Source: a virus
Strand: one strand, 5' to 3'
Length of the DNA: 44,415 bases
Virus record (IMG/VR): IMGVR_UViG_3300050026_000475
Location: 1-44,415 of that record
Numbering within the stretch: position 1 is the stretch's first letter; every line of letters starts with the position of its first letter. Positions 1 through 44,415 of this stretch are shown here, in pieces. The position numbers and the translations under genes are program-made. Under the pieces are notes generated by a model that was not told where the DNA came from, made no database searches, and saw only the letters and a program-made list of their open reading frames with translations.

Positions 1-1
1 G

Positions 2-256
2 CATTGTAGTGCCACTGGTGGAGCACTGGGTACAACGTCAGCACCTGGAGGGGGTGGGCACGGGGTAAGCGGGGATTTTAATCTATACGGTGGTGCTGGT
101 GGCAGTGGTTCCCCTGGTATGGGCGGTGTAAGTGCTTTTGGTGGGGATACTGGTGGTTCTTCTGTAAATTCTGGGGCAGGGGGCGGTGGTGGCGCAGTCA
201 GCCAAAGCGGGGCCAACGGATCGACTGGTGTGGTAATTGTTTATGAGTATAGTTAA
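2..256 (+). CDS. Glycine-rich tail-fibre-like protein, C-terminal part (5' truncated)
   Basis: The reading frame is open from the window edge to TAA at 254-256, so only the last 84 codons are seen. The sequence is dominated by Gly, Ser and Ala with runs such as GAGGGGGA, and it ends in the hydrophobic segment TGVVIVYEYS. Gly-rich stretches closed by a short beta-strand ending like this are common at the C-termini of phage tail-fibre or adhesin proteins; that assignment is from family knowledge. The next gene starts 9 nt downstream with its own AAGGAG, consistent with a fibre plus companion gene pair. The N-terminal part lies outside the window, so the total size is unknown. Confidence 0.6.
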   Translation, partial: HCSATGGALGTTSAPGGGGHGVSGDFNLYGGAGGSGSPGMGGVSAFGGDTGGSSVNSGAGGGGGAVSQSGANGSTGVVIVYEYS

Positions 257-265
257 GGAGCAGCA

Positions 266-718
266 ATGGCAACCATGGCACGAATAGACAACGGAATAGT
301 GGCAGAGATACTCACAGCAGACCCATTCCCGCCTTTTCATGAATCATTAGTTTGGGTAGACTGTTCTACTATTGTTGGTATTCAAGAAGGTTGGACTTAC
401 GCTAATTCTGTATTTGCGGCTCCAATTCCAGCAATTCTTACTCCTACTCAAATTCAAACTCAATACGAACAAGCCGCACAGAACCTACTTGATACAACAG
501 CCAAGACACAAGGCTACGATGGTATTTTGTCTTTAGCCAGTTATGCCACATCTACTAATCCCACATTCAAAGCACAAGCCGAGGCAGGTATAGCATGGCG
601 AGATGCTGTATGGACTGAAGGTTATTCAGTTCTGGCACAAGTCGAAGCAGGACTGTTAGCTCAACCAACCGTTGAAAGCTTTTTAGCTATGTTGCCTCAG
701 ATGGTGTGGCCTACATGA
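266..718 (+). CDS. Small tail-fibre-associated hypothetical protein
   Basis: This 150-residue protein begins with a short beta-rich segment (ARIDNGIVAEI, then DPFPPFH and VWVDC), followed by a helical C-terminal half rich in Ala and Gln. N-terminal segments of this type occur in small proteins encoded just after tail-fibre genes in many phages, some annotated as fibre assembly or tip-attachment proteins; I infer a similar role from position. AAGGAG at 255-260 fits the ATG at 266; a second ATG at 275 is possible. The gene ends at the junction with a convergent gene, where a hairpin lies. The function is not proven. Confidence 0.6.
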   Translation: MATMARIDNGIVAEILTADPFPPFHESLVWVDCSTIVGIQEGWTYANSVFAAPIPAILTPTQIQTQYEQAAQNLLDTTAKTQGYDGILSLASYATSTNPTFKAQAEAGIAWRDAVWTEGYSVLAQVEAGLLAQPTVESFLAMLPQMVWPT

Positions 719-758
719 CTTGCACGGTGCCGGATATGATGGCTGAGGTGGGCGTATG

Positions 759-781
759 AGCTTACCCTTTCGGGTCAAGCT
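759..781. terminator. Hairpin between convergent genes, likely bidirectional terminator
   Basis: AGCTT-ACCC, loop TTTC, GGGT-C-AAGCT forms a 9-bp stem with one bulged C. It lies at the junction of a + strand gene ending at 718 and a minus-strand gene ending at 775. The T-tract is weak, so termination is an inference. Confidence 0.45.
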
Positions 782-3573
782 TTCACCCATTTCCCCTCGC
801 TCCAGATATCTTTAATGGCTTTGGCTATCACTTCATTGGGGATGCTGGCCATACAAGCGTGGCAGGGGTGTGCATAATCCTGTCCAGGGGGATTGTCACA
901 TGGTCCTTGAGACATAGAGGAGATAGCGGGATCCTCTTTGTAACATGGACGACAGGGGAGTTTTACCCCAATGTTCAAGTTATGGTCATAACCAGAGCCT
1001 TGGGCACTCGTTGATCCCCAAATAATGACCGCAGGAACTTTATAGGGTCTGCCACCTTCTTTGCACCAAGTAAAATTGGTCACATGATTTGGGAAAGAGT
1101 CTACGCCCACGTGCATTTTTGCATTAGCAATCAGATCGATAGCCAGCTTAAGAGTTTTTCCCATATGAGTATGATCCGCTCCAGGAATTTTTGGGTCTCC
1201 CTCTCCACCAAGCTGCACAAATGGGATGCCAGGGCATTGCCTAACGATATCTTCCCAACGTTCAGCACTAATCGACTTGTACACTGACCACCCAGCCTTT
1301 ACCTGTATTGTTGCATAATTAGCTGGTAGCCCCAATTTTTCGAAATCAATACTCGGGGTATTCAGGCTCAAGGATGCCATCTCTTCAGGAAGTCCCATCT
1401 CTTTCGCAAAATATTTAATTAAGTGCTGACGCATCTCTACGTTAGGGTAGCCCTCATGAAGAGGATAACCGATTAAATTGATTACTTTTTCATATTCATG
1501 CATTTTACTTGGCAATAGATTGAAGTCAAACCACTTATCAACACCCGCTGTATAAAATAGCTTTTCCAGTTCAGCCCCTATTGCAGGGTGACAGTAATAG
1601 TGTATTTCGCAACCAGGGTGCTTCCTTCTCAAGTCGGGTATCAAATTTAAGGAAATCAAAATGTCTCCCACTGCTCCCGGACGGTTAAGGGCTATTTTTT
1701 TAACCTTCTTCGTCGTTTTTTTTAGATAATTCTGAGAGATTACGGCTTGATTGAGCGCACTGACCCGCCGATCCCACTCCTTATCCTCACACCCGATGTG
1801 TTTTGAGGCTTCGACAGCCCATTTGTAGGCCGCATCCTTGTCCCCAAGATTTTCATAGCAGAAAGACATTAGTCTTCTAGGCTGATCCTCACTTTTGTTC
1901 ATTTCCCGCCATAGTTCAGTGATCTCTATTTTACATTCCACAGCCCTATAGCAGTAGCCAACGCACTTTTGCCAGTCGCCATCCTGGAAGGCCATGTAGC
2001 CCAACTCCATCCAGAATTCAGCCCACTCTGGAGCCTTGGAGAGACCAAACAGGAGAGATTTCTCCGCTTCAGCCAACTTCCCACCGGCCCGTTCGCATCT
2101 TCCCTTGTAAAGGCAGGAAAATAGATACTCATCACGGAACGCATCTCCGAAATTGATTCGCATGTCATAATATTTGACGGCTTGGAGGTAACGGCCTGCG
2201 TCCTTGTGGGTATTGGCCAGATAGAAAGCGGTTCGGGGGTTCGGATCCTCAGCAATTTCCTCCTCAAGGATACGGAGGTTGCGCTGGTTGGAATTTTCAC
2301 CCACACCAGGGGCTGCATCATGCCGGATGACAGTATCCTTGAGGGTGATTCCAGGGTGACCACCGTGGTTTGGGTACTCGTGAATCCTACCCGAGAAGTC
2401 TATACCCAATCGTGTTTTCCACATCCTGTGATGCACCCATTGCATTTGCTGAGTGTCTATCATCATGCCAAATACTTTATACTGAGATAAATACACTGCT
2501 CGTTTAAAGTTAGCCGGTGTAAGCAGTTCATCATCCGCATCAAACCATACAAGGTAATCGGCGGTGGGAATCTGGTCAATTCGGTCCACAAACACGTTTC
2601 GAGCCTTGCTGAAGTCCCAGAGCTTCCAATCCCCGGTCTCATCTTGTCTTGAGGCCCCCGTATAGGTTTCATAAAGTAACGGCTTTGACCAAGAAGCCCT
2701 CGCTACTTCTTCAGTTTTATCAGTGGAGCCAGTATCAATCATAACCAGTCCATCCACCACACTTTCAATGGACTTGAGGACACGAGGGAGGTCACGCTCT
2801 TCGTTTTTGACGATCATTCCACACCAAACCTCGGGCTTTTTCTGCAAGGGGCGTAGAACTAAGTCACGCTGGCCTCCACCCTCCATGGGAGAGGTCCAGT
2901 CAACAGTAAAGAGGTCTTGTCCTTGAACTAAAAGTTCAAGAAGGCTGGTCAGAGAGTGGAAGAACGGATGTATCGTATAGTGACCTTCATCTAGGTCTCG
3001 TTCAAATCCGCTTACTCCGTGATCGGGAAGACGCAAAAAGAGGACTCCATCATCAGCCAACAGACTTTTCATTTTACGCAAGGCTTCAAGAGGATTGTAA
3101 ACATGCTCGAACATGTGGATCATAGTAATGACCTGGAACTTCTCCGTATGAGTCCATTCCCTAATCTGCTCCTCCGTTAGGGCCTCAAAATCAGCCATCA
3201 ACATCGGAACTCCAAGTTCCTTACTATACTCAGGCACTATCTCTATGTTGTCCATTGCAAAGGCATCACAACCTAGTTGTTGAAAACAGTGGCTTAACCA
3301 TGGCCACTTAGCCCCAATATCCAAGGTTTTCCCAGGCTTCCCACCCATAAAATTGGTAAAAATGCTCTCTGCGAGGGCTCGGTTAATGCCTTTCTCGTAA
3401 TCTGACATCAGATGCCCGGTAAACCCGCCATTTTCATCTTTTTCATGGGCCGCTTCGTACACTTTTGGGGGCATGGGGCTTTGGAACCAACAGTCACAGT
3501 TGTTACACATCCAGTATGGGGAGCTACCACACTTTTGCGAGGTTTCAGTGGAACAGATGGGGCATTTGGTCAT
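775..3573 (-). CDS. Multidomain methyltransferase / GT2 glycosyltransferase / TPR / GT9-like glycosyltransferase
   Basis: This 932-residue protein has four recognisable parts. Residues 1-30 form a zinc ribbon (CPIC at 4-7, CNNC at 23-26). About 60-230 is a SAM-dependent methyltransferase with motif I TLDIGA near 83-88 and HMFEHV near 155. About 248-430 is a GT2 glycosyltransferase with VKNEERDL, DTGSTDKT and the acidic FDADDE. About 440-620 is helical and TPR-like. From about 628 to the end it resembles GT9 heptosyltransferases (NRPGAVGDILIS near the start, HVGVDSFPNHV near 820). The start is supported by AAGGAG. I infer sugar transfer and methylation on a surface glycan or virion glycoprotein. 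Such a fusion in one phage polypeptide is unusual. The substrate is unknown. Confidence 0.85.
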   Translation of the reverse strand: MTKCPICSTETSQKCGSSPYWMCNNCDCWFQSPMPPKVYEAAHEKDENGGFTGHLMSDYEKGINRALAESIFTNFMGGKPGKTLDIGAKWPWLSHCFQQLGCDAFAMDNIEIVPEYSKELGVPMLMADFEALTEEQIREWTHTEKFQVITMIHMFEHVYNPLEALRKMKSLLADDGVLFLRLPDHGVSGFERDLDEGHYTIHPFFHSLTSLLELLVQGQDLFTVDWTSPMEGGGQRDLVLRPLQKKPEVWCGMIVKNEERDLPRVLKSIESVVDGLVMIDTGSTDKTEEVARASWSKPLLYETYTGASRQDETGDWKLWDFSKARNVFVDRIDQIPTADYLVWFDADDELLTPANFKRAVYLSQYKVFGMMIDTQQMQWVHHRMWKTRLGIDFSGRIHEYPNHGGHPGITLKDTVIRHDAAPGVGENSNQRNLRILEEEIAEDPNPRTAFYLANTHKDAGRYLQAVKYYDMRINFGDAFRDEYLFSCLYKGRCERAGGKLAEAEKSLLFGLSKAPEWAEFWMELGYMAFQDGDWQKCVGYCYRAVECKIEITELWREMNKSEDQPRRLMSFCYENLGDKDAAYKWAVEASKHIGCEDKEWDRRVSALNQAVISQNYLKKTTKKVKKIALNRPGAVGDILISLNLIPDLRRKHPGCEIHYYCHPAIGAELEKLFYTAGVDKWFDFNLLPSKMHEYEKVINLIGYPLHEGYPNVEMRQHLIKYFAKEMGLPEEMASLSLNTPSIDFEKLGLPANYATIQVKAGWSVYKSISAERWEDIVRQCPGIPFVQLGGEGDPKIPGADHTHMGKTLKLAIDLIANAKMHVGVDSFPNHVTNFTWCKEGGRPYKVPAVIIWGSTSAQGSGYDHNLNIGVKLPCRPCYKEDPAISSMSQGPCDNPPGQDYAHPCHACMASIPNEVIAKAIKDIWSEGKWVKA

Positions 3574-3688
3574 TTAATCTCCTTGTGAGTCCTGCTACTT
3601 CTCACTCATTCTCATACTAATACTCCATTCCAGACCAAACCGTGCAGTATTTTCAAATATCAGCCCCTTTTAGAGAGGTGGTAGTATC

Positions 3689-4111
3689 ATGTTCAAGTTT
3701 TCTGCAAAGCTCCTGGCCACAGACGCATGGGATGGGATTGATATCAAACTTCACAACCGTGAGCAGGATTTGTGGTCCAGACAGGTCTGGCGTGGCCTTA
3801 ACGACCAATTTAACCAACTTAGAGAACAATATAAAATCAAAGGTGTGGCTCTCAAGGAATGGCTCAAGGAATATGGCATCGGAGGGCTCGTGCAGTCCAA
3901 GGATCAGGTCATTGTTGGAGCGATGAGAGATATTGCCAAAATGTTGGATGAAACGGTGAAATCCAACAAGGAAGGTGGAACCTTCCGACAGAATGAGATC
4001 CAGGCGTTCAAGAACGAGTATGGCACCAATCGGATCGACTGGTTGTATGCGTTGAACGGTCAGAAACGTAGTAGTAAGAGTCGTAAGGTTTGCTCAGGTC
4101 TGTTGGAGTAG
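3689..4111 (+). CDS. Hypothetical protein upstream of SprT-like gene
   Basis: This 140-residue, mostly helical, charged protein begins MFKFSAKLLATDAWDG. An N-terminal MKxSxxL-type start recurs in two other genes of this window (32180 and 40982). The upstream leader contains GCCCCTTTTAGAGAGGTGG, whose GAGAGG can act as a ribosome site. The 3' end overlaps the start region of the metallopeptidase gene by about 20 nt in another frame, suggesting translational coupling. I do not recognise a domain. Confidence 0.6.
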   Translation: MFKFSAKLLATDAWDGIDIKLHNREQDLWSRQVWRGLNDQFNQLREQYKIKGVALKEWLKEYGIGGLVQSKDQVIVGAMRDIAKMLDETVKSNKEGGTFRQNEIQAFKNEYGTNRIDWLYALNGQKRSSKSRKVCSGLLE

Positions 4112-4866
4112 TGGTGGACATCCAGTCTATTGTCAGAAAATATATCGACATGATGCCTAAATCCCAGACTGGGTTGACAATGCCAATGCCTAAAATTGCG
4201 ATTGTCAATGCGCTAACCACTAAATGGAACGGGATCACCGTTTGGGATGGTAAGGGTTTGGACACAGTAGTTATCAAGCTCCAGAAACGAATTACCAAGG
4301 ATGAGCCCTCGTTTAACCGCACCATCGCTCATGAAGTCTGCCACGCCTGGGCCTTTTGGATGGTGGGGATCAATGAAGAGCGGAGCCCTTGGCATCGCGG
4401 TCACTCTGCTACGGGTGGGTGGTACAGGGCTGCTCAGATTGTGAATCAGCACGAGGGCAATCCGGAATTTGTGACTGAGTTTTCTGATGAGGCGATTGTG
4501 GTTAATAACGATAGAGAGTTTTATGTGTTTATTAAGAAGACCTCCAGAGGGGTATTTTGGGCATGGTTTAGTCGAGTTACTGATAATCTAGCTAGACAAC
4601 TTCGATATCAAATCACAGATGGTGAGGTCAATAACTACCCCATGACCGTCATCAAGACTTCTGACGCCCGATTCCTTCTCCCCGGAGCTAAGCTGCCAAG
4701 ATGTGCGAGACCGGTTGAAATGCCGGAAAACTTGACTCAAAAGATTGAAGAGGCGCTCATGAGAGACCCCCTTACCATAGACACTCCTAGAGATATCAAG
4801 ACAATCGTCTCTCAGGCCAAGCTGGCAACAGGGAAGCATAAACGGGAAGCCCATTTCCTAGTTTAA
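4090..4866 (+). CDS. SprT-like zinc metallopeptidase
   Basis: The protein has the zinc-protease motif HEVCH at residues 81-85 in the context FNRTIAHEVCHAW, followed by WHRGHSATGGW, which supplies a plausible third His ligand (about 105) and the Trp typical of the SprT/Spartan-like fold. The C-terminal 130 residues are not recognised. No ATG is available near the 5' end: the frame closes at TAA 4084-4086, leaving TTG 4090 (AAGG just upstream) or GTG 4111/4114 (GGAG upstream) as starts; the longest is given. The gene overlaps the preceding gene, implying coupling. A role in cleaving DNA-bound or host proteins is a family-level inference. Confidence 0.75.
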   Translation: MLRSVGVVVDIQSIVRKYIDMMPKSQTGLTMPMPKIAIVNALTTKWNGITVWDGKGLDTVVIKLQKRITKDEPSFNRTIAHEVCHAWAFWMVGINEERSPWHRGHSATGGWYRAAQIVNQHEGNPEFVTEFSDEAIVVNNDREFYVFIKKTSRGVFWAWFSRVTDNLARQLRYQITDGEVNNYPMTVIKTSDARFLLPGAKLPRCARPVEMPENLTQKIEEALMRDPLTIDTPRDIKTIVSQAKLATGKHKREAHFLV

Positions 4867-5019
4867 TTTCTCCATTAAAAGCTGCCGCAGGATACAAATA
4901 CGAGTATCAAAGTAGATGCTAAGGTTCAGTAGATTTTCACTGTTCTTGCGCCTCCGCAAGGTGACCCCACCCGCTACGGATGCCTCAATCCCCGTGGTAA
5001 CATGGGCCGGAAGGTGTGT

Positions 5020-5427
5020 ATGTCAAAAAAGAGTTATTCCGACATTGTTTGTTTGGTTCGTAACGAAATTGATTCGATACGAAAACGAGATGGAGAGCTT
5101 GCCCCGTCCGCTTATCTGGTTATGGAGATTGCAACACGCATGAAGAACGTCCAGCCATGGGACGGATATGATTCGACTGCCACCCTAGCTCTGAACCTCA
5201 GAGGAGTGATTGAGGAGATTTTGAAGGGAAAGAAAAACCCCCTCCGTCAGGTCGATCCTAAGAAAACAGAGGATCCGGACATGGAAGTAATTTGGATCAG
5301 CCCTAATGAGTATGACAACCTGGAAGATTCACTTGGTAACAAACAATTAGTGGGGCGATCCGTTGACCGGTGCCCCACCCTGACCAAAAAAGAGAAATTG
5401 AAGAAGAAACTCAGACAAGCTAGTTAG
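5020..5427 (+). CDS. Hypothetical protein
   Basis: This 135-residue protein is rich in charged helices, with a lysine-rich C-terminus (KKEKLKKKL). I chose ATG 5020 because GGAAGG at 5009-5014 is well spaced; an in-frame ATG at 5002 lacks a good site. The stop overlaps that of the convergent dNMP kinase gene by 4 bp. The 153-nt gap before it holds a small hairpin (CTTGCG, CCTC loop, CGCAAG) near 4945-4960 and no gene. The function is not recognised. Confidence 0.55.
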   Translation: MSKKSYSDIVCLVRNEIDSIRKRDGELAPSAYLVMEIATRMKNVQPWDGYDSTATLALNLRGVIEEILKGKKNPLRQVDPKKTEDPDMEVIWISPNEYDNLEDSLGNKQLVGRSVDRCPTLTKKEKLKKKLRQAS

Positions 5428-6071
5428 ATGGGGTGCCCGAAATCTGTAATATCTGGATCCGACATGCCCCGGAAGAAGTGCCATTTATCATCTACTCCTT
5501 CAACTACTTGAGGATCATACCAATGACAGGGGTCGGGGCTTTCTTCAATGAACTCGTCAGAAATGATGTAATCCACAGAATGATGTAGGTCTTCCAAGGT
5601 GCCACAGTTGACAATCACATGGTCAAAGCCCTCATAGGATAGCATGTCCACTTCAGATGCATGGCGGGCCACTTCCCCACTCACTCGCTCCCCTGCCTCC
5701 CTCTCTTCATCCGTCCTGACAATTTTGACCAGAAAGAATCCAGCCTTTTTAAGAGCCTCAAATTCGTTGTAGAACCTCGCATCCGTCACAATAACGTTTG
5801 TATTTGGGTCGGTTTCCTCCACTTCTTTAATTAGTAGATTGATCCAAACGTTGGGGTCCTTGGCTCTGAATAGTTCAGTGCCCACGGTTTGAAGGAACTC
5901 TCGCCATTTCTCCCTAGGCATCCCACATCTATCTTGAGCGTAATACATGATGTCATAAAGGGGCTGAGCGAACTTCTTGATCACCCCTCCGTGTTTTTTG
6001 ATAATATACTCCCCACATGTGTCTTTGCCAGATATCATCAATCCGCTGAACGCAATTCTGATTTGCCTCAT
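5424..6071 (-). CDS. Deoxynucleoside monophosphate kinase-like protein
   Basis: The N-terminal P-loop FSGLMISGKDTCGEY matches the G-x(4)-GKDT pattern of phage dNMP kinases (T4 gene 1 type). Further segments also fit: FAQPLYDIMYY, the FLQTVGTELFR block, and VIVTDARFYNEFEALKKAG as the Walker-B-like strand. Phosphorylation of dNMPs to dNDPs to feed phage DNA synthesis is the family role. The start was set at ATG 6071, which forms an ATGA overlap with the stop of the helicase gene; an upstream GTG at 6077 is possible. Together with the helicase it makes a minus-strand, early-type module inside the structural region. Confidence 0.8.
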   Translation of the reverse strand: MRQIRIAFSGLMISGKDTCGEYIIKKHGGVIKKFAQPLYDIMYYAQDRCGMPREKWREFLQTVGTELFRAKDPNVWINLLIKEVEETDPNTNVIVTDARFYNEFEALKKAGFFLVKIVRTDEEREAGERVSGEVARHASEVDMLSYEGFDHVIVNCGTLEDLHHSVDYIISDEFIEESPDPCHWYDPQVVEGVDDKWHFFRGMSDPDITDFGHPI

Positions 6072-7981
6072 TTGCACACCCCTAACTCGGTTAAGAACCT
6101 ACTCGGTGCCACCCACTGTGGTTCCTTGTAGGCGAACTCAATTGCAGCGGGGACGCCCAATATTAACGTGTCCTTAGCTCTAGTACACGCCACGTATAGA
6201 AGCCGCCTTTCCTCAGAAATCTCATCATCACTTTGACAGAACTTATGAGGTAAACTTCCGTCGAAGAGGTTGGTTACATAAACGGTTTTCCATTCGAGCC
6301 CCTTAGCTGCATGGATGGTGCTGATGATGACCTTACCTTCCCCACCGATGTCTTTTTGATCCTGCATGGTTAGCTGGAACACCACATCGTCAATCGTCAT
6401 CTCCCTCTCAGCCATCAACGCATTGATCATCTCTTTCAGCCGCACGATGTTATTCAGCTTTTGTTCAATCTTGTCCTTGTGCTTTTCATATTTCTTCTTC
6501 AAATACGCTTCATATCCAATCGCTTTGACCAAATAATCAATTGCATCAGAGGGATTTGCTGAGCGTTTCACTAATTCGTCTATAATATTGATGTAACCCC
6601 CCAATTTTTGGAACTGTGCGCCTTTTAGACTTTGAACCAGATCCCCATCGTGCCGAAGATTGGCATTCAGGAGCACCTTTTCCAACGCCGCATCACCCAC
6701 TCCCCGCTTTGGCACCATACTGGACCGCCGCATGGCTGAAAAATCACGAGGATTTGACGCGATTTTGAGGTAAGAAAGGATATCCTTGACTTCTTCAGCC
6801 TGCAAGAGCCCCATCGCCCCCCTGACGATATAAGGGATGCGGTTTTTGACTAATTCGGTCTCAATGTCGCGCACCTGAGACCCCGCACGGACCAAAATAG
6901 CGATATCCTTGTAATGGACTTTGCCATTTCGATTGATGATTTCGTTGCTGATGTTCTCAGCCAAGTCTCTGGGGGTGTTGGAGTGCCGGAGAATGATTTG
7001 TCCATGCTCATTCTTCCCACCACGATGAGATTCCATCCGGAGAGGGATCGTATCGGTCATGAAGGTCTGGACTTTGTTCGCCAAGGTGACAATTTCAGGG
7101 ACTGAACGGTGATTTTGCTCCAATTTGTAGAGTTTGGGCTGAACACCCCGCCACTCCTTAGTGTAATTCATGAGAATGCTAGGATTAGCCCCTTGAAACC
7201 CAAAAATGGACTGATTTACGTCCCCTACACATAACATATTGAAGTTTCCGGGAGGTAATAGAAGATTGATAAGATCCCATTGGATTTGATTGGTATCCTG
7301 GGACTCATCTTGAAGCACAAAATCGAATTGCTTCTGCAAGTTGGCTAACCACCGCTCATCCGACTGCCCTCTTCGGACAAACAGATGGATCATATCATCA
7401 AAATCAACCACAGAATCATGGGTTTTTTGTTTTTCATAGGCTGCCCAGATATCAAGCTCTTCATTGTTCATCGCATGATAGCCCGCATGGGCCACCAGAG
7501 CCTTCTGATGCACCTCAGCGGTGTAATCGACCCTGAACCCCACTCCTCTGGCCCGATGGTAACCCAACTTGTCCTTGAGCAGGTATGGGTTGAGGATATC
7601 ACCCAATTCTCGGTCCTCAATCAGCTTTTTCAGCATTTCCTTCTGGTCATACTCATCCAGAGGGGTGACTTTCTCATTCAGACCGAATCCCTTCGGTGCC
7701 CTGCGGATTGCACTCAATGCCAGGGAGTGGATGGTGCCGATCCAGGGGTGATTGGGCTCCGCTGCCATGCCGACCCGTTCCAGGATCTCGTTTGCAGCCT
7801 TGTTCGTAAAAGTCAGGGCAAGTATCCGTTTTGGACTGATCCCTTCATCTATAAGATGCTTGATACGGGCCGTAAGGGTTGTCGTTTTTCCGCTCCCGGC
7901 CCCCGCGATGATTGCGGCAGGGGCTCCGATGGGGTGAGAGACGGCTAGAGATTGTTCGGGGTTCAGAGCAGAGAAGTCCAT
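6068..7981 (-). CDS. UvrD/PcrA-like superfamily 1A DNA helicase
   Basis: The 637-residue protein shows the full SF1A motif set in order: Q-motif LNPEQ, Walker A GAGSGKTT at 27-34, LTFTNKAA (Ia), QDESQD (motif II), GDVNQSIFGFQGA (III), QNHRS (IV), IHAAKGLEWK (V) and LLYVACTRAK (VI). This predicts 3'-5' ATP-dependent DNA unwinding, in repair or replication. The length is close to the family norm (about 640-720). The start lies 53 bp from the divergent structural gene at 8035, so promoters for both probably sit in this short gap, although I could not identify boxes. Its stop overlaps the dNMP kinase start. Confidence 0.92.
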   Translation of the reverse strand: MDFSALNPEQSLAVSHPIGAPAAIIAGAGSGKTTTLTARIKHLIDEGISPKRILALTFTNKAANEILERVGMAAEPNHPWIGTIHSLALSAIRRAPKGFGLNEKVTPLDEYDQKEMLKKLIEDRELGDILNPYLLKDKLGYHRARGVGFRVDYTAEVHQKALVAHAGYHAMNNEELDIWAAYEKQKTHDSVVDFDDMIHLFVRRGQSDERWLANLQKQFDFVLQDESQDTNQIQWDLINLLLPPGNFNMLCVGDVNQSIFGFQGANPSILMNYTKEWRGVQPKLYKLEQNHRSVPEIVTLANKVQTFMTDTIPLRMESHRGGKNEHGQIILRHSNTPRDLAENISNEIINRNGKVHYKDIAILVRAGSQVRDIETELVKNRIPYIVRGAMGLLQAEEVKDILSYLKIASNPRDFSAMRRSSMVPKRGVGDAALEKVLLNANLRHDGDLVQSLKGAQFQKLGGYINIIDELVKRSANPSDAIDYLVKAIGYEAYLKKKYEKHKDKIEQKLNNIVRLKEMINALMAEREMTIDDVVFQLTMQDQKDIGGEGKVIISTIHAAKGLEWKTVYVTNLFDGSLPHKFCQSDDEISEERRLLYVACTRAKDTLILGVPAAIEFAYKEPQWVAPSRFLTELGVCK

Positions 7982-8034
7982 ACAGGATATTACTCAAAAC
8001 TTTCCGTCTACCCATGCCTTTGGTGAGGATTCAT

Positions 8035-8898
8035 ATGATAGCAATTGCATCTGGTCGGCAGCTTGGTCCTGGGGATCTCTCGATCACCATCCGAGATGAG
8101 CACGGGGCTCCCTTTAACCCTGCGACCATCTCTTATAGCCTCTTTTCCGTAGTCAATGGGGTTGAAACTCTCATGAGCCAACCCAATCTGACCCCTCAGC
8201 AGAGGTGGACGGGTGTCTATTATGTTCAGATGGCTATCCCCACCATTTGGACCGGCCAATTCAAATTAGTTTGGTATGTGAATCAAAATGCTGGCGATCC
8301 CATCACTACTATTTATGAAGATTTTGAAATAGTGGAGTTTAATCCCCCAACCAACTCTGTGGAGGCGATGAGTGTCTACCTCTCCATGCGTCCTGGGGTG
8401 ACCCCGCAGACGGCTGAACTGGTTATGAAGGTTCGGGAACTTCTTTCAGACACAAATCCTGATCGTAATTATCATTTCCGGCCCCCAACCCCTGCAAAGA
8501 CTGTGGCGGGTTATACCTCCAGAGTTGGCTTCATCTGGGAAGATCATACCATTATTCGTGCTCTTAAACTAACTATTGCTCAGCTTAATTCTTGGAACCC
8601 TATGACTCTCTATAATTATTCACTTGACACCCTCCCGGTATCAGTGGGTGGAAGTAATTTTGGTGAAGCCGCAGCGTTAGGTGCCGCTGCTAAATGTCTG
8701 TCATCTGAAGGGGCTCGTTGGGCCGCTGAAGAGTTTGGGTACAGCTTGAATGGGGTAAGTTTGGATATAAATAAGGCTGCAACTTACCAAAATCTGGCCA
8801 GTGCGTACGAGGCGGAGTTCCAAGTATGGGCACCCCTACTAACTGCTGTGCGCCCTGCGTCAGTTGGGTTGCGCCAATCTCGTTGGCTTTTAGGTTAA
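8035..8898 (+). CDS. Putative virion structural protein (neck/tail type)
   Basis: This 287-residue protein has a beta-rich N-terminal domain of about 110 residues resembling an Ig-like phage structural domain (LGPGDLSITIRDEHG, WTGVYYVQM), then a helical C-terminal part beginning near EAMSVYLSMRPGV. ATG 8035 was chosen because GAGGAT ends 4 nt upstream; the frame extends back into the helicase gene on the opposite strand, but those starts are unlikely. It opens the + strand run of structural genes. A head-tail or neck role is inferred from position only. Confidence 0.6.
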   Translation: MIAIASGRQLGPGDLSITIRDEHGAPFNPATISYSLFSVVNGVETLMSQPNLTPQQRWTGVYYVQMAIPTIWTGQFKLVWYVNQNAGDPITTIYEDFEIVEFNPPTNSVEAMSVYLSMRPGVTPQTAELVMKVRELLSDTNPDRNYHFRPPTPAKTVAGYTSRVGFIWEDHTIIRALKLTIAQLNSWNPMTLYNYSLDTLPVSVGGSNFGEAAALGAAAKCLSSEGARWAAEEFGYSLNGVSLDINKAATYQNLASAYEAEFQVWAPLLTAVRPASVGLRQSRWLLG

Positions 8899-8928
8899 AT
8901 CATATCAACACTTACATTGGATTAACTC

Positions 8929-10278
8929 ATGGCAGAACTCCACTTTAATCATCCAGAGGACCACAATCCTCGTCAACATATGCACGTAGAGCACCCACCA
9001 ATGGTGCAGAACCTTATTGTTTTGAACAGCGATTACAACGGCTCCAGGGACCTCTGCTGGACTAATTTGGGTGATAAGAATGTAGTCGGCTATAACATAT
9101 ATAGAGCGTACGACTCCCCTACCGCATGGTCGCTTCTTAACACCACAGATCCGCTCCCCATCCCCTTCTATCGTGATCAAACTACTTACAAAACCGTAAC
9201 CTACACGGTGCAGCCTGCTGATTGGGTTAGCTTTGGTGGGGATGGCTCCTATGTGTTCAAGATTCCCACGGCCCCCATTTGGTCCGTTCCGGTTCCAAAG
9301 CGACACCCCACCGTAGCAAACAATCCGGCTGATGTACAACTCACTATTGATGGTGAGTTTGTCCCGGTTGCCAGGGTGGATGGCCAAGAAGCGTTGATTT
9401 ACATTCAACAATATGGTCTTGCAGGAGGTGGTTCCGTCACAGTCTTACCGACAACGGACTTTGTTCCAAATCAGATTACTACACATAGCGTGACCGTCAC
9501 TTATTATACCCTATTGAACTATGTGGACATTTATTTGGCTGGGGCGGCAGGAACTCGCACCTTTTATACGGTCGTTCCGGTCATGGCTGGAGGTTACGAG
9601 GCCCACAAGCCTGGGTTCTTCGGCACGGAGATGAAAACCACCTATGAGATTGACAGCATGGACTACATGTTGGCTGAAATGGTTCGAAGAAATGCGTTTA
9701 TCTTTGAACAATCGGGTGAGCCCGCTAATTTGATGATTCGTCGCACCAAAGGGACTCCTTGCGGCTGCTTGGTTGCGAATGGAGAGCCCCGCACCGGTTG
9801 TAATTCATGCTATGAGACTGGAATCATTGGCGGTTACTACGGCCCATACGAGATTTTGTTTATCGATCCAGATGTGGCAGCAACCCGAACTATAAATGAA
9901 GGTGGAGTGAAAGTGGAACGTCAAAGCCGCTCCTACTTGGGACCCACCCCGTTGATTGCAGCGGGTGATTTCATCGTTCGCCGCAATGGTGAGCGTTTGG
10001 TCATCTCAGACCCAGTTTACAAGTCCCCTCGTGGGGTTTTGGTGCAGCAGGACTTCAATGTGAACCTCTTGGGTGCCAATGATACTCGATACCAGATTCC
10101 TTTGGTCTCGCCGCAGCCCCCAGTTCTGCCAATCAAAACTTATGATCCTCGTTTTGTCGAAAAACGTGAACTTCCGGCTGAACCGCTCACCGATCCGACC
10201 GATAATCCGGATAAGCAGTGGGATAATGAGAAGAAGCCCAAGGGGCGCACCGTTGTCTTCGGCAACATCGAAACCTAA
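8929..10278 (+). CDS. Putative virion structural protein with fibronectin-like domain and Cys cluster
   Basis: This 449-residue protein opens with an extended region and a fibronectin-III-like beta domain (LCWTNLGDKNVVGYNIYRAYDS). A helical segment follows (YMLAEMVRRNAFIFEQSGEPANLM) and then a metal-binding-type cluster CGCx(10)CxxC near residues 277-292. The C-terminus has a compact beta segment (GDFIVRRNGERLVISDPVYK) and a charged proline-rich tail. Combined with its neighbours this suggests a neck, baseplate or tail-completion protein. The specific role is not known. The cysteines look positioned for Zn or a small metal site. Confidence 0.65.
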   Translation: MAELHFNHPEDHNPRQHMHVEHPPMVQNLIVLNSDYNGSRDLCWTNLGDKNVVGYNIYRAYDSPTAWSLLNTTDPLPIPFYRDQTTYKTVTYTVQPADWVSFGGDGSYVFKIPTAPIWSVPVPKRHPTVANNPADVQLTIDGEFVPVARVDGQEALIYIQQYGLAGGGSVTVLPTTDFVPNQITTHSVTVTYYTLLNYVDIYLAGAAGTRTFYTVVPVMAGGYEAHKPGFFGTEMKTTYEIDSMDYMLAEMVRRNAFIFEQSGEPANLMIRRTKGTPCGCLVANGEPRTGCNSCYETGIIGGYYGPYEILFIDPDVAATRTINEGGVKVERQSRSYLGPTPLIAAGDFIVRRNGERLVISDPVYKSPRGVLVQQDFNVNLLGANDTRYQIPLVSPQPPVLPIKTYDPRFVEKRELPAEPLTDPTDNPDKQWDNEKKPKGRTVVFGNIET

Positions 10279-10305
10279 TATTCATCCCCGCGAAGGATCA
10301 TTCGA

Positions 10306-10791
10306 ATGCTCACAACCGATATCATTCATAGTTTATCCGACACAAAACTTTATTCTAAGCCGCTCCGGCAGGCTTTAGAACCAAAGGTGATAATCAATCC
10401 GGAGTGGGCCTACTGGTATGCTCGGGATGTGATGAAACAAAGATGGCCGGAGGCGGAGCCGATGATTCGGACTGATCCACAATATACTTACTTGTATGCT
10501 CGGGATGTGATGAAACAAAGATGGCCGGAGGCGGAGCCGATGATTCGGACTGATCCGGAGCGGGCCTACCGGTATGCTCGGAGTGTGATGAAACAAAGAT
10601 GGCCGGAGGCGGAGCCGATGATTCTGACTGATCCACAATATACTTACTTGTATGCTCGGGATGTGATGAAACAAAGATGGCCGGAGGCGGAGCCGGTTAT
10701 CGCTAAGAATCCAAAGTATGCCTACCGGTATGCTCAGGATGTGATGAAACTAAACATGACGCAAGCGAAGAAATGGAGTAAGGGAAAATAA
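10306..10791 (+). CDS. WPEAEP tandem-repeat protein (five 26-residue units)
   Basis: After a 31-residue head (IIHSLSDTKLYSKPLRQAL), the protein consists of five 26-residue units containing YARDVMKQRWPEAEPMI, and it ends in KKWSKGK. The pattern suggests a helical solenoid, but no function is known to me. The coding DNA of units 1-4 is nearly identical, so amplification looks recent. A two-unit relative is encoded on the other strand at 31599-31865. The gene lies between structural genes and its stop codon runs into the 16-bp sequence AATCGGCACCGGCCTC, which recurs at 27105. A mobile or rapidly changing accessory gene is my inference. Confidence 0.75.
   Translation: MLTTDIIHSLSDTKLYSKPLRQALEPKVIINPEWAYWYARDVMKQRWPEAEPMIRTDPQYTYLYARDVMKQRWPEAEPMIRTDPERAYRYARSVMKQRWPEAEPMILTDPQYTYLYARDVMKQRWPEAEPVIAKNPKYAYRYAQDVMKLNMTQAKKWSKGK
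10399..10788 (+). repeat. Five tandem 78-bp coding repeats
   Basis: The anchor GATGAAAC recurs at 10431, 10509, 10587, 10665 and 10743, exactly 78 bp apart. Units 2 and 4 are almost identical over most of their length, while unit 5 is the most diverged. Identity at silent positions argues for recent duplication or gene conversion rather than protein-level selection alone. Confidence 0.9.
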
Positions 10792-10805
10792 TCGGCACCG
10801 GCCTC
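10790..10805 (+). repeat. 16-bp dispersed repeat, copy 1
   Basis: AATCGGCACCGGCCTC directly follows the repeat-protein coding region. An identical copy is at 27105-27120 between the capsid terminator and the HNH gene. A 16-bp match in 44 kb is not strongly improbable by chance, but both copies are intergenic and beside accessory genes. Confidence 0.45.
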
Positions 10806-10843
10806 AAATAATAACTTCCCATCTCCTATCATAGAGGTTACTC

Positions 10844-11227
10844 ATGGACTCAAAACATCTTGCTTCCCTAATTGCTGATAAAGTTGAAATCTGCGAAGAA
10901 GCAGATCCTGCGATGGACGCATCCAGTCAATTTGCTCAAACTGCTCCTGGTGTTCAGGATCAGATGGCCAACCCACTCAGCCCCATCATGCAGGATGCCG
11001 ATTTCTTCACTTATCTGATGCCCGGAGCCGTTTTTGAAGCTCATGATGGCTCTCAGTGGCTCATTACTGATTATGAGTGGGATGGCCGTATTGGAATTGA
11101 AAATCGCTGGTATCCCCGGCAGATTGCCAATGTTAACACCAACGATGTGAGGCGTTCTATATGTGCTTGGGTGGAACCGGTTAACGTCCGCGTACCCGCC
11201 CCTATCCCAGGTGTTGTATATAATTAA
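10844..11227 (+). CDS. Hypothetical structural-region protein
   Basis: This 127-residue protein has an acidic helical N-terminus and a compact beta-rich C-terminal domain (MPGAVFEAHDGSQWLITDYEW, then IENRWYPRQI). It is spaced 9 nt before the next gene with little intergenic DNA. The leader contains CTCCTATCATAGAGG, where AGAGG may be the ribosome site. A small tail or neck component is likely from context; I recognise no named family. Confidence 0.55.
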   Translation: MDSKHLASLIADKVEICEEADPAMDASSQFAQTAPGVQDQMANPLSPIMQDADFFTYLMPGAVFEAHDGSQWLITDYEWDGRIGIENRWYPRQIANVNTNDVRRSICAWVEPVNVRVPAPIPGVVYN

Positions 11228-11236
11228 GAGGCGTTA

Positions 11237-12829
11237 ATGCTTGATCTTACAGGTGAGAATTTAGCCACTTATCTTCTCCGTGAATTGCGGATGGTGGTGA
11301 ATCGAAATCCTCGCTTCAAGAGCTTGGGTGGCGAGACATTTGTTCAAGCATCCAACCTCATCCAGTGGGGGGATTTACAAATCCAAATTTCTAACGTATC
11401 CTCCTCAGGAAACCGCCTCAGTCCTGACTATTTCATGTGTAACCAGCATGGCCACACTGTTTTAGCCAAATTACAAGGTCATGATGGAGTGTTTGTTGAC
11501 TGGGTTCAGGAAAATCAAATCCTCACCAACAACGCTACCCCATCCAGCACCCTTGTTTGCCCGCAACCTGGAGTCTACTACTTAAATGTAGACTCAGTGG
11601 ATGAGGGAACTCGTGAAGTGGGGCTAACAGTCCAGACTTACACATGGTCAACTGGAAAAACGGGGTATGGGGTTGGTTCTGGAGTTTATTTTGCCCCAGC
11701 GATTGATGCATCCACCGTGCATACCGTAGACCCTACTGTTTCTTTTATAATTCAAGGGGGTCAGCTATACGTCACCTCCTACGCGACTCAGCAGCCCCTC
11801 CAACTCCGAACTCCTTCTCGTATACTAACCCCTAACGTGGATTTCTGGTATGTGAGGCAAGAGTCCTTTGTGATTTGTGAATCCACCTTCTCTGGCTCTC
11901 AGACTGTCACCCTTCCGGTCAGTTCCTATTCAAATCTGGTCATTACGGACCAAGATGGATACGAACTGCGAAGTGGCATTGATTACCAGTTCACTTCTTC
12001 TACCTCGATTCAACTCCAGCAATACACCCCTCCAGGGTCAACGCTTACGGGGACTTTTACCGTTAAGGCAGACCCAACGACCACTTCTGTAGTCCAGAGC
12101 GAGAATATGCTTCCCATTCCTCCCCTCTCCCCTTCCGAGCTTATGGCGGCGGGTCAGGTAGTGATTCGCTCAACTTTTGGCCCCGTTTACACCGAAACAG
12201 ATTTGACGGTTGCTGGGGATGGCACCATATGGCTCAACAACCTCCTTCGTCCCGGTGAAAAAATGCTTTGGGAGATCAGGGTTAACTCTGGGCAGAACAG
12301 CATGGTGGCTAAAAAGCTGGCTGCTAACAAGAATATCATCAATGGATTGACTATTGGAATTGGAGATATGGTTACGGTTGGGGACCAATGTGTAATCATG
12401 GTTTCCCCCAATCTAACAGAGACTTATGAAGTCTATGGCTCCAAAGAGAACGTCAGCTTTGAAATTAGGGTTAAGGCGAACGATAGACTCACGGCTTCAG
12501 ACATTTCCTCCATGATTCGCTCCTTTCTATTGGTTCAGGGGCGAGAGAACATGGAAGCGAACGGTTTGACCATATTCGAAATATCCAGAGCTTCAATGAC
12601 TGAACCGAAAGACATGAGTGGAGTCACCCCTTCGACCACATTTACCCTCACAGTGTCCGCTGCGGCTGATTGGGAGTATTATCTACCTCTTATCACCCGA
12701 ATCGGCTACTTTACGATTCAGATTGGTGGACCTACGGATGGTTTTATCACTGATTTTCCTGGAAAACCTGAAGTTTTACCTCGTCTTACCGCACTGGGAG
12801 CGGCTCAGTTCGTCCCATATTACGCCTAA
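11237..12829 (+). CDS. Putative tail/neck structural protein, beta-rich
   Basis: This 530-residue protein begins with a helical stretch (YLLRELRMVVNRNPRF) and is then mainly beta-rich, with several Ig-like segments (QTVTLPVSSYSNLVITDQDGY, GTFTVKADPTTTSV). It ends in PKDMSGVTPSTTFTLTVSAA followed by an aromatic-rich tail. GAGGCG sits just before the ATG. Position immediately upstream of the FmdB-like and sheath genes suggests a tail completion, neck or sheath-terminator role. The exact function is not assigned. Confidence 0.6.
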   Translation: MLDLTGENLATYLLRELRMVVNRNPRFKSLGGETFVQASNLIQWGDLQIQISNVSSSGNRLSPDYFMCNQHGHTVLAKLQGHDGVFVDWVQENQILTNNATPSSTLVCPQPGVYYLNVDSVDEGTREVGLTVQTYTWSTGKTGYGVGSGVYFAPAIDASTVHTVDPTVSFIIQGGQLYVTSYATQQPLQLRTPSRILTPNVDFWYVRQESFVICESTFSGSQTVTLPVSSYSNLVITDQDGYELRSGIDYQFTSSTSIQLQQYTPPGSTLTGTFTVKADPTTTSVVQSENMLPIPPLSPSELMAAGQVVIRSTFGPVYTETDLTVAGDGTIWLNNLLRPGEKMLWEIRVNSGQNSMVAKKLAANKNIINGLTIGIGDMVTVGDQCVIMVSPNLTETYEVYGSKENVSFEIRVKANDRLTASDISSMIRSFLLVQGRENMEANGLTIFEISRASMTEPKDMSGVTPSTTFTLTVSAAADWEYYLPLITRIGYFTIQIGGPTDGFITDFPGKPEVLPRLTALGAAQFVPYYA

Positions 12830-12839
12830 AAGGAGATTT

Positions 12840-13262
12840 ATGGCCATCAGAGAGTACAAGTGTTCATCCTGTGGGGTTATGATTGAAAAAATCATTCCCA
12901 CTGCCCAGATTCCAAAAGAATCCATCCCTTGCACAAAATGTGGGGAGAGTGCAGCCTTCCAGCCCATTCCCTCCAGTGTGGGTCTTTTGACGGAGAACTT
13001 CTCCGAACAGAAGATTGACATAACTATTGGAAAGGATGCAAATCGTCGCTGGCAAGATATTTCTGATAGAAATGAGCTACGAGAAAAAGTTAGGGCACAG
13101 TCAGGAGAGGTCGGACTCTCCATGGTTGGACGGAATGAGTTCGCACCCCTTCCCGAAACCGAAAAGAAAAATAGGACGGAAGCCCTTGCAGCCGTTACAA
13201 AAGATGGCTTCCGTCACGCTCCGGACACCAAAACTGACCGGAAGATTTTAGGCACTGATTAA
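12840..13262 (+). CDS. FmdB-like zinc-ribbon protein
   Basis: This 140-residue protein begins MAIREYKCSSCG and has CxxC pairs at residues 8/11 and 31/34, with the typical IREYKC start of FmdB-family zinc ribbons. The remainder is charged and probably helical. AAGGAG is 5 nt upstream of ATG 12840; earlier in-frame starts lie within the previous gene and lack sites. Small zinc-ribbon proteins occur in phage structural and transcription modules; here it precedes the sheath gene. The molecular role is unknown. Confidence 0.75.
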   Translation: MAIREYKCSSCGVMIEKIIPTAQIPKESIPCTKCGESAAFQPIPSSVGLLTENFSEQKIDITIGKDANRRWQDISDRNELREKVRAQSGEVGLSMVGRNEFAPLPETEKKNRTEALAAVTKDGFRHAPDTKTDRKILGTD

Positions 13263-13353
13263 AGTGGCGAAAGAAAAGACTTCTCCGACCTAAAATGAAA
13301 CCACGATATTAAAGGGCTCTTGATCCAATTCGCAACCATAGGGAGAGATAAAC

Positions 13354-16300
13354 ATGGCTCTGTTCGCACAATATACCGCACCGGGTGTTTACACGTTTGA
13401 AACGGTGAGCAACCCCGGAGTTATCACCTACGGGAATATTCGCCTTCCCGTGTTCATCGGTGAGGGACAGGAGACCTTCTCTGTAACCAACGTTGAGACA
13501 CATCGCGGAAGTTCCGCATACGCCGATGACTTGGTAGTTAATGAGACCCTCCCAGTTCTGACGATTGGCCAGTTGAACTTCCAGTTGACTTATACCCCCA
13601 TTGTTACGGGGAATGGAACCGGAACCCTCACCAACACCCCCACTGACCTCACCGTCACCCTCTCCGATGGAGTCACCCCAGTTGTGGTGACCAGCCTTAA
13701 TGGAACGACTGGTGCTTTCTCCATTTTCTCTATCTACCCAGTCGGCACCGAACTGATGGTCACCTACTACTTCAAGCGCAAGGACACTTATATTGCGAAT
13801 GAAAACGATGCCCCCCAAGTTCCCACTTTTGCTACCTGGAATGCTGATTCCAACTTCCCGCTTACCCTCTCCCTTCCTGGTGAGCTTGGGAACGATGTGG
13901 ACTTGGGCTTCACCTTCACCGCAGCCTCCCCAGTTTCTGACGCACAGGCAATTAGCGGCGTGGGAACCGATGCAATCTCCATCGAATTGAACGAAGCTGC
14001 TCTTACACTCAGCACCACCGGCGACCTCACCTTTGCGACCCATACGGTTCAACGTGCTTCTGGTTCGTGGGTAACAGATGGTGTGGGCGTGGGCACTGCC
14101 GTTCGTTTTGCTGCCACGACTGCTAACAACACTGCTTCAGGAGCCTACCTGATTGTCACTGGAGTTTCTACCACTACCACTGCAAATGACACCCTGACTT
14201 TTGCCAGCACCTTCACGGTTGAAGTGGATGCGTCTGCTACGGCAACTGCCTATATGGTCCGCACCTATGGTGATCTGGCAAATCTCCTCATCGTGGGAAT
14301 TCCCACCCTGGCTGGTAACCTAGTCCTTCAGGCTCCTCTCTCCAGCGGAATCGCTGCCAATACTGTGGCGGCTGTGGTTGCCTCTGCTCCATTCACTGGT
14401 GGTGCAGGCCCCAACTCCAACACCGTTTTCACCACCTCCTTCGTCCCTGTCGTAGATGGCACCAACGGCGGAGTCGTAACCACCAACCCAGCTTACATGA
14501 AGGCTTTGGTCAATGGTCAGCCAGCTACCGTCGCCTCCCTGAATGGTCAGACCGGAACTTTTGTCATGGCTTCCCCAGTTTTGGCCGGTCAGACCTTCAC
14601 CGTCAGCTACTTCACCAACAAGTATCAGGATACTTACGACATGATTCCTGCTACTAACGTGATCAGCATTGATGCTGTGGGTTACGGCCCAAGTCGCAGC
14701 GATTTCGTCAACGGTGTGGATTATGTCCTTCAGACTCCCCCCAATGCGGATGCTCGTATTCAGTGGGGTGGCTCTGCTTCAGTCATGGCAGGAACGGCCA
14801 CCGCTGGCTACACCCCATTTAGTGCTTCGGTTATCACCGATACGTTGGTGGATGAGATTATGTTCCTCCGCCCCGTTCAGGGAGCCGTCACCGGCAAGAA
14901 TTACACCTTCACTCTCTCTGACACCCCAACTGATGGGTCTGGTCTGAGTGCTGTTACCAACAACCCCGCCTTGGTCCATGTTTACGTTGGCACCAGCCCA
15001 GAGGAAGCTCTTCTGGCCGGTGAGGTTCGCGTCACTCAGGTCGTTGGGGACACCGGCACGGTTGTGCTTTACAATCCCCCCGCCACTGGCCAGAGTGTGT
15101 ATGCCACCTACTACCGTAACATCCTGAATGACCACACCTTCACTCTGTCAGTGGTCAACCCAGGAATCACCGGTCAGGGCACCTACTCAATCGCTGATGA
15201 GAAGGGGAATGTTCTCCCATCCATCACCTCCGGAGCCTCTTCGGTTACTGAAGCCGCCTTCCTAGAATACGGTGGGGTCGTTTGGCCCAATAAGTTCTCT
15301 GATTTGAACGGTGTGGGTGGAAGTAGCCCCGATGAGACCGTTACTGTGACCTTCCAGGAAGGGGATGCTCCATTTATCATCACTCCTGGTATTCAGGCCA
15401 CCCTGATCTCCGCTGTGAACGTTGGCTTGGAGTTCACCGCCACTAATTTCGGCACCGGACCCAACACTGTGGCCTCTATCATCTTTGTTGGAGCCTCTGC
15501 TAAGGCTGACTCTGCTGCTATCTCGGTAACGAGCAACGCAGTGACCGTATATATTGAGAAAGCGGACACAACCACTCGCACCCTACAGGATATTCTCAAC
15601 CTCTTCGTCACCTACCCCACTTCTACCCCAACAACCGGTGTGATTATCGCCTCCACTGTGGGTACCCCCAACCTCACTACTTCGGCTTCGGCTGGTGCGA
15701 TAGAGCACTTCACTGGCGGGGTTGCCACCGTCCAGACCCCTCGCTCCCTGCACTACTGTGTGACTTCCAGCCGTACCGCTCTCCAGGCTAGCGCTGATGG
15801 ATTGGGTATCACTGGTGGGGCTACAACCCCTGTGGGTTCCAATGTTGGTTCCAACGCTGTGGGAACTACCGGTTGGCTCAACCAGACCTTCCTGGACCCC
15901 AATACGGGTGTTCAGTTCACCATCCTCAATCCGGATGATGTTCTGGCTGATCCTCTCTACGGCTTCCAGTCTCTCCCATCTCCTCGTTACCACTTTGAGC
16001 CGGGGGATACCCTCACCTTCGTCACCAGCAAAGCAACCGCTCGTACCGCCAGCGTTGTCCCAACCGTCAACGTCTATGGCTTGAACCTGGAAGTCATCTC
16101 CACCTACGGCATGAACGCAGGGGATACGGCTCTCGTGACCACCTTCAACGCCTCCGGAAACGAGCCCTCTGTCGGAGATTACTACTACATCTCATACACG
16201 ACCGAGAAGAATGCCTCCGATTTCGCCTTGAAGATATTCGATAACACGGGTGACGCTTACACTCAGTACGGTGTTCCCACTCCCGAAAACCGCCTCTCCA

Positions 16301-17226
16301 TGGCAGTCAGTCTGTTCGCTCAGAATGGCGGAAACATCTTCGCCTGCCTCCAGGTTCCCAAGCAGACCGGTTTGAATACCGCAGCCGATCAGACCTACAT
16401 CAACGCAATCAGCACTCTAGCTGCTCCAGTTCCTGGAAACGAGCAGAAGGCTGGTATGATTCAGGTTCTGACCACTAGCCCAACGGTTATTCAGTACCTG
16501 AGCCGTTTCCTCCTGACCCAAGCCTCCCCACGTAACAGTGGAGAAGCGATGAGTGTTTACGGATATGGTTTCTCTGACACTCCTTCGTCCATGATCAGCC
16601 TAGCTAGTAGTCTGAAGAGTGAACGCATGATTGGAATTGGAGCCATCGGAGCAGTTCTCCAGCTTGTCAATCCCACCACTGGCGTGGCCGTCAACTACAC
16701 AGTTGATGGGTCCTTCCTCGCCGCCGCAATGGCGGGTATGATGGTCGATCCAGCCATCGACGTTGCCACCACCCTGACTCGTCAGAGCATGGTTGGATTC
16801 CAGGGTCTCATCACTCGTTACGATGACCCCACCATGGATTCGATGACCGCTAGCGGCCTAACTTGCCTTGTGGAAAACCCCGGAGCCTTCATTGTCCGTC
16901 ACTGGGTCACCACCGACAACTCCAGCCCCCTGAAGCGCGAACCTACTTCTCGCTTGGTGGTCGATTATGTTCGCCAGACGATGCGTGGTAGCTTGAACCA
17001 GTTTATCGGTCGCAAGCTCATCCTCAGCACCCTCAACACCGTTACTTCAGTGGTTAGTTCCACTCTAGTCAGCTTGGTCGCTGAGGAGGTTATCGAGGGT
17101 TACAGCACCATCGTAGTCGCCGCTGACCCCTCTGATCCAACTACCCTGAATGTTAGCTTTACAATTAAGCCGATTTTCAGCTTGCTCTGGATCTCTGTAC
17201 AGCTCACCGTAACCACCCAGCTTTAA
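13354..17226 (+). CDS. Tail sheath protein, very large with inserted Ig-like domains
   Basis: The N-terminus (FAQYTAPGVYTFETV) and the C-terminal region from about residue 960 (SGEAMSVYGYGFSDT, VDGSFLAAAMAGMMVDP, the PTSRLVVDYVRQTMRGSLNQ area) fit contractile tail sheath proteins. The full length, 1290 residues, is about two to three times a usual sheath. The excess is a series of beta-rich modules sharing a TG-x(10-20)-YY pattern followed by a D-x-(Y/F) end, near residues 115-145, 396-428 and 565-595. These are probably surface-exposed decorations. GGGAGAG precedes the ATG, and a strong hairpin follows the stop. It should form the contracting outer tube around the tail tube encoded at 20454. 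Confidence 0.88.
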   Translation: MALFAQYTAPGVYTFETVSNPGVITYGNIRLPVFIGEGQETFSVTNVETHRGSSAYADDLVVNETLPVLTIGQLNFQLTYTPIVTGNGTGTLTNTPTDLTVTLSDGVTPVVVTSLNGTTGAFSIFSIYPVGTELMVTYYFKRKDTYIANENDAPQVPTFATWNADSNFPLTLSLPGELGNDVDLGFTFTAASPVSDAQAISGVGTDAISIELNEAALTLSTTGDLTFATHTVQRASGSWVTDGVGVGTAVRFAATTANNTASGAYLIVTGVSTTTTANDTLTFASTFTVEVDASATATAYMVRTYGDLANLLIVGIPTLAGNLVLQAPLSSGIAANTVAAVVASAPFTGGAGPNSNTVFTTSFVPVVDGTNGGVVTTNPAYMKALVNGQPATVASLNGQTGTFVMASPVLAGQTFTVSYFTNKYQDTYDMIPATNVISIDAVGYGPSRSDFVNGVDYVLQTPPNADARIQWGGSASVMAGTATAGYTPFSASVITDTLVDEIMFLRPVQGAVTGKNYTFTLSDTPTDGSGLSAVTNNPALVHVYVGTSPEEALLAGEVRVTQVVGDTGTVVLYNPPATGQSVYATYYRNILNDHTFTLSVVNPGITGQGTYSIADEKGNVLPSITSGASSVTEAAFLEYGGVVWPNKFSDLNGVGGSSPDETVTVTFQEGDAPFIITPGIQATLISAVNVGLEFTATNFGTGPNTVASIIFVGASAKADSAAISVTSNAVTVYIEKADTTTRTLQDILNLFVTYPTSTPTTGVIIASTVGTPNLTTSASAGAIEHFTGGVATVQTPRSLHYCVTSSRTALQASADGLGITGGATTPVGSNVGSNAVGTTGWLNQTFLDPNTGVQFTILNPDDVLADPLYGFQSLPSPRYHFEPGDTLTFVTSKATARTASVVPTVNVYGLNLEVISTYGMNAGDTALVTTFNASGNEPSVGDYYYISYTTEKNASDFALKIFDNTGDAYTQYGVPTPENRLSMAVSLFAQNGGNIFACLQVPKQTGLNTAADQTYINAISTLAAPVPGNEQKAGMIQVLTTSPTVIQYLSRFLLTQASPRNSGEAMSVYGYGFSDTPSSMISLASSLKSERMIGIGAIGAVLQLVNPTTGVAVNYTVDGSFLAAAMAGMMVDPAIDVATTLTRQSMVGFQGLITRYDDPTMDSMTASGLTCLVENPGAFIVRHWVTTDNSSPLKREPTSRLVVDYVRQTMRGSLNQFIGRKLILSTLNTVTSVVSSTLVSLVAEEVIEGYSTIVVAADPSDPTTLNVSFTIKPIFSLLWISVQLTVTTQL

Positions 17227-17233
17227 ACTCGAA

Positions 17234-17253
17234 TGGGGGACTTCGGTCCCCCA
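17234..17253 (+). terminator. Hairpin after sheath gene
   Basis: TGGGGGAC, loop TTCG, GTCCCCCA is a perfect 8-bp stem with a stable tetraloop, 8 nt after the sheath stop. The following sequence TCTATCCTTCT is pyrimidine-rich but lacks a clean T-run, so it may attenuate transcription or stabilise the mRNA end rather than fully terminate. Confidence 0.65.
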
Positions 17254-17274
17254 TCTATCCTTCTGGAGATTTGA

Positions 17275-18027
17275 GTGAAGATTCATCCAACCGTACAGCA
17301 CCTGAATGGCATCGTAACTGTTGCTCTTCAGGCATCGTTTGTTGGCGACTCCACGGATGCAACCGACAAACAACGTATCGCTGCATACTCTGATCCCCTA
17401 GTAAACCTAGGAGGACTATTCACCAGTCCATCCCTTCCATCCATCGGAACCATCACTCTTACCGGAATCCCTAATCCAACTGAAACATTTGCTATTGATA
17501 CCCAATTGTTTACCTGGATTGCTTCAGGCACACCAACCACCGGGCAGGTTCTCCTTGGCACTGATGCCCCAACCAGTGCTGCAAATATCATCACTGCTAT
17601 TACCGCTGCTGCCTTAACGACTGTTACGGCTTCGATTAGTGGTTCAGCCATCACTGTTACCGCCGTGACTAATGGGGAAGCAGGCAATCAAATAGCTTTC
17701 TCTGATGTTTCCTCCAATATGACAATGGATGGTAATGGCACCCTCGGCGGCACCCAATTTGGGCGAGAAGCCATCACCTTCCAGATGGGGTCAGCAGAAG
17801 TTTTCAGGGGAGTGACGACTCAAATGGCTCAAACTCCAGTGAGTTTCATGACTCAGCTTCCACTAGGTTCCCCAGGTCTCCTACCCACTCAGTCCATCTG
17901 TTCAGATCCAGTGAATGCTGCGGCTGCTTGGTGTGAGCAGATGGACTCACGTATTTCTTTAGTGATGACAGCCTTGCGAGGAAATGAACCTCCGCAACTT
18001 GTTGCGCTTCCTGATTCCACAGTGTAA
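17275..18027 (+). CDS. Putative tail protein with inserted Ig-like domain
   Basis: This 250-residue protein starts at GTG 17275 with CTGGAG upstream. Residues 1-55 and 165-250 seem to form one core (DKQRIAAYSDPLVNLGG, then EAITFQMGSAEVFRG and MDSRISLVMTALRG). The middle (about 58-160) is a Thr/Ala-rich beta module (ITLTGIPNPTETFAID, SAANIITAITAAAL) of a type common in phage tail proteins. It sits between the sheath and tube genes, so a tail function is likely. The precise role is unknown. Confidence 0.6.
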   Translation: MKIHPTVQHLNGIVTVALQASFVGDSTDATDKQRIAAYSDPLVNLGGLFTSPSLPSIGTITLTGIPNPTETFAIDTQLFTWIASGTPTTGQVLLGTDAPTSAANIITAITAAALTTVTASISGSAITVTAVTNGEAGNQIAFSDVSSNMTMDGNGTLGGTQFGREAITFQMGSAEVFRGVTTQMAQTPVSFMTQLPLGSPGLLPTQSICSDPVNAAAAWCEQMDSRISLVMTALRGNEPPQLVALPDSTV

Positions 18028-18038
18028 GAGGTAAAAAC

Positions 18039-20378
18039 ATGCGTTCTAACAGACTTAATGACCGATTAAACAAAATGGCTCTTGAGCAGACCGATAAAAA
18101 GGACTGGCCCAAGGATGAAAACCTAGAAGAGCTTGATGTTCCGGGTAACAAGGCTGTTTCGGTTTCTAAGAGTGGGAGTGCAGCTTGCAAGTGTGGTGAA
18201 GAAGGCTGTGCCGGTTGCGACAAAGACAAGAAAACCTCGGCCTGCACCTGTGGGAAACCCGGCTGCTCTGATTGCGGCGCAAAAAAGAATGCTGATTGGA
18301 TTGGTGATTTGGTTAAACAAACCGTGCAGTATCTGACTCAACACAGGAATGACCCTGATCTGATTGAGAAAATCCAACCCCTTCCACTCGCTCGCAAGGT
18401 CGGCCCCGCCGCTCTCCAGAATCCAGTCAATCAGTTTGTGCAGGATGGCAACTCTTCTGCACTGGCTGGAGAACTGGAAACTATTGTCCAAGGCAAGCGA
18501 ACAACTGCATCCAAAAAGAAAGCTGAGGAGTCCTCCGTGGAAATTGATGCCCCCAAGAAAACAGAAACCCCAGGCGAACAGCCCGAAGGGTTTGTTGATC
18601 CAAAACGTCCCATCCCTGCTGAAAAGCCGGTCAAACCATCTGCTGACAACGCTCCCAAGGCTGCAAATCCAGAGCTTCCTGGCACTCATCGTCGCGTAAA
18701 GCTGGATGAGAATACCGAGCCCGATCCATCCCCCACCGCATGGTCAGTGGACAATACTCGTGAACTTCAACACAAGGCGGCTGGCAATTTTGATACCAAG
18801 AAGCCCCCTGAAAATAAGGTTAACCCCGCACCTACCTCTTATTCGGTGGACAACACTCGTGAAACTCGGCGTGAAGTCAAGGAACTCACTACGGAAGAGC
18901 AGGATCAATTAAAACGTAAGAATGGCTCTGATTTGCAGGTTTTCACTCCCAAGACGGCTGAAGAGATTGACATGATTGTTGAGGCTTCGGGTTCATGGGT
19001 AGGCCATCGTCTAGCTACTGGCACTTTCCAGAGAGGAATGCCCAGTTTTATCATTAACGCCACCGAAGCCATCGCCGTAGTGTCCGCACAGGGCGATTGC
19101 TTTGACGCCCAGGCCACCAGTCCCACTAACAAGTATGCAGCCATCCTGAGCCCCTCCAAGCCCGCTAGCAAGTCTGCGGCGGGTGGTTCCTCAGAAGAGC
19201 CTGAGTCTGAAGAAGAAACCTCTGTTGACTCAGTTGTCGTCTCCCTACTTGAAGCCTGCAAGACCGAATGGACTAGCCTTGGAGATCCTGTCAACCCAGC
19301 TACTTGGCCAAAAGAAATTGACCGTGCGTTGCTGAGTCTTAATGACGAGATTGTCGCAGCAATCCAAAAGGTTGAGGATAAGTTAGTTGAAGGCGAGTTC
19401 TACAGCAAGAATGTAGATGAAGGTCTTGAGGGTGGGGGTAGCTCTGTTGGAGTTGGCTCTCTGAATGTTGCACCTCCTGAAGAAGAAGTTCCTGAGTCCC
19501 CTGAGTCAATGGAAATGGGTGAAGAGGGAATGGGTGAAGAGGGAATGGGTGAAGAGGGAATGGGTGAAGAGGAAGGTCTGAACACCGCAGCGGATGAAGC
19601 CGACGAGGCCCTCATTCCTGAGGCTCCGAAAACCGGTGGTTTGAAGAGTGCGGCGGCTAAGACAGCCGTAGAGTTTCCCGATGTCTCGGCTGCGGAAACC
19701 CGCAAAGCTCTGAAGTTTACCCAGTCTCTCAAAGAGGACATTGCCGACAAGTTTTTTGAGTTCAAGAAGATCGTCCAGGAAGCAAATGACTCCTCCTTGA
19801 TCAAGAATGTCGGAGAAGTTTTTGTTGGATTGAAGACAAAGCTCGAAGAAGTGGAGAAAATCCTTTCGAAGCAGATTCAGGTTCTTGAGACCGCTGAATC
19901 CGCCATTCAGGACAAGAAAGACCTCAATGCTAAGAAATCTTTCCTTATGGCTGACGGTGGAACTCCTTGTGAGAAGTGCGGCGAAACTGTGATGCACTCC
20001 CCCTATGGGAAGGCTGATGGCCCAGTCGTTTGCGACAAGTGCCAAGGTGGGAAGAAGGAAGAGACAAAGACTTCTTCAGACGAACGTGATAGCTGTTCTG
20101 ACCATGAGGGCACAGTAGAGAAGGAAGCTTCCGCTAAGAAGACCGCCGCCTGCCCGGTCTGTGAAGCCACGGTGATGCAGAACGGCAAGGATACCAATGG
20201 TGTCACATGCCCCAACTGCGCCAACAAGCCCTCCGTACAGACCCCAGGAACTCCAACAAATACGACTCCAGCCGCACCTAAACTGCCCCAGAACGGACCA
20301 GTCAGTCCATCTCCAATCAAGCAGTATGGCTCCAAGTCTAAGTTTAATGGACTGAATCTCGCTGCGGCGGGAGAGTAA
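18039..20378 (+). CDS. Large zinc-motif, low-complexity virion-region protein
   Basis: The 779-residue protein has two tandem CxCGxxGCxxC clusters near residues 48-60 and 68-80, long Pro/Lys/Glu-rich linkers, and a twice-repeated SVDNTRE motif. It also has a GMGEE repeat tract (about 492-512), a coiled-coil-like helix region (about 555-630), and two zinc ribbons near 643-672 and 704-730. It shares the CxCGxxGC type motif and DHEGT(V/I)EK with the protein at 37344. It lies between two tail genes, so a virion or assembly protein is likely. The function is unknown. The translated length is well supported by continuous coding character. Confidence 0.65.
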   Translation: MRSNRLNDRLNKMALEQTDKKDWPKDENLEELDVPGNKAVSVSKSGSAACKCGEEGCAGCDKDKKTSACTCGKPGCSDCGAKKNADWIGDLVKQTVQYLTQHRNDPDLIEKIQPLPLARKVGPAALQNPVNQFVQDGNSSALAGELETIVQGKRTTASKKKAEESSVEIDAPKKTETPGEQPEGFVDPKRPIPAEKPVKPSADNAPKAANPELPGTHRRVKLDENTEPDPSPTAWSVDNTRELQHKAAGNFDTKKPPENKVNPAPTSYSVDNTRETRREVKELTTEEQDQLKRKNGSDLQVFTPKTAEEIDMIVEASGSWVGHRLATGTFQRGMPSFIINATEAIAVVSAQGDCFDAQATSPTNKYAAILSPSKPASKSAAGGSSEEPESEEETSVDSVVVSLLEACKTEWTSLGDPVNPATWPKEIDRALLSLNDEIVAAIQKVEDKLVEGEFYSKNVDEGLEGGGSSVGVGSLNVAPPEEEVPESPESMEMGEEGMGEEGMGEEGMGEEEGLNTAADEADEALIPEAPKTGGLKSAAAKTAVEFPDVSAAETRKALKFTQSLKEDIADKFFEFKKIVQEANDSSLIKNVGEVFVGLKTKLEEVEKILSKQIQVLETAESAIQDKKDLNAKKSFLMADGGTPCEKCGETVMHSPYGKADGPVVCDKCQGGKKEETKTSSDERDSCSDHEGTVEKEASAKKTAACPVCEATVMQNGKDTNGVTCPNCANKPSVQTPGTPTNTTPAAPKLPQNGPVSPSPIKQYGSKSKFNGLNLAAAGE
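19515..19572 (+). repeat. 15-bp tandem coding repeat (GMGEE), four units
   Basis: The unit ATGGGTGAAGAGGGA begins at 19515, 19530, 19545 and 19560; the last copy is slightly altered. Units are identical at the DNA level, so slippage-driven copy-number change is likely. Confidence 0.9.
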
Positions 20379-20453
20379 AATGAACTTTATATCTACAGAA
20401 TCCTACTCTGAGGGTTCAATGCTTAACTTGCGTTCCAATAGGGGGATCTAAAC

Positions 20454-21140
20454 ATGGCCAATTCACCTTTCACCGATAGCTATCTTTACAGACAGGGGAC
20501 AACGGCCCAGACTAAGACCGTAATCTCCAGCCGCTTCAAGATTTTTACCCATGCGGTAGGAGTCGGCAAATTTGTGAAGATGGGTGTCACTTCCAGCTTC
20601 AATATCTCAGAATCAAAGAATGTGGAAGCCATTCGCGGTCTGGGTTATGGTGACATCGTTGCCGAGCTTGTGCCCGGTATCACCCAGCCGATGACGCTGA
20701 CGATTAACCGCACCGCACTCTACCTTGCCAACATCATGCAGATGTTGGGTTACAAGGCCGGTGTGAGCGGCTTGGTCCGTAGCCTCAAACATCACAAATG
20801 GCCATTTGATATCAAGACCGAGATCGCATTCAGCGAACTCGCCTCAAAGGCTCAGAATGTCGGTCAGGCAGACTTGGCTGATGTGGCCGCAGAGGGTGGG
20901 TTAAACAACTACGGCAACACCGGCCTCTATGCGGTCGTCACCATCTATGAGGGCTGCTGGATGGAGTCCTACACCTCTAACTTCCAGATTGAACAGGCAG
21001 CCGTTACCGAAGACGCAACCATCATCGTCACCGATGTGTTTGATGTCAACGGATCCGTTTACGGAGACTTCATTAACTCTGGTCTGGCTCCTTCAGATGT
21101 TACCGGTGCCTCGCTCCTCTTCTCTGGTACCACTTCCTAA
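20454..21140 (+). CDS. Tail tube protein
   Basis: This 228-residue protein shows features expected of myovirus tail tube proteins: a length near the family norm, an N-terminal region SRFKIFTHAVGVGKFVKMG, a beta-hairpin region with RGLGYGDIVAELVPGITQPMT, and a C-terminal beta segment (ATIIVTDVFDVNGSV). GGGGGATCT lies upstream of the ATG. It follows the sheath module and precedes the capsid module. It probably forms the inner rigid tube through which DNA passes. The stop overlaps the next start (TAATG), indicating coupled translation. Confidence 0.75.
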   Translation: MANSPFTDSYLYRQGTTAQTKTVISSRFKIFTHAVGVGKFVKMGVTSSFNISESKNVEAIRGLGYGDIVAELVPGITQPMTLTINRTALYLANIMQMLGYKAGVSGLVRSLKHHKWPFDIKTEIAFSELASKAQNVGQADLADVAAEGGLNNYGNTGLYAVVTIYEGCWMESYTSNFQIEQAAVTEDATIIVTDVFDVNGSVYGDFINSGLAPSDVTGASLLFSGTTS

Positions 21141-21823
21141 TGAATGAATTGTTGAAGAAGCACTCGCCCTCAGCCAATAAAGAGGCGGGCGCTTCTTTGC
21201 TTGTTCGTAAAGAGGCTGTGGACGCAGAATTGACCGAATTGGCCAGACCGGGTGTGGGAACTATCTATGACCGAGAATATCAGACTGGAGGGAACCCATT
21301 CGCTAATAAGCGACCCGCTAACCCCAATCAGAATGATGATGCGGTTCCGGTTGCCCCAGATTCTAAGGAAGTGACCGCTGAACTCCAGACTGAGATGGTT
21401 GGAGAGGGTGGGAAACGTCACCAACGCCACTATCCCATGAAAGACAACAAAATAATGTCCGAAACGACAAAAGAAGAAATTGGAGACGAGCAGGGTGAGG
21501 ATTGGATCCATCACCACAGCAGCTTGACGGCCAAAGTTCACTCTTATGACTTTGAACAGGATCGAAATCGTAAGATTGCAAATAGAGTGGCGGCTAACCG
21601 CTACTTCAAGCAGTATGTCTCGGCAGAAAACATCAAAACCAACAACGATATCCTTATGGTCAACATTCCTCGCGGAAAAGTTGCTCAGGCGGAGTTCAGT
21701 CCCACAGCCATGCTTCGTATGGAACGAGAACTCTCTACCACTTTGAATGTACGTGCTAAATATGCACATGTAGTGCTCAACGCTGGCTTCGATGGAGTTT
21801 GCTTCGAGTTCATGTTGGTTTAA
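21140..21823 (+). CDS. Hypothetical protein between tail tube and prohead protease
   Basis: This 227-residue protein starts in a TAATG overlap with the tube gene. The N-terminal half is charged and disordered (with NKEAGASL and RKEAVDAE), and a compact C-terminal domain runs from about SYDFEQDRNRKI to the end (FDGVCFEFMLV). The protease gene begins 2 nt after the stop region, so the three genes are probably translated together. The role is not recognised; a tail or head assembly component is likely from position. Confidence 0.55.
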   Translation: MNELLKKHSPSANKEAGASLLVRKEAVDAELTELARPGVGTIYDREYQTGGNPFANKRPANPNQNDDAVPVAPDSKEVTAELQTEMVGEGGKRHQRHYPMKDNKIMSETTKEEIGDEQGEDWIHHHSSLTAKVHSYDFEQDRNRKIANRVAANRYFKQYVSAENIKTNNDILMVNIPRGKVAQAEFSPTAMLRMERELSTTLNVRAKYAHVVLNAGFDGVCFEFMLV

Positions 21824-21824
21824 G

Positions 21825-22694
21825 ATGAAGAAGCAAGCCACTGGCGTTCTCTCAGACCCTATAATCAGCCTCACGCAGTGGGATAAACTGCACGGGGGGA
21901 AGTTTGGTCACAAGAACGCTTCTTTCTCTAAAATTGCTGGTAATACTTCCAAATATTTGCTCTCCCATGTGACCATTATGGCCTCTGTGATGTGCGAAAA
22001 AGATCCCACAGACTGGCTAATTGTTCCAGAATGCAGTTACTTGGTCAACAACAATGATGATGGCTGGGAAAATACAGTTTTAAAGATGTCCTATAGAAGT
22101 TTTGTTGGTGCATTTAATTTTCTGGAGCACTATCAAAACAGTAAAGCGGCGAAAGGCCACATCCTTGATGCCGTCCTACGTAAGATACACCTTAATTCTG
22201 AAGTTTGGGCCTATTTCGTGGATCTGCTGGTTGCAACCGATCTCTCTAATGAGGATCTGGTTCACAAGATCAGAAGCGAGAAAATAAAGTATCTCTCTAT
22301 GGGATGCACCACAGATTTAGTCGTCTGCTCCTACTGTGGGCAGCGAGTTACGGATAATGGCAACTACTGTTCTCACCTCCAATACAATAAAGGCTCATTC
22401 CTTCCCGATGATGATGGTATTCCTCGTCGTGTAGCAGAGTTGTGCGGCCATAAGACCCTACCAAATGGTGGTGTCCGGTTTATCGAAGCCAGTTGGGTCG
22501 CTATCCCTGCATTCCCCGGTGCCTCCGTTCAGAAAATCATTTCTACAGATTGGGAAGGCCCAAAAACAGCCTTTACCAAAGATGCGGAATTGTTAGACGC
22601 TAGTGGTCATCGGACCTCCAGCAAAGCTGCATCCCAACTAGTTCTACCCAAACCCTCAGCCCTCACGGCTGAACTTGGTCGCTTAAAGCTATAG
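21825..22694 (+). CDS. Prohead (capsid maturation) protease-like protein
   Basis: The 289-residue protein has an AAKGHILDAVLRKIH segment, then VDLLVATD and KIKYLSMGCTTD. The Ser of the SMG motif fits the nucleophile of HK97/T4-type prohead proteases, with an upstream His as partner. A CSYCG-x(n)-CSHL knuckle follows, and the later FIEASWVAIPAFPGA also fits the family as I know it. It is placed directly before the acidic scaffold-like gene and the capsid genes, the usual order. It would cleave scaffold and capsid N-termini during head maturation. ATG 21825 was chosen as the start just after the preceding stop; the frame continues upstream without a good site. Confidence 0.7.
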   Translation: MKKQATGVLSDPIISLTQWDKLHGGKFGHKNASFSKIAGNTSKYLLSHVTIMASVMCEKDPTDWLIVPECSYLVNNNDDGWENTVLKMSYRSFVGAFNFLEHYQNSKAAKGHILDAVLRKIHLNSEVWAYFVDLLVATDLSNEDLVHKIRSEKIKYLSMGCTTDLVVCSYCGQRVTDNGNYCSHLQYNKGSFLPDDDGIPRRVAELCGHKTLPNGGVRFIEASWVAIPAFPGASVQKIISTDWEGPKTAFTKDAELLDASGHRTSSKAASQLVLPKPSALTAELGRLKL

Positions 22695-22709
22695 TACCAT
22701 TAATAAACT

Positions 22710-22730
22710 AGAGAGTTAAAACAACTTTCT
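22710..22730 (+). other. Small hairpin in leader of scaffold-like gene
   Basis: AGAGAGTT, loop AAAAC, AACTTTCT forms an 8-bp stem with one G.U pair in the 85-nt gap before the scaffold-like gene. It could be an RNA processing or stability element; it has no T-run. Confidence 0.35.
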
Positions 22731-22779
22731 AACCCCAGGAATAGAGAGCCTATTTCACCACCAAAAAGGAGTCAGAACC

Positions 22780-24036
22780 ATGGCCGAAGATCGTAAGTCC
22801 CTGAAAGAACGCCTCGCTAGCATCCGAGAAACAAAACAGTCTACCCATAAGGAAGCTAAGATTCGCGTAGCCTCTGCATGGACGCTTGCCAAGTCGCTGC
22901 TTCCGACCGCTCCGAACGAAATCCAGTACAAACTCGCTTCCTCACTCTTGGCAAACAGCACCAAGTCTCTGACCGCAATGCTGCGTCAGACGGCCATCAA
23001 TGCTCATTATACCAAGGTTGCAGAGAAGTTCGAGCAGGTACACAAGGTCGAACTCAATGAGTTCCTCGAAGATGAGTCCTTCCTCAAGAAGATGAAGAAC
23101 GAAGTCGAGAAGGAATTGAAGAGCGAGCCCAAGACGGCCAAGACCAAGAAGGCTGATGAGACCGAAGAGCCCAAGGATGAGGCTCCGAAGGATGAGGCCC
23201 CCAAGGACGAAATGCCCCCGATGGACGAAATGCCTCCAGAGGGTGACGTTCCTCCAGTTGACGAAGAAATGCCCCCAACGGATGAGACGATGCCCCCAGT
23301 TGACGAGACGATGCCTCCTGAAGGTGGAGCCCCCGCTGGTGAGCCCATTCCTGACGAAAAGAAACAGGAACTCCAGGAAAAGATTGACAATCTTGAAGCT
23401 GATGTTACTTCCCTTGAGGAAGCGATTGAAGGCGAAGAGGAACTCGATTTCACCAAGATTTTCAATGAAGACGACATGGGCGAAAAAACCGATGCGTTGG
23501 CAAATGAAGGTGAGGGCGAAGAGTTTGGTGAAGACGGTCTCCCCGTTGAAGCTGATGGTGGTGCAGGGTTCTTCGGATCCGAGCCCAATGAGCTTGAAGA
23601 GGGTGGAGCAACTGCATCCCCAGAAGATTTCTTCCATCATGCTTCCCGCTATGACATCACTTCTCTTGACATTTTGCTTGCTGACTCCAAGACAGCCGCA
23701 AAGGTGCAGGGTGTGGATGATCCAATCGTAGAGCGCGGCGATATGGCTGATGACCTTCTAAATGAGGGTGGAGTGCCAGACTCTGAGGAAGACCATGAAG
23801 ATGTGATACTCTATGAGGTCCTGAAGACCTTGGGCGTGGATAAGTATGATCCGGGTGCCAAGCGTGAGGGTGAGCCAAAGCTCGAACCCCCCAAGAAGTC
23901 TGTCGCTTCCAAGACTCCTGGCAAGCCAGCCGCAAAAGCTGCTTCGATTCGCAGCCTCGGCAATGTCAAGACCGCCACGGATATGAGCAAAGAGCAGGCA
24001 ATGCTTGCCAACCTCGTCTTCACGGATGACATCTAA
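22780..24036 (+). CDS. Acidic scaffold-like capsid assembly protein
   Basis: The 418-residue protein has a basic helical N-terminus, then a long acidic proline-rich tract of DE(A/M)PP and TDETMPP repeats (about 130-190), a coiled-coil stretch (EKKQELQEKIDNLEADV), a further acidic region, and a basic C-terminal tail. Its position between the prohead protease and the major capsid genes, its acidity and its coiled coil fit a scaffolding protein, which is an inference rather than a motif match. AAGGAG precedes the ATG. A strong terminator follows the stop. THKEAKIR near residue 27 could be a protease site. Confidence 0.65.
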   Translation: MAEDRKSLKERLASIRETKQSTHKEAKIRVASAWTLAKSLLPTAPNEIQYKLASSLLANSTKSLTAMLRQTAINAHYTKVAEKFEQVHKVELNEFLEDESFLKKMKNEVEKELKSEPKTAKTKKADETEEPKDEAPKDEAPKDEMPPMDEMPPEGDVPPVDEEMPPTDETMPPVDETMPPEGGAPAGEPIPDEKKQELQEKIDNLEADVTSLEEAIEGEEELDFTKIFNEDDMGEKTDALANEGEGEEFGEDGLPVEADGGAGFFGSEPNELEEGGATASPEDFFHHASRYDITSLDILLADSKTAAKVQGVDDPIVERGDMADDLLNEGGVPDSEEDHEDVILYEVLKTLGVDKYDPGAKREGEPKLEPPKKSVASKTPGKPAAKAASIRSLGNVKTATDMSKEQAMLANLVFTDDI

Positions 24037-24064
24037 GTAGTAAGCGAATAGCTCTCTGAACTAT

Positions 24065-24091
24065 CAGCCCCTCTTACGAGGGGCTGATTTT
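24065..24091 (+). terminator. Rho-independent terminator after scaffold-like gene
   Basis: CAGCCCCTC, loop TTAC, GAGGGGCTG is a perfect 9-bp stem followed by ATTTTT. It separates the protease-scaffold unit from downstream genes. The descending arm contains GAGGGG about 9 nt before the next ATG, so the same bases might serve as a ribosome site. Confidence 0.85.
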
Positions 24092-24092
24092 T

Positions 24093-24545
24093 ATGTGGAC
24101 AAATGAAAGCAAAACTTGGGAGTTGATTTATATTCTTAAAGAAAAGAAGATGATGACTTCCAGGATTTGGAATTCGCTTAAACAGCGAACCTCTACGGCC
24201 AAGTTTTACTACTTCACCAGTCGTAATGGTTTTCAATTCTTTCAAAATAGAGTTTATACGGCTCAATATGTTAGAAATTGGATGTGGGTCTACGAACAGT
24301 TTAAGAACAAACTTTCTAACCCTAACGCCAATTACATGAATGTAAAATATCAGGTTAGTGTGGAAGACGTAGAGCACCCAGAAGGCTGTAAATGGGCCGA
24401 AGTAACTGGCCTAAACCTGGATGATATGGACTCCCTCTCCAGTCAGTGCGACACCTTCGCCTATCAGAGTGATGCGGAGCCGAAGGTGCTCAGGGAGTTC
24501 CCGTTGACCACATTTACTCAAAATAAGGCGGAATTGCTGTATTAA
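24093..24545 (+). CDS. Hypothetical protein after terminator
   Basis: This 150-residue protein has an aromatic-rich N-terminal half (KFYYFTSRNGFQFF, NWMWVYEQF) and a soluble C-terminal half (EDVEHPEGCKWAEVTG). The ATG at 24093 lies right at the terminator T-run; an alternative start is ATG 24150 preceded by AAAGAAAAGAAG. The stop is 3 bp from the end of the convergent GIY-YIG gene. It is not recognised. Its place between scaffold-like and capsid genes suggests a head-related or accessory role. Confidence 0.5.
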   Translation: MWTNESKTWELIYILKEKKMMTSRIWNSLKQRTSTAKFYYFTSRNGFQFFQNRVYTAQYVRNWMWVYEQFKNKLSNPNANYMNVKYQVSVEDVEHPEGCKWAEVTGLNLDDMDSLSSQCDTFAYQSDAEPKVLREFPLTTFTQNKAELLY

Positions 24546-24547
24546 CT

Positions 24548-25102
24548 CTATCTAGTTAATGACCAGCCCTCGTTCAAATAGTAATCAATCTGCTGATTTC
24601 TCACTCGCTTATACTTCTGTCCCTTATACATTTTTATTGTATTAGCAAACATTTCTTTCATTGATTGTCTCCACTCCTCATTGTTGGCCACATTATTATT
24701 CCCGCGCTTCTTTGCAATGGCTGACATTTTTTGTTTAGTTTCTTTCGAGCGTTTCACTCCAAGCTGAGACCCAGCGGTTACACAGGTATTATATAGTTCC
24801 ACTCCATCAGATTTCAGTTTTTCCAACCAATACTGCTCTCTAAGCAGGAGAGCTTCTCGGGTGGGCTCAGTAACCTCTATAACTGACCATTGGAATGCGT
24901 TGACTCCATATCTTTCCCACGCCCGACTTAAATGCTCATTACTGTGGATTTTTTTGTTAAGCTCATTATGGTGCCGCCGCCATCTTCGGTAGAAGTTCAG
25001 GGCTGAACCTATATAGCAGACTCCGCTCTCCTTATTATCTATGCGATACACCCCCGCCCTCATGTCGTACGGAAAGGGGTAGGTTCCCAATGGTCTCGCC
25101 AT
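24548..25102 (-). CDS. GIY-YIG homing endonuclease, free-standing
   Basis: This 184-residue protein has GVYRI (17-21) and CYIGS (29-33), the two halves of the GIY-YIG nuclease motif, with downstream Arg residues (YRRWRRH) and a Glu in LLLREQYW. A NUMOD3-type DNA-binding segment follows (GVKRSKETKQKMS). The start is supported by GAGGAG upstream (minus strand). It points away from the intron-split gene at 25269 and is placed 166 bp from it. Mobile endonucleases of this kind cleave intronless or empty alleles. I infer it may mobilise the neighbouring intron. Confidence 0.88.
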   Translation of the reverse strand: MARPLGTYPFPYDMRAGVYRIDNKESGVCYIGSALNFYRRWRRHHNELNKKIHSNEHLSRAWERYGVNAFQWSVIEVTEPTREALLLREQYWLEKLKSDGVELYNTCVTAGSQLGVKRSKETKQKMSAIAKKRGNNNVANNEEWRQSMKEMFANTIKMYKGQKYKRVRNQQIDYYLNEGWSLTR

Positions 25103-25159
25103 TATTTTTTCTCCTCATTAATAGAACGCGAATATCATGTGATAAAAGTAACCTTGTTT

Positions 25160-25167
25160 TATAAATA
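25160..25167 (+). promoter_or_regulatory. Possible T4-like late promoter box TATAAATA
   Basis: TATAAATA matches the T4 late promoter -10 octamer. It lies about 100 bp upstream of the capsid-adjacent split gene in a gap with no other gene. The octamer is expected about once per 44 kb by chance on both strands, and another copy lies inside a gene at 8766, so this is weak evidence. Confidence 0.3.
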
Positions 25168-25268
25168 CCCCTTCCTTCTTTGCACAAGCAACTTCACATT
25201 GTAGTGATCTCGCCACCTCGGCTGATCCGTGAAGAAGCGATAAAAATCAACTCATATAGGAGAGATTA

Positions 25269-26077
25269 ATGTATCTCGAACTTAGTGACTTGGGTCTTCA
25301 CAGTGGAAACGTTGTGAATGTAAGGTTTAAACTTGGAGAACGCTTAACAGATAATGCTGATGCCAATTCCAAACGAAGCCGGTCAATTGGTGCAGGATCG
25401 GAACGCTTAGAGGCCATAATAACCCACCTAAATTGAAAGCTAAGCTTTTAATATGGTGAAGGAATGGTCCAGACCACGAACACCCATTTGGGGTGGCGGT
25501 GAAAACCGAAGTGGTAGAGAAAAAAGCAAATATGGGGTTAAAACCATAAAAAGCTTAGAATAGTGAGTACTACGGTCAGAATGACGGAACTTGCGTCCCC
25601 AATCTGACTCTCACAGGTGATCCTGGGACTGATAATGCTGCATTGACTGCTGCTGGTTACACCTCTGGTGCAATCGTCAGTATTCTTTACAACGGGGCAG
25701 TTACCCCTGGCGTTCTCAGCCTGATCATCCACCCTCTGGACGGCGCAAACTTCCTCACCGGAGCCGGTCCAGAAGTGCCCTACGGCTTCCTGCTCTTGGG
25801 TGCTGGCCAGTTCTCGTCTTCCATTACCCCTTCGGGTTCTGGCAAGACCCCTGTGGTCCGCGCATTCCCCAAGTTCAAGGTTCCCTCCGCTCAGGTCACC
25901 GGAACCCCCCTCGTTGGTCAGCGTCTCTACACTGCTAACGTTGGTGGATCGATTGGTCCTGGCATGTTTACGGCTACCGCTGGTACCGCGAACACCGCTG
26001 GTTCCATCGTAGTGGGTATCTGCACCCACGCTATCTCTGCCACCGAGCCTTGGCTTGGCGTTGCCTCGTTCTTGTAA
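25269..26077 (+). CDS. Capsid-adjacent structural protein split by a group I intron (exons 25269-25304 and about 25568-26077)
   Basis: Exon 1 begins ATG 25269 with AGGAG 7 nt upstream and codes for MYLELSDLGLHS. The frame then enters intron sequence. Exon 2 resumes near 25568 and codes for about 169 residues beginning YYGQNDGTCVPNLTLTGDPGT and ending LGVASFL. The joined product would be about 181 residues, beta-rich and Gly/Thr-rich, directly before the major capsid gene, so a decoration or cement protein is likely. Exon 2 in frame must start after a G; 25568 or 25580 fit, and 25568 is preferred. Without splicing no stop-free frame links the start to exon 2. Confidence 0.7.
25305..25567 (+). 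ncRNA. Group I self-splicing intron (ORF-less)
   Basis: The 5' splice site is placed after U at 25304. Exon UUCACAGU pairs with GUUGUGAA inside the intron through loop GGAAAC, giving P1 with the required U.G at the splice point. GCCAAUU (25362-25368) pairs with AAUUGGU (25385-25391) as P4. GGCCAU (25412-25417) pairs with AUGGUC (25464-25469) as P7. AAAGC-UAA-GCUUU (25436-25448) fits P8, and CACCC-GGGTG (25481-25495) fits P9. GAAGGAATGGTCCAGACCA is typical of the P7 3' strand. The intron ends at a G (25567 preferred). P3 and P10 were not resolved. It contains no endonuclease ORF. Confidence 0.85.
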
Positions 26078-26092
26078 AGGGAGACAAATACA

Positions 26093-27034
26093 ATGACTAT
26101 TCTTTCCCGCACCCAAGCACAGACCGCCCAGCTTGGTCAGATTCTGAAGACCGCAGCCGGTCGCCAGAAGCTCGCCACCGCTCTAGGCCCCTCTCTTCGT
26201 CGTCGTCGTGACTACATGTCAATCGCCCGCAAGGCATTGATGGTGGAAACGCTTCCCGATGGAGCCCTCCCGATTTATGACAAGGAATTTGACGAAACCG
26301 GACGCAGCTTCGTGCAGGCGTTCGTGGTCGGTGAACAGGGTGGAGACGTTGTTAACGTTGCCAACCCAATCCGTGTCACGGTCCCAACGTTTGAAATCGT
26401 GTCCAACCCCATGATTCCAATCACCCAGATCAAAGAGCGCAGATTCGATATCGTTTCTCGCGCCCTCAATCTGGCCAAGGCCGAAGTCGGTGCCGCTGAG
26501 GACAACTACGTGTTCGATATGTTCCTTCATATTGACTCCGCTGCCACCACAGCCACTGCCGTAACCGGTTATACCGATTACGTGTACAACAAGAGCCTCG
26601 CCTACTCCGTCGTTTCTTCGGGTGGTGGTCCTTACGGAATCTCCGTAAGTCCATTCGCAGACGCCTTCGGAATGGTTCAGCGCCACGACCTTAGCGTTGC
26701 CTACATCTTCATGAATCCTCGTGATTATGTGGACATCCTGAAGTGGACTGATAGCAACATCGACCGAGAGACTCAGCGTCACTTGCTGAAAACCGGCATC
26801 ATGGGCTATCTGTGGGGAGCAACGATCTTGCAGTCCAGAAAAGTCGCCTATGGTGACATCTGGATTATGGCTGATGCTGAGTTCCTCGGTGTCATCCCTG
26901 AGCGTGTCCCCCTGACGGTGCTTTCCGCAGACCGTCCTGACCTCAGGCAGATCGGCTTCAGTGTTTTCGAGATTCTGGGATTTTTAATTTTCAATCCTTC
27001 TGGATTGGAGAGAATCGTAATCACCCGGTCTTAA
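26093..27034 (+). CDS. Major capsid protein (HK97-like, inferred)
   Basis: This 313-residue protein has a basic helical N-terminus, a central domain with EIVSNPMIPITQIKERRFD and RALNLAKAEVGAAEDNYVFDMF, and a C-terminal part with GDIWIMADAEFLGVIPERVPL and FEILGFLIFNPSGLERI, a pattern seen in HK97-fold capsid proteins. It follows the protease, scaffold-like and decoration-like genes in the expected order and is followed by a strong terminator, as highly expressed capsid genes often are. GGGAG precedes the ATG. It is short for a capsid subunit but within the family's range. Confidence 0.8.
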   Translation: MTILSRTQAQTAQLGQILKTAAGRQKLATALGPSLRRRRDYMSIARKALMVETLPDGALPIYDKEFDETGRSFVQAFVVGEQGGDVVNVANPIRVTVPTFEIVSNPMIPITQIKERRFDIVSRALNLAKAEVGAAEDNYVFDMFLHIDSAATTATAVTGYTDYVYNKSLAYSVVSSGGGPYGISVSPFADAFGMVQRHDLSVAYIFMNPRDYVDILKWTDSNIDRETQRHLLKTGIMGYLWGATILQSRKVAYGDIWIMADAEFLGVIPERVPLTVLSADRPDLRQIGFSVFEILGFLIFNPSGLERIVITRS

Positions 27035-27056
27035 AAAGTCCTTGATAATTAAGGCA

Positions 27057-27080
27057 AAGGGCCTCTTCGGAGGCCCTTGT
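27057..27080 (+). terminator. Rho-independent terminator after major capsid gene
   Basis: AAGGGCCTC, loop TTCG, GAGGCCCTT is a perfect 9-bp stem 22 nt after the capsid stop, followed by GTTATTTCTT. It closes the capsid transcription unit. Confidence 0.85.
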
Positions 27081-27104
27081 TATTTCTTACAAAAATTAGT
27101 AAAA

Positions 27105-27120
27105 AATCGGCACCGGCCTC
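27105..27120 (+). repeat. 16-bp dispersed repeat, copy 2
   Basis: AATCGGCACCGGCCTC is identical to 10790-10805. Here it lies between the capsid terminator and the HNH endonuclease gene. The remaining gap up to 27209 holds no gene that I can support. Confidence 0.45.
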
Positions 27121-27209
27121 CACTCAATCTCAATTACTCTTAACCCAATTCATCCTACGTAAAACTAATCCAACTCAGTAAAATAATCTATCCAATTCCC
27201 TAGAATACC

Positions 27210-27224
27210 GAGTATTATATTGTA
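27210..27224 (+). promoter_or_regulatory. 15-nt motif upstream of HNH endonuclease, shared with 33638
   Basis: GAGTATTATATTGTA lies 9 nt before the HNH ATG; GAGTATTATATGGTA lies at 33638-33652 before a GIY-YIG gene. They differ at one base. A promoter -10-like or late-promoter-like element carried with endonuclease genes is the inference. Confidence 0.5.
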
Positions 27225-27233
27225 GGAGGTCCC

Positions 27234-28484
27234 ATGGACCAGACAATCAAAGATGCTTTTGCGGAAATACCCCATGATCCAGATTGGTTGGATCGCTACT
27301 TGAATTTTCTTGAGGAATCCACTATTCCGACTGAGGATGACTACTCCGAGTCTCATCATATTCTTCCCAGGAGTCTGTTTCCTGACTTTCAGTTGTTTAC
27401 TCAGAACCCTTGGAATCGCATTGACTTGAAGGGGACGGACCATCTGATCGCTCACTACTTCCTACTGAAAGCTTTACCAGAGGTTCATGCACTCAGACAT
27501 GCGTTCTGCTTCATGGTGGGCATTAGGCAGGATCAGCCGGTTCCTGATATCTCTCCCATCCTTCTTCAAGAGATGGCTGAAGAGTATGTGTTTCAGAAAA
27601 CTGGGCTCAGATGGGTAACTAAAGATGGTCAGGAGCTGAAGATTTTGCCTCATGAACACACGAAGTATTTAATGGACGGGTGGGCTCTGGGTAGGGCTTA
27701 TACCCATTCTAATGAAACTCGGCTAAAAATTATTGATGGAAATAGGGAGTGGCACCGACTTGAATCTCTCAAGTCTGACGCTTATGTATATCTGCCCCAC
27801 GGTGATCAACATCATCGTCGTATATTTGGCTGCCCCCCAGAAGTTAGGGCAAAAATTTCTGCTGGGCTGACCGGATTGGTTCAGTCTGCTGAAACGATTG
27901 AAAAGCGGCGGCTGAAAATAGTTGGGACACATTGGGTCTGGAACCCAGACTCCAAGAAACAGTTATCCGTTTCTCGCCAGGGTGAGGGCAACAACCGCTT
28001 TGGCCAAGTTGGTTATTGGCGAGACAAACATCATTCTGAAGAGGAAAAGCAAAAAACCTCTGAGTCTCTCAAGCAGTTCAACAGGGAACACCCTGATGTG
28101 AATCGGGATAACAAGCCCAGAGGGGAGGATCATTGGACGTTCGGCAGGGAGCGACCAGAGGAGACGAGACAGAAGATATCTGCCTCGCTGACGGGCAAGA
28201 AACAGTCCACAGCGACCAAACAGAAACGTGCGGAGTCCCTAGCGATGACTAAACTTCCCTCTTTTACTCCAGAAGAGGAAAGTATTTTTCATCGCATCCT
28301 CTCTGCCCCGACTGACAGAGAGCGAGAGTGTCTGGCTAGGTTGATTAGTTCCACCAAGCAAGCACCGGCCAAATCCTTAGCTCTGGGTCTCTGCTTCCTT
28401 CTCAACGGAGAGTGGCAGACTCGTGACCGCCGCTACTGGAGGACGGCTGAAACTTGGCTGAAGAAAAATAACATCGTTATTTGA
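27234..28484 (+). CDS. HNH homing endonuclease with NUMOD3-type segments
   Basis: The 416-residue protein has an N-terminal HNH module: SESHHILPRSLFP (HH at 41-42), NPWNRIDL with Asn about 58-61, and GTDHLIAHYFLLKAL with His at 70 and 74. Downstream are several NUMOD3-like DNA-binding segments (SEEEKQKTSESLK near 267-279, RPEETRQKISASLTGK near 305-321). AGGAGG is 5 nt upstream of the ATG. It is inserted between the major capsid gene and the next structural gene. Mobile endonucleases of this class spread by cutting alleles that lack them. Confidence 0.85.
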   Translation: MDQTIKDAFAEIPHDPDWLDRYLNFLEESTIPTEDDYSESHHILPRSLFPDFQLFTQNPWNRIDLKGTDHLIAHYFLLKALPEVHALRHAFCFMVGIRQDQPVPDISPILLQEMAEEYVFQKTGLRWVTKDGQELKILPHEHTKYLMDGWALGRAYTHSNETRLKIIDGNREWHRLESLKSDAYVYLPHGDQHHRRIFGCPPEVRAKISAGLTGLVQSAETIEKRRLKIVGTHWVWNPDSKKQLSVSRQGEGNNRFGQVGYWRDKHHSEEEKQKTSESLKQFNREHPDVNRDNKPRGEDHWTFGRERPEETRQKISASLTGKKQSTATKQKRAESLAMTKLPSFTPEEESIFHRILSAPTDRERECLARLISSTKQAPAKSLALGLCFLLNGEWQTRDRRYWRTAETWLKKNNIVI

Positions 28485-28500
28485 CAACAAACAGAGTAAT

Positions 28501-28526
28501 AGTTCAATATCCCCTACGGGGGAACT
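28501..28526 (+). other. Hairpin after HNH endonuclease gene
   Basis: AGTTC, AATAT bulge, CCCC, loop TAC, GGGG, GAACT forms two stacked stems, 17 nt before the next ATG region. There is no long T-run. It may be a weak terminator or a leader structure of the gene at 28543. Confidence 0.45.
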
Positions 28527-28542
28527 CTTCCATGGAGAACAA

Positions 28543-29226
28543 ATGAACAAATGCTATAAATTCACCCGAGACGTTAACTTTCCCCTGATGGGACCGGATG
28601 GGAAGACTCCAATGGGGTTTACGGCTCAGCCGGAGGACACGCTTACCCAGGTCTCCCACACCACCTATCAGCACTCTGATGGGTACAAGGAGCGTGAGAT
28701 TGTGTTGACCGATCAGGGTATTGAGACCATGATTGGTCACGAGTGGCTTGAAGAGATTGGTGTCGAAGGCGAAGAGGGGGAAGACCAGGAACAGCCCACT
28801 GACCCCTATGAGGTCATCGCTGCGGCTCAGGCTCAGATTGCTGCCGCTCAGGCCGCTATCGATCAGGTCACTGCTAACAAGGCTATCGCCAAGGCTGCGG
28901 CTCTTAGGCCCCATGTCAGACCCAACACCCCTACTCCCGAGCCAGTCCCCACCCCCCAGGCTCCCCGTCCCGTTCCTCATCCGGTCAAGCCTGTCGTGCC
29001 AGCCCCCAAGCCAGCCCCAGCCCCTAAACCACTGCCTAAGCCAATCGCTAAGGTCGTAGCTCCTGCGGCTCCTGAGAAGACCTCTCCGATCCTTGAGTCC
29101 GCTCTCGGTGAAGACCTTACGCAGGGTCACGGACAGCTTTCCGAAGCTGAGGCAGTGGATGCGGTTCTTTCCAGAGTCAAAAGGGTGAATCGTCCCCGCA
29201 CACCAGCAGGATCGGCAAAGGGCTAA
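28543..29226 (+). CDS. Proline-rich linker structural-region protein
   Basis: This 227-residue protein has an N-terminal beta-type domain of about 75 residues (KCYKFTRDVNFPLMG, YKEREIVLTDQGI), an acidic hinge, an Ala/Gln helix (AAAQAQIAAAQAAIDQV), a Pro/Lys-rich extended region of about 80 residues and a short helical tail. Such extended linkers are seen in virion attachment proteins, but no family is recognised. GGAG precedes the ATG. The next gene begins 1 nt after the stop, so the two are probably coupled. Confidence 0.55.
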   Translation: MNKCYKFTRDVNFPLMGPDGKTPMGFTAQPEDTLTQVSHTTYQHSDGYKEREIVLTDQGIETMIGHEWLEEIGVEGEEGEDQEQPTDPYEVIAAAQAQIAAAQAAIDQVTANKAIAKAAALRPHVRPNTPTPEPVPTPQAPRPVPHPVKPVVPAPKPAPAPKPLPKPIAKVVAPAAPEKTSPILESALGEDLTQGHGQLSEAEAVDAVLSRVKRVNRPRTPAGSAKG

Positions 29227-29227
29227 C

Positions 29228-29677
29228 ATGCTCCATCAATACCAGTCTGATCGTGAATTGAAGTTCCCTGACCAGCGGCTCTACACTAAGCCAGGGGATC
29301 TTCTAATGTACAACGACCTAACCTTTGCGCTGACGATTTATCGAAACTCTGTTCTGTTGGGAACGGTTCAATTCTCTCGAAGTGGATTGCAAGAGTTCCT
29401 TCGGCTTGGTTGGGTAAAAAAGCCTACCGAAGTCAACTCTCCCCCTAACCTTCCAGTTCCTTCTTACATTGTTGGAGTGGATTTGGGTTTTGGCGAGGAT
29501 AAGTTGATGGAGGTAACGGCTATCCAGACATCCGATGGGGAACGAAAGATTGTTGACATCACAGAAGTGAAAGGGATTCCTGACTCCATGCTTCCACTTG
29601 TTCCTGGGGTAACCCCGGATGAGCATGTGATCGAAGATGCAGCGATCCCCAGAACACGCAAAGCAAAAAAGTCTTAA
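29228..29677 (+). CDS. Hypothetical structural-region protein
   Basis: This 149-residue protein is mostly beta-rich (LLMYNDLTFALTIYRNSVLLGTVQF), with a lysine-rich tail (RTRKAKKS). It starts one base after the preceding stop. The stop region contains the palindrome GTCTTAAGAC (29671-29680). The function is not recognised; it belongs to the virion-region gene run. Confidence 0.5.
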   Translation: MLHQYQSDRELKFPDQRLYTKPGDLLMYNDLTFALTIYRNSVLLGTVQFSRSGLQEFLRLGWVKKPTEVNSPPNLPVPSYIVGVDLGFGEDKLMEVTAIQTSDGERKIVDITEVKGIPDSMLPLVPGVTPDEHVIEDAAIPRTRKAKKS

Positions 29678-29683
29678 GACTAC

Positions 29684-29707
29684 CGGCCCCTTTTAAGAGA
29701 GTGGCCG
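29684..29707 (+). promoter_or_regulatory. Leader hairpin holding the ribosome site of the next gene
   Basis: CGGCC (29684-29688) pairs with GGCCG (29703-29707), immediately before ATG 29708. The loop carries AAGAGAG, a plausible ribosome site, and the same GCCCCTTTTA(A)GAGAG string occurs at 3663-3677. Translation control by this structure is an inference. Confidence 0.45.
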
Positions 29708-30640
29708 ATGTCGAATAATCCAAAGCAGCCAGATGAGGTGTGGGTTAGTATCCCGCTCTCCTATCTGGCTGTTTCTCGTTATAAAGTTGCTTTGAATATT
29801 AGGGAACTCACTACCCTGACGAACCAGTTCAGTCTGAAATATGTGAAGGGCTGTGTCCCAACCCTGATTCGTTCTCTCCCCAAAGAGCTTTCAATGCAGT
29901 ATCGGGTGAAGTGTCAGAAAGAAGACTCAGACCCGGCTGGGCATGAAGTTCGAGTGAAGTTTGACATCTCCCAGGTAACCAAAGATACCACCCTGAATGA
30001 CCTTCAGGTTCGCTGTAGCTGCACGTGTCCCGCCTTTTTGTATTGGGGGGCTCAGTGGCACCTTCATGAACAGGACAGCTTAGAGGGGCAGCCACGGCCC
30101 CTCCTACAGGCTCCCCAGGAACGGCTTGACCTACGGAATGGTTACATGATCTGCAAGCATGTTAAAGTCGTATCTGATCGGATCATCCCTTCGATTAGTA
30201 AGGTCATTAAAAATATCTCCCGAGATCTTTTGGTCAAAGAGAACAAGACTCGTGAAGAGCAGGAGCTTCAGAGTCAGGAAGCTGATGAGAAGTTACAGCA
30301 GGCTCTACCACACGAAAAAGGTGAACCGCAGGCCCCCGCCCGACCCCCTAAGTCACCCCCTAAGTCACCCCCTAAGCAGACTCCTCCGCAGACTCCTCCG
30401 CAGAAGGCCCTCACTCAAATGCAAGGGCCAAGCCCCCAAGAGGTTCAACGCAGACAGGATATGCTTCAGAAAGAGGAGGATCGCCTCATGGACCTCGTTA
30501 TGAAGCCTATCGAACAAACCGAATCCGTAGAGGACATGCAGGAAGGCAAGCCTGCAAAACCCAAGAAACCAGAGCGAAGTGGTTTGGATATGGGGTTAAA
30601 ACCCGGTCAAAAAGTTCGCTCACGCCCAGGAGTAATTTGA
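29708..30640 (+). CDS. SWIM-type zinc-finger protein
   Basis: This 310-residue protein contains CSCTCPAFLYWG (Cys at about 103, 105, 107) and, 42 residues later, ICKHV (Cys149, His151), matching the CxCx(n)CxH pattern of SWIM zinc fingers, which bind DNA or proteins. The long insertion between the pairs is larger than usual. The C-terminal half is charged, with a PPKSPPKS/TPPQ repeat tract (about 213-232). Its stop overlaps the next gene's start (TGATG). A DNA-interacting accessory role is inferred. Confidence 0.65.
   Translation: MSNNPKQPDEVWVSIPLSYLAVSRYKVALNIRELTTLTNQFSLKYVKGCVPTLIRSLPKELSMQYRVKCQKEDSDPAGHEVRVKFDISQVTKDTTLNDLQVRCSCTCPAFLYWGAQWHLHEQDSLEGQPRPLLQAPQERLDLRNGYMICKHVKVVSDRIIPSISKVIKNISRDLLVKENKTREEQELQSQEADEKLQQALPHEKGEPQAPARPPKSPPKSPPKQTPPQTPPQKALTQMQGPSPQEVQRRQDMLQKEEDRLMDLVMKPIEQTESVEDMQEGKPAKPKKPERSGLDMGLKPGQKVRSRPGVI
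30344..30403 (+). repeat. 12-bp tandem coding repeats (PPKS / TPPQ)
   Basis: CCCCCTAAGTCA recurs at 30344 and 30356, with a variant at 30368; ACTCCTCCGCAG recurs at 30380 and 30392. Identical DNA units suggest slippage. Confidence 0.8.
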
Positions 30641-31617
30641 TGAAACATGCGGCCCCTCCAGATACCAGTAAACTCCCCAAACAACCAATGTCTAAGGAGT
30701 TCGATGCGGTTCGCCGCACCTACCAGACTATGGTGGATGAAAATATTCAAGCGATGAGTTGGAAAGAGTTCCAGCAGAAGTTCCAGCAGGCTGTGAAACA
30801 GTTTCCCCAGTTGTTCACAGAGATTCGCCATAACAGGCCAGCCATTCAACAATCTGATTTAAAGAGTTGGATTGATAAACAGGAAAGTAGGGAAAACTAC
30901 AATATCACATATGATAAGTATCATAGCCCTGAGCACTCCTATCGAGATGTAGAGCAGTTGGTCGTGCAGTTGAATCGGGGCGCGGAGGCTAGCAAAATTC
31001 TTGAAGAAGACTCACCATTGGGTCAGTTTGTAGATATGGTTGGGTCTGCCTCCTCCCCATCTGGGCACCCTGCCCGAAGAGATACGGTGGGTTGGCTCCG
31101 AGTTGATTTTGTGGATGAGGATTATCTGTTTGTTGACGAGATTCAGTCCGATTTGGTCAATGGAGTATCTCAGGCTCAGGCATTCCTTAAGCACCCCAAC
31201 TACCAATCCTGGTACAACGCTCAGAACGAGGGAGTCAGGGTCCAAATTGATGCTATTCCGGATGCGAAACAGCGTTTCAGAGGGGCGAAGGGCCAGTTTG
31301 AGATGATGGGGTATACGGTGGAAACCTTAGAGGAAATCAAGGGCAAACTGATCAAATTGTTCGAGGATTGGAGTGAGTACGCCCTCGCCACCATCCTGGA
31401 AATCGCACGATCTCATGAGATTAAATATGTGGCGATTAATAGCTCAGATAGTATTGCTACTAGAGACCCATCAGTTGACCCGCAAAAAGTCAAGATGTAT
31501 TATGACAATTTGGCCAAGTCGTTTGGATTCAAAAAGCAACAGATTGACCTACCTCAGATATCAGGGGCTTTTTGGGTCCGGAAGGCATCGATTCGCTCTT
31601 ATTTGACAGCGCGATAG
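30640..31617 (+). CDS. Hypothetical protein with an EIQSD motif like that of large polyvalent proteins
   Basis: This 325-residue protein has FVDEIQSDLVNGVSQAQ near residues 163-180 and, about 85 residues on, TILEIARSHEIKYVAINSSDSIA followed by KMYYDNLAKSFGFKK. A VEEIQSD block followed by a helix, a strand and a final YD-LxKxxGxK segment recalls a domain seen in phage large polyvalent proteins; similarity is by eye and the biochemical role is unknown to me. ATG 30640 (TGATG overlap, AGGAG upstream) is preferred over TTG 30637. The 3' end overlaps the opposite-strand repeat gene by 19 bp. Confidence 0.55.
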   Translation: MKHAAPPDTSKLPKQPMSKEFDAVRRTYQTMVDENIQAMSWKEFQQKFQQAVKQFPQLFTEIRHNRPAIQQSDLKSWIDKQESRENYNITYDKYHSPEHSYRDVEQLVVQLNRGAEASKILEEDSPLGQFVDMVGSASSPSGHPARRDTVGWLRVDFVDEDYLFVDEIQSDLVNGVSQAQAFLKHPNYQSWYNAQNEGVRVQIDAIPDAKQRFRGAKGQFEMMGYTVETLEEIKGKLIKLFEDWSEYALATILEIARSHEIKYVAINSSDSIATRDPSVDPQKVKMYYDNLAKSFGFKKQQIDLPQISGAFWVRKASIRSYLTAR

Positions 31618-31865
31618 GTTCCCTTACTCCATTTCTTCGCTTTCGTGTGGTTTAGTTTCATCACATCCATAGCATACCGGTAGGCCCACCCAGGAGCAGT
31701 CCGAATAATCGGCTCCGCCTCCGGCCATCTTTGTTTTATCACATCCCGAGCATACCAGTAGGCCCACTGTGGGTCCGTCATCACCTTTGATTCTATAGCC
31801 TGCCGGAGCGGCTTAGAATAAAGTTTTGTGCTGGATAAACTTTTAATGATATTGTATGCTAACAC
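31599..31865 (-). CDS. Short WPEAEP-repeat protein, inverted paralogue of the 10306 gene
   Basis: This 88-residue protein has the same architecture as the gene at 10306: head (SLSSTKLYSKPLRQAI), two 26-residue-type units (YARDVIKQRWPEAEPII), and the KKWSKG end, here extended by TYRAVK. A 34-bp head segment (CACAAAACTTTATTC onward) is identical in DNA to the other copy. The start is GTG 31865, which aligns codon for codon with ATG 10306, with AAGGG upstream. Its 3' end overlaps the convergent gene at 30640 by 19 bp, and the original stop codon seems lost, as expected after insertion. A duplicated, inverted accessory element is inferred. Confidence 0.7.
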   Translation of the reverse strand: MLAYNIIKSLSSTKLYSKPLRQAIESKVMTDPQWAYWYARDVIKQRWPEAEPIIRTAPGWAYRYAMDVMKLNHTKAKKWSKGTYRAVK

Positions 31866-31899
31866 TGGATGCCCTTAGCGACCTCTACTAGTGAATCGA

Positions 31900-31924
31900 G
31901 AAGTCCACAGCACAAATGGACTTC
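31900..31924. other. Perfect 8-bp inverted repeat
   Basis: GAAGTCCA, loop CAGCACAAA, TGGACTTC lies in the 97-bp gap between the divergent genes starting at 31865 (minus) and 31963 (plus). It could be an operator or an mRNA hairpin. It has no T-run. Confidence 0.5.
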
Positions 31925-31962
31925 CTACTTCTTAGGATGTAGACTTTCTATTAGGAGCCCCT

Positions 31963-32166
31963 ATGACTACAAAAATTGCTGCCGTTGACGCTGAGGCGAT
32001 GAACAACCTTTTCGCTGAGGAACTCACCAAGACAGGTTCTAAGGTCGCTGCCGGAGAGAAGCTCCAGTGCTTTGATGACCATAAGGATTATGTGTCTACC
32101 CTCGAATCCGTCTTGAGTGACGACAAGAACGATGCGTGGGAACCTAACGACATGATTCTCGACTAA
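31963..32166 (+). CDS. Small hypothetical protein
   Basis: This 67-residue acidic protein (AAVDAEAMNNLFAEEL, ending DAWEPNDMILD) has TAGGAG 8 nt before its ATG, so it is probably translated. The next gene starts 13 nt after its stop. No domain is recognised. Confidence 0.5.
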   Translation: MTTKIAAVDAEAMNNLFAEELTKTGSKVAAGEKLQCFDDHKDYVSTLESVLSDDKNDAWEPNDMILD

Positions 32167-32179
32167 TCGGGATAGAATA

Positions 32180-33085
32180 ATGAAGCTCTCGGCCAGCCTA
32201 GTTCTCTTAGGTTTGAGAACACAAGAACAAGGACGGATAAAAACATCCGCCCTTGACCGTTCTGTGTTTTCGAGTTTGGTGAGAATTATGAGTTTCAACG
32301 AGGATTTCAACATTTACATTCATGAGGCCCTCAAGGCCCATAACCTTCCTGTCGATCCAAAAATGAATTGGGCCAAATGGCTCAATGCGGTGTATCGGAC
32401 CCGAGTCGCCCCCAATAACGAGGAAATGCGTGACGAGGCTATTCATGAAGTTCTGGTCCACCATCTGTTTGAAGAGAAGTCAGATGTGCTGAATCGGTTT
32501 GACCCCGCTCGACTCCCTGAGAAAATTCAGCAGCGGCCCCTAGAAGAGCAGGTCAGTTCTTATCTGAAAACCTGCTTTATTTACATGATGGGGGATGCGA
32601 TTAAATATCTTCGAAAGATGTATCCGGAGCAGGAGACTGCCATGGGGCTCACAACCGAAGACCCAGACGATCCGAGTATTCTCAATAAAATCCAGCATGG
32701 AGTAGTTGACCAGGAAGAGGAAGAACTCGTTCAGAATGTTGAAATGCGTAAACTCCGTCATGCCTTTGACGAATGGTGTACGCGAAAGCTTCGTCCCGCC
32801 ACGGCAAAACAAATAGTTCAGTTTTTTGACTTGATTATCATCTTTGATGGTGGCCAGGGAGAAATGCTGGATGAGTTTGCCTCTCGTTCTGGGGTAAGTC
32901 GTGCGAGAGCCAATCAACTTCTTTACCACGAACTACCCCGATACCTACGTCAATTTTCTAGTTCTCCGGAAGGGAAAGGTTTCAGTCTTGCCAAGCGTAT
33001 CCGCACCAAGATTGAGAATGAAAGGCATGAAGCCGAACTACCTGCGAGAGAGCCAGAACCAGAGCTTGCCCAATCAACCCCTTAA
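32180..33085 (+). CDS. Sigma-70-like transcription factor (putative)
   Basis: The 301-residue protein resembles a phage sigma factor. Near residues 100-145 it has FDPARLPEKI, then a helical PLEEQVSSYLKTCFIYMMGDAIKYLRK segment like region 2. Near 230-262 it has an HTH like region 4 (FASRSGVSRARANQLLYHELPRYLRQF). This would direct host polymerase to phage late promoters. Two starts are possible: ATG 32180 (GGGA upstream; MKLS start shared with 40982) and ATG 32288 (GGTGAG upstream). A long hairpin (32215-32271) lies between them and would be a leader structure if the shorter start is used. Assignment is by pattern only. Confidence 0.55.
   Translation: MKLSASLVLLGLRTQEQGRIKTSALDRSVFSSLVRIMSFNEDFNIYIHEALKAHNLPVDPKMNWAKWLNAVYRTRVAPNNEEMRDEAIHEVLVHHLFEEKSDVLNRFDPARLPEKIQQRPLEEQVSSYLKTCFIYMMGDAIKYLRKMYPEQETAMGLTTEDPDDPSILNKIQHGVVDQEEEELVQNVEMRKLRHAFDEWCTRKLRPATAKQIVQFFDLIIIFDGGQGEMLDEFASRSGVSRARANQLLYHELPRYLRQFSSSPEGKGFSLAKRIRTKIENERHEAELPAREPEPELAQSTP
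32215..32271 (+). other. Long imperfect hairpin before internal start of the sigma-like gene
   Basis: GACGGAT, loop AAAAAC, ATCCGCC with flanking AAGG/CCTT, AGAAC/GTTCT and GAGAACACA/TGTGTTTTC arms gives about 23 pairs over 57 nt with few bulges. It ends 16 nt before ATG 32288. Such a structure could control translation of a shorter sigma-like protein. Confidence 0.6.
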
Positions 33086-33103
33086 TCCTTTGGAGGAAAC
33101 CTC

Positions 33104-33574
33104 ATGCGTGAGAAAAGAGAACTAGAAACCCCAGTAGTGGCTGCCAAACAGCCTGTTAAGTTTGCCCGATTCAAACAGATTGCCAATGAAGATCCGGCAG
33201 CCCTGTCGGATGCGCTTTGCGAATTGTCAGAAGCATTTTCCAGTATGGCTGAGGCTTCGGAAGCATTGATTGAAAACCTTGATCTGACCCCAGCACCAAA
33301 GGAAGCATCCATTCGTGAAAAGGTCGCGGCTCGTAAGAAGTTCGCCACCATGCTGAAGAAGCTGGCCAACGAAGCTCCTGAAAAGGTCGAAGAGGCCCTG
33401 AATGAGATTTATAATGCCGTTGATGAGGTGGCCCTTGCGATTGAGAACCTTTCTAGCAATTTGGGCTTTACCCTGGGTGAAGTTTCGGAAGAGCCGGTTG
33501 GAGATGAAGAAGTGGTGGAAGTTACCGAGGAAGTCCCAGAGGCTGAGCCCTCTGAGGAAGAATTCCCAGCCTAA
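33104..33574 (+). CDS. Helical acidic hypothetical protein
   Basis: This 156-residue protein is almost wholly helical, with two similar repeats. The first is an NEDPAALSDALCELSEAFSSM block and the second a NEAPEKVEEALNEIYNAVDEV block, each followed by an AIENL-type helix. It ends in an acidic tail. GGAGG is 6 nt before the ATG. The PKEASIRE motif could be a maturation-protease site. A terminator follows. No family is recognised; a structural or scaffold-associated role is possible from context. Confidence 0.6.
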   Translation: MREKRELETPVVAAKQPVKFARFKQIANEDPAALSDALCELSEAFSSMAEASEALIENLDLTPAPKEASIREKVAARKKFATMLKKLANEAPEKVEEALNEIYNAVDEVALAIENLSSNLGFTLGEVSEEPVGDEEVVEVTEEVPEAEPSEEEFPA

Positions 33575-33595
33575 CTAGCTAAAAAGTGAAATTAG

Positions 33596-33636
33596 AATGC
33601 GTGTAGGTAAAAAATGCCTTCACGCATTTTAATTTT
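33596..33636 (+). terminator. Rho-independent terminator before GIY-YIG gene
   Basis: AATGCGTG-T-AGG, A/T-rich loop, CCT-T-CACGCATT is a stem of 11 pairs with one T.T mismatch, followed by TTAATTTT. It ends the preceding unit, so the endonuclease gene downstream probably has its own promoter. Confidence 0.75.
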
Positions 33637-33637
33637 A

Positions 33638-33652
33638 GAGTATTATATGGTA
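33638..33652 (+). promoter_or_regulatory. 15-nt motif upstream of GIY-YIG gene, shared with 27210
   Basis: GAGTATTATATGGTA differs at one base from the element before the HNH gene. It lies just after a terminator and about 20 nt before the start codon, as expected for a promoter -10 region carried with the gene. No -35 box was identified. Confidence 0.5.
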
Positions 33653-33672
33653 AGGATACGTGGAGAGAGCAG

Positions 33673-34362
33673 TTGGCACCGAAGAGAAAGTATGAAAAGC
33701 AACCCTACGAGGTCGGAGTTTACGGGATACTAAATACCATTACAAACAAGTGGTACATTGGGTCTTCTATTGAGTTGTCAAGGAGATTCGGGCATCACCT
33801 GAGAGAACTGAGGAATGGGAAGCACCATTCTCTTAAGCTTCAACGTTCATTTGACAAATATGGCGAAGGGGCGTTTCAGTTCAAGATACTCTTGGTATGT
33901 GAAGCCAAAGATGTGGAAATGTTCGAAAACAGAGCCATCATAGCTTATGATTCTTACAAGAATGGGTATAATGTGGCTGCGGAAGCTAAGGGTGGGTTTA
34001 TGCGCGGAAGAAAATGGCCAGAGGCTACGAAAGCCGCAAGGGTTGTTAGCATGTGTGGGCGACCCATGTCAGATAGTAATAAAGCAAGTCAATCCGTGAG
34101 AAAGCTGGCAGAGTGGGCATATCCTGCTACACATGAGGCCAGATCAATTAGTATGCGAAAGCCCAAGAGTCCGGAGGGTCGTGAAGCCATAATTCAGGGT
34201 TTAAAGAAACGTTATGAGTCTCCGGAAGCTCACAAAGCAACAGCCGAGGCGACAAGAAAAACGTGGGCTGAAAGACGCGAAAAATACGGTTCAACTGGTA
34301 GAAAACCAAAAAATAAAAACAGTCTAACTACTTCTGAGGAGGTGACTTACGGCGGAAAATAG
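33673..34362 (+). CDS. GIY-YIG homing endonuclease
   Basis: This 229-residue protein has GVYGI (15-19) and WYIGS (27-31), followed by SRRFGHH with the expected Arg, and a Glu in VEMFENRAI. The C-terminal part is basic and Ala-rich, with a NUMOD-like GRKWPEATKAARVV segment that suggests DNA binding. The start is TTG 33673 with GGAG 7 nt upstream. The 3' end overlaps the strong Shine-Dalgarno of the next gene, so the endonuclease seems to have inserted directly in front of it. It is preceded by a terminator and its own promoter-like motif. Confidence 0.85.
   Translation: MAPKRKYEKQPYEVGVYGILNTITNKWYIGSSIELSRRFGHHLRELRNGKHHSLKLQRSFDKYGEGAFQFKILLVCEAKDVEMFENRAIIAYDSYKNGYNVAAEAKGGFMRGRKWPEATKAARVVSMCGRPMSDSNKASQSVRKLAEWAYPATHEARSISMRKPKSPEGREAIIQGLKKRYESPEAHKATAEATRKTWAERREKYGSTGRKPKNKNSLTTSEEVTYGGK
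34336..34345 (+). promoter_or_regulatory. Near-perfect Shine-Dalgarno before a putative ACG start
   Basis: GAGGAGGTGA contains nine consecutive bases complementary to the 3' end of 16S rRNA. The next in-frame codon at proper spacing (6 nt after GGAGG) is ACG 34349. No ATG, GTG or TTG lies at suitable distance in that frame. Confidence 0.7.
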
Positions 34363-35098
34363 TCCTTATTTCGAGTCAATTGTAGCATCGAGAGCGATGC
34401 TGTTAGACCCTGATGACTATCAAGGAGACCATACCTTGTCATTAGAAACTCAGGCAGATATGGTCTCCCAATCAACCATATCCTACATCCAGGATAATTT
34501 TGGGAAGTTTATGGAGTATCTGAAGTTTCTCAGCTTTGAGGACCAAGAGCTACTCCTCTCCTATTATCTCCTGAGTAAAACTCAGTGGTCAATTGCCCGT
34601 CTGCATGGTTCAACTCAGACTATTTGCAGCTTCAAGCTGCGATTGGCTATGAAACGACTAGGCACTTATGTCCTCATGGGGATTCCTTCCAAGGAAAAGA
34701 TCAATCAGACCTTAGCAACAATTGGGATGGTCGATTTTCATTCAGGAGACTCATCATCCCCCATCCCCTACTCAGATATGATAGACCTTTATGCCAAGAC
34801 TCGTTCATTCAAAACGGTGGCATTGGCTTATGGGGTGAAACGTCCAGATGTGCGGAGGGCGCTTTCATCACTCTCCAAAACATTACTAGCTACCAAGGAG
34901 TCCCCCACACTCGCATTAGGGGCCTATGTGTTTGGGCTGATAGATAAAGCGTCCGCACAGGGTCGGGGTCTGAGTCAACGAGAACGTGCCAAAATATGCC
35001 CAATTTACCGTAGAGACCCAGACATGCTGGGGAAGTTCGAAATCAACGTAGCGGCCCCCGAGTTCGACCACTTCCTCCTGTCTCGTGCGAACAATTAA
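34349..35098 (+). CDS. HTH / sigma-region-4-like DNA-binding protein, putative ACG start
   Basis: Read from ACG 34349, the protein begins (M)AENSPYFESIVASRAMLLDP, which looks like a natural N-terminus; the first ATG is 34397 (233 residues). Residues about 64-114 fit a sigma-70 region-4-like HTH (FEDQELLLSYYLLSKTQW, then AMKRLG). Residues about 147-177 (YAKTRSFKTVALAYGVKRPDV) form a second HTH-like helix pair. It overlaps the end of the endonuclease gene. It may work with the sigma-like protein at 32180 as a transcription regulator; this is inference. The ACG may be a real start or may have mutated after the endonuclease arrived. Confidence 0.65.
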   Translation, partial: TAENSPYFESIVASRAMLLDPDDYQGDHTLSLETQADMVSQSTISYIQDNFGKFMEYLKFLSFEDQELLLSYYLLSKTQWSIARLHGSTQTICSFKLRLAMKRLGTYVLMGIPSKEKINQTLATIGMVDFHSGDSSSPIPYSDMIDLYAKTRSFKTVALAYGVKRPDVRRALSSLSKTLLATKESPTLALGAYVFGLIDKASAQGRGLSQRERAKICPIYRRDPDMLGKFEINVAAPEFDHFLLSRANN

Positions 35099-35131
35099 TG
35101 CCACGGCTAAAAAAGACTATCCATCTCATTA

Positions 35132-35446
35132 ATGAAATGGAGTCGCACACCCATGCAAGCGGATATTCACCAACAAGTTTACTATCTATCTGGCAAGACT
35201 CAAAAACTGGCGTCTTCGAAACAGGCGTCAGATAAGGGATTGAAGAAGGCTGCGTCGATGGGCCTTATTAGGGTTGCGGGGAACTTTTTTGAGTGCCCCA
35301 GCAGCAAGGATTTATGGAAAGTGGACGGGGATAAAGTGAAACGTGTTTCTTCAGTAGAAGTGGACTTCAACGAAAAACTTTCCGCAGCCGATCCAGAATA
35401 TCCCAATAGGTATCTGAAAGATATCCTGGCCCAACTCGACTTTTAA
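35132..35446 (+). CDS. Small hypothetical protein
   Basis: This 104-residue protein has a helical, Lys/Ser-rich N-terminus and a beta-type middle (MGLIRVAGNFFECPSSKDLWKV). ATG 35132 has no clear ribosome site; ATG 35153 has GGAG 10 nt upstream. An overlapping 45-codon frame at 35098-35235 is coupled to the previous stop and could compete. The next gene begins 14 nt after the stop. The function is not recognised. Confidence 0.5.
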   Translation: MKWSRTPMQADIHQQVYYLSGKTQKLASSKQASDKGLKKAASMGLIRVAGNFFECPSSKDLWKVDGDKVKRVSSVEVDFNEKLSAADPEYPNRYLKDILAQLDF

Positions 35447-35460
35447 AAAGGTAGACCCTA

Positions 35461-36840
35461 ATGGACGACAACAAGCAATTCTCACTTATCGATTCTTTTC
35501 TTCAGGATATTACCCCTGATTATGGAAATATCGGCCTGAAAAAGCCGCAGAAGATGGATGAGCAGTTCACCGATGCCTCTTCTCAGGTGGATAACGCCTT
35601 CCTCGATCAAATTGGCGGTCGCTCTGAGCACACTGTCGTTCCGAGTGGACGAACGGCTGCTGGTGGTCGTGAGACTAAACCCATCAGGGATGCAACAACA
35701 GGTGACTCTGCTTTGGCTGATGCGTTTAGAACGCTTGAAGCCGTTGACCAGCATAACGAACTTGACGTAATTACTGATGCAGAGATAGCAAATCGAGTCA
35801 ATTATCTACTCAGTCTTGGGCATAGTCCCAGTCGTGTTGCCAGCTACGCCAAGAAATTGGCAGTTGAGGTGCAGCGTGATGCGCTCAAAGTTCCAGCCGC
35901 TCAGTCCAATACGGATGAGACGGAAGCGATAGCCAAAACCATGGGCACCAATGCGGATTACTGGGAACCAAACAAGTTTGAGATGCTGGGCTCCGCCTAC
36001 ATCGAGCCTAATTTCTTCAGGAATAGCTGCAAAGCCTCCTTCGATAAAATCAAGAAAGAGGGACATCTTCATACCCTATCAGTAAAAAAGATCGCCGCCT
36101 GCCCTGGATGCCAGTATAACAATTGTGGTAACTGTGGCCTTTACAGCCGTCCCATCGTCGCTTCGGCCAGTGAGTTGAAAACTGTTGTCAAAACAGCTTT
36201 AGACAAGAAAGGCATCAAAGTTACTTCCACGTTGAAGGCTGCGTTGGCCCAATTACGTAGTGGGGGTGAGAAGGAACCCCAGCAGCTTCCCTACAGCCGC
36301 AACACTGAAAAGTATGTGGTTAGGACGGCTGGAGACAAGCAAGCCACGGTCCATAAGGAAGCCAGTGTCGAAGAGATTGGCACTATGGTTGGCTCTGGCA
36401 TCCCCCTCAAGGATGTGTACAAGACCGCCACTGCTCAGTATGGCAAGACTTCAGCGATGACTGCGATCAAGCGTTACATTCTGGGTCTTAAACAGAGCGG
36501 GGCAAAAATCATTTTGGCTGCGATTGACTGCACTCTGCTGAAGAACAAGCTGGCAACTGGCAACGCCATTGTTGGGGAGAAAAAGTGTGCCTCATGCTCG
36601 TATCGTAACGGAATGCATTGCGGTTTGACGGGTGGGACGCTTCTTACTTTCCCTGGAATGGACCATGTGTCTTCCAAGCATATTGTTCATGCAGGCGTGA
36701 AAGACGGGCATGAAGTTCTATTCGAGTTTGACCTCCTGGATACCGGAGAGGACAGCCCCATCGAATACAAGGAAGTGCCCGAGCAGGCTGACACTGATGT
36801 GATACTGACCCGCTCGTCAGAGATTAACATCGAGGATTAA
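35461..36840 (+). CDS. Virion-region protein with duplicated Cys motifs
   Basis: The 459-residue protein has two related cysteine modules. The first has Cys190, then CPGCQYNNCGNC (214, 217, 222, 225). The second has Cys357, then CASCSYRNGMHC (376, 379, 387). Each is a distant Cys followed by CxxC and a further Cys, suggesting metal binding or an Fe-S-like site. N-terminal helices (SPSRVASYAKKLAVEV) precede it. HKEASVEE near 298 could be a protease site. The next gene starts immediately after the stop (TAA-ATG). No named family is recognised, but it belongs to the virion-region run before TerL. Confidence 0.6.
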   Translation: MDDNKQFSLIDSFLQDITPDYGNIGLKKPQKMDEQFTDASSQVDNAFLDQIGGRSEHTVVPSGRTAAGGRETKPIRDATTGDSALADAFRTLEAVDQHNELDVITDAEIANRVNYLLSLGHSPSRVASYAKKLAVEVQRDALKVPAAQSNTDETEAIAKTMGTNADYWEPNKFEMLGSAYIEPNFFRNSCKASFDKIKKEGHLHTLSVKKIAACPGCQYNNCGNCGLYSRPIVASASELKTVVKTALDKKGIKVTSTLKAALAQLRSGGEKEPQQLPYSRNTEKYVVRTAGDKQATVHKEASVEEIGTMVGSGIPLKDVYKTATAQYGKTSAMTAIKRYILGLKQSGAKIILAAIDCTLLKNKLATGNAIVGEKKCASCSYRNGMHCGLTGGTLLTFPGMDHVSSKHIVHAGVKDGHEVLFEFDLLDTGEDSPIEYKEVPEQADTDVILTRSSEINIED

Positions 36841-37341
36841 ATGGAAAAAGACGGAACGATCACTTTCACGGTTCAGACCACTGGCTCAGCCTCTGATAGG
36901 GCTTTGGATGGAGAACTGTCAAAGCGTATGGTGGAAATCTTGGGCATGATCAACGATCCAAATAAGCCCGTGTCTGAAATTAACCGGCTGATTGCTGGAG
37001 AGATTGCGGTGGTTTCGGGAGAGATGAGTATGCTCACCCAGGCCAACATGTACAAGCAGAAGCTGTATACTGAACAGATCAGATCGCTGCGTGACCTATC
37101 CAAGACCCTGAGTGAGTCTGAACTCCTTTCTAAAAAGGATTTCTTGAACTTTGACGGCCCCAAGTTTCAGTTTGTGTTCCAGGAGCTTGCCGGTGCGGTT
37201 AGAAAGTCAGCCAAGGACTCTGGACTTGGCGAGGATCAAATTAATACTCTGCTTCGTAACTTCCGAGATACGGTAACTCAGATGGAGCCAGAGCTTCGCA
37301 AACAAACCGAAAAAATAGACTCCAGTTTTCTTCAGAGGTAA
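36841..37341 (+). CDS. Small helical hypothetical protein
   Basis: This 166-residue protein has a short beta-like N-terminus (GTITFTVQTTG) and then long helices (ITGL-type LTQANMYKQKLYTEQIRSL, QINTLLRNFRDTVTQM) that suggest a coiled or oligomeric assembly. It directly abuts both neighbours, so it is probably co-translated. A small terminase subunit role is conceivable from position upstream of TerL, but I see no specific motif. Confidence 0.5.
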   Translation: MEKDGTITFTVQTTGSASDRALDGELSKRMVEILGMINDPNKPVSEINRLIAGEIAVVSGEMSMLTQANMYKQKLYTEQIRSLRDLSKTLSESELLSKKDFLNFDGPKFQFVFQELAGAVRKSAKDSGLGEDQINTLLRNFRDTVTQMEPELRKQTEKIDSSFLQR

Positions 37342-37343
37342 CA

Positions 37344-40300
37344 ATGACACGAGTAGAAAAATCATTCACCACGTTAGGCTTGGAGGGCATCCTTCAGGGT
37401 GTTGTTGCTTGCCTTGTTGATGCCGAGAAGAAAGCTAAATCCTCTCGTGAAATCCAGTCTATTGATGTGAGTCGCCGTGGTCTCAGACAAGACCTTTATG
37501 TTGGTAAGCTGATGGTCATTCCAGCCTCCGTGATGGATGAGATGGATAAGATTCCCGACCCCCTGCTGAAGGGAGCGGTGATTAGCCTCTTTGATGGCGA
37601 GGACGCCTCTTATTTGGAAATGCACCGACTCAGCACTAGCGAGTTTGATAATTTGACTCCAAAGGACATTAGCGAGTATAAGGATAAGGTGTTCAAGGAC
37701 TCTGAGGGTAAGTTAGGTTGTATCGTCATCTTCCAGCCAGCCTGGGGCAATGCTCGTGACCTCCATGCTTTCCACTTCACTACAGATGTCCCCAAACTGA
37801 CCCTCCTGGTTCGTCACCTCGTGTTCTCAGCTTATTACAACCCCAGCCTTTCTGCTTTGTTTGACACCCTCTCTGAAGAAGCTATCAAGTTGGATGCGGT
37901 AAACATCACTCACGATCATATTGGACCCGCATATGAGTTCCAGTCCAAGGAGAATGTTTACCCACAGTTGGACAAGATGGCTAAGATTGCATCTATCATG
38001 AAGATGAGTCCTGATGAGTTCACCACAGCCTATCTGGAAGCCGCCGTTTGGACCGGAACGGATGAAACGGGTGAGTCCCTGGATCGAGAAGGAAAATTCT
38101 CTATCGAGGACTTCTCTACTGAAGCCCTCCGAAAAGCCGAAGAAGATTGCACCGCTTTCATGGAAATGGCTGGCCCTGAATTGGACGCTCTGAGTTCCGA
38201 TCAAGCTGGACACCTGTTCTGGTTGAACCGTAACGGTCACGGAACCGGATTCTGGGATGAGGATAAACTTTCTCCTGAAGCCCAGCAGTCTTTGGCCAAG
38301 CTAGCTCATTCATTCGGTGAGTGTGATATGTATGTCAGCGAGGACGGGGAATTGGAACTCTCTGGGGGTCAGATTCCCGCACCCACTCCCCAGCCTGGGA
38401 GTGGTCACATTCTTCCCAAGGAATCAAAGTGGATTCGTCTTAACGCCTCAGCCCTTCCTCTCATCCTCGCTGACAAAATCACACCTGAAGAAACAAGTGT
38501 ATTTGACGAACTGACCATACAGTTAAAAAAAAAGACCGCTAATCGCAAAATCGCTGAAGGGACAGATCCTTTTGACGGTTACTGCCCCATCTGTGGAAGT
38601 CCCGGATGCCAAGGTGAATGCTCTTCATCAACAGGCGGCAAAGAAAATTTTGAGGAGCGAACCGCCACTGGGGATGCCGGTTCGGTAAGGATCCCCACCT
38701 CCCCTAACACTGGAACCCGAGCCGAAGAAGACTTTGAACAACCAGGGTCCCAGCCGACTGAAGAGGAGCCGGTCCATTTTGGATCACTTCGAATGGCTGC
38801 TTTCTTAGAGAAAATAGCGAGTGGTGAAGTCCTCAATGGCTACACGCAGATGCGTGAGACTTTCAAGTCTGATTTTGCCTCTAAGGACGAAGCTACCAAG
38901 GAAACTGACCATGAGGGTACGATAGAGAAGCAGGCCGCTCTCCCCCCTCCCCCTCCAGCAATCATCGCTCCCGCACCCGCTCAGGCTGCTCCGGTAACGG
39001 GGATTGGGGCCAAGCCTCACTCAGCCGTTCTGAATGCCATTCAAAAAGCTCTCCAAGGAGCGGGGGTGGGTAAGGGCTCCTCTGAAGAATCCTCTCAGGC
39101 TACCGAACTTCTTCTAGCCAGAATGATGGCTAATAAGAGCATCACAAGTAACATCAAGAAGACCAACGAAGGGCAATTTTCCATCACTCTTACCCCTGAA
39201 GTGGTAAACCAACTCGTCAATGTTTATAAATTAACTCCTGGTCAGAACTCCACCGCTCAAAAAGATAAGCCAGAGTTACAAACTGAAGTGAGTGATGTGA
39301 CGATAGATAGCAGACCTCAGTGGTATAAGGACAAGATGAACGTCCAATCCGCCGATCAGGAGATTAGCTCCGCCGCCAATCAACTTGTGGAGCAGCACCA
39401 TGGTGAGTATCTCTCCAAAGAGAACCTCACACGCCTCCTCTCTCATATGACCAATAATGTCAAGGCAGTGTTTTCTTTTCTGACACAACAAGGGCTGCTC
39501 CAAGCATACGGTAAGGATAGCTTCAAAGTTATGACTCGAACCGAGCAGGAAGATAACTCGGATAGTGGGGTCTTCTGCCCCAACTGCGCTGGTCCTGGGG
39601 TTCCGATGGGGAATCTTGGTGGGCGTGAACATTTCCGTTGCCGGAACTGCGGGTCTGATTTTAGCCAAAAAATGGCTAGTGATACCAAAGTCGCCTCTAC
39701 CCATAAGATGGCACTCACCTATATGCACCCTGGTGAGGCATTGGAACAATTCTATCCCGAGATTTTGAAAGATACCTCTGACTACCCAATTGGCTACCCG
39801 GAGCGTAACTCTACTCCCCCTCCCCTTCCTCTGGAGCTTCAAAACGAGCCTGGGGGTGAATCTCAAGTCACTGATAAAGACTACAGTGATGGTGGGATGA
39901 AGCACTCACTGGGAGAACCGGGGCTGGTTCCCTCGCAGGATAGCAATTCCGTTCCACTCAAGCCTAATGAGCGTTCAATTCGTGGCCCCTTTTTCTCCGA
40001 TCAGTTCTATCGGATTCACACCGACATTGAGCCAGCCTTGCTGACTATGAAGTCCTCCCTGGAGAACAAGACTGCTGCCTCACCTTCCAAAGCAGCCATC
40101 ATTGCTGAGTTCCTCCGCAAGCTGTCGGGTGAGATTGCTTCTTCCTTGCTAGCCGCTTTCGTAGTGACTGACCGCCCCCTTTTCACCAACAGCCCCTCTT
40201 ATTCGGTCATCAACCTTTCGAATGAGTCTACGATATGCCCTATGAACCCCCTGCTCACCAGTGGTGGGATGAGCCCATACGTGGCTCAGTTCAAATCTCT

Positions 40301-40481
40301 ACTCTCCTCAATCAATAGCGGGGAGTTGACCGAAGCGATCAACAATGCTTGGGCTCAGGGTGGGGTGTGGCATGATGGTCCGGATGGCCGCTTCCTCTAC
40401 GAAATTTTTGTTAGAATTGAAAAAGTTGATATCGAAACGCTGGATATCACGTATAAGTATATTACGGGTACCAAGGAGTAG
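37344..40481 (+). CDS. Large multidomain virion-region protein with GHGxGFWD and zinc motifs
   Basis: The 1045-residue protein has an N-terminal domain of unknown type, then a module AYLEAAVWTGTDETGE to FWLNRNGHGTGFWD (about 240-310), a segment seen in many phage proteins of unknown function. A CPICGSPGCQGEC cluster sits near 412, DHEGTIEKQA near 521, a Pro/Ala-rich linker, a winged-helix-like region (about 665-725), and a zinc ribbon FCPNC-x(n)-CRNCG near 743-765. A C-terminal domain of about 270 residues follows. It shares two short motifs with the protein at 18039. A virion or DNA-associated role is possible; the function is unknown. Confidence 0.6.
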   Translation: MTRVEKSFTTLGLEGILQGVVACLVDAEKKAKSSREIQSIDVSRRGLRQDLYVGKLMVIPASVMDEMDKIPDPLLKGAVISLFDGEDASYLEMHRLSTSEFDNLTPKDISEYKDKVFKDSEGKLGCIVIFQPAWGNARDLHAFHFTTDVPKLTLLVRHLVFSAYYNPSLSALFDTLSEEAIKLDAVNITHDHIGPAYEFQSKENVYPQLDKMAKIASIMKMSPDEFTTAYLEAAVWTGTDETGESLDREGKFSIEDFSTEALRKAEEDCTAFMEMAGPELDALSSDQAGHLFWLNRNGHGTGFWDEDKLSPEAQQSLAKLAHSFGECDMYVSEDGELELSGGQIPAPTPQPGSGHILPKESKWIRLNASALPLILADKITPEETSVFDELTIQLKKKTANRKIAEGTDPFDGYCPICGSPGCQGECSSSTGGKENFEERTATGDAGSVRIPTSPNTGTRAEEDFEQPGSQPTEEEPVHFGSLRMAAFLEKIASGEVLNGYTQMRETFKSDFASKDEATKETDHEGTIEKQAALPPPPPAIIAPAPAQAAPVTGIGAKPHSAVLNAIQKALQGAGVGKGSSEESSQATELLLARMMANKSITSNIKKTNEGQFSITLTPEVVNQLVNVYKLTPGQNSTAQKDKPELQTEVSDVTIDSRPQWYKDKMNVQSADQEISSAANQLVEQHHGEYLSKENLTRLLSHMTNNVKAVFSFLTQQGLLQAYGKDSFKVMTRTEQEDNSDSGVFCPNCAGPGVPMGNLGGREHFRCRNCGSDFSQKMASDTKVASTHKMALTYMHPGEALEQFYPEILKDTSDYPIGYPERNSTPPPLPLELQNEPGGESQVTDKDYSDGGMKHSLGEPGLVPSQDSNSVPLKPNERSIRGPFFSDQFYRIHTDIEPALLTMKSSLENKTAASPSKAAIIAEFLRKLSGEIASSLLAAFVVTDRPLFTNSPSYSVINLSNESTICPMNPLLTSGGMSPYVAQFKSLLSSINSGELTEAINNAWAQGGVWHDGPDGRFLYEIFVRIEKVDIETLDITYKYITGTKE

Positions 40482-40483
40482 GG

Positions 40484-40969
40484 ATGTCTGACACCAATAT
40501 CGTCATCGCTCAGTTGAAGAATTTGATGAGTGAGGTTTTGGAGCTTCGTGACCAGAAACCCGAGGCCCAGACCAAAGCCCTCGAATTCCTTAAGAACGTA
40601 ATCAACGCTCTTCATCTGGGACGCAAGACAGGGGCAAAGAGGGCCGCAGTCGGACCCACGCGCTTCGATACTCCCGCCACCGAGTACTTGTTTGGTCTGA
40701 AGCCAGACCTCGAATCTGGAGAGCCTAATCATGGTAACGGATGGTGGGGGCTGTATCTTGGTATGCTCTCTGAGGGGAACCAGGAAATGACATCACTTCC
40801 CCAGCCTGATATGAACTTGCTAAAACAGAATCATGGAGCCATCCTTCATGAATCTGCTGATGACGACTCTGACTCCGTTACGGGTCAGTTCTTTCCCCTT
40901 GAAGAAGACGCTGTGGACCAATGGGAAGAGTCTATCAGTGGCGATGAACCAGAACTTTCCAACATTTAA
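40484..40969 (+). CDS. Hypothetical protein
   Basis: This 161-residue protein has an N-terminal helix pair (IVIAQLKNLMSEVLELRDQ), an aromatic segment (NGWWGLYLGML) and a long acidic C-terminus (about 115-161). GGAGTAGGG precedes the ATG. It is 2 nt from the previous gene and 12 nt from the next, so it is in the same transcription unit. Not recognised. Confidence 0.5.
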   Translation: MSDTNIVIAQLKNLMSEVLELRDQKPEAQTKALEFLKNVINALHLGRKTGAKRAAVGPTRFDTPATEYLFGLKPDLESGEPNHGNGWWGLYLGMLSEGNQEMTSLPQPDMNLLKQNHGAILHESADDDSDSVTGQFFPLEEDAVDQWEESISGDEPELSNI

Positions 40970-40981
40970 TAGAGGTAGCAA

Positions 40982-42247
40982 ATGAAACTCTCACTCACCG
41001 CAAGACTTTTCCTGGCCGATGTCTCTGGGTCCACCAAGGCCACTATCATGCAGATGTACAAAGCCAAACCAACCTTCCCCAAGGATGAGGCCCAGATCGA
41101 TGCCGTCCTTGCGGCTCTGGACTCCACGCTACCTCCAGGGCTTCCTTCAAATCGTCAGAAAGTATATCTGAAATATTTGGCCAAACAGCTATGGGGCATC
41201 ACACCTCCAGGATTTGTTCTGAAAATGGCTCCTGATGGACAGATTGATTTTGAGGACAAGCCTCGTGTCAGTTCTACACTGGCTAATTTTGAGCAGGCCA
41301 TCAAGGACCAGACGCTAACTGGAGAAGCAACAAACGTCGAAGCCTATGCTACCCTGTCAGATATGCAGGAAGCTGCGGCCACAGAGAAAGGCCAGAAAGT
41401 AAAGGCCAAGTTCACTATTGATAATCTCCCCGAAGAGGCTGAATCCTCCAAGGGTGGACAGCCGGGTAACCCCCGTCAGGCTGTGGCTGAGGGTAGCAAG
41501 GTTATCGCTCAGGATGGAAGTTGGAAGTGCTATAAGATCAAAGCCGGGGACCCCAAGGGCAAGGAAGCCGGAAGCTGGCTAGGAATGAATGGCTGGTGGG
41601 GCGTGAGTTGGTGTGTGGGCCGCGATTATAGTAGTGAAGTTTGGAAGAGCCGTCCTTACATGAACGAAGGAGACTTCTACTTCCTGGTTCGTGATGGAAT
41701 CAGCCGCTACGCTATTGCTACGGATGGTTCTAAGGCTGATGTCTACAATCCTGCGGATGATGTGATTTGGCAGACCGGTGGAGCCAGTGGTGGGAATTTC
41801 CCATCCCTAGAAGCCACAGCCAAGCAGTTGGGAGCGGAGTTTAATGCTAGCTCTGTCTCTAGTCTTCCCCAAGAAGCATTAGGTATCCTCCGTGCCGCGA
41901 CCGCTGCGGACCCCTATTTGGCTGGTCTGATTCCCCCTGATCAGTTGAATGAGACCGATACGGCCTCGTTGGACAAGATTATTGCCTCCTGCCCTGCTGA
42001 AGGATTGGTCAAAGACTTGAACTCCAATTCAGGTTACCGTGGTAAGGGTGTGACGGCGGGTATCGTCAATCGCTGCGTGGCCAAGAACAACAAGAACGGT
42101 GCGAAAGACTTCAGTGCCGTGTGGGACCAGTTTGGCGAACAGGCTATGATCATGTATATCGAAGCCCTTGCCACTAACGGCTATAAAGAGCTACCCCCCT
42201 CATTGGAGGCTTACTTTGTCAAGGAAGCGGAGAACTTCGAGTTCTAA
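40982..42247 (+). CDS. Virion-region protein with WWGVSWCVG-type domain
   Basis: This 421-residue protein begins MKLSLTARLFLADVSG and has a helical N-terminal region, then a module around residues 175-260: SWKCYKIKAGDPKGKEAG, WWGVSWCVG (near 204-212), GDFYFLVRDGISRYAIATD and DVYNPADDVIW. A Trp/Cys segment followed by a strand pair and an acidic end recalls domains in phage hypothetical proteins, but I do not know the function. The rest is helical. A short gap separates it from TerL. Confidence 0.55.
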   Translation: MKLSLTARLFLADVSGSTKATIMQMYKAKPTFPKDEAQIDAVLAALDSTLPPGLPSNRQKVYLKYLAKQLWGITPPGFVLKMAPDGQIDFEDKPRVSSTLANFEQAIKDQTLTGEATNVEAYATLSDMQEAAATEKGQKVKAKFTIDNLPEEAESSKGGQPGNPRQAVAEGSKVIAQDGSWKCYKIKAGDPKGKEAGSWLGMNGWWGVSWCVGRDYSSEVWKSRPYMNEGDFYFLVRDGISRYAIATDGSKADVYNPADDVIWQTGGASGGNFPSLEATAKQLGAEFNASSVSSLPQEALGILRAATAADPYLAGLIPPDQLNETDTASLDKIIASCPAEGLVKDLNSNSGYRGKGVTAGIVNRCVAKNNKNGAKDFSAVWDQFGEQAMIMYIEALATNGYKELPPSLEAYFVKEAENFEF

Positions 42248-42270
42248 GCTGAATGAGAAAGTAAGGTAGT

Positions 42271-44124
42271 ATGAGTAGTAGGCAGCGATTTACTCAAAAA
42301 GCAAGAGAATCCGTGTTGGGTGGGTTGGTTGACACCCATATTACAGACAGTACCACTATGCTCAATGCATTGGAGTTCATTGAATCTCCAAGTGGACTAA
42401 ATATAACCTTATACCCGGTTCAGCGTGTTCTGATCAAGTTGATTTTTGGCATTCCGATGGATTGGAATGAGCATGAAGTCCCCGTTTACGATCAATTCTG
42501 TGAAAAACTCCTGTTTACCTTTACAGAACGTGAATACATCCGTTATGTATTTGAAAAGGGGCGCATCAATATCCCCACTTGGGAAGATGCCAGCCCACTT
42601 GGTTATAATGAAATTGATATGATTGTTGGTCGTCGTGGTGGAAAGTCTGTGGTGGTCGCCGCAGTCGCTGCTTATAAGCTCTACCTCTTGTTGAGCCACC
42701 GAGATCCCCAGGAATATTATGGTCTGGTTCCCGGTTCCCCTATAGACCTGACGATGATGGCACAGGACTCTAAGGGGTCTTCTCGTTTATATGACCAGCT
42801 AAAAGAGGACATCAACCGAGCCCCCTTCTTCGCACCATATATCAAATCCATGACTGGTGAGGAGATGACGTTCATCTCAGAGGCTGACCGTGGCAAGCGA
42901 GAACTCACCCCATCCATTAAAGCAGCCGCTTATCCGTGTACAACCAATGCAGTGCGGGGACCCAGCAGCTATTTCCTGGCCCTGGACGAGTTTGCCCACT
43001 ACAGGCAGCAGATTGGATCCACTTCGGACGAGATGTACTCCGCCGCCGCCCCAGCTACGATGCAGTTCAAAGGTGGGGGAACGAGAGAGGGTTTGAGGGA
43101 AAGTATGATTTTTATCATAACTTCCCCAGTTAACAAAATTGGTAAATACTATACCTTGTTCAGGGATGCGTTAGAAGAAGGCCCCAGCAGCCCTGTGTTG
43201 GCCTTCCAATGCAGCACCGCAGAAATGAACCCCCGTTCAGATACCCCATTCCTCAAAAAGGAATACAAGGACAACCCCGAAAAGTTCAAGGCTGAGTATG
43301 GTGGGGAGTTCCTGGATGCTTCGGAAACCTACGTCAAGGGCTTGACGATTGATGAGTGCGTTGATCAAGATAGGGGTAACGTCACCACCCTCCTCTCTTC
43401 CATGCTCGGGCACAATTACTTCTGGGGACTTGATTTAGGAATGAAGCATGATGCCACAGCCCTGGCAGTCTGTCACTGGGAAGGGGGGCAGAACAGAGCA
43501 TGGCTCGTATTCGACTATATAGATAGACTAATGGTTGGGGAGGACAAATACAAGGATGTGGCTGAACTTCCGCTGGATGATGTGCTTGACTGGCTAAAGA
43601 ACGCGCACTCCATGCTCCCGTGCTTCCAGGGGGTAACTGACCAGTATGGTGGGTCTCTCTTGGTCCAACTTCTCACAGCGAATCAGGTTACGGGGATTGA
43701 ATTACTGCATTTGACTTCAGGTGTGAACTCGCAGATGTATCTGACACTAAAAACTCTTATGGAGAATCGTCAGGTAAAGTTTCCCAATGTTTCAAAGTTC
43801 GTATTGGAAATGAAGTTCTTAGAGGCATCCTTTATTAACAAATATCAGGTGGTTGTAAAAGCCCCAACGGAAAAGGACGCTCATGATGACATGGCCGATG
43901 CGGCAGCTCTTGCGGCATACAAAGCGCAGCTATGGGCTCTGGGTGATGGAAAACGAGTCATGTGGGATATCATGCAGGGGGTGCCACAGAACATGGTTCC
44001 TGGAACTATCAGGGGGGGATGGGATATGAACGGCTCCCTGGCCAGCTTAAAATCTTATGAACGACAGTTGCAACATCAATTAAATCCTTATGGTGCAGTT
44101 AGAAACCCCTATCAAAGGCATTAA
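42271..44124 (+). CDS. terL: Terminase large subunit
   Basis: The 617-residue protein has the packaging ATPase Walker A GRRGGKS (120-126), Walker B FLALDEFAHY (LALDE 236-240), and the nuclease residues GLDLGMKHD (Asp388, Asp394), Asp457 in GVTDQYGG and DAHDDMADA (536-544). The length is normal for the family. It pumps DNA into the prohead and cuts concatemers, working with a portal, probably the next gene. The ATG at 42271 follows AAGGTAGT. Confidence 0.93.
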   Translation: MSSRQRFTQKARESVLGGLVDTHITDSTTMLNALEFIESPSGLNITLYPVQRVLIKLIFGIPMDWNEHEVPVYDQFCEKLLFTFTEREYIRYVFEKGRINIPTWEDASPLGYNEIDMIVGRRGGKSVVVAAVAAYKLYLLLSHRDPQEYYGLVPGSPIDLTMMAQDSKGSSRLYDQLKEDINRAPFFAPYIKSMTGEEMTFISEADRGKRELTPSIKAAAYPCTTNAVRGPSSYFLALDEFAHYRQQIGSTSDEMYSAAAPATMQFKGGGTREGLRESMIFIITSPVNKIGKYYTLFRDALEEGPSSPVLAFQCSTAEMNPRSDTPFLKKEYKDNPEKFKAEYGGEFLDASETYVKGLTIDECVDQDRGNVTTLLSSMLGHNYFWGLDLGMKHDATALAVCHWEGGQNRAWLVFDYIDRLMVGEDKYKDVAELPLDDVLDWLKNAHSMLPCFQGVTDQYGGSLLVQLLTANQVTGIELLHLTSGVNSQMYLTLKTLMENRQVKFPNVSKFVLEMKFLEASFINKYQVVVKAPTEKDAHDDMADAAALAAYKAQLWALGDGKRVMWDIMQGVPQNMVPGTIRGGWDMNGSLASLKSYERQLQHQLNPYGAVRNPYQRH

Positions 44125-44136
44125 AAATCAAAACTT

Positions 44137-44160
44137 CCTCCCCCTATTGAGAGAGGGAGG
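44137..44160 (+). promoter_or_regulatory. Hairpin sequestering the Shine-Dalgarno of the gene at 44164
   Basis: CCTCCC (44137-44142) pairs with GGGAGG (44155-44160), the Shine-Dalgarno just before GTG 44164. The 6-bp stem would hide the site until opened, for example by ribosomes from the upstream gene. It also has a terminator-like look without a T-run. Confidence 0.5.
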
Positions 44161-44163
44161 CGT

Positions 44164-44361
44164 GTGTCGGACTCTGATGAACTGCTCTTCAAAATCCAGC
44201 AGGATATTGAAAAACTGACCAAGCGGGTTGGTCAGATAGAGGAGGATTCTGGCTCGGCCACAATGGTTCAAAGCAGAATCTTGAACTCTTTAAATGACCT
44301 ACAGACTTCTGTATTGAAAGTACGAGAAGCCTTATTGAGAGTGAGAGAGAAACTAGGATGA
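44164..44361 (+). CDS. Small coiled-coil hypothetical protein
   Basis: This 65-residue protein is mostly one helix with heptad-like spacing (LFKIQQDIEKLTKRVGQIEE, LNDLQTSVLKVREALLRV), so a coiled coil is likely. It starts at GTG 44164 behind GGGAGG with short spacing. Its stop overlaps the next start (ATGA), indicating coupling to what may be the portal gene. Confidence 0.55.
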   Translation: MSDSDELLFKIQQDIEKLTKRVGQIEEDSGSATMVQSRILNSLNDLQTSVLKVREALLRVREKLG

Positions 44362-44415
44362 GCGAAGAACTATTTGATGACGAAGAAATTTCCAGTGAGG
44401 AGGGGAAGCGGTCAA
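44358..44415 (+). CDS. N-terminal fragment of next gene (possibly portal protein)
   Basis: ATG 44358 overlaps the previous stop as ATGA, with TAGG just upstream. Nineteen codons are visible (MSEELFDDEEISSEEGKRS), highly acidic. Portal genes commonly follow TerL, but nothing in this fragment proves identity; the rest lies outside the window. Confidence 0.45.
   Translation, partial: MSEELFDDEEISSEEGKRS

Follow-up and report, generated by a model that had tools for sequence, protein, structure and literature searches.

A 26-residue WPEAEP repeat of large phages as a candidate modular binding solenoid with a variable face and shuffled units

A short phage gene made of 26-residue repeats with a WPEAEP core is read here as encoding a modular solenoid with a variable binding face that is diversified by recombination, a reading to which we give a probability of about 0.55. 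The scaffold is conserved, one face is variable and the units are shuffled and differ in number between relatives, and that combination points to the design of a modular binding protein. The gene, copy 1 below, occupies positions 10306–10791 of the plus strand of the window, by which is meant the whole 44,415-nucleotide stretch analysed (IMG/VR record IMGVR_UViG_3300050026_000475), which is part of the genome of a large contractile-tailed phage.

Copy 1 encodes 161 amino acids from an ATG start, 5′ of which the sequence has a Shine-Dalgarno-like GAAGGA (plus strand, 10292–10297), and the orthologous frame is open in the relatives G001 and G004. An N-terminal cap (residues 1–30) is followed on the plus strand by units 1 to 4, NPEWAYWYARDVMKQRWPEAEPMIRT (10396–10473), DPQYTYLYARDVMKQRWPEAEPMIRT (10474–10551), DPERAYRYARSVMKQRWPEAEPMILT (10552–10629) and DPQYTYLYARDVMKQRWPEAEPVIAK (10630–10707), and then by an incomplete fifth (10708–10788), helix A of which is NPKYAYRYAQDVMK. 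The first-pass annotation counted five units spaced 78 bp apart. Five helix-A copies are indeed there at an exact 26-residue spacing, with the variants YARDVM, YARSVM and YAQDVM, but WPEAEP is complete in only four units and the fifth runs instead into the C-terminal cap that ends the array, KLNMTQAKKWSKGK. TRF finds the 78-bp array at 10409–10758 (score 486) and a higher-order period of 156 bp (score 576), both far above chance, and the identity of units 2 and 4 in their first 66 bases implies that blocks of two units were copied. How alike are the units at silent sites? The same annotation had them nearly identical, and that stands only in the 3′ two-thirds of each unit. In the first third, silent and coding sites both diverge, and the four full units together give a pS of 0.24 and a pN of 0.14. 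The codons for KQRWPEAEP are invariant in all four.

The AlphaFold2 model of copy 1, built on an alignment of 65 sequences, has a pLDDT of 91 and a pTM of 0.82, and in it each unit is a 12-residue helix A plus a 7-residue helix B, with end-capping helices at lower confidence. A solenoid had earlier been suggested from the sequence, and the prediction, a confident two-helix solenoid, agrees; going by the model, copy 1 is very probably an alpha-solenoid of a two-helix repeat. Solenoids of the HEAT, ARM and Pumilio type are of a similar kind, with stacked helix pairs, though their units are longer, at about 36–47 amino acids. Foldseek found no PDB fold matching the repeat model at an E-value of 0.001 or below, and VIA-align against the HEAT/ARM/PUF class gave Z of 4–6 (at most 6.3), weak matches in tied rows with Pumilio among them. 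With even the top PDB alignments this weak, and tied with one another, no function can be read from the fold.

What does stand out is where the units differ. The six most variable positions of helix A lie within an arc of 120 degrees, which is equalled by 5 of the 1716 possible six-position subsets. Within arrays (104 of them), pN/pS at positions 3, 4, 7, 10 and 11 is 1.95 against unit-wide pS and 1.38 against local pS, and at core positions it is 0.34; as the face positions were picked after their variability had been seen, and the pairs were restricted to those of low pS, which raises the ratio, these figures should be taken as the description of a pattern, with no formal test of selection implied. 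A helical wheel, taken with conservation, suggests that A5, Y8, A9, V12, W17, P18, E19, E21 and I24 are buried. Could the variable residues of successive units instead read bases, in the manner of PUF or TALE proteins? Copy 1 is a basic protein (pI 9.5), Pumilio domains are among the weak structural matches just mentioned and some relatives have N-termini that by inspection are HTH-like (L052). However, the variable residues include many aromatic and acidic ones from which a base-reading code is not evident, and the HTH_35 and FF matches are short fragments summed over repeats, and we regard a sequence-specific nucleic-acid-binding solenoid as unlikely.

The WPEAEP repeat is an undescribed family, though the type of object, a helical repeat solenoid, is already known. 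It is defined by 26-residue units with [RP]WPE[AG]E..I..(D/N)P..A..YA..V, the column statistics being from 164 distinct units, and copy 1 falls within it. No Pfam or NCBIfam family and no PDB sequence describes the repeat (profile A3 gave no match in the PDB), a text search of the literature found no mention of RWPEAE or WPEAEP, and no known domain family with a fixed architecture, which would have told against the first-pass reading, was found. For the window protein, none of the TPR, HEAT, ARM, ankyrin and PUF families of Pfam appears at E up to 1. The leucine-rich repeat variant (LRV, PF01816) is likewise a short helical repeat, its Pfam profile having 26 positions, but hmmscan found no LRV match to the window protein (E up to 1), and the window as a whole gave none either (E up to 0.1); any link between the two would be a remote one. 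Several apparent matches were discarded. Those to FF, DUF982, HTH_35 and FRD3 cover 10–30 positions and are short fragments summed over repeats; FF (PF01846, 50 residues) reaches 30.2 bits, above its cut-off of 22, but its best stretch covers profile positions 13–37 only, and in the relative L006 positions 20–35 only, the same repeat-summing effect. A PDB match to Crov539 (0.015) was a biased alignment.

Where does the family occur? Profile scans of IMG/VR found relatives in at least 162 stretches, on contigs of up to 478,840 bp, and the 157 distinct ORFs from the loci kept have 2 to 18 units each with open frames. One scan of 84,980 cellular species matched four contigs, three of them from one Lokiarchaeota MAG and the other from a Deltaproteobacteria MAG. 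The Lokiarchaeota-binned contigs (WJMJ01000105, WJMJ01000154 and WJMJ01000145; L074–L076) carry genes for a major head protein, RNA ligase and HNH endonucleases, and so are probably viral contigs in the bin. With four contigs in all, and phage genes on the Lokiarchaeota ones, a cellular origin of the repeat was rejected, and the family is nearly exclusive to viruses. One contig, G007, packs about 27 repeat ORFs in tandem into 18.6 kb and gives 102 profile matches. In the first 18.6 kb of contig IMGVR_UViG_3300035181_001867 (L078, L081), each of about 27 tandem ORFs joins a near-identical N-terminus, MKLRDLFEAMDLYKYHSNPE, to a WPEAEP array of its own. Among isolated phages (INPHARED, tblastn), the window protein and the relatives L019 and L066 gave either no match or chance matches at E 6–9, and L061 matched only through a domain characterised by the residues WCT; the relative L052 had no match in plasmids.

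Two known objects come closer. The profile of PHROG 28193 (681 positions, function unknown) matches L066 (E 4.1e-21) and L061 (E 9.8e-5), in the latter across the WCT region and the start of the repeats, whereas its match to the window protein, which lacks a WCT domain, is too slight to be of use (E 0.0098 over 49 residues, about 48 of the 681 positions). The isolated jumbo phage SCTP-2 of Salicola (440 kb) encodes gp435, in which a WCT-type domain precedes two diverged repeats (A2 profile, E 8.7e-9). The top fold match, an entry of 648 amino acids in BFVD (probability 1.00), is taken from its equal length to be this protein. Unlike the window protein, gp435 is long and multidomain, with degenerate repeats and no array.

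The genomic setting of copy 1 raises the question of whether its product is part of the particle. The window encodes a tail sheath (13354–17226) and a large terminase (42271–44124), together with a UvrD-type helicase and a dNMP kinase, and the nearest isolated phage is Tunturiibacter phage Tunturi_5 (308,711 bp), with identities of 45.5% for the terminase and 45% for the sheath. From gp322, a minor tail protein, to gp332, the gene order of Tunturi_5 is that of window positions 8929–24036, a collinear block that takes in the head maturation protease (59%) as well as the sheath and the tail terminator. Copy 1 sits between the plus-strand orthologues of gp322 (8929–10278, 48.6% identity) and gp323 (10844–11227, 54.5% over 88 amino acids), where Tunturi_5 has 68 bp, and a repeat profile search of all 308,711 bp of that phage found no match. 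The conserved order from gp322 to gp332, along with the lack of the repeat in Tunturi_5, makes copy 1 an accessory member of an otherwise conserved operon of virion genes. Other features of the region are on record. The sheath is unusually long (1290 amino acids) and is matched by the sheath PHROG over residues 960–1287 only, and by gp326 of Tunturi_5 over most of its length. The minus strand at 775–3573 encodes a 932-residue protein in which a methyltransferase domain is combined with a glycosyltransferase-like region and with TPR-like repeats; a homing-endonuclease-like ORF (phrog_655, E 8.7e-23) lies within the structural gene region at 27234–28484; and short tandem repeats of 12–21 bp lie in proline-rich coding stretches at 23170–23315 and 30343–30404.

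A virion or ejected protein, packaged or a part of the tail, with its variable face meeting the host after DNA ejection in the way of the T4 internal proteins, is a possibility to be kept in mind, if on balance a doubtful one. The neighbours of copy 1 in the head-tail operon, orthologues of minor tail protein, tail terminator, sheath and head maturation protease, would suit it. In relatives the repeats follow the WCT-containing domain, which is N-terminal in 31 of the 157 repeat ORFs and of which a homologue, PA5oct gp279, has been detected in virions by MS. Across 25 aligned WCT proteins the only invariant features are the initial M, the WCT triplet and a single E close to residue 11, and a capsid-targeting-like M[KR]...(hydrophobic)xE is present in 11 of 17 distinct WCT N-termini as against 14 of 234 background proteins, though the common ancestry of these N-termini inflates the count. 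The T4 internal proteins are diverse anti-defence proteins with only a targeting sequence in common (PMC3012670), and the head proteases of giant phages cut after E (PMC5694885). However, the WCT domain and the N-terminal motif are both missing from the window proteins (N-terminus MLTTDIIHSLS), and their N-termini, MLTTDIIHSLSDTKLY and (V/M)LAYNIIKSLSSTKLY, also lack the T4-type signal for capsid targeting, in which the protease site ends in E, so the lead from WCT and PA5oct is not directly transferable to them; besides, a second copy in the window lies outside the operon. A model of the WCT domain (pLDDT 81, pTM 0.45) gave no clear PDB fold, the best match being to polo-box domains (Z 4.7, 68 residues).

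That units come and go is seen most directly in close relatives. The IMG/VR contig G001 is about 99.2–99.4% identical to window positions 301–31761, but has four units in copy 1 to the window's five. Of the 141 substitutions in 31.4 kb, 34 are inside the 486-bp ORF and none is in the kilobase on either side of it. G004, with a sequence identity of about 74%, has four units too, and those are of its own types. In the second copy the window has two units and G002, which is from the same metagenome as G001 and differs from window positions 31866–44415 by 10 substitutions in 12.5 kb, has at least five. The change of copy number that had been proposed from the window alone is thus borne out, and unit number varies among relatives where a stable one would have counted against the proposal. 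Yet short-read metagenome assembly can mis-set unit number, and could the differences be no more than artefacts of it? The longest exact internal repeat of copy 1 is at least 66 bases and several relatives' contigs stop at arrays, as is expected where repeats defeat short-read assembly: G002 ends within its copy 2 array, G001 starts within that same array, and G003 ends within an array of at least seven helix-A copies, so that exact unit numbers need long reads. However, the G001 array differs from the window's by many substitutions in its unit types as well as in length, and G004, at its greater distance, has four units with types of its own; we find the artefact explanation very unlikely. 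A second hotspot between the window and G001, with 32 substitutions in 250 bp (20250–20500), is at the 3′ end of ORF 18039–20378, which is syntenic with gp328, a DNA ejection protein of Tunturi_5, and carries a perfect 15-bp tandem repeat (MGEEG) at 19514–19572. Long collagen-like glycine-rich repeats (TGLTGNSGATG), probably of fibre proteins, occur in G003, in G004 and at about 33.3–36.8 kb of G001 (L025/L026).

Was the array recently amplified, as the first-pass annotation had it? Copy number does change, but in the close group all 23 readable units are distinct, 57 of 253 informative site pairs fail the four-gamete test, and at least four recombination events are needed inside the 78-bp unit. 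From their sequences these 23 units are recombinant mosaics of a limited pool of variants, and with every unit distinct and mosaic, turnover and shuffling fit better than a single fresh expansion. Of the 188 30-mers found in the G001 array and not in the window's, 101 recur in arrays of the group at other loci or in other phages. Unit bases 40–53 and 55–63 are invariant in the close group, a good substrate for homologous recombination, which may be what shuffles the units.

The gene itself moves as well. A search of the window with the copy 1 protein brought up copy 2, absent from the earlier annotation, on the minus strand at 31602–31865: 88 amino acids from a GTG start, with two helix-A copies and one WPEAEP. 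G004 has no copy 2 at the matching place, and in G006 some 274 bp alone match the window (31619–31892, minus strand, 86%) at an otherwise unrelated locus, which gives the extent of the cassette. The final codons of copy 2 (TYRAVK, then the stop; 31602–31622) overlap, in antisense, the 3′ end of the plus-strand neighbour ORF 30637–31617, which suggests insertion into the window and not loss from G004; the stop codon seems to have been taken from the landing site. As judged from these comparisons, the repeat gene comes and goes as a mobile accessory cassette. Dispersal of this kind, unit turnover and antisense placement are also what would be expected of a selfish or near-neutral repeat gene, spread as a cassette and drifting by slippage with no selected binding function, but the core is conserved (pN/pS 0.34), changes are concentrated on one face, and the frames stay open throughout the 157 ORFs of 2–18 units, and such a gene is in our view decidedly unlikely.

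On the preferred reading of a variable binding solenoid, helix A (unit residues 2–13) would be followed by a turn and then by helix B, WPEAEPxI, with the nine residues listed above as putatively buried forming the scaffold and residues 3, 4, 7, 10 and 11 a single exposed face that differs between units. Long stretches of identical core DNA, present in all the units, would let homologous recombination and slippage add, remove and reshuffle units, both inside a copy and from one copy to another, and by this the binding face would change faster than the rest of the genome, the accessory cassette having one copy in the head-tail operon and the other antisense elsewhere. That the solenoid binds a partner is suggested by the variable helix face, and the partner is probably a host factor or host defence. 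There is some likeness to the T4 internal proteins and to the polyvalent phage proteins (PMC3012670, PMC5512222), which are also fast-changing accessory phage proteins, and some WPEAEP relatives, like them, have capsid-targeting-like N-termini or enzyme domains (a nucleotidyltransferase in L144); polyvalent proteins, however, have several enzyme domains per chain, and the window protein is 161 amino acids of repeat and caps only. Going further, it may be, though we hold this as a speculative and rather improbable extension, that large phages maintain a repertoire of variable receptors, built from helix repeats and subject to recombination, some of them carried in the capsid by means of targeting-like N-termini and then ejected to bind host defences that keep changing and to neutralise them; this would be the phage's counterpart of diversified recognition repeats.

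The family is then one that is nearly virus-exclusive, on large-phage contigs of up to 479 kb, absent from Pfam and NCBIfam and with no PDB profile match, and in isolated phages there is no clear repeat match other than the degenerate one of SCTP-2. The repeats of its arrays explain why metagenomic phage contigs break at such loci. Its conserved scaffold and its one variable face are cleanly separable and its arrays turn over between near-identical phages. If it is a variable binder, it would be a natural scaffold for repeat-protein engineering, and it would give a direct handle on the host molecules that large phages must keep chasing.
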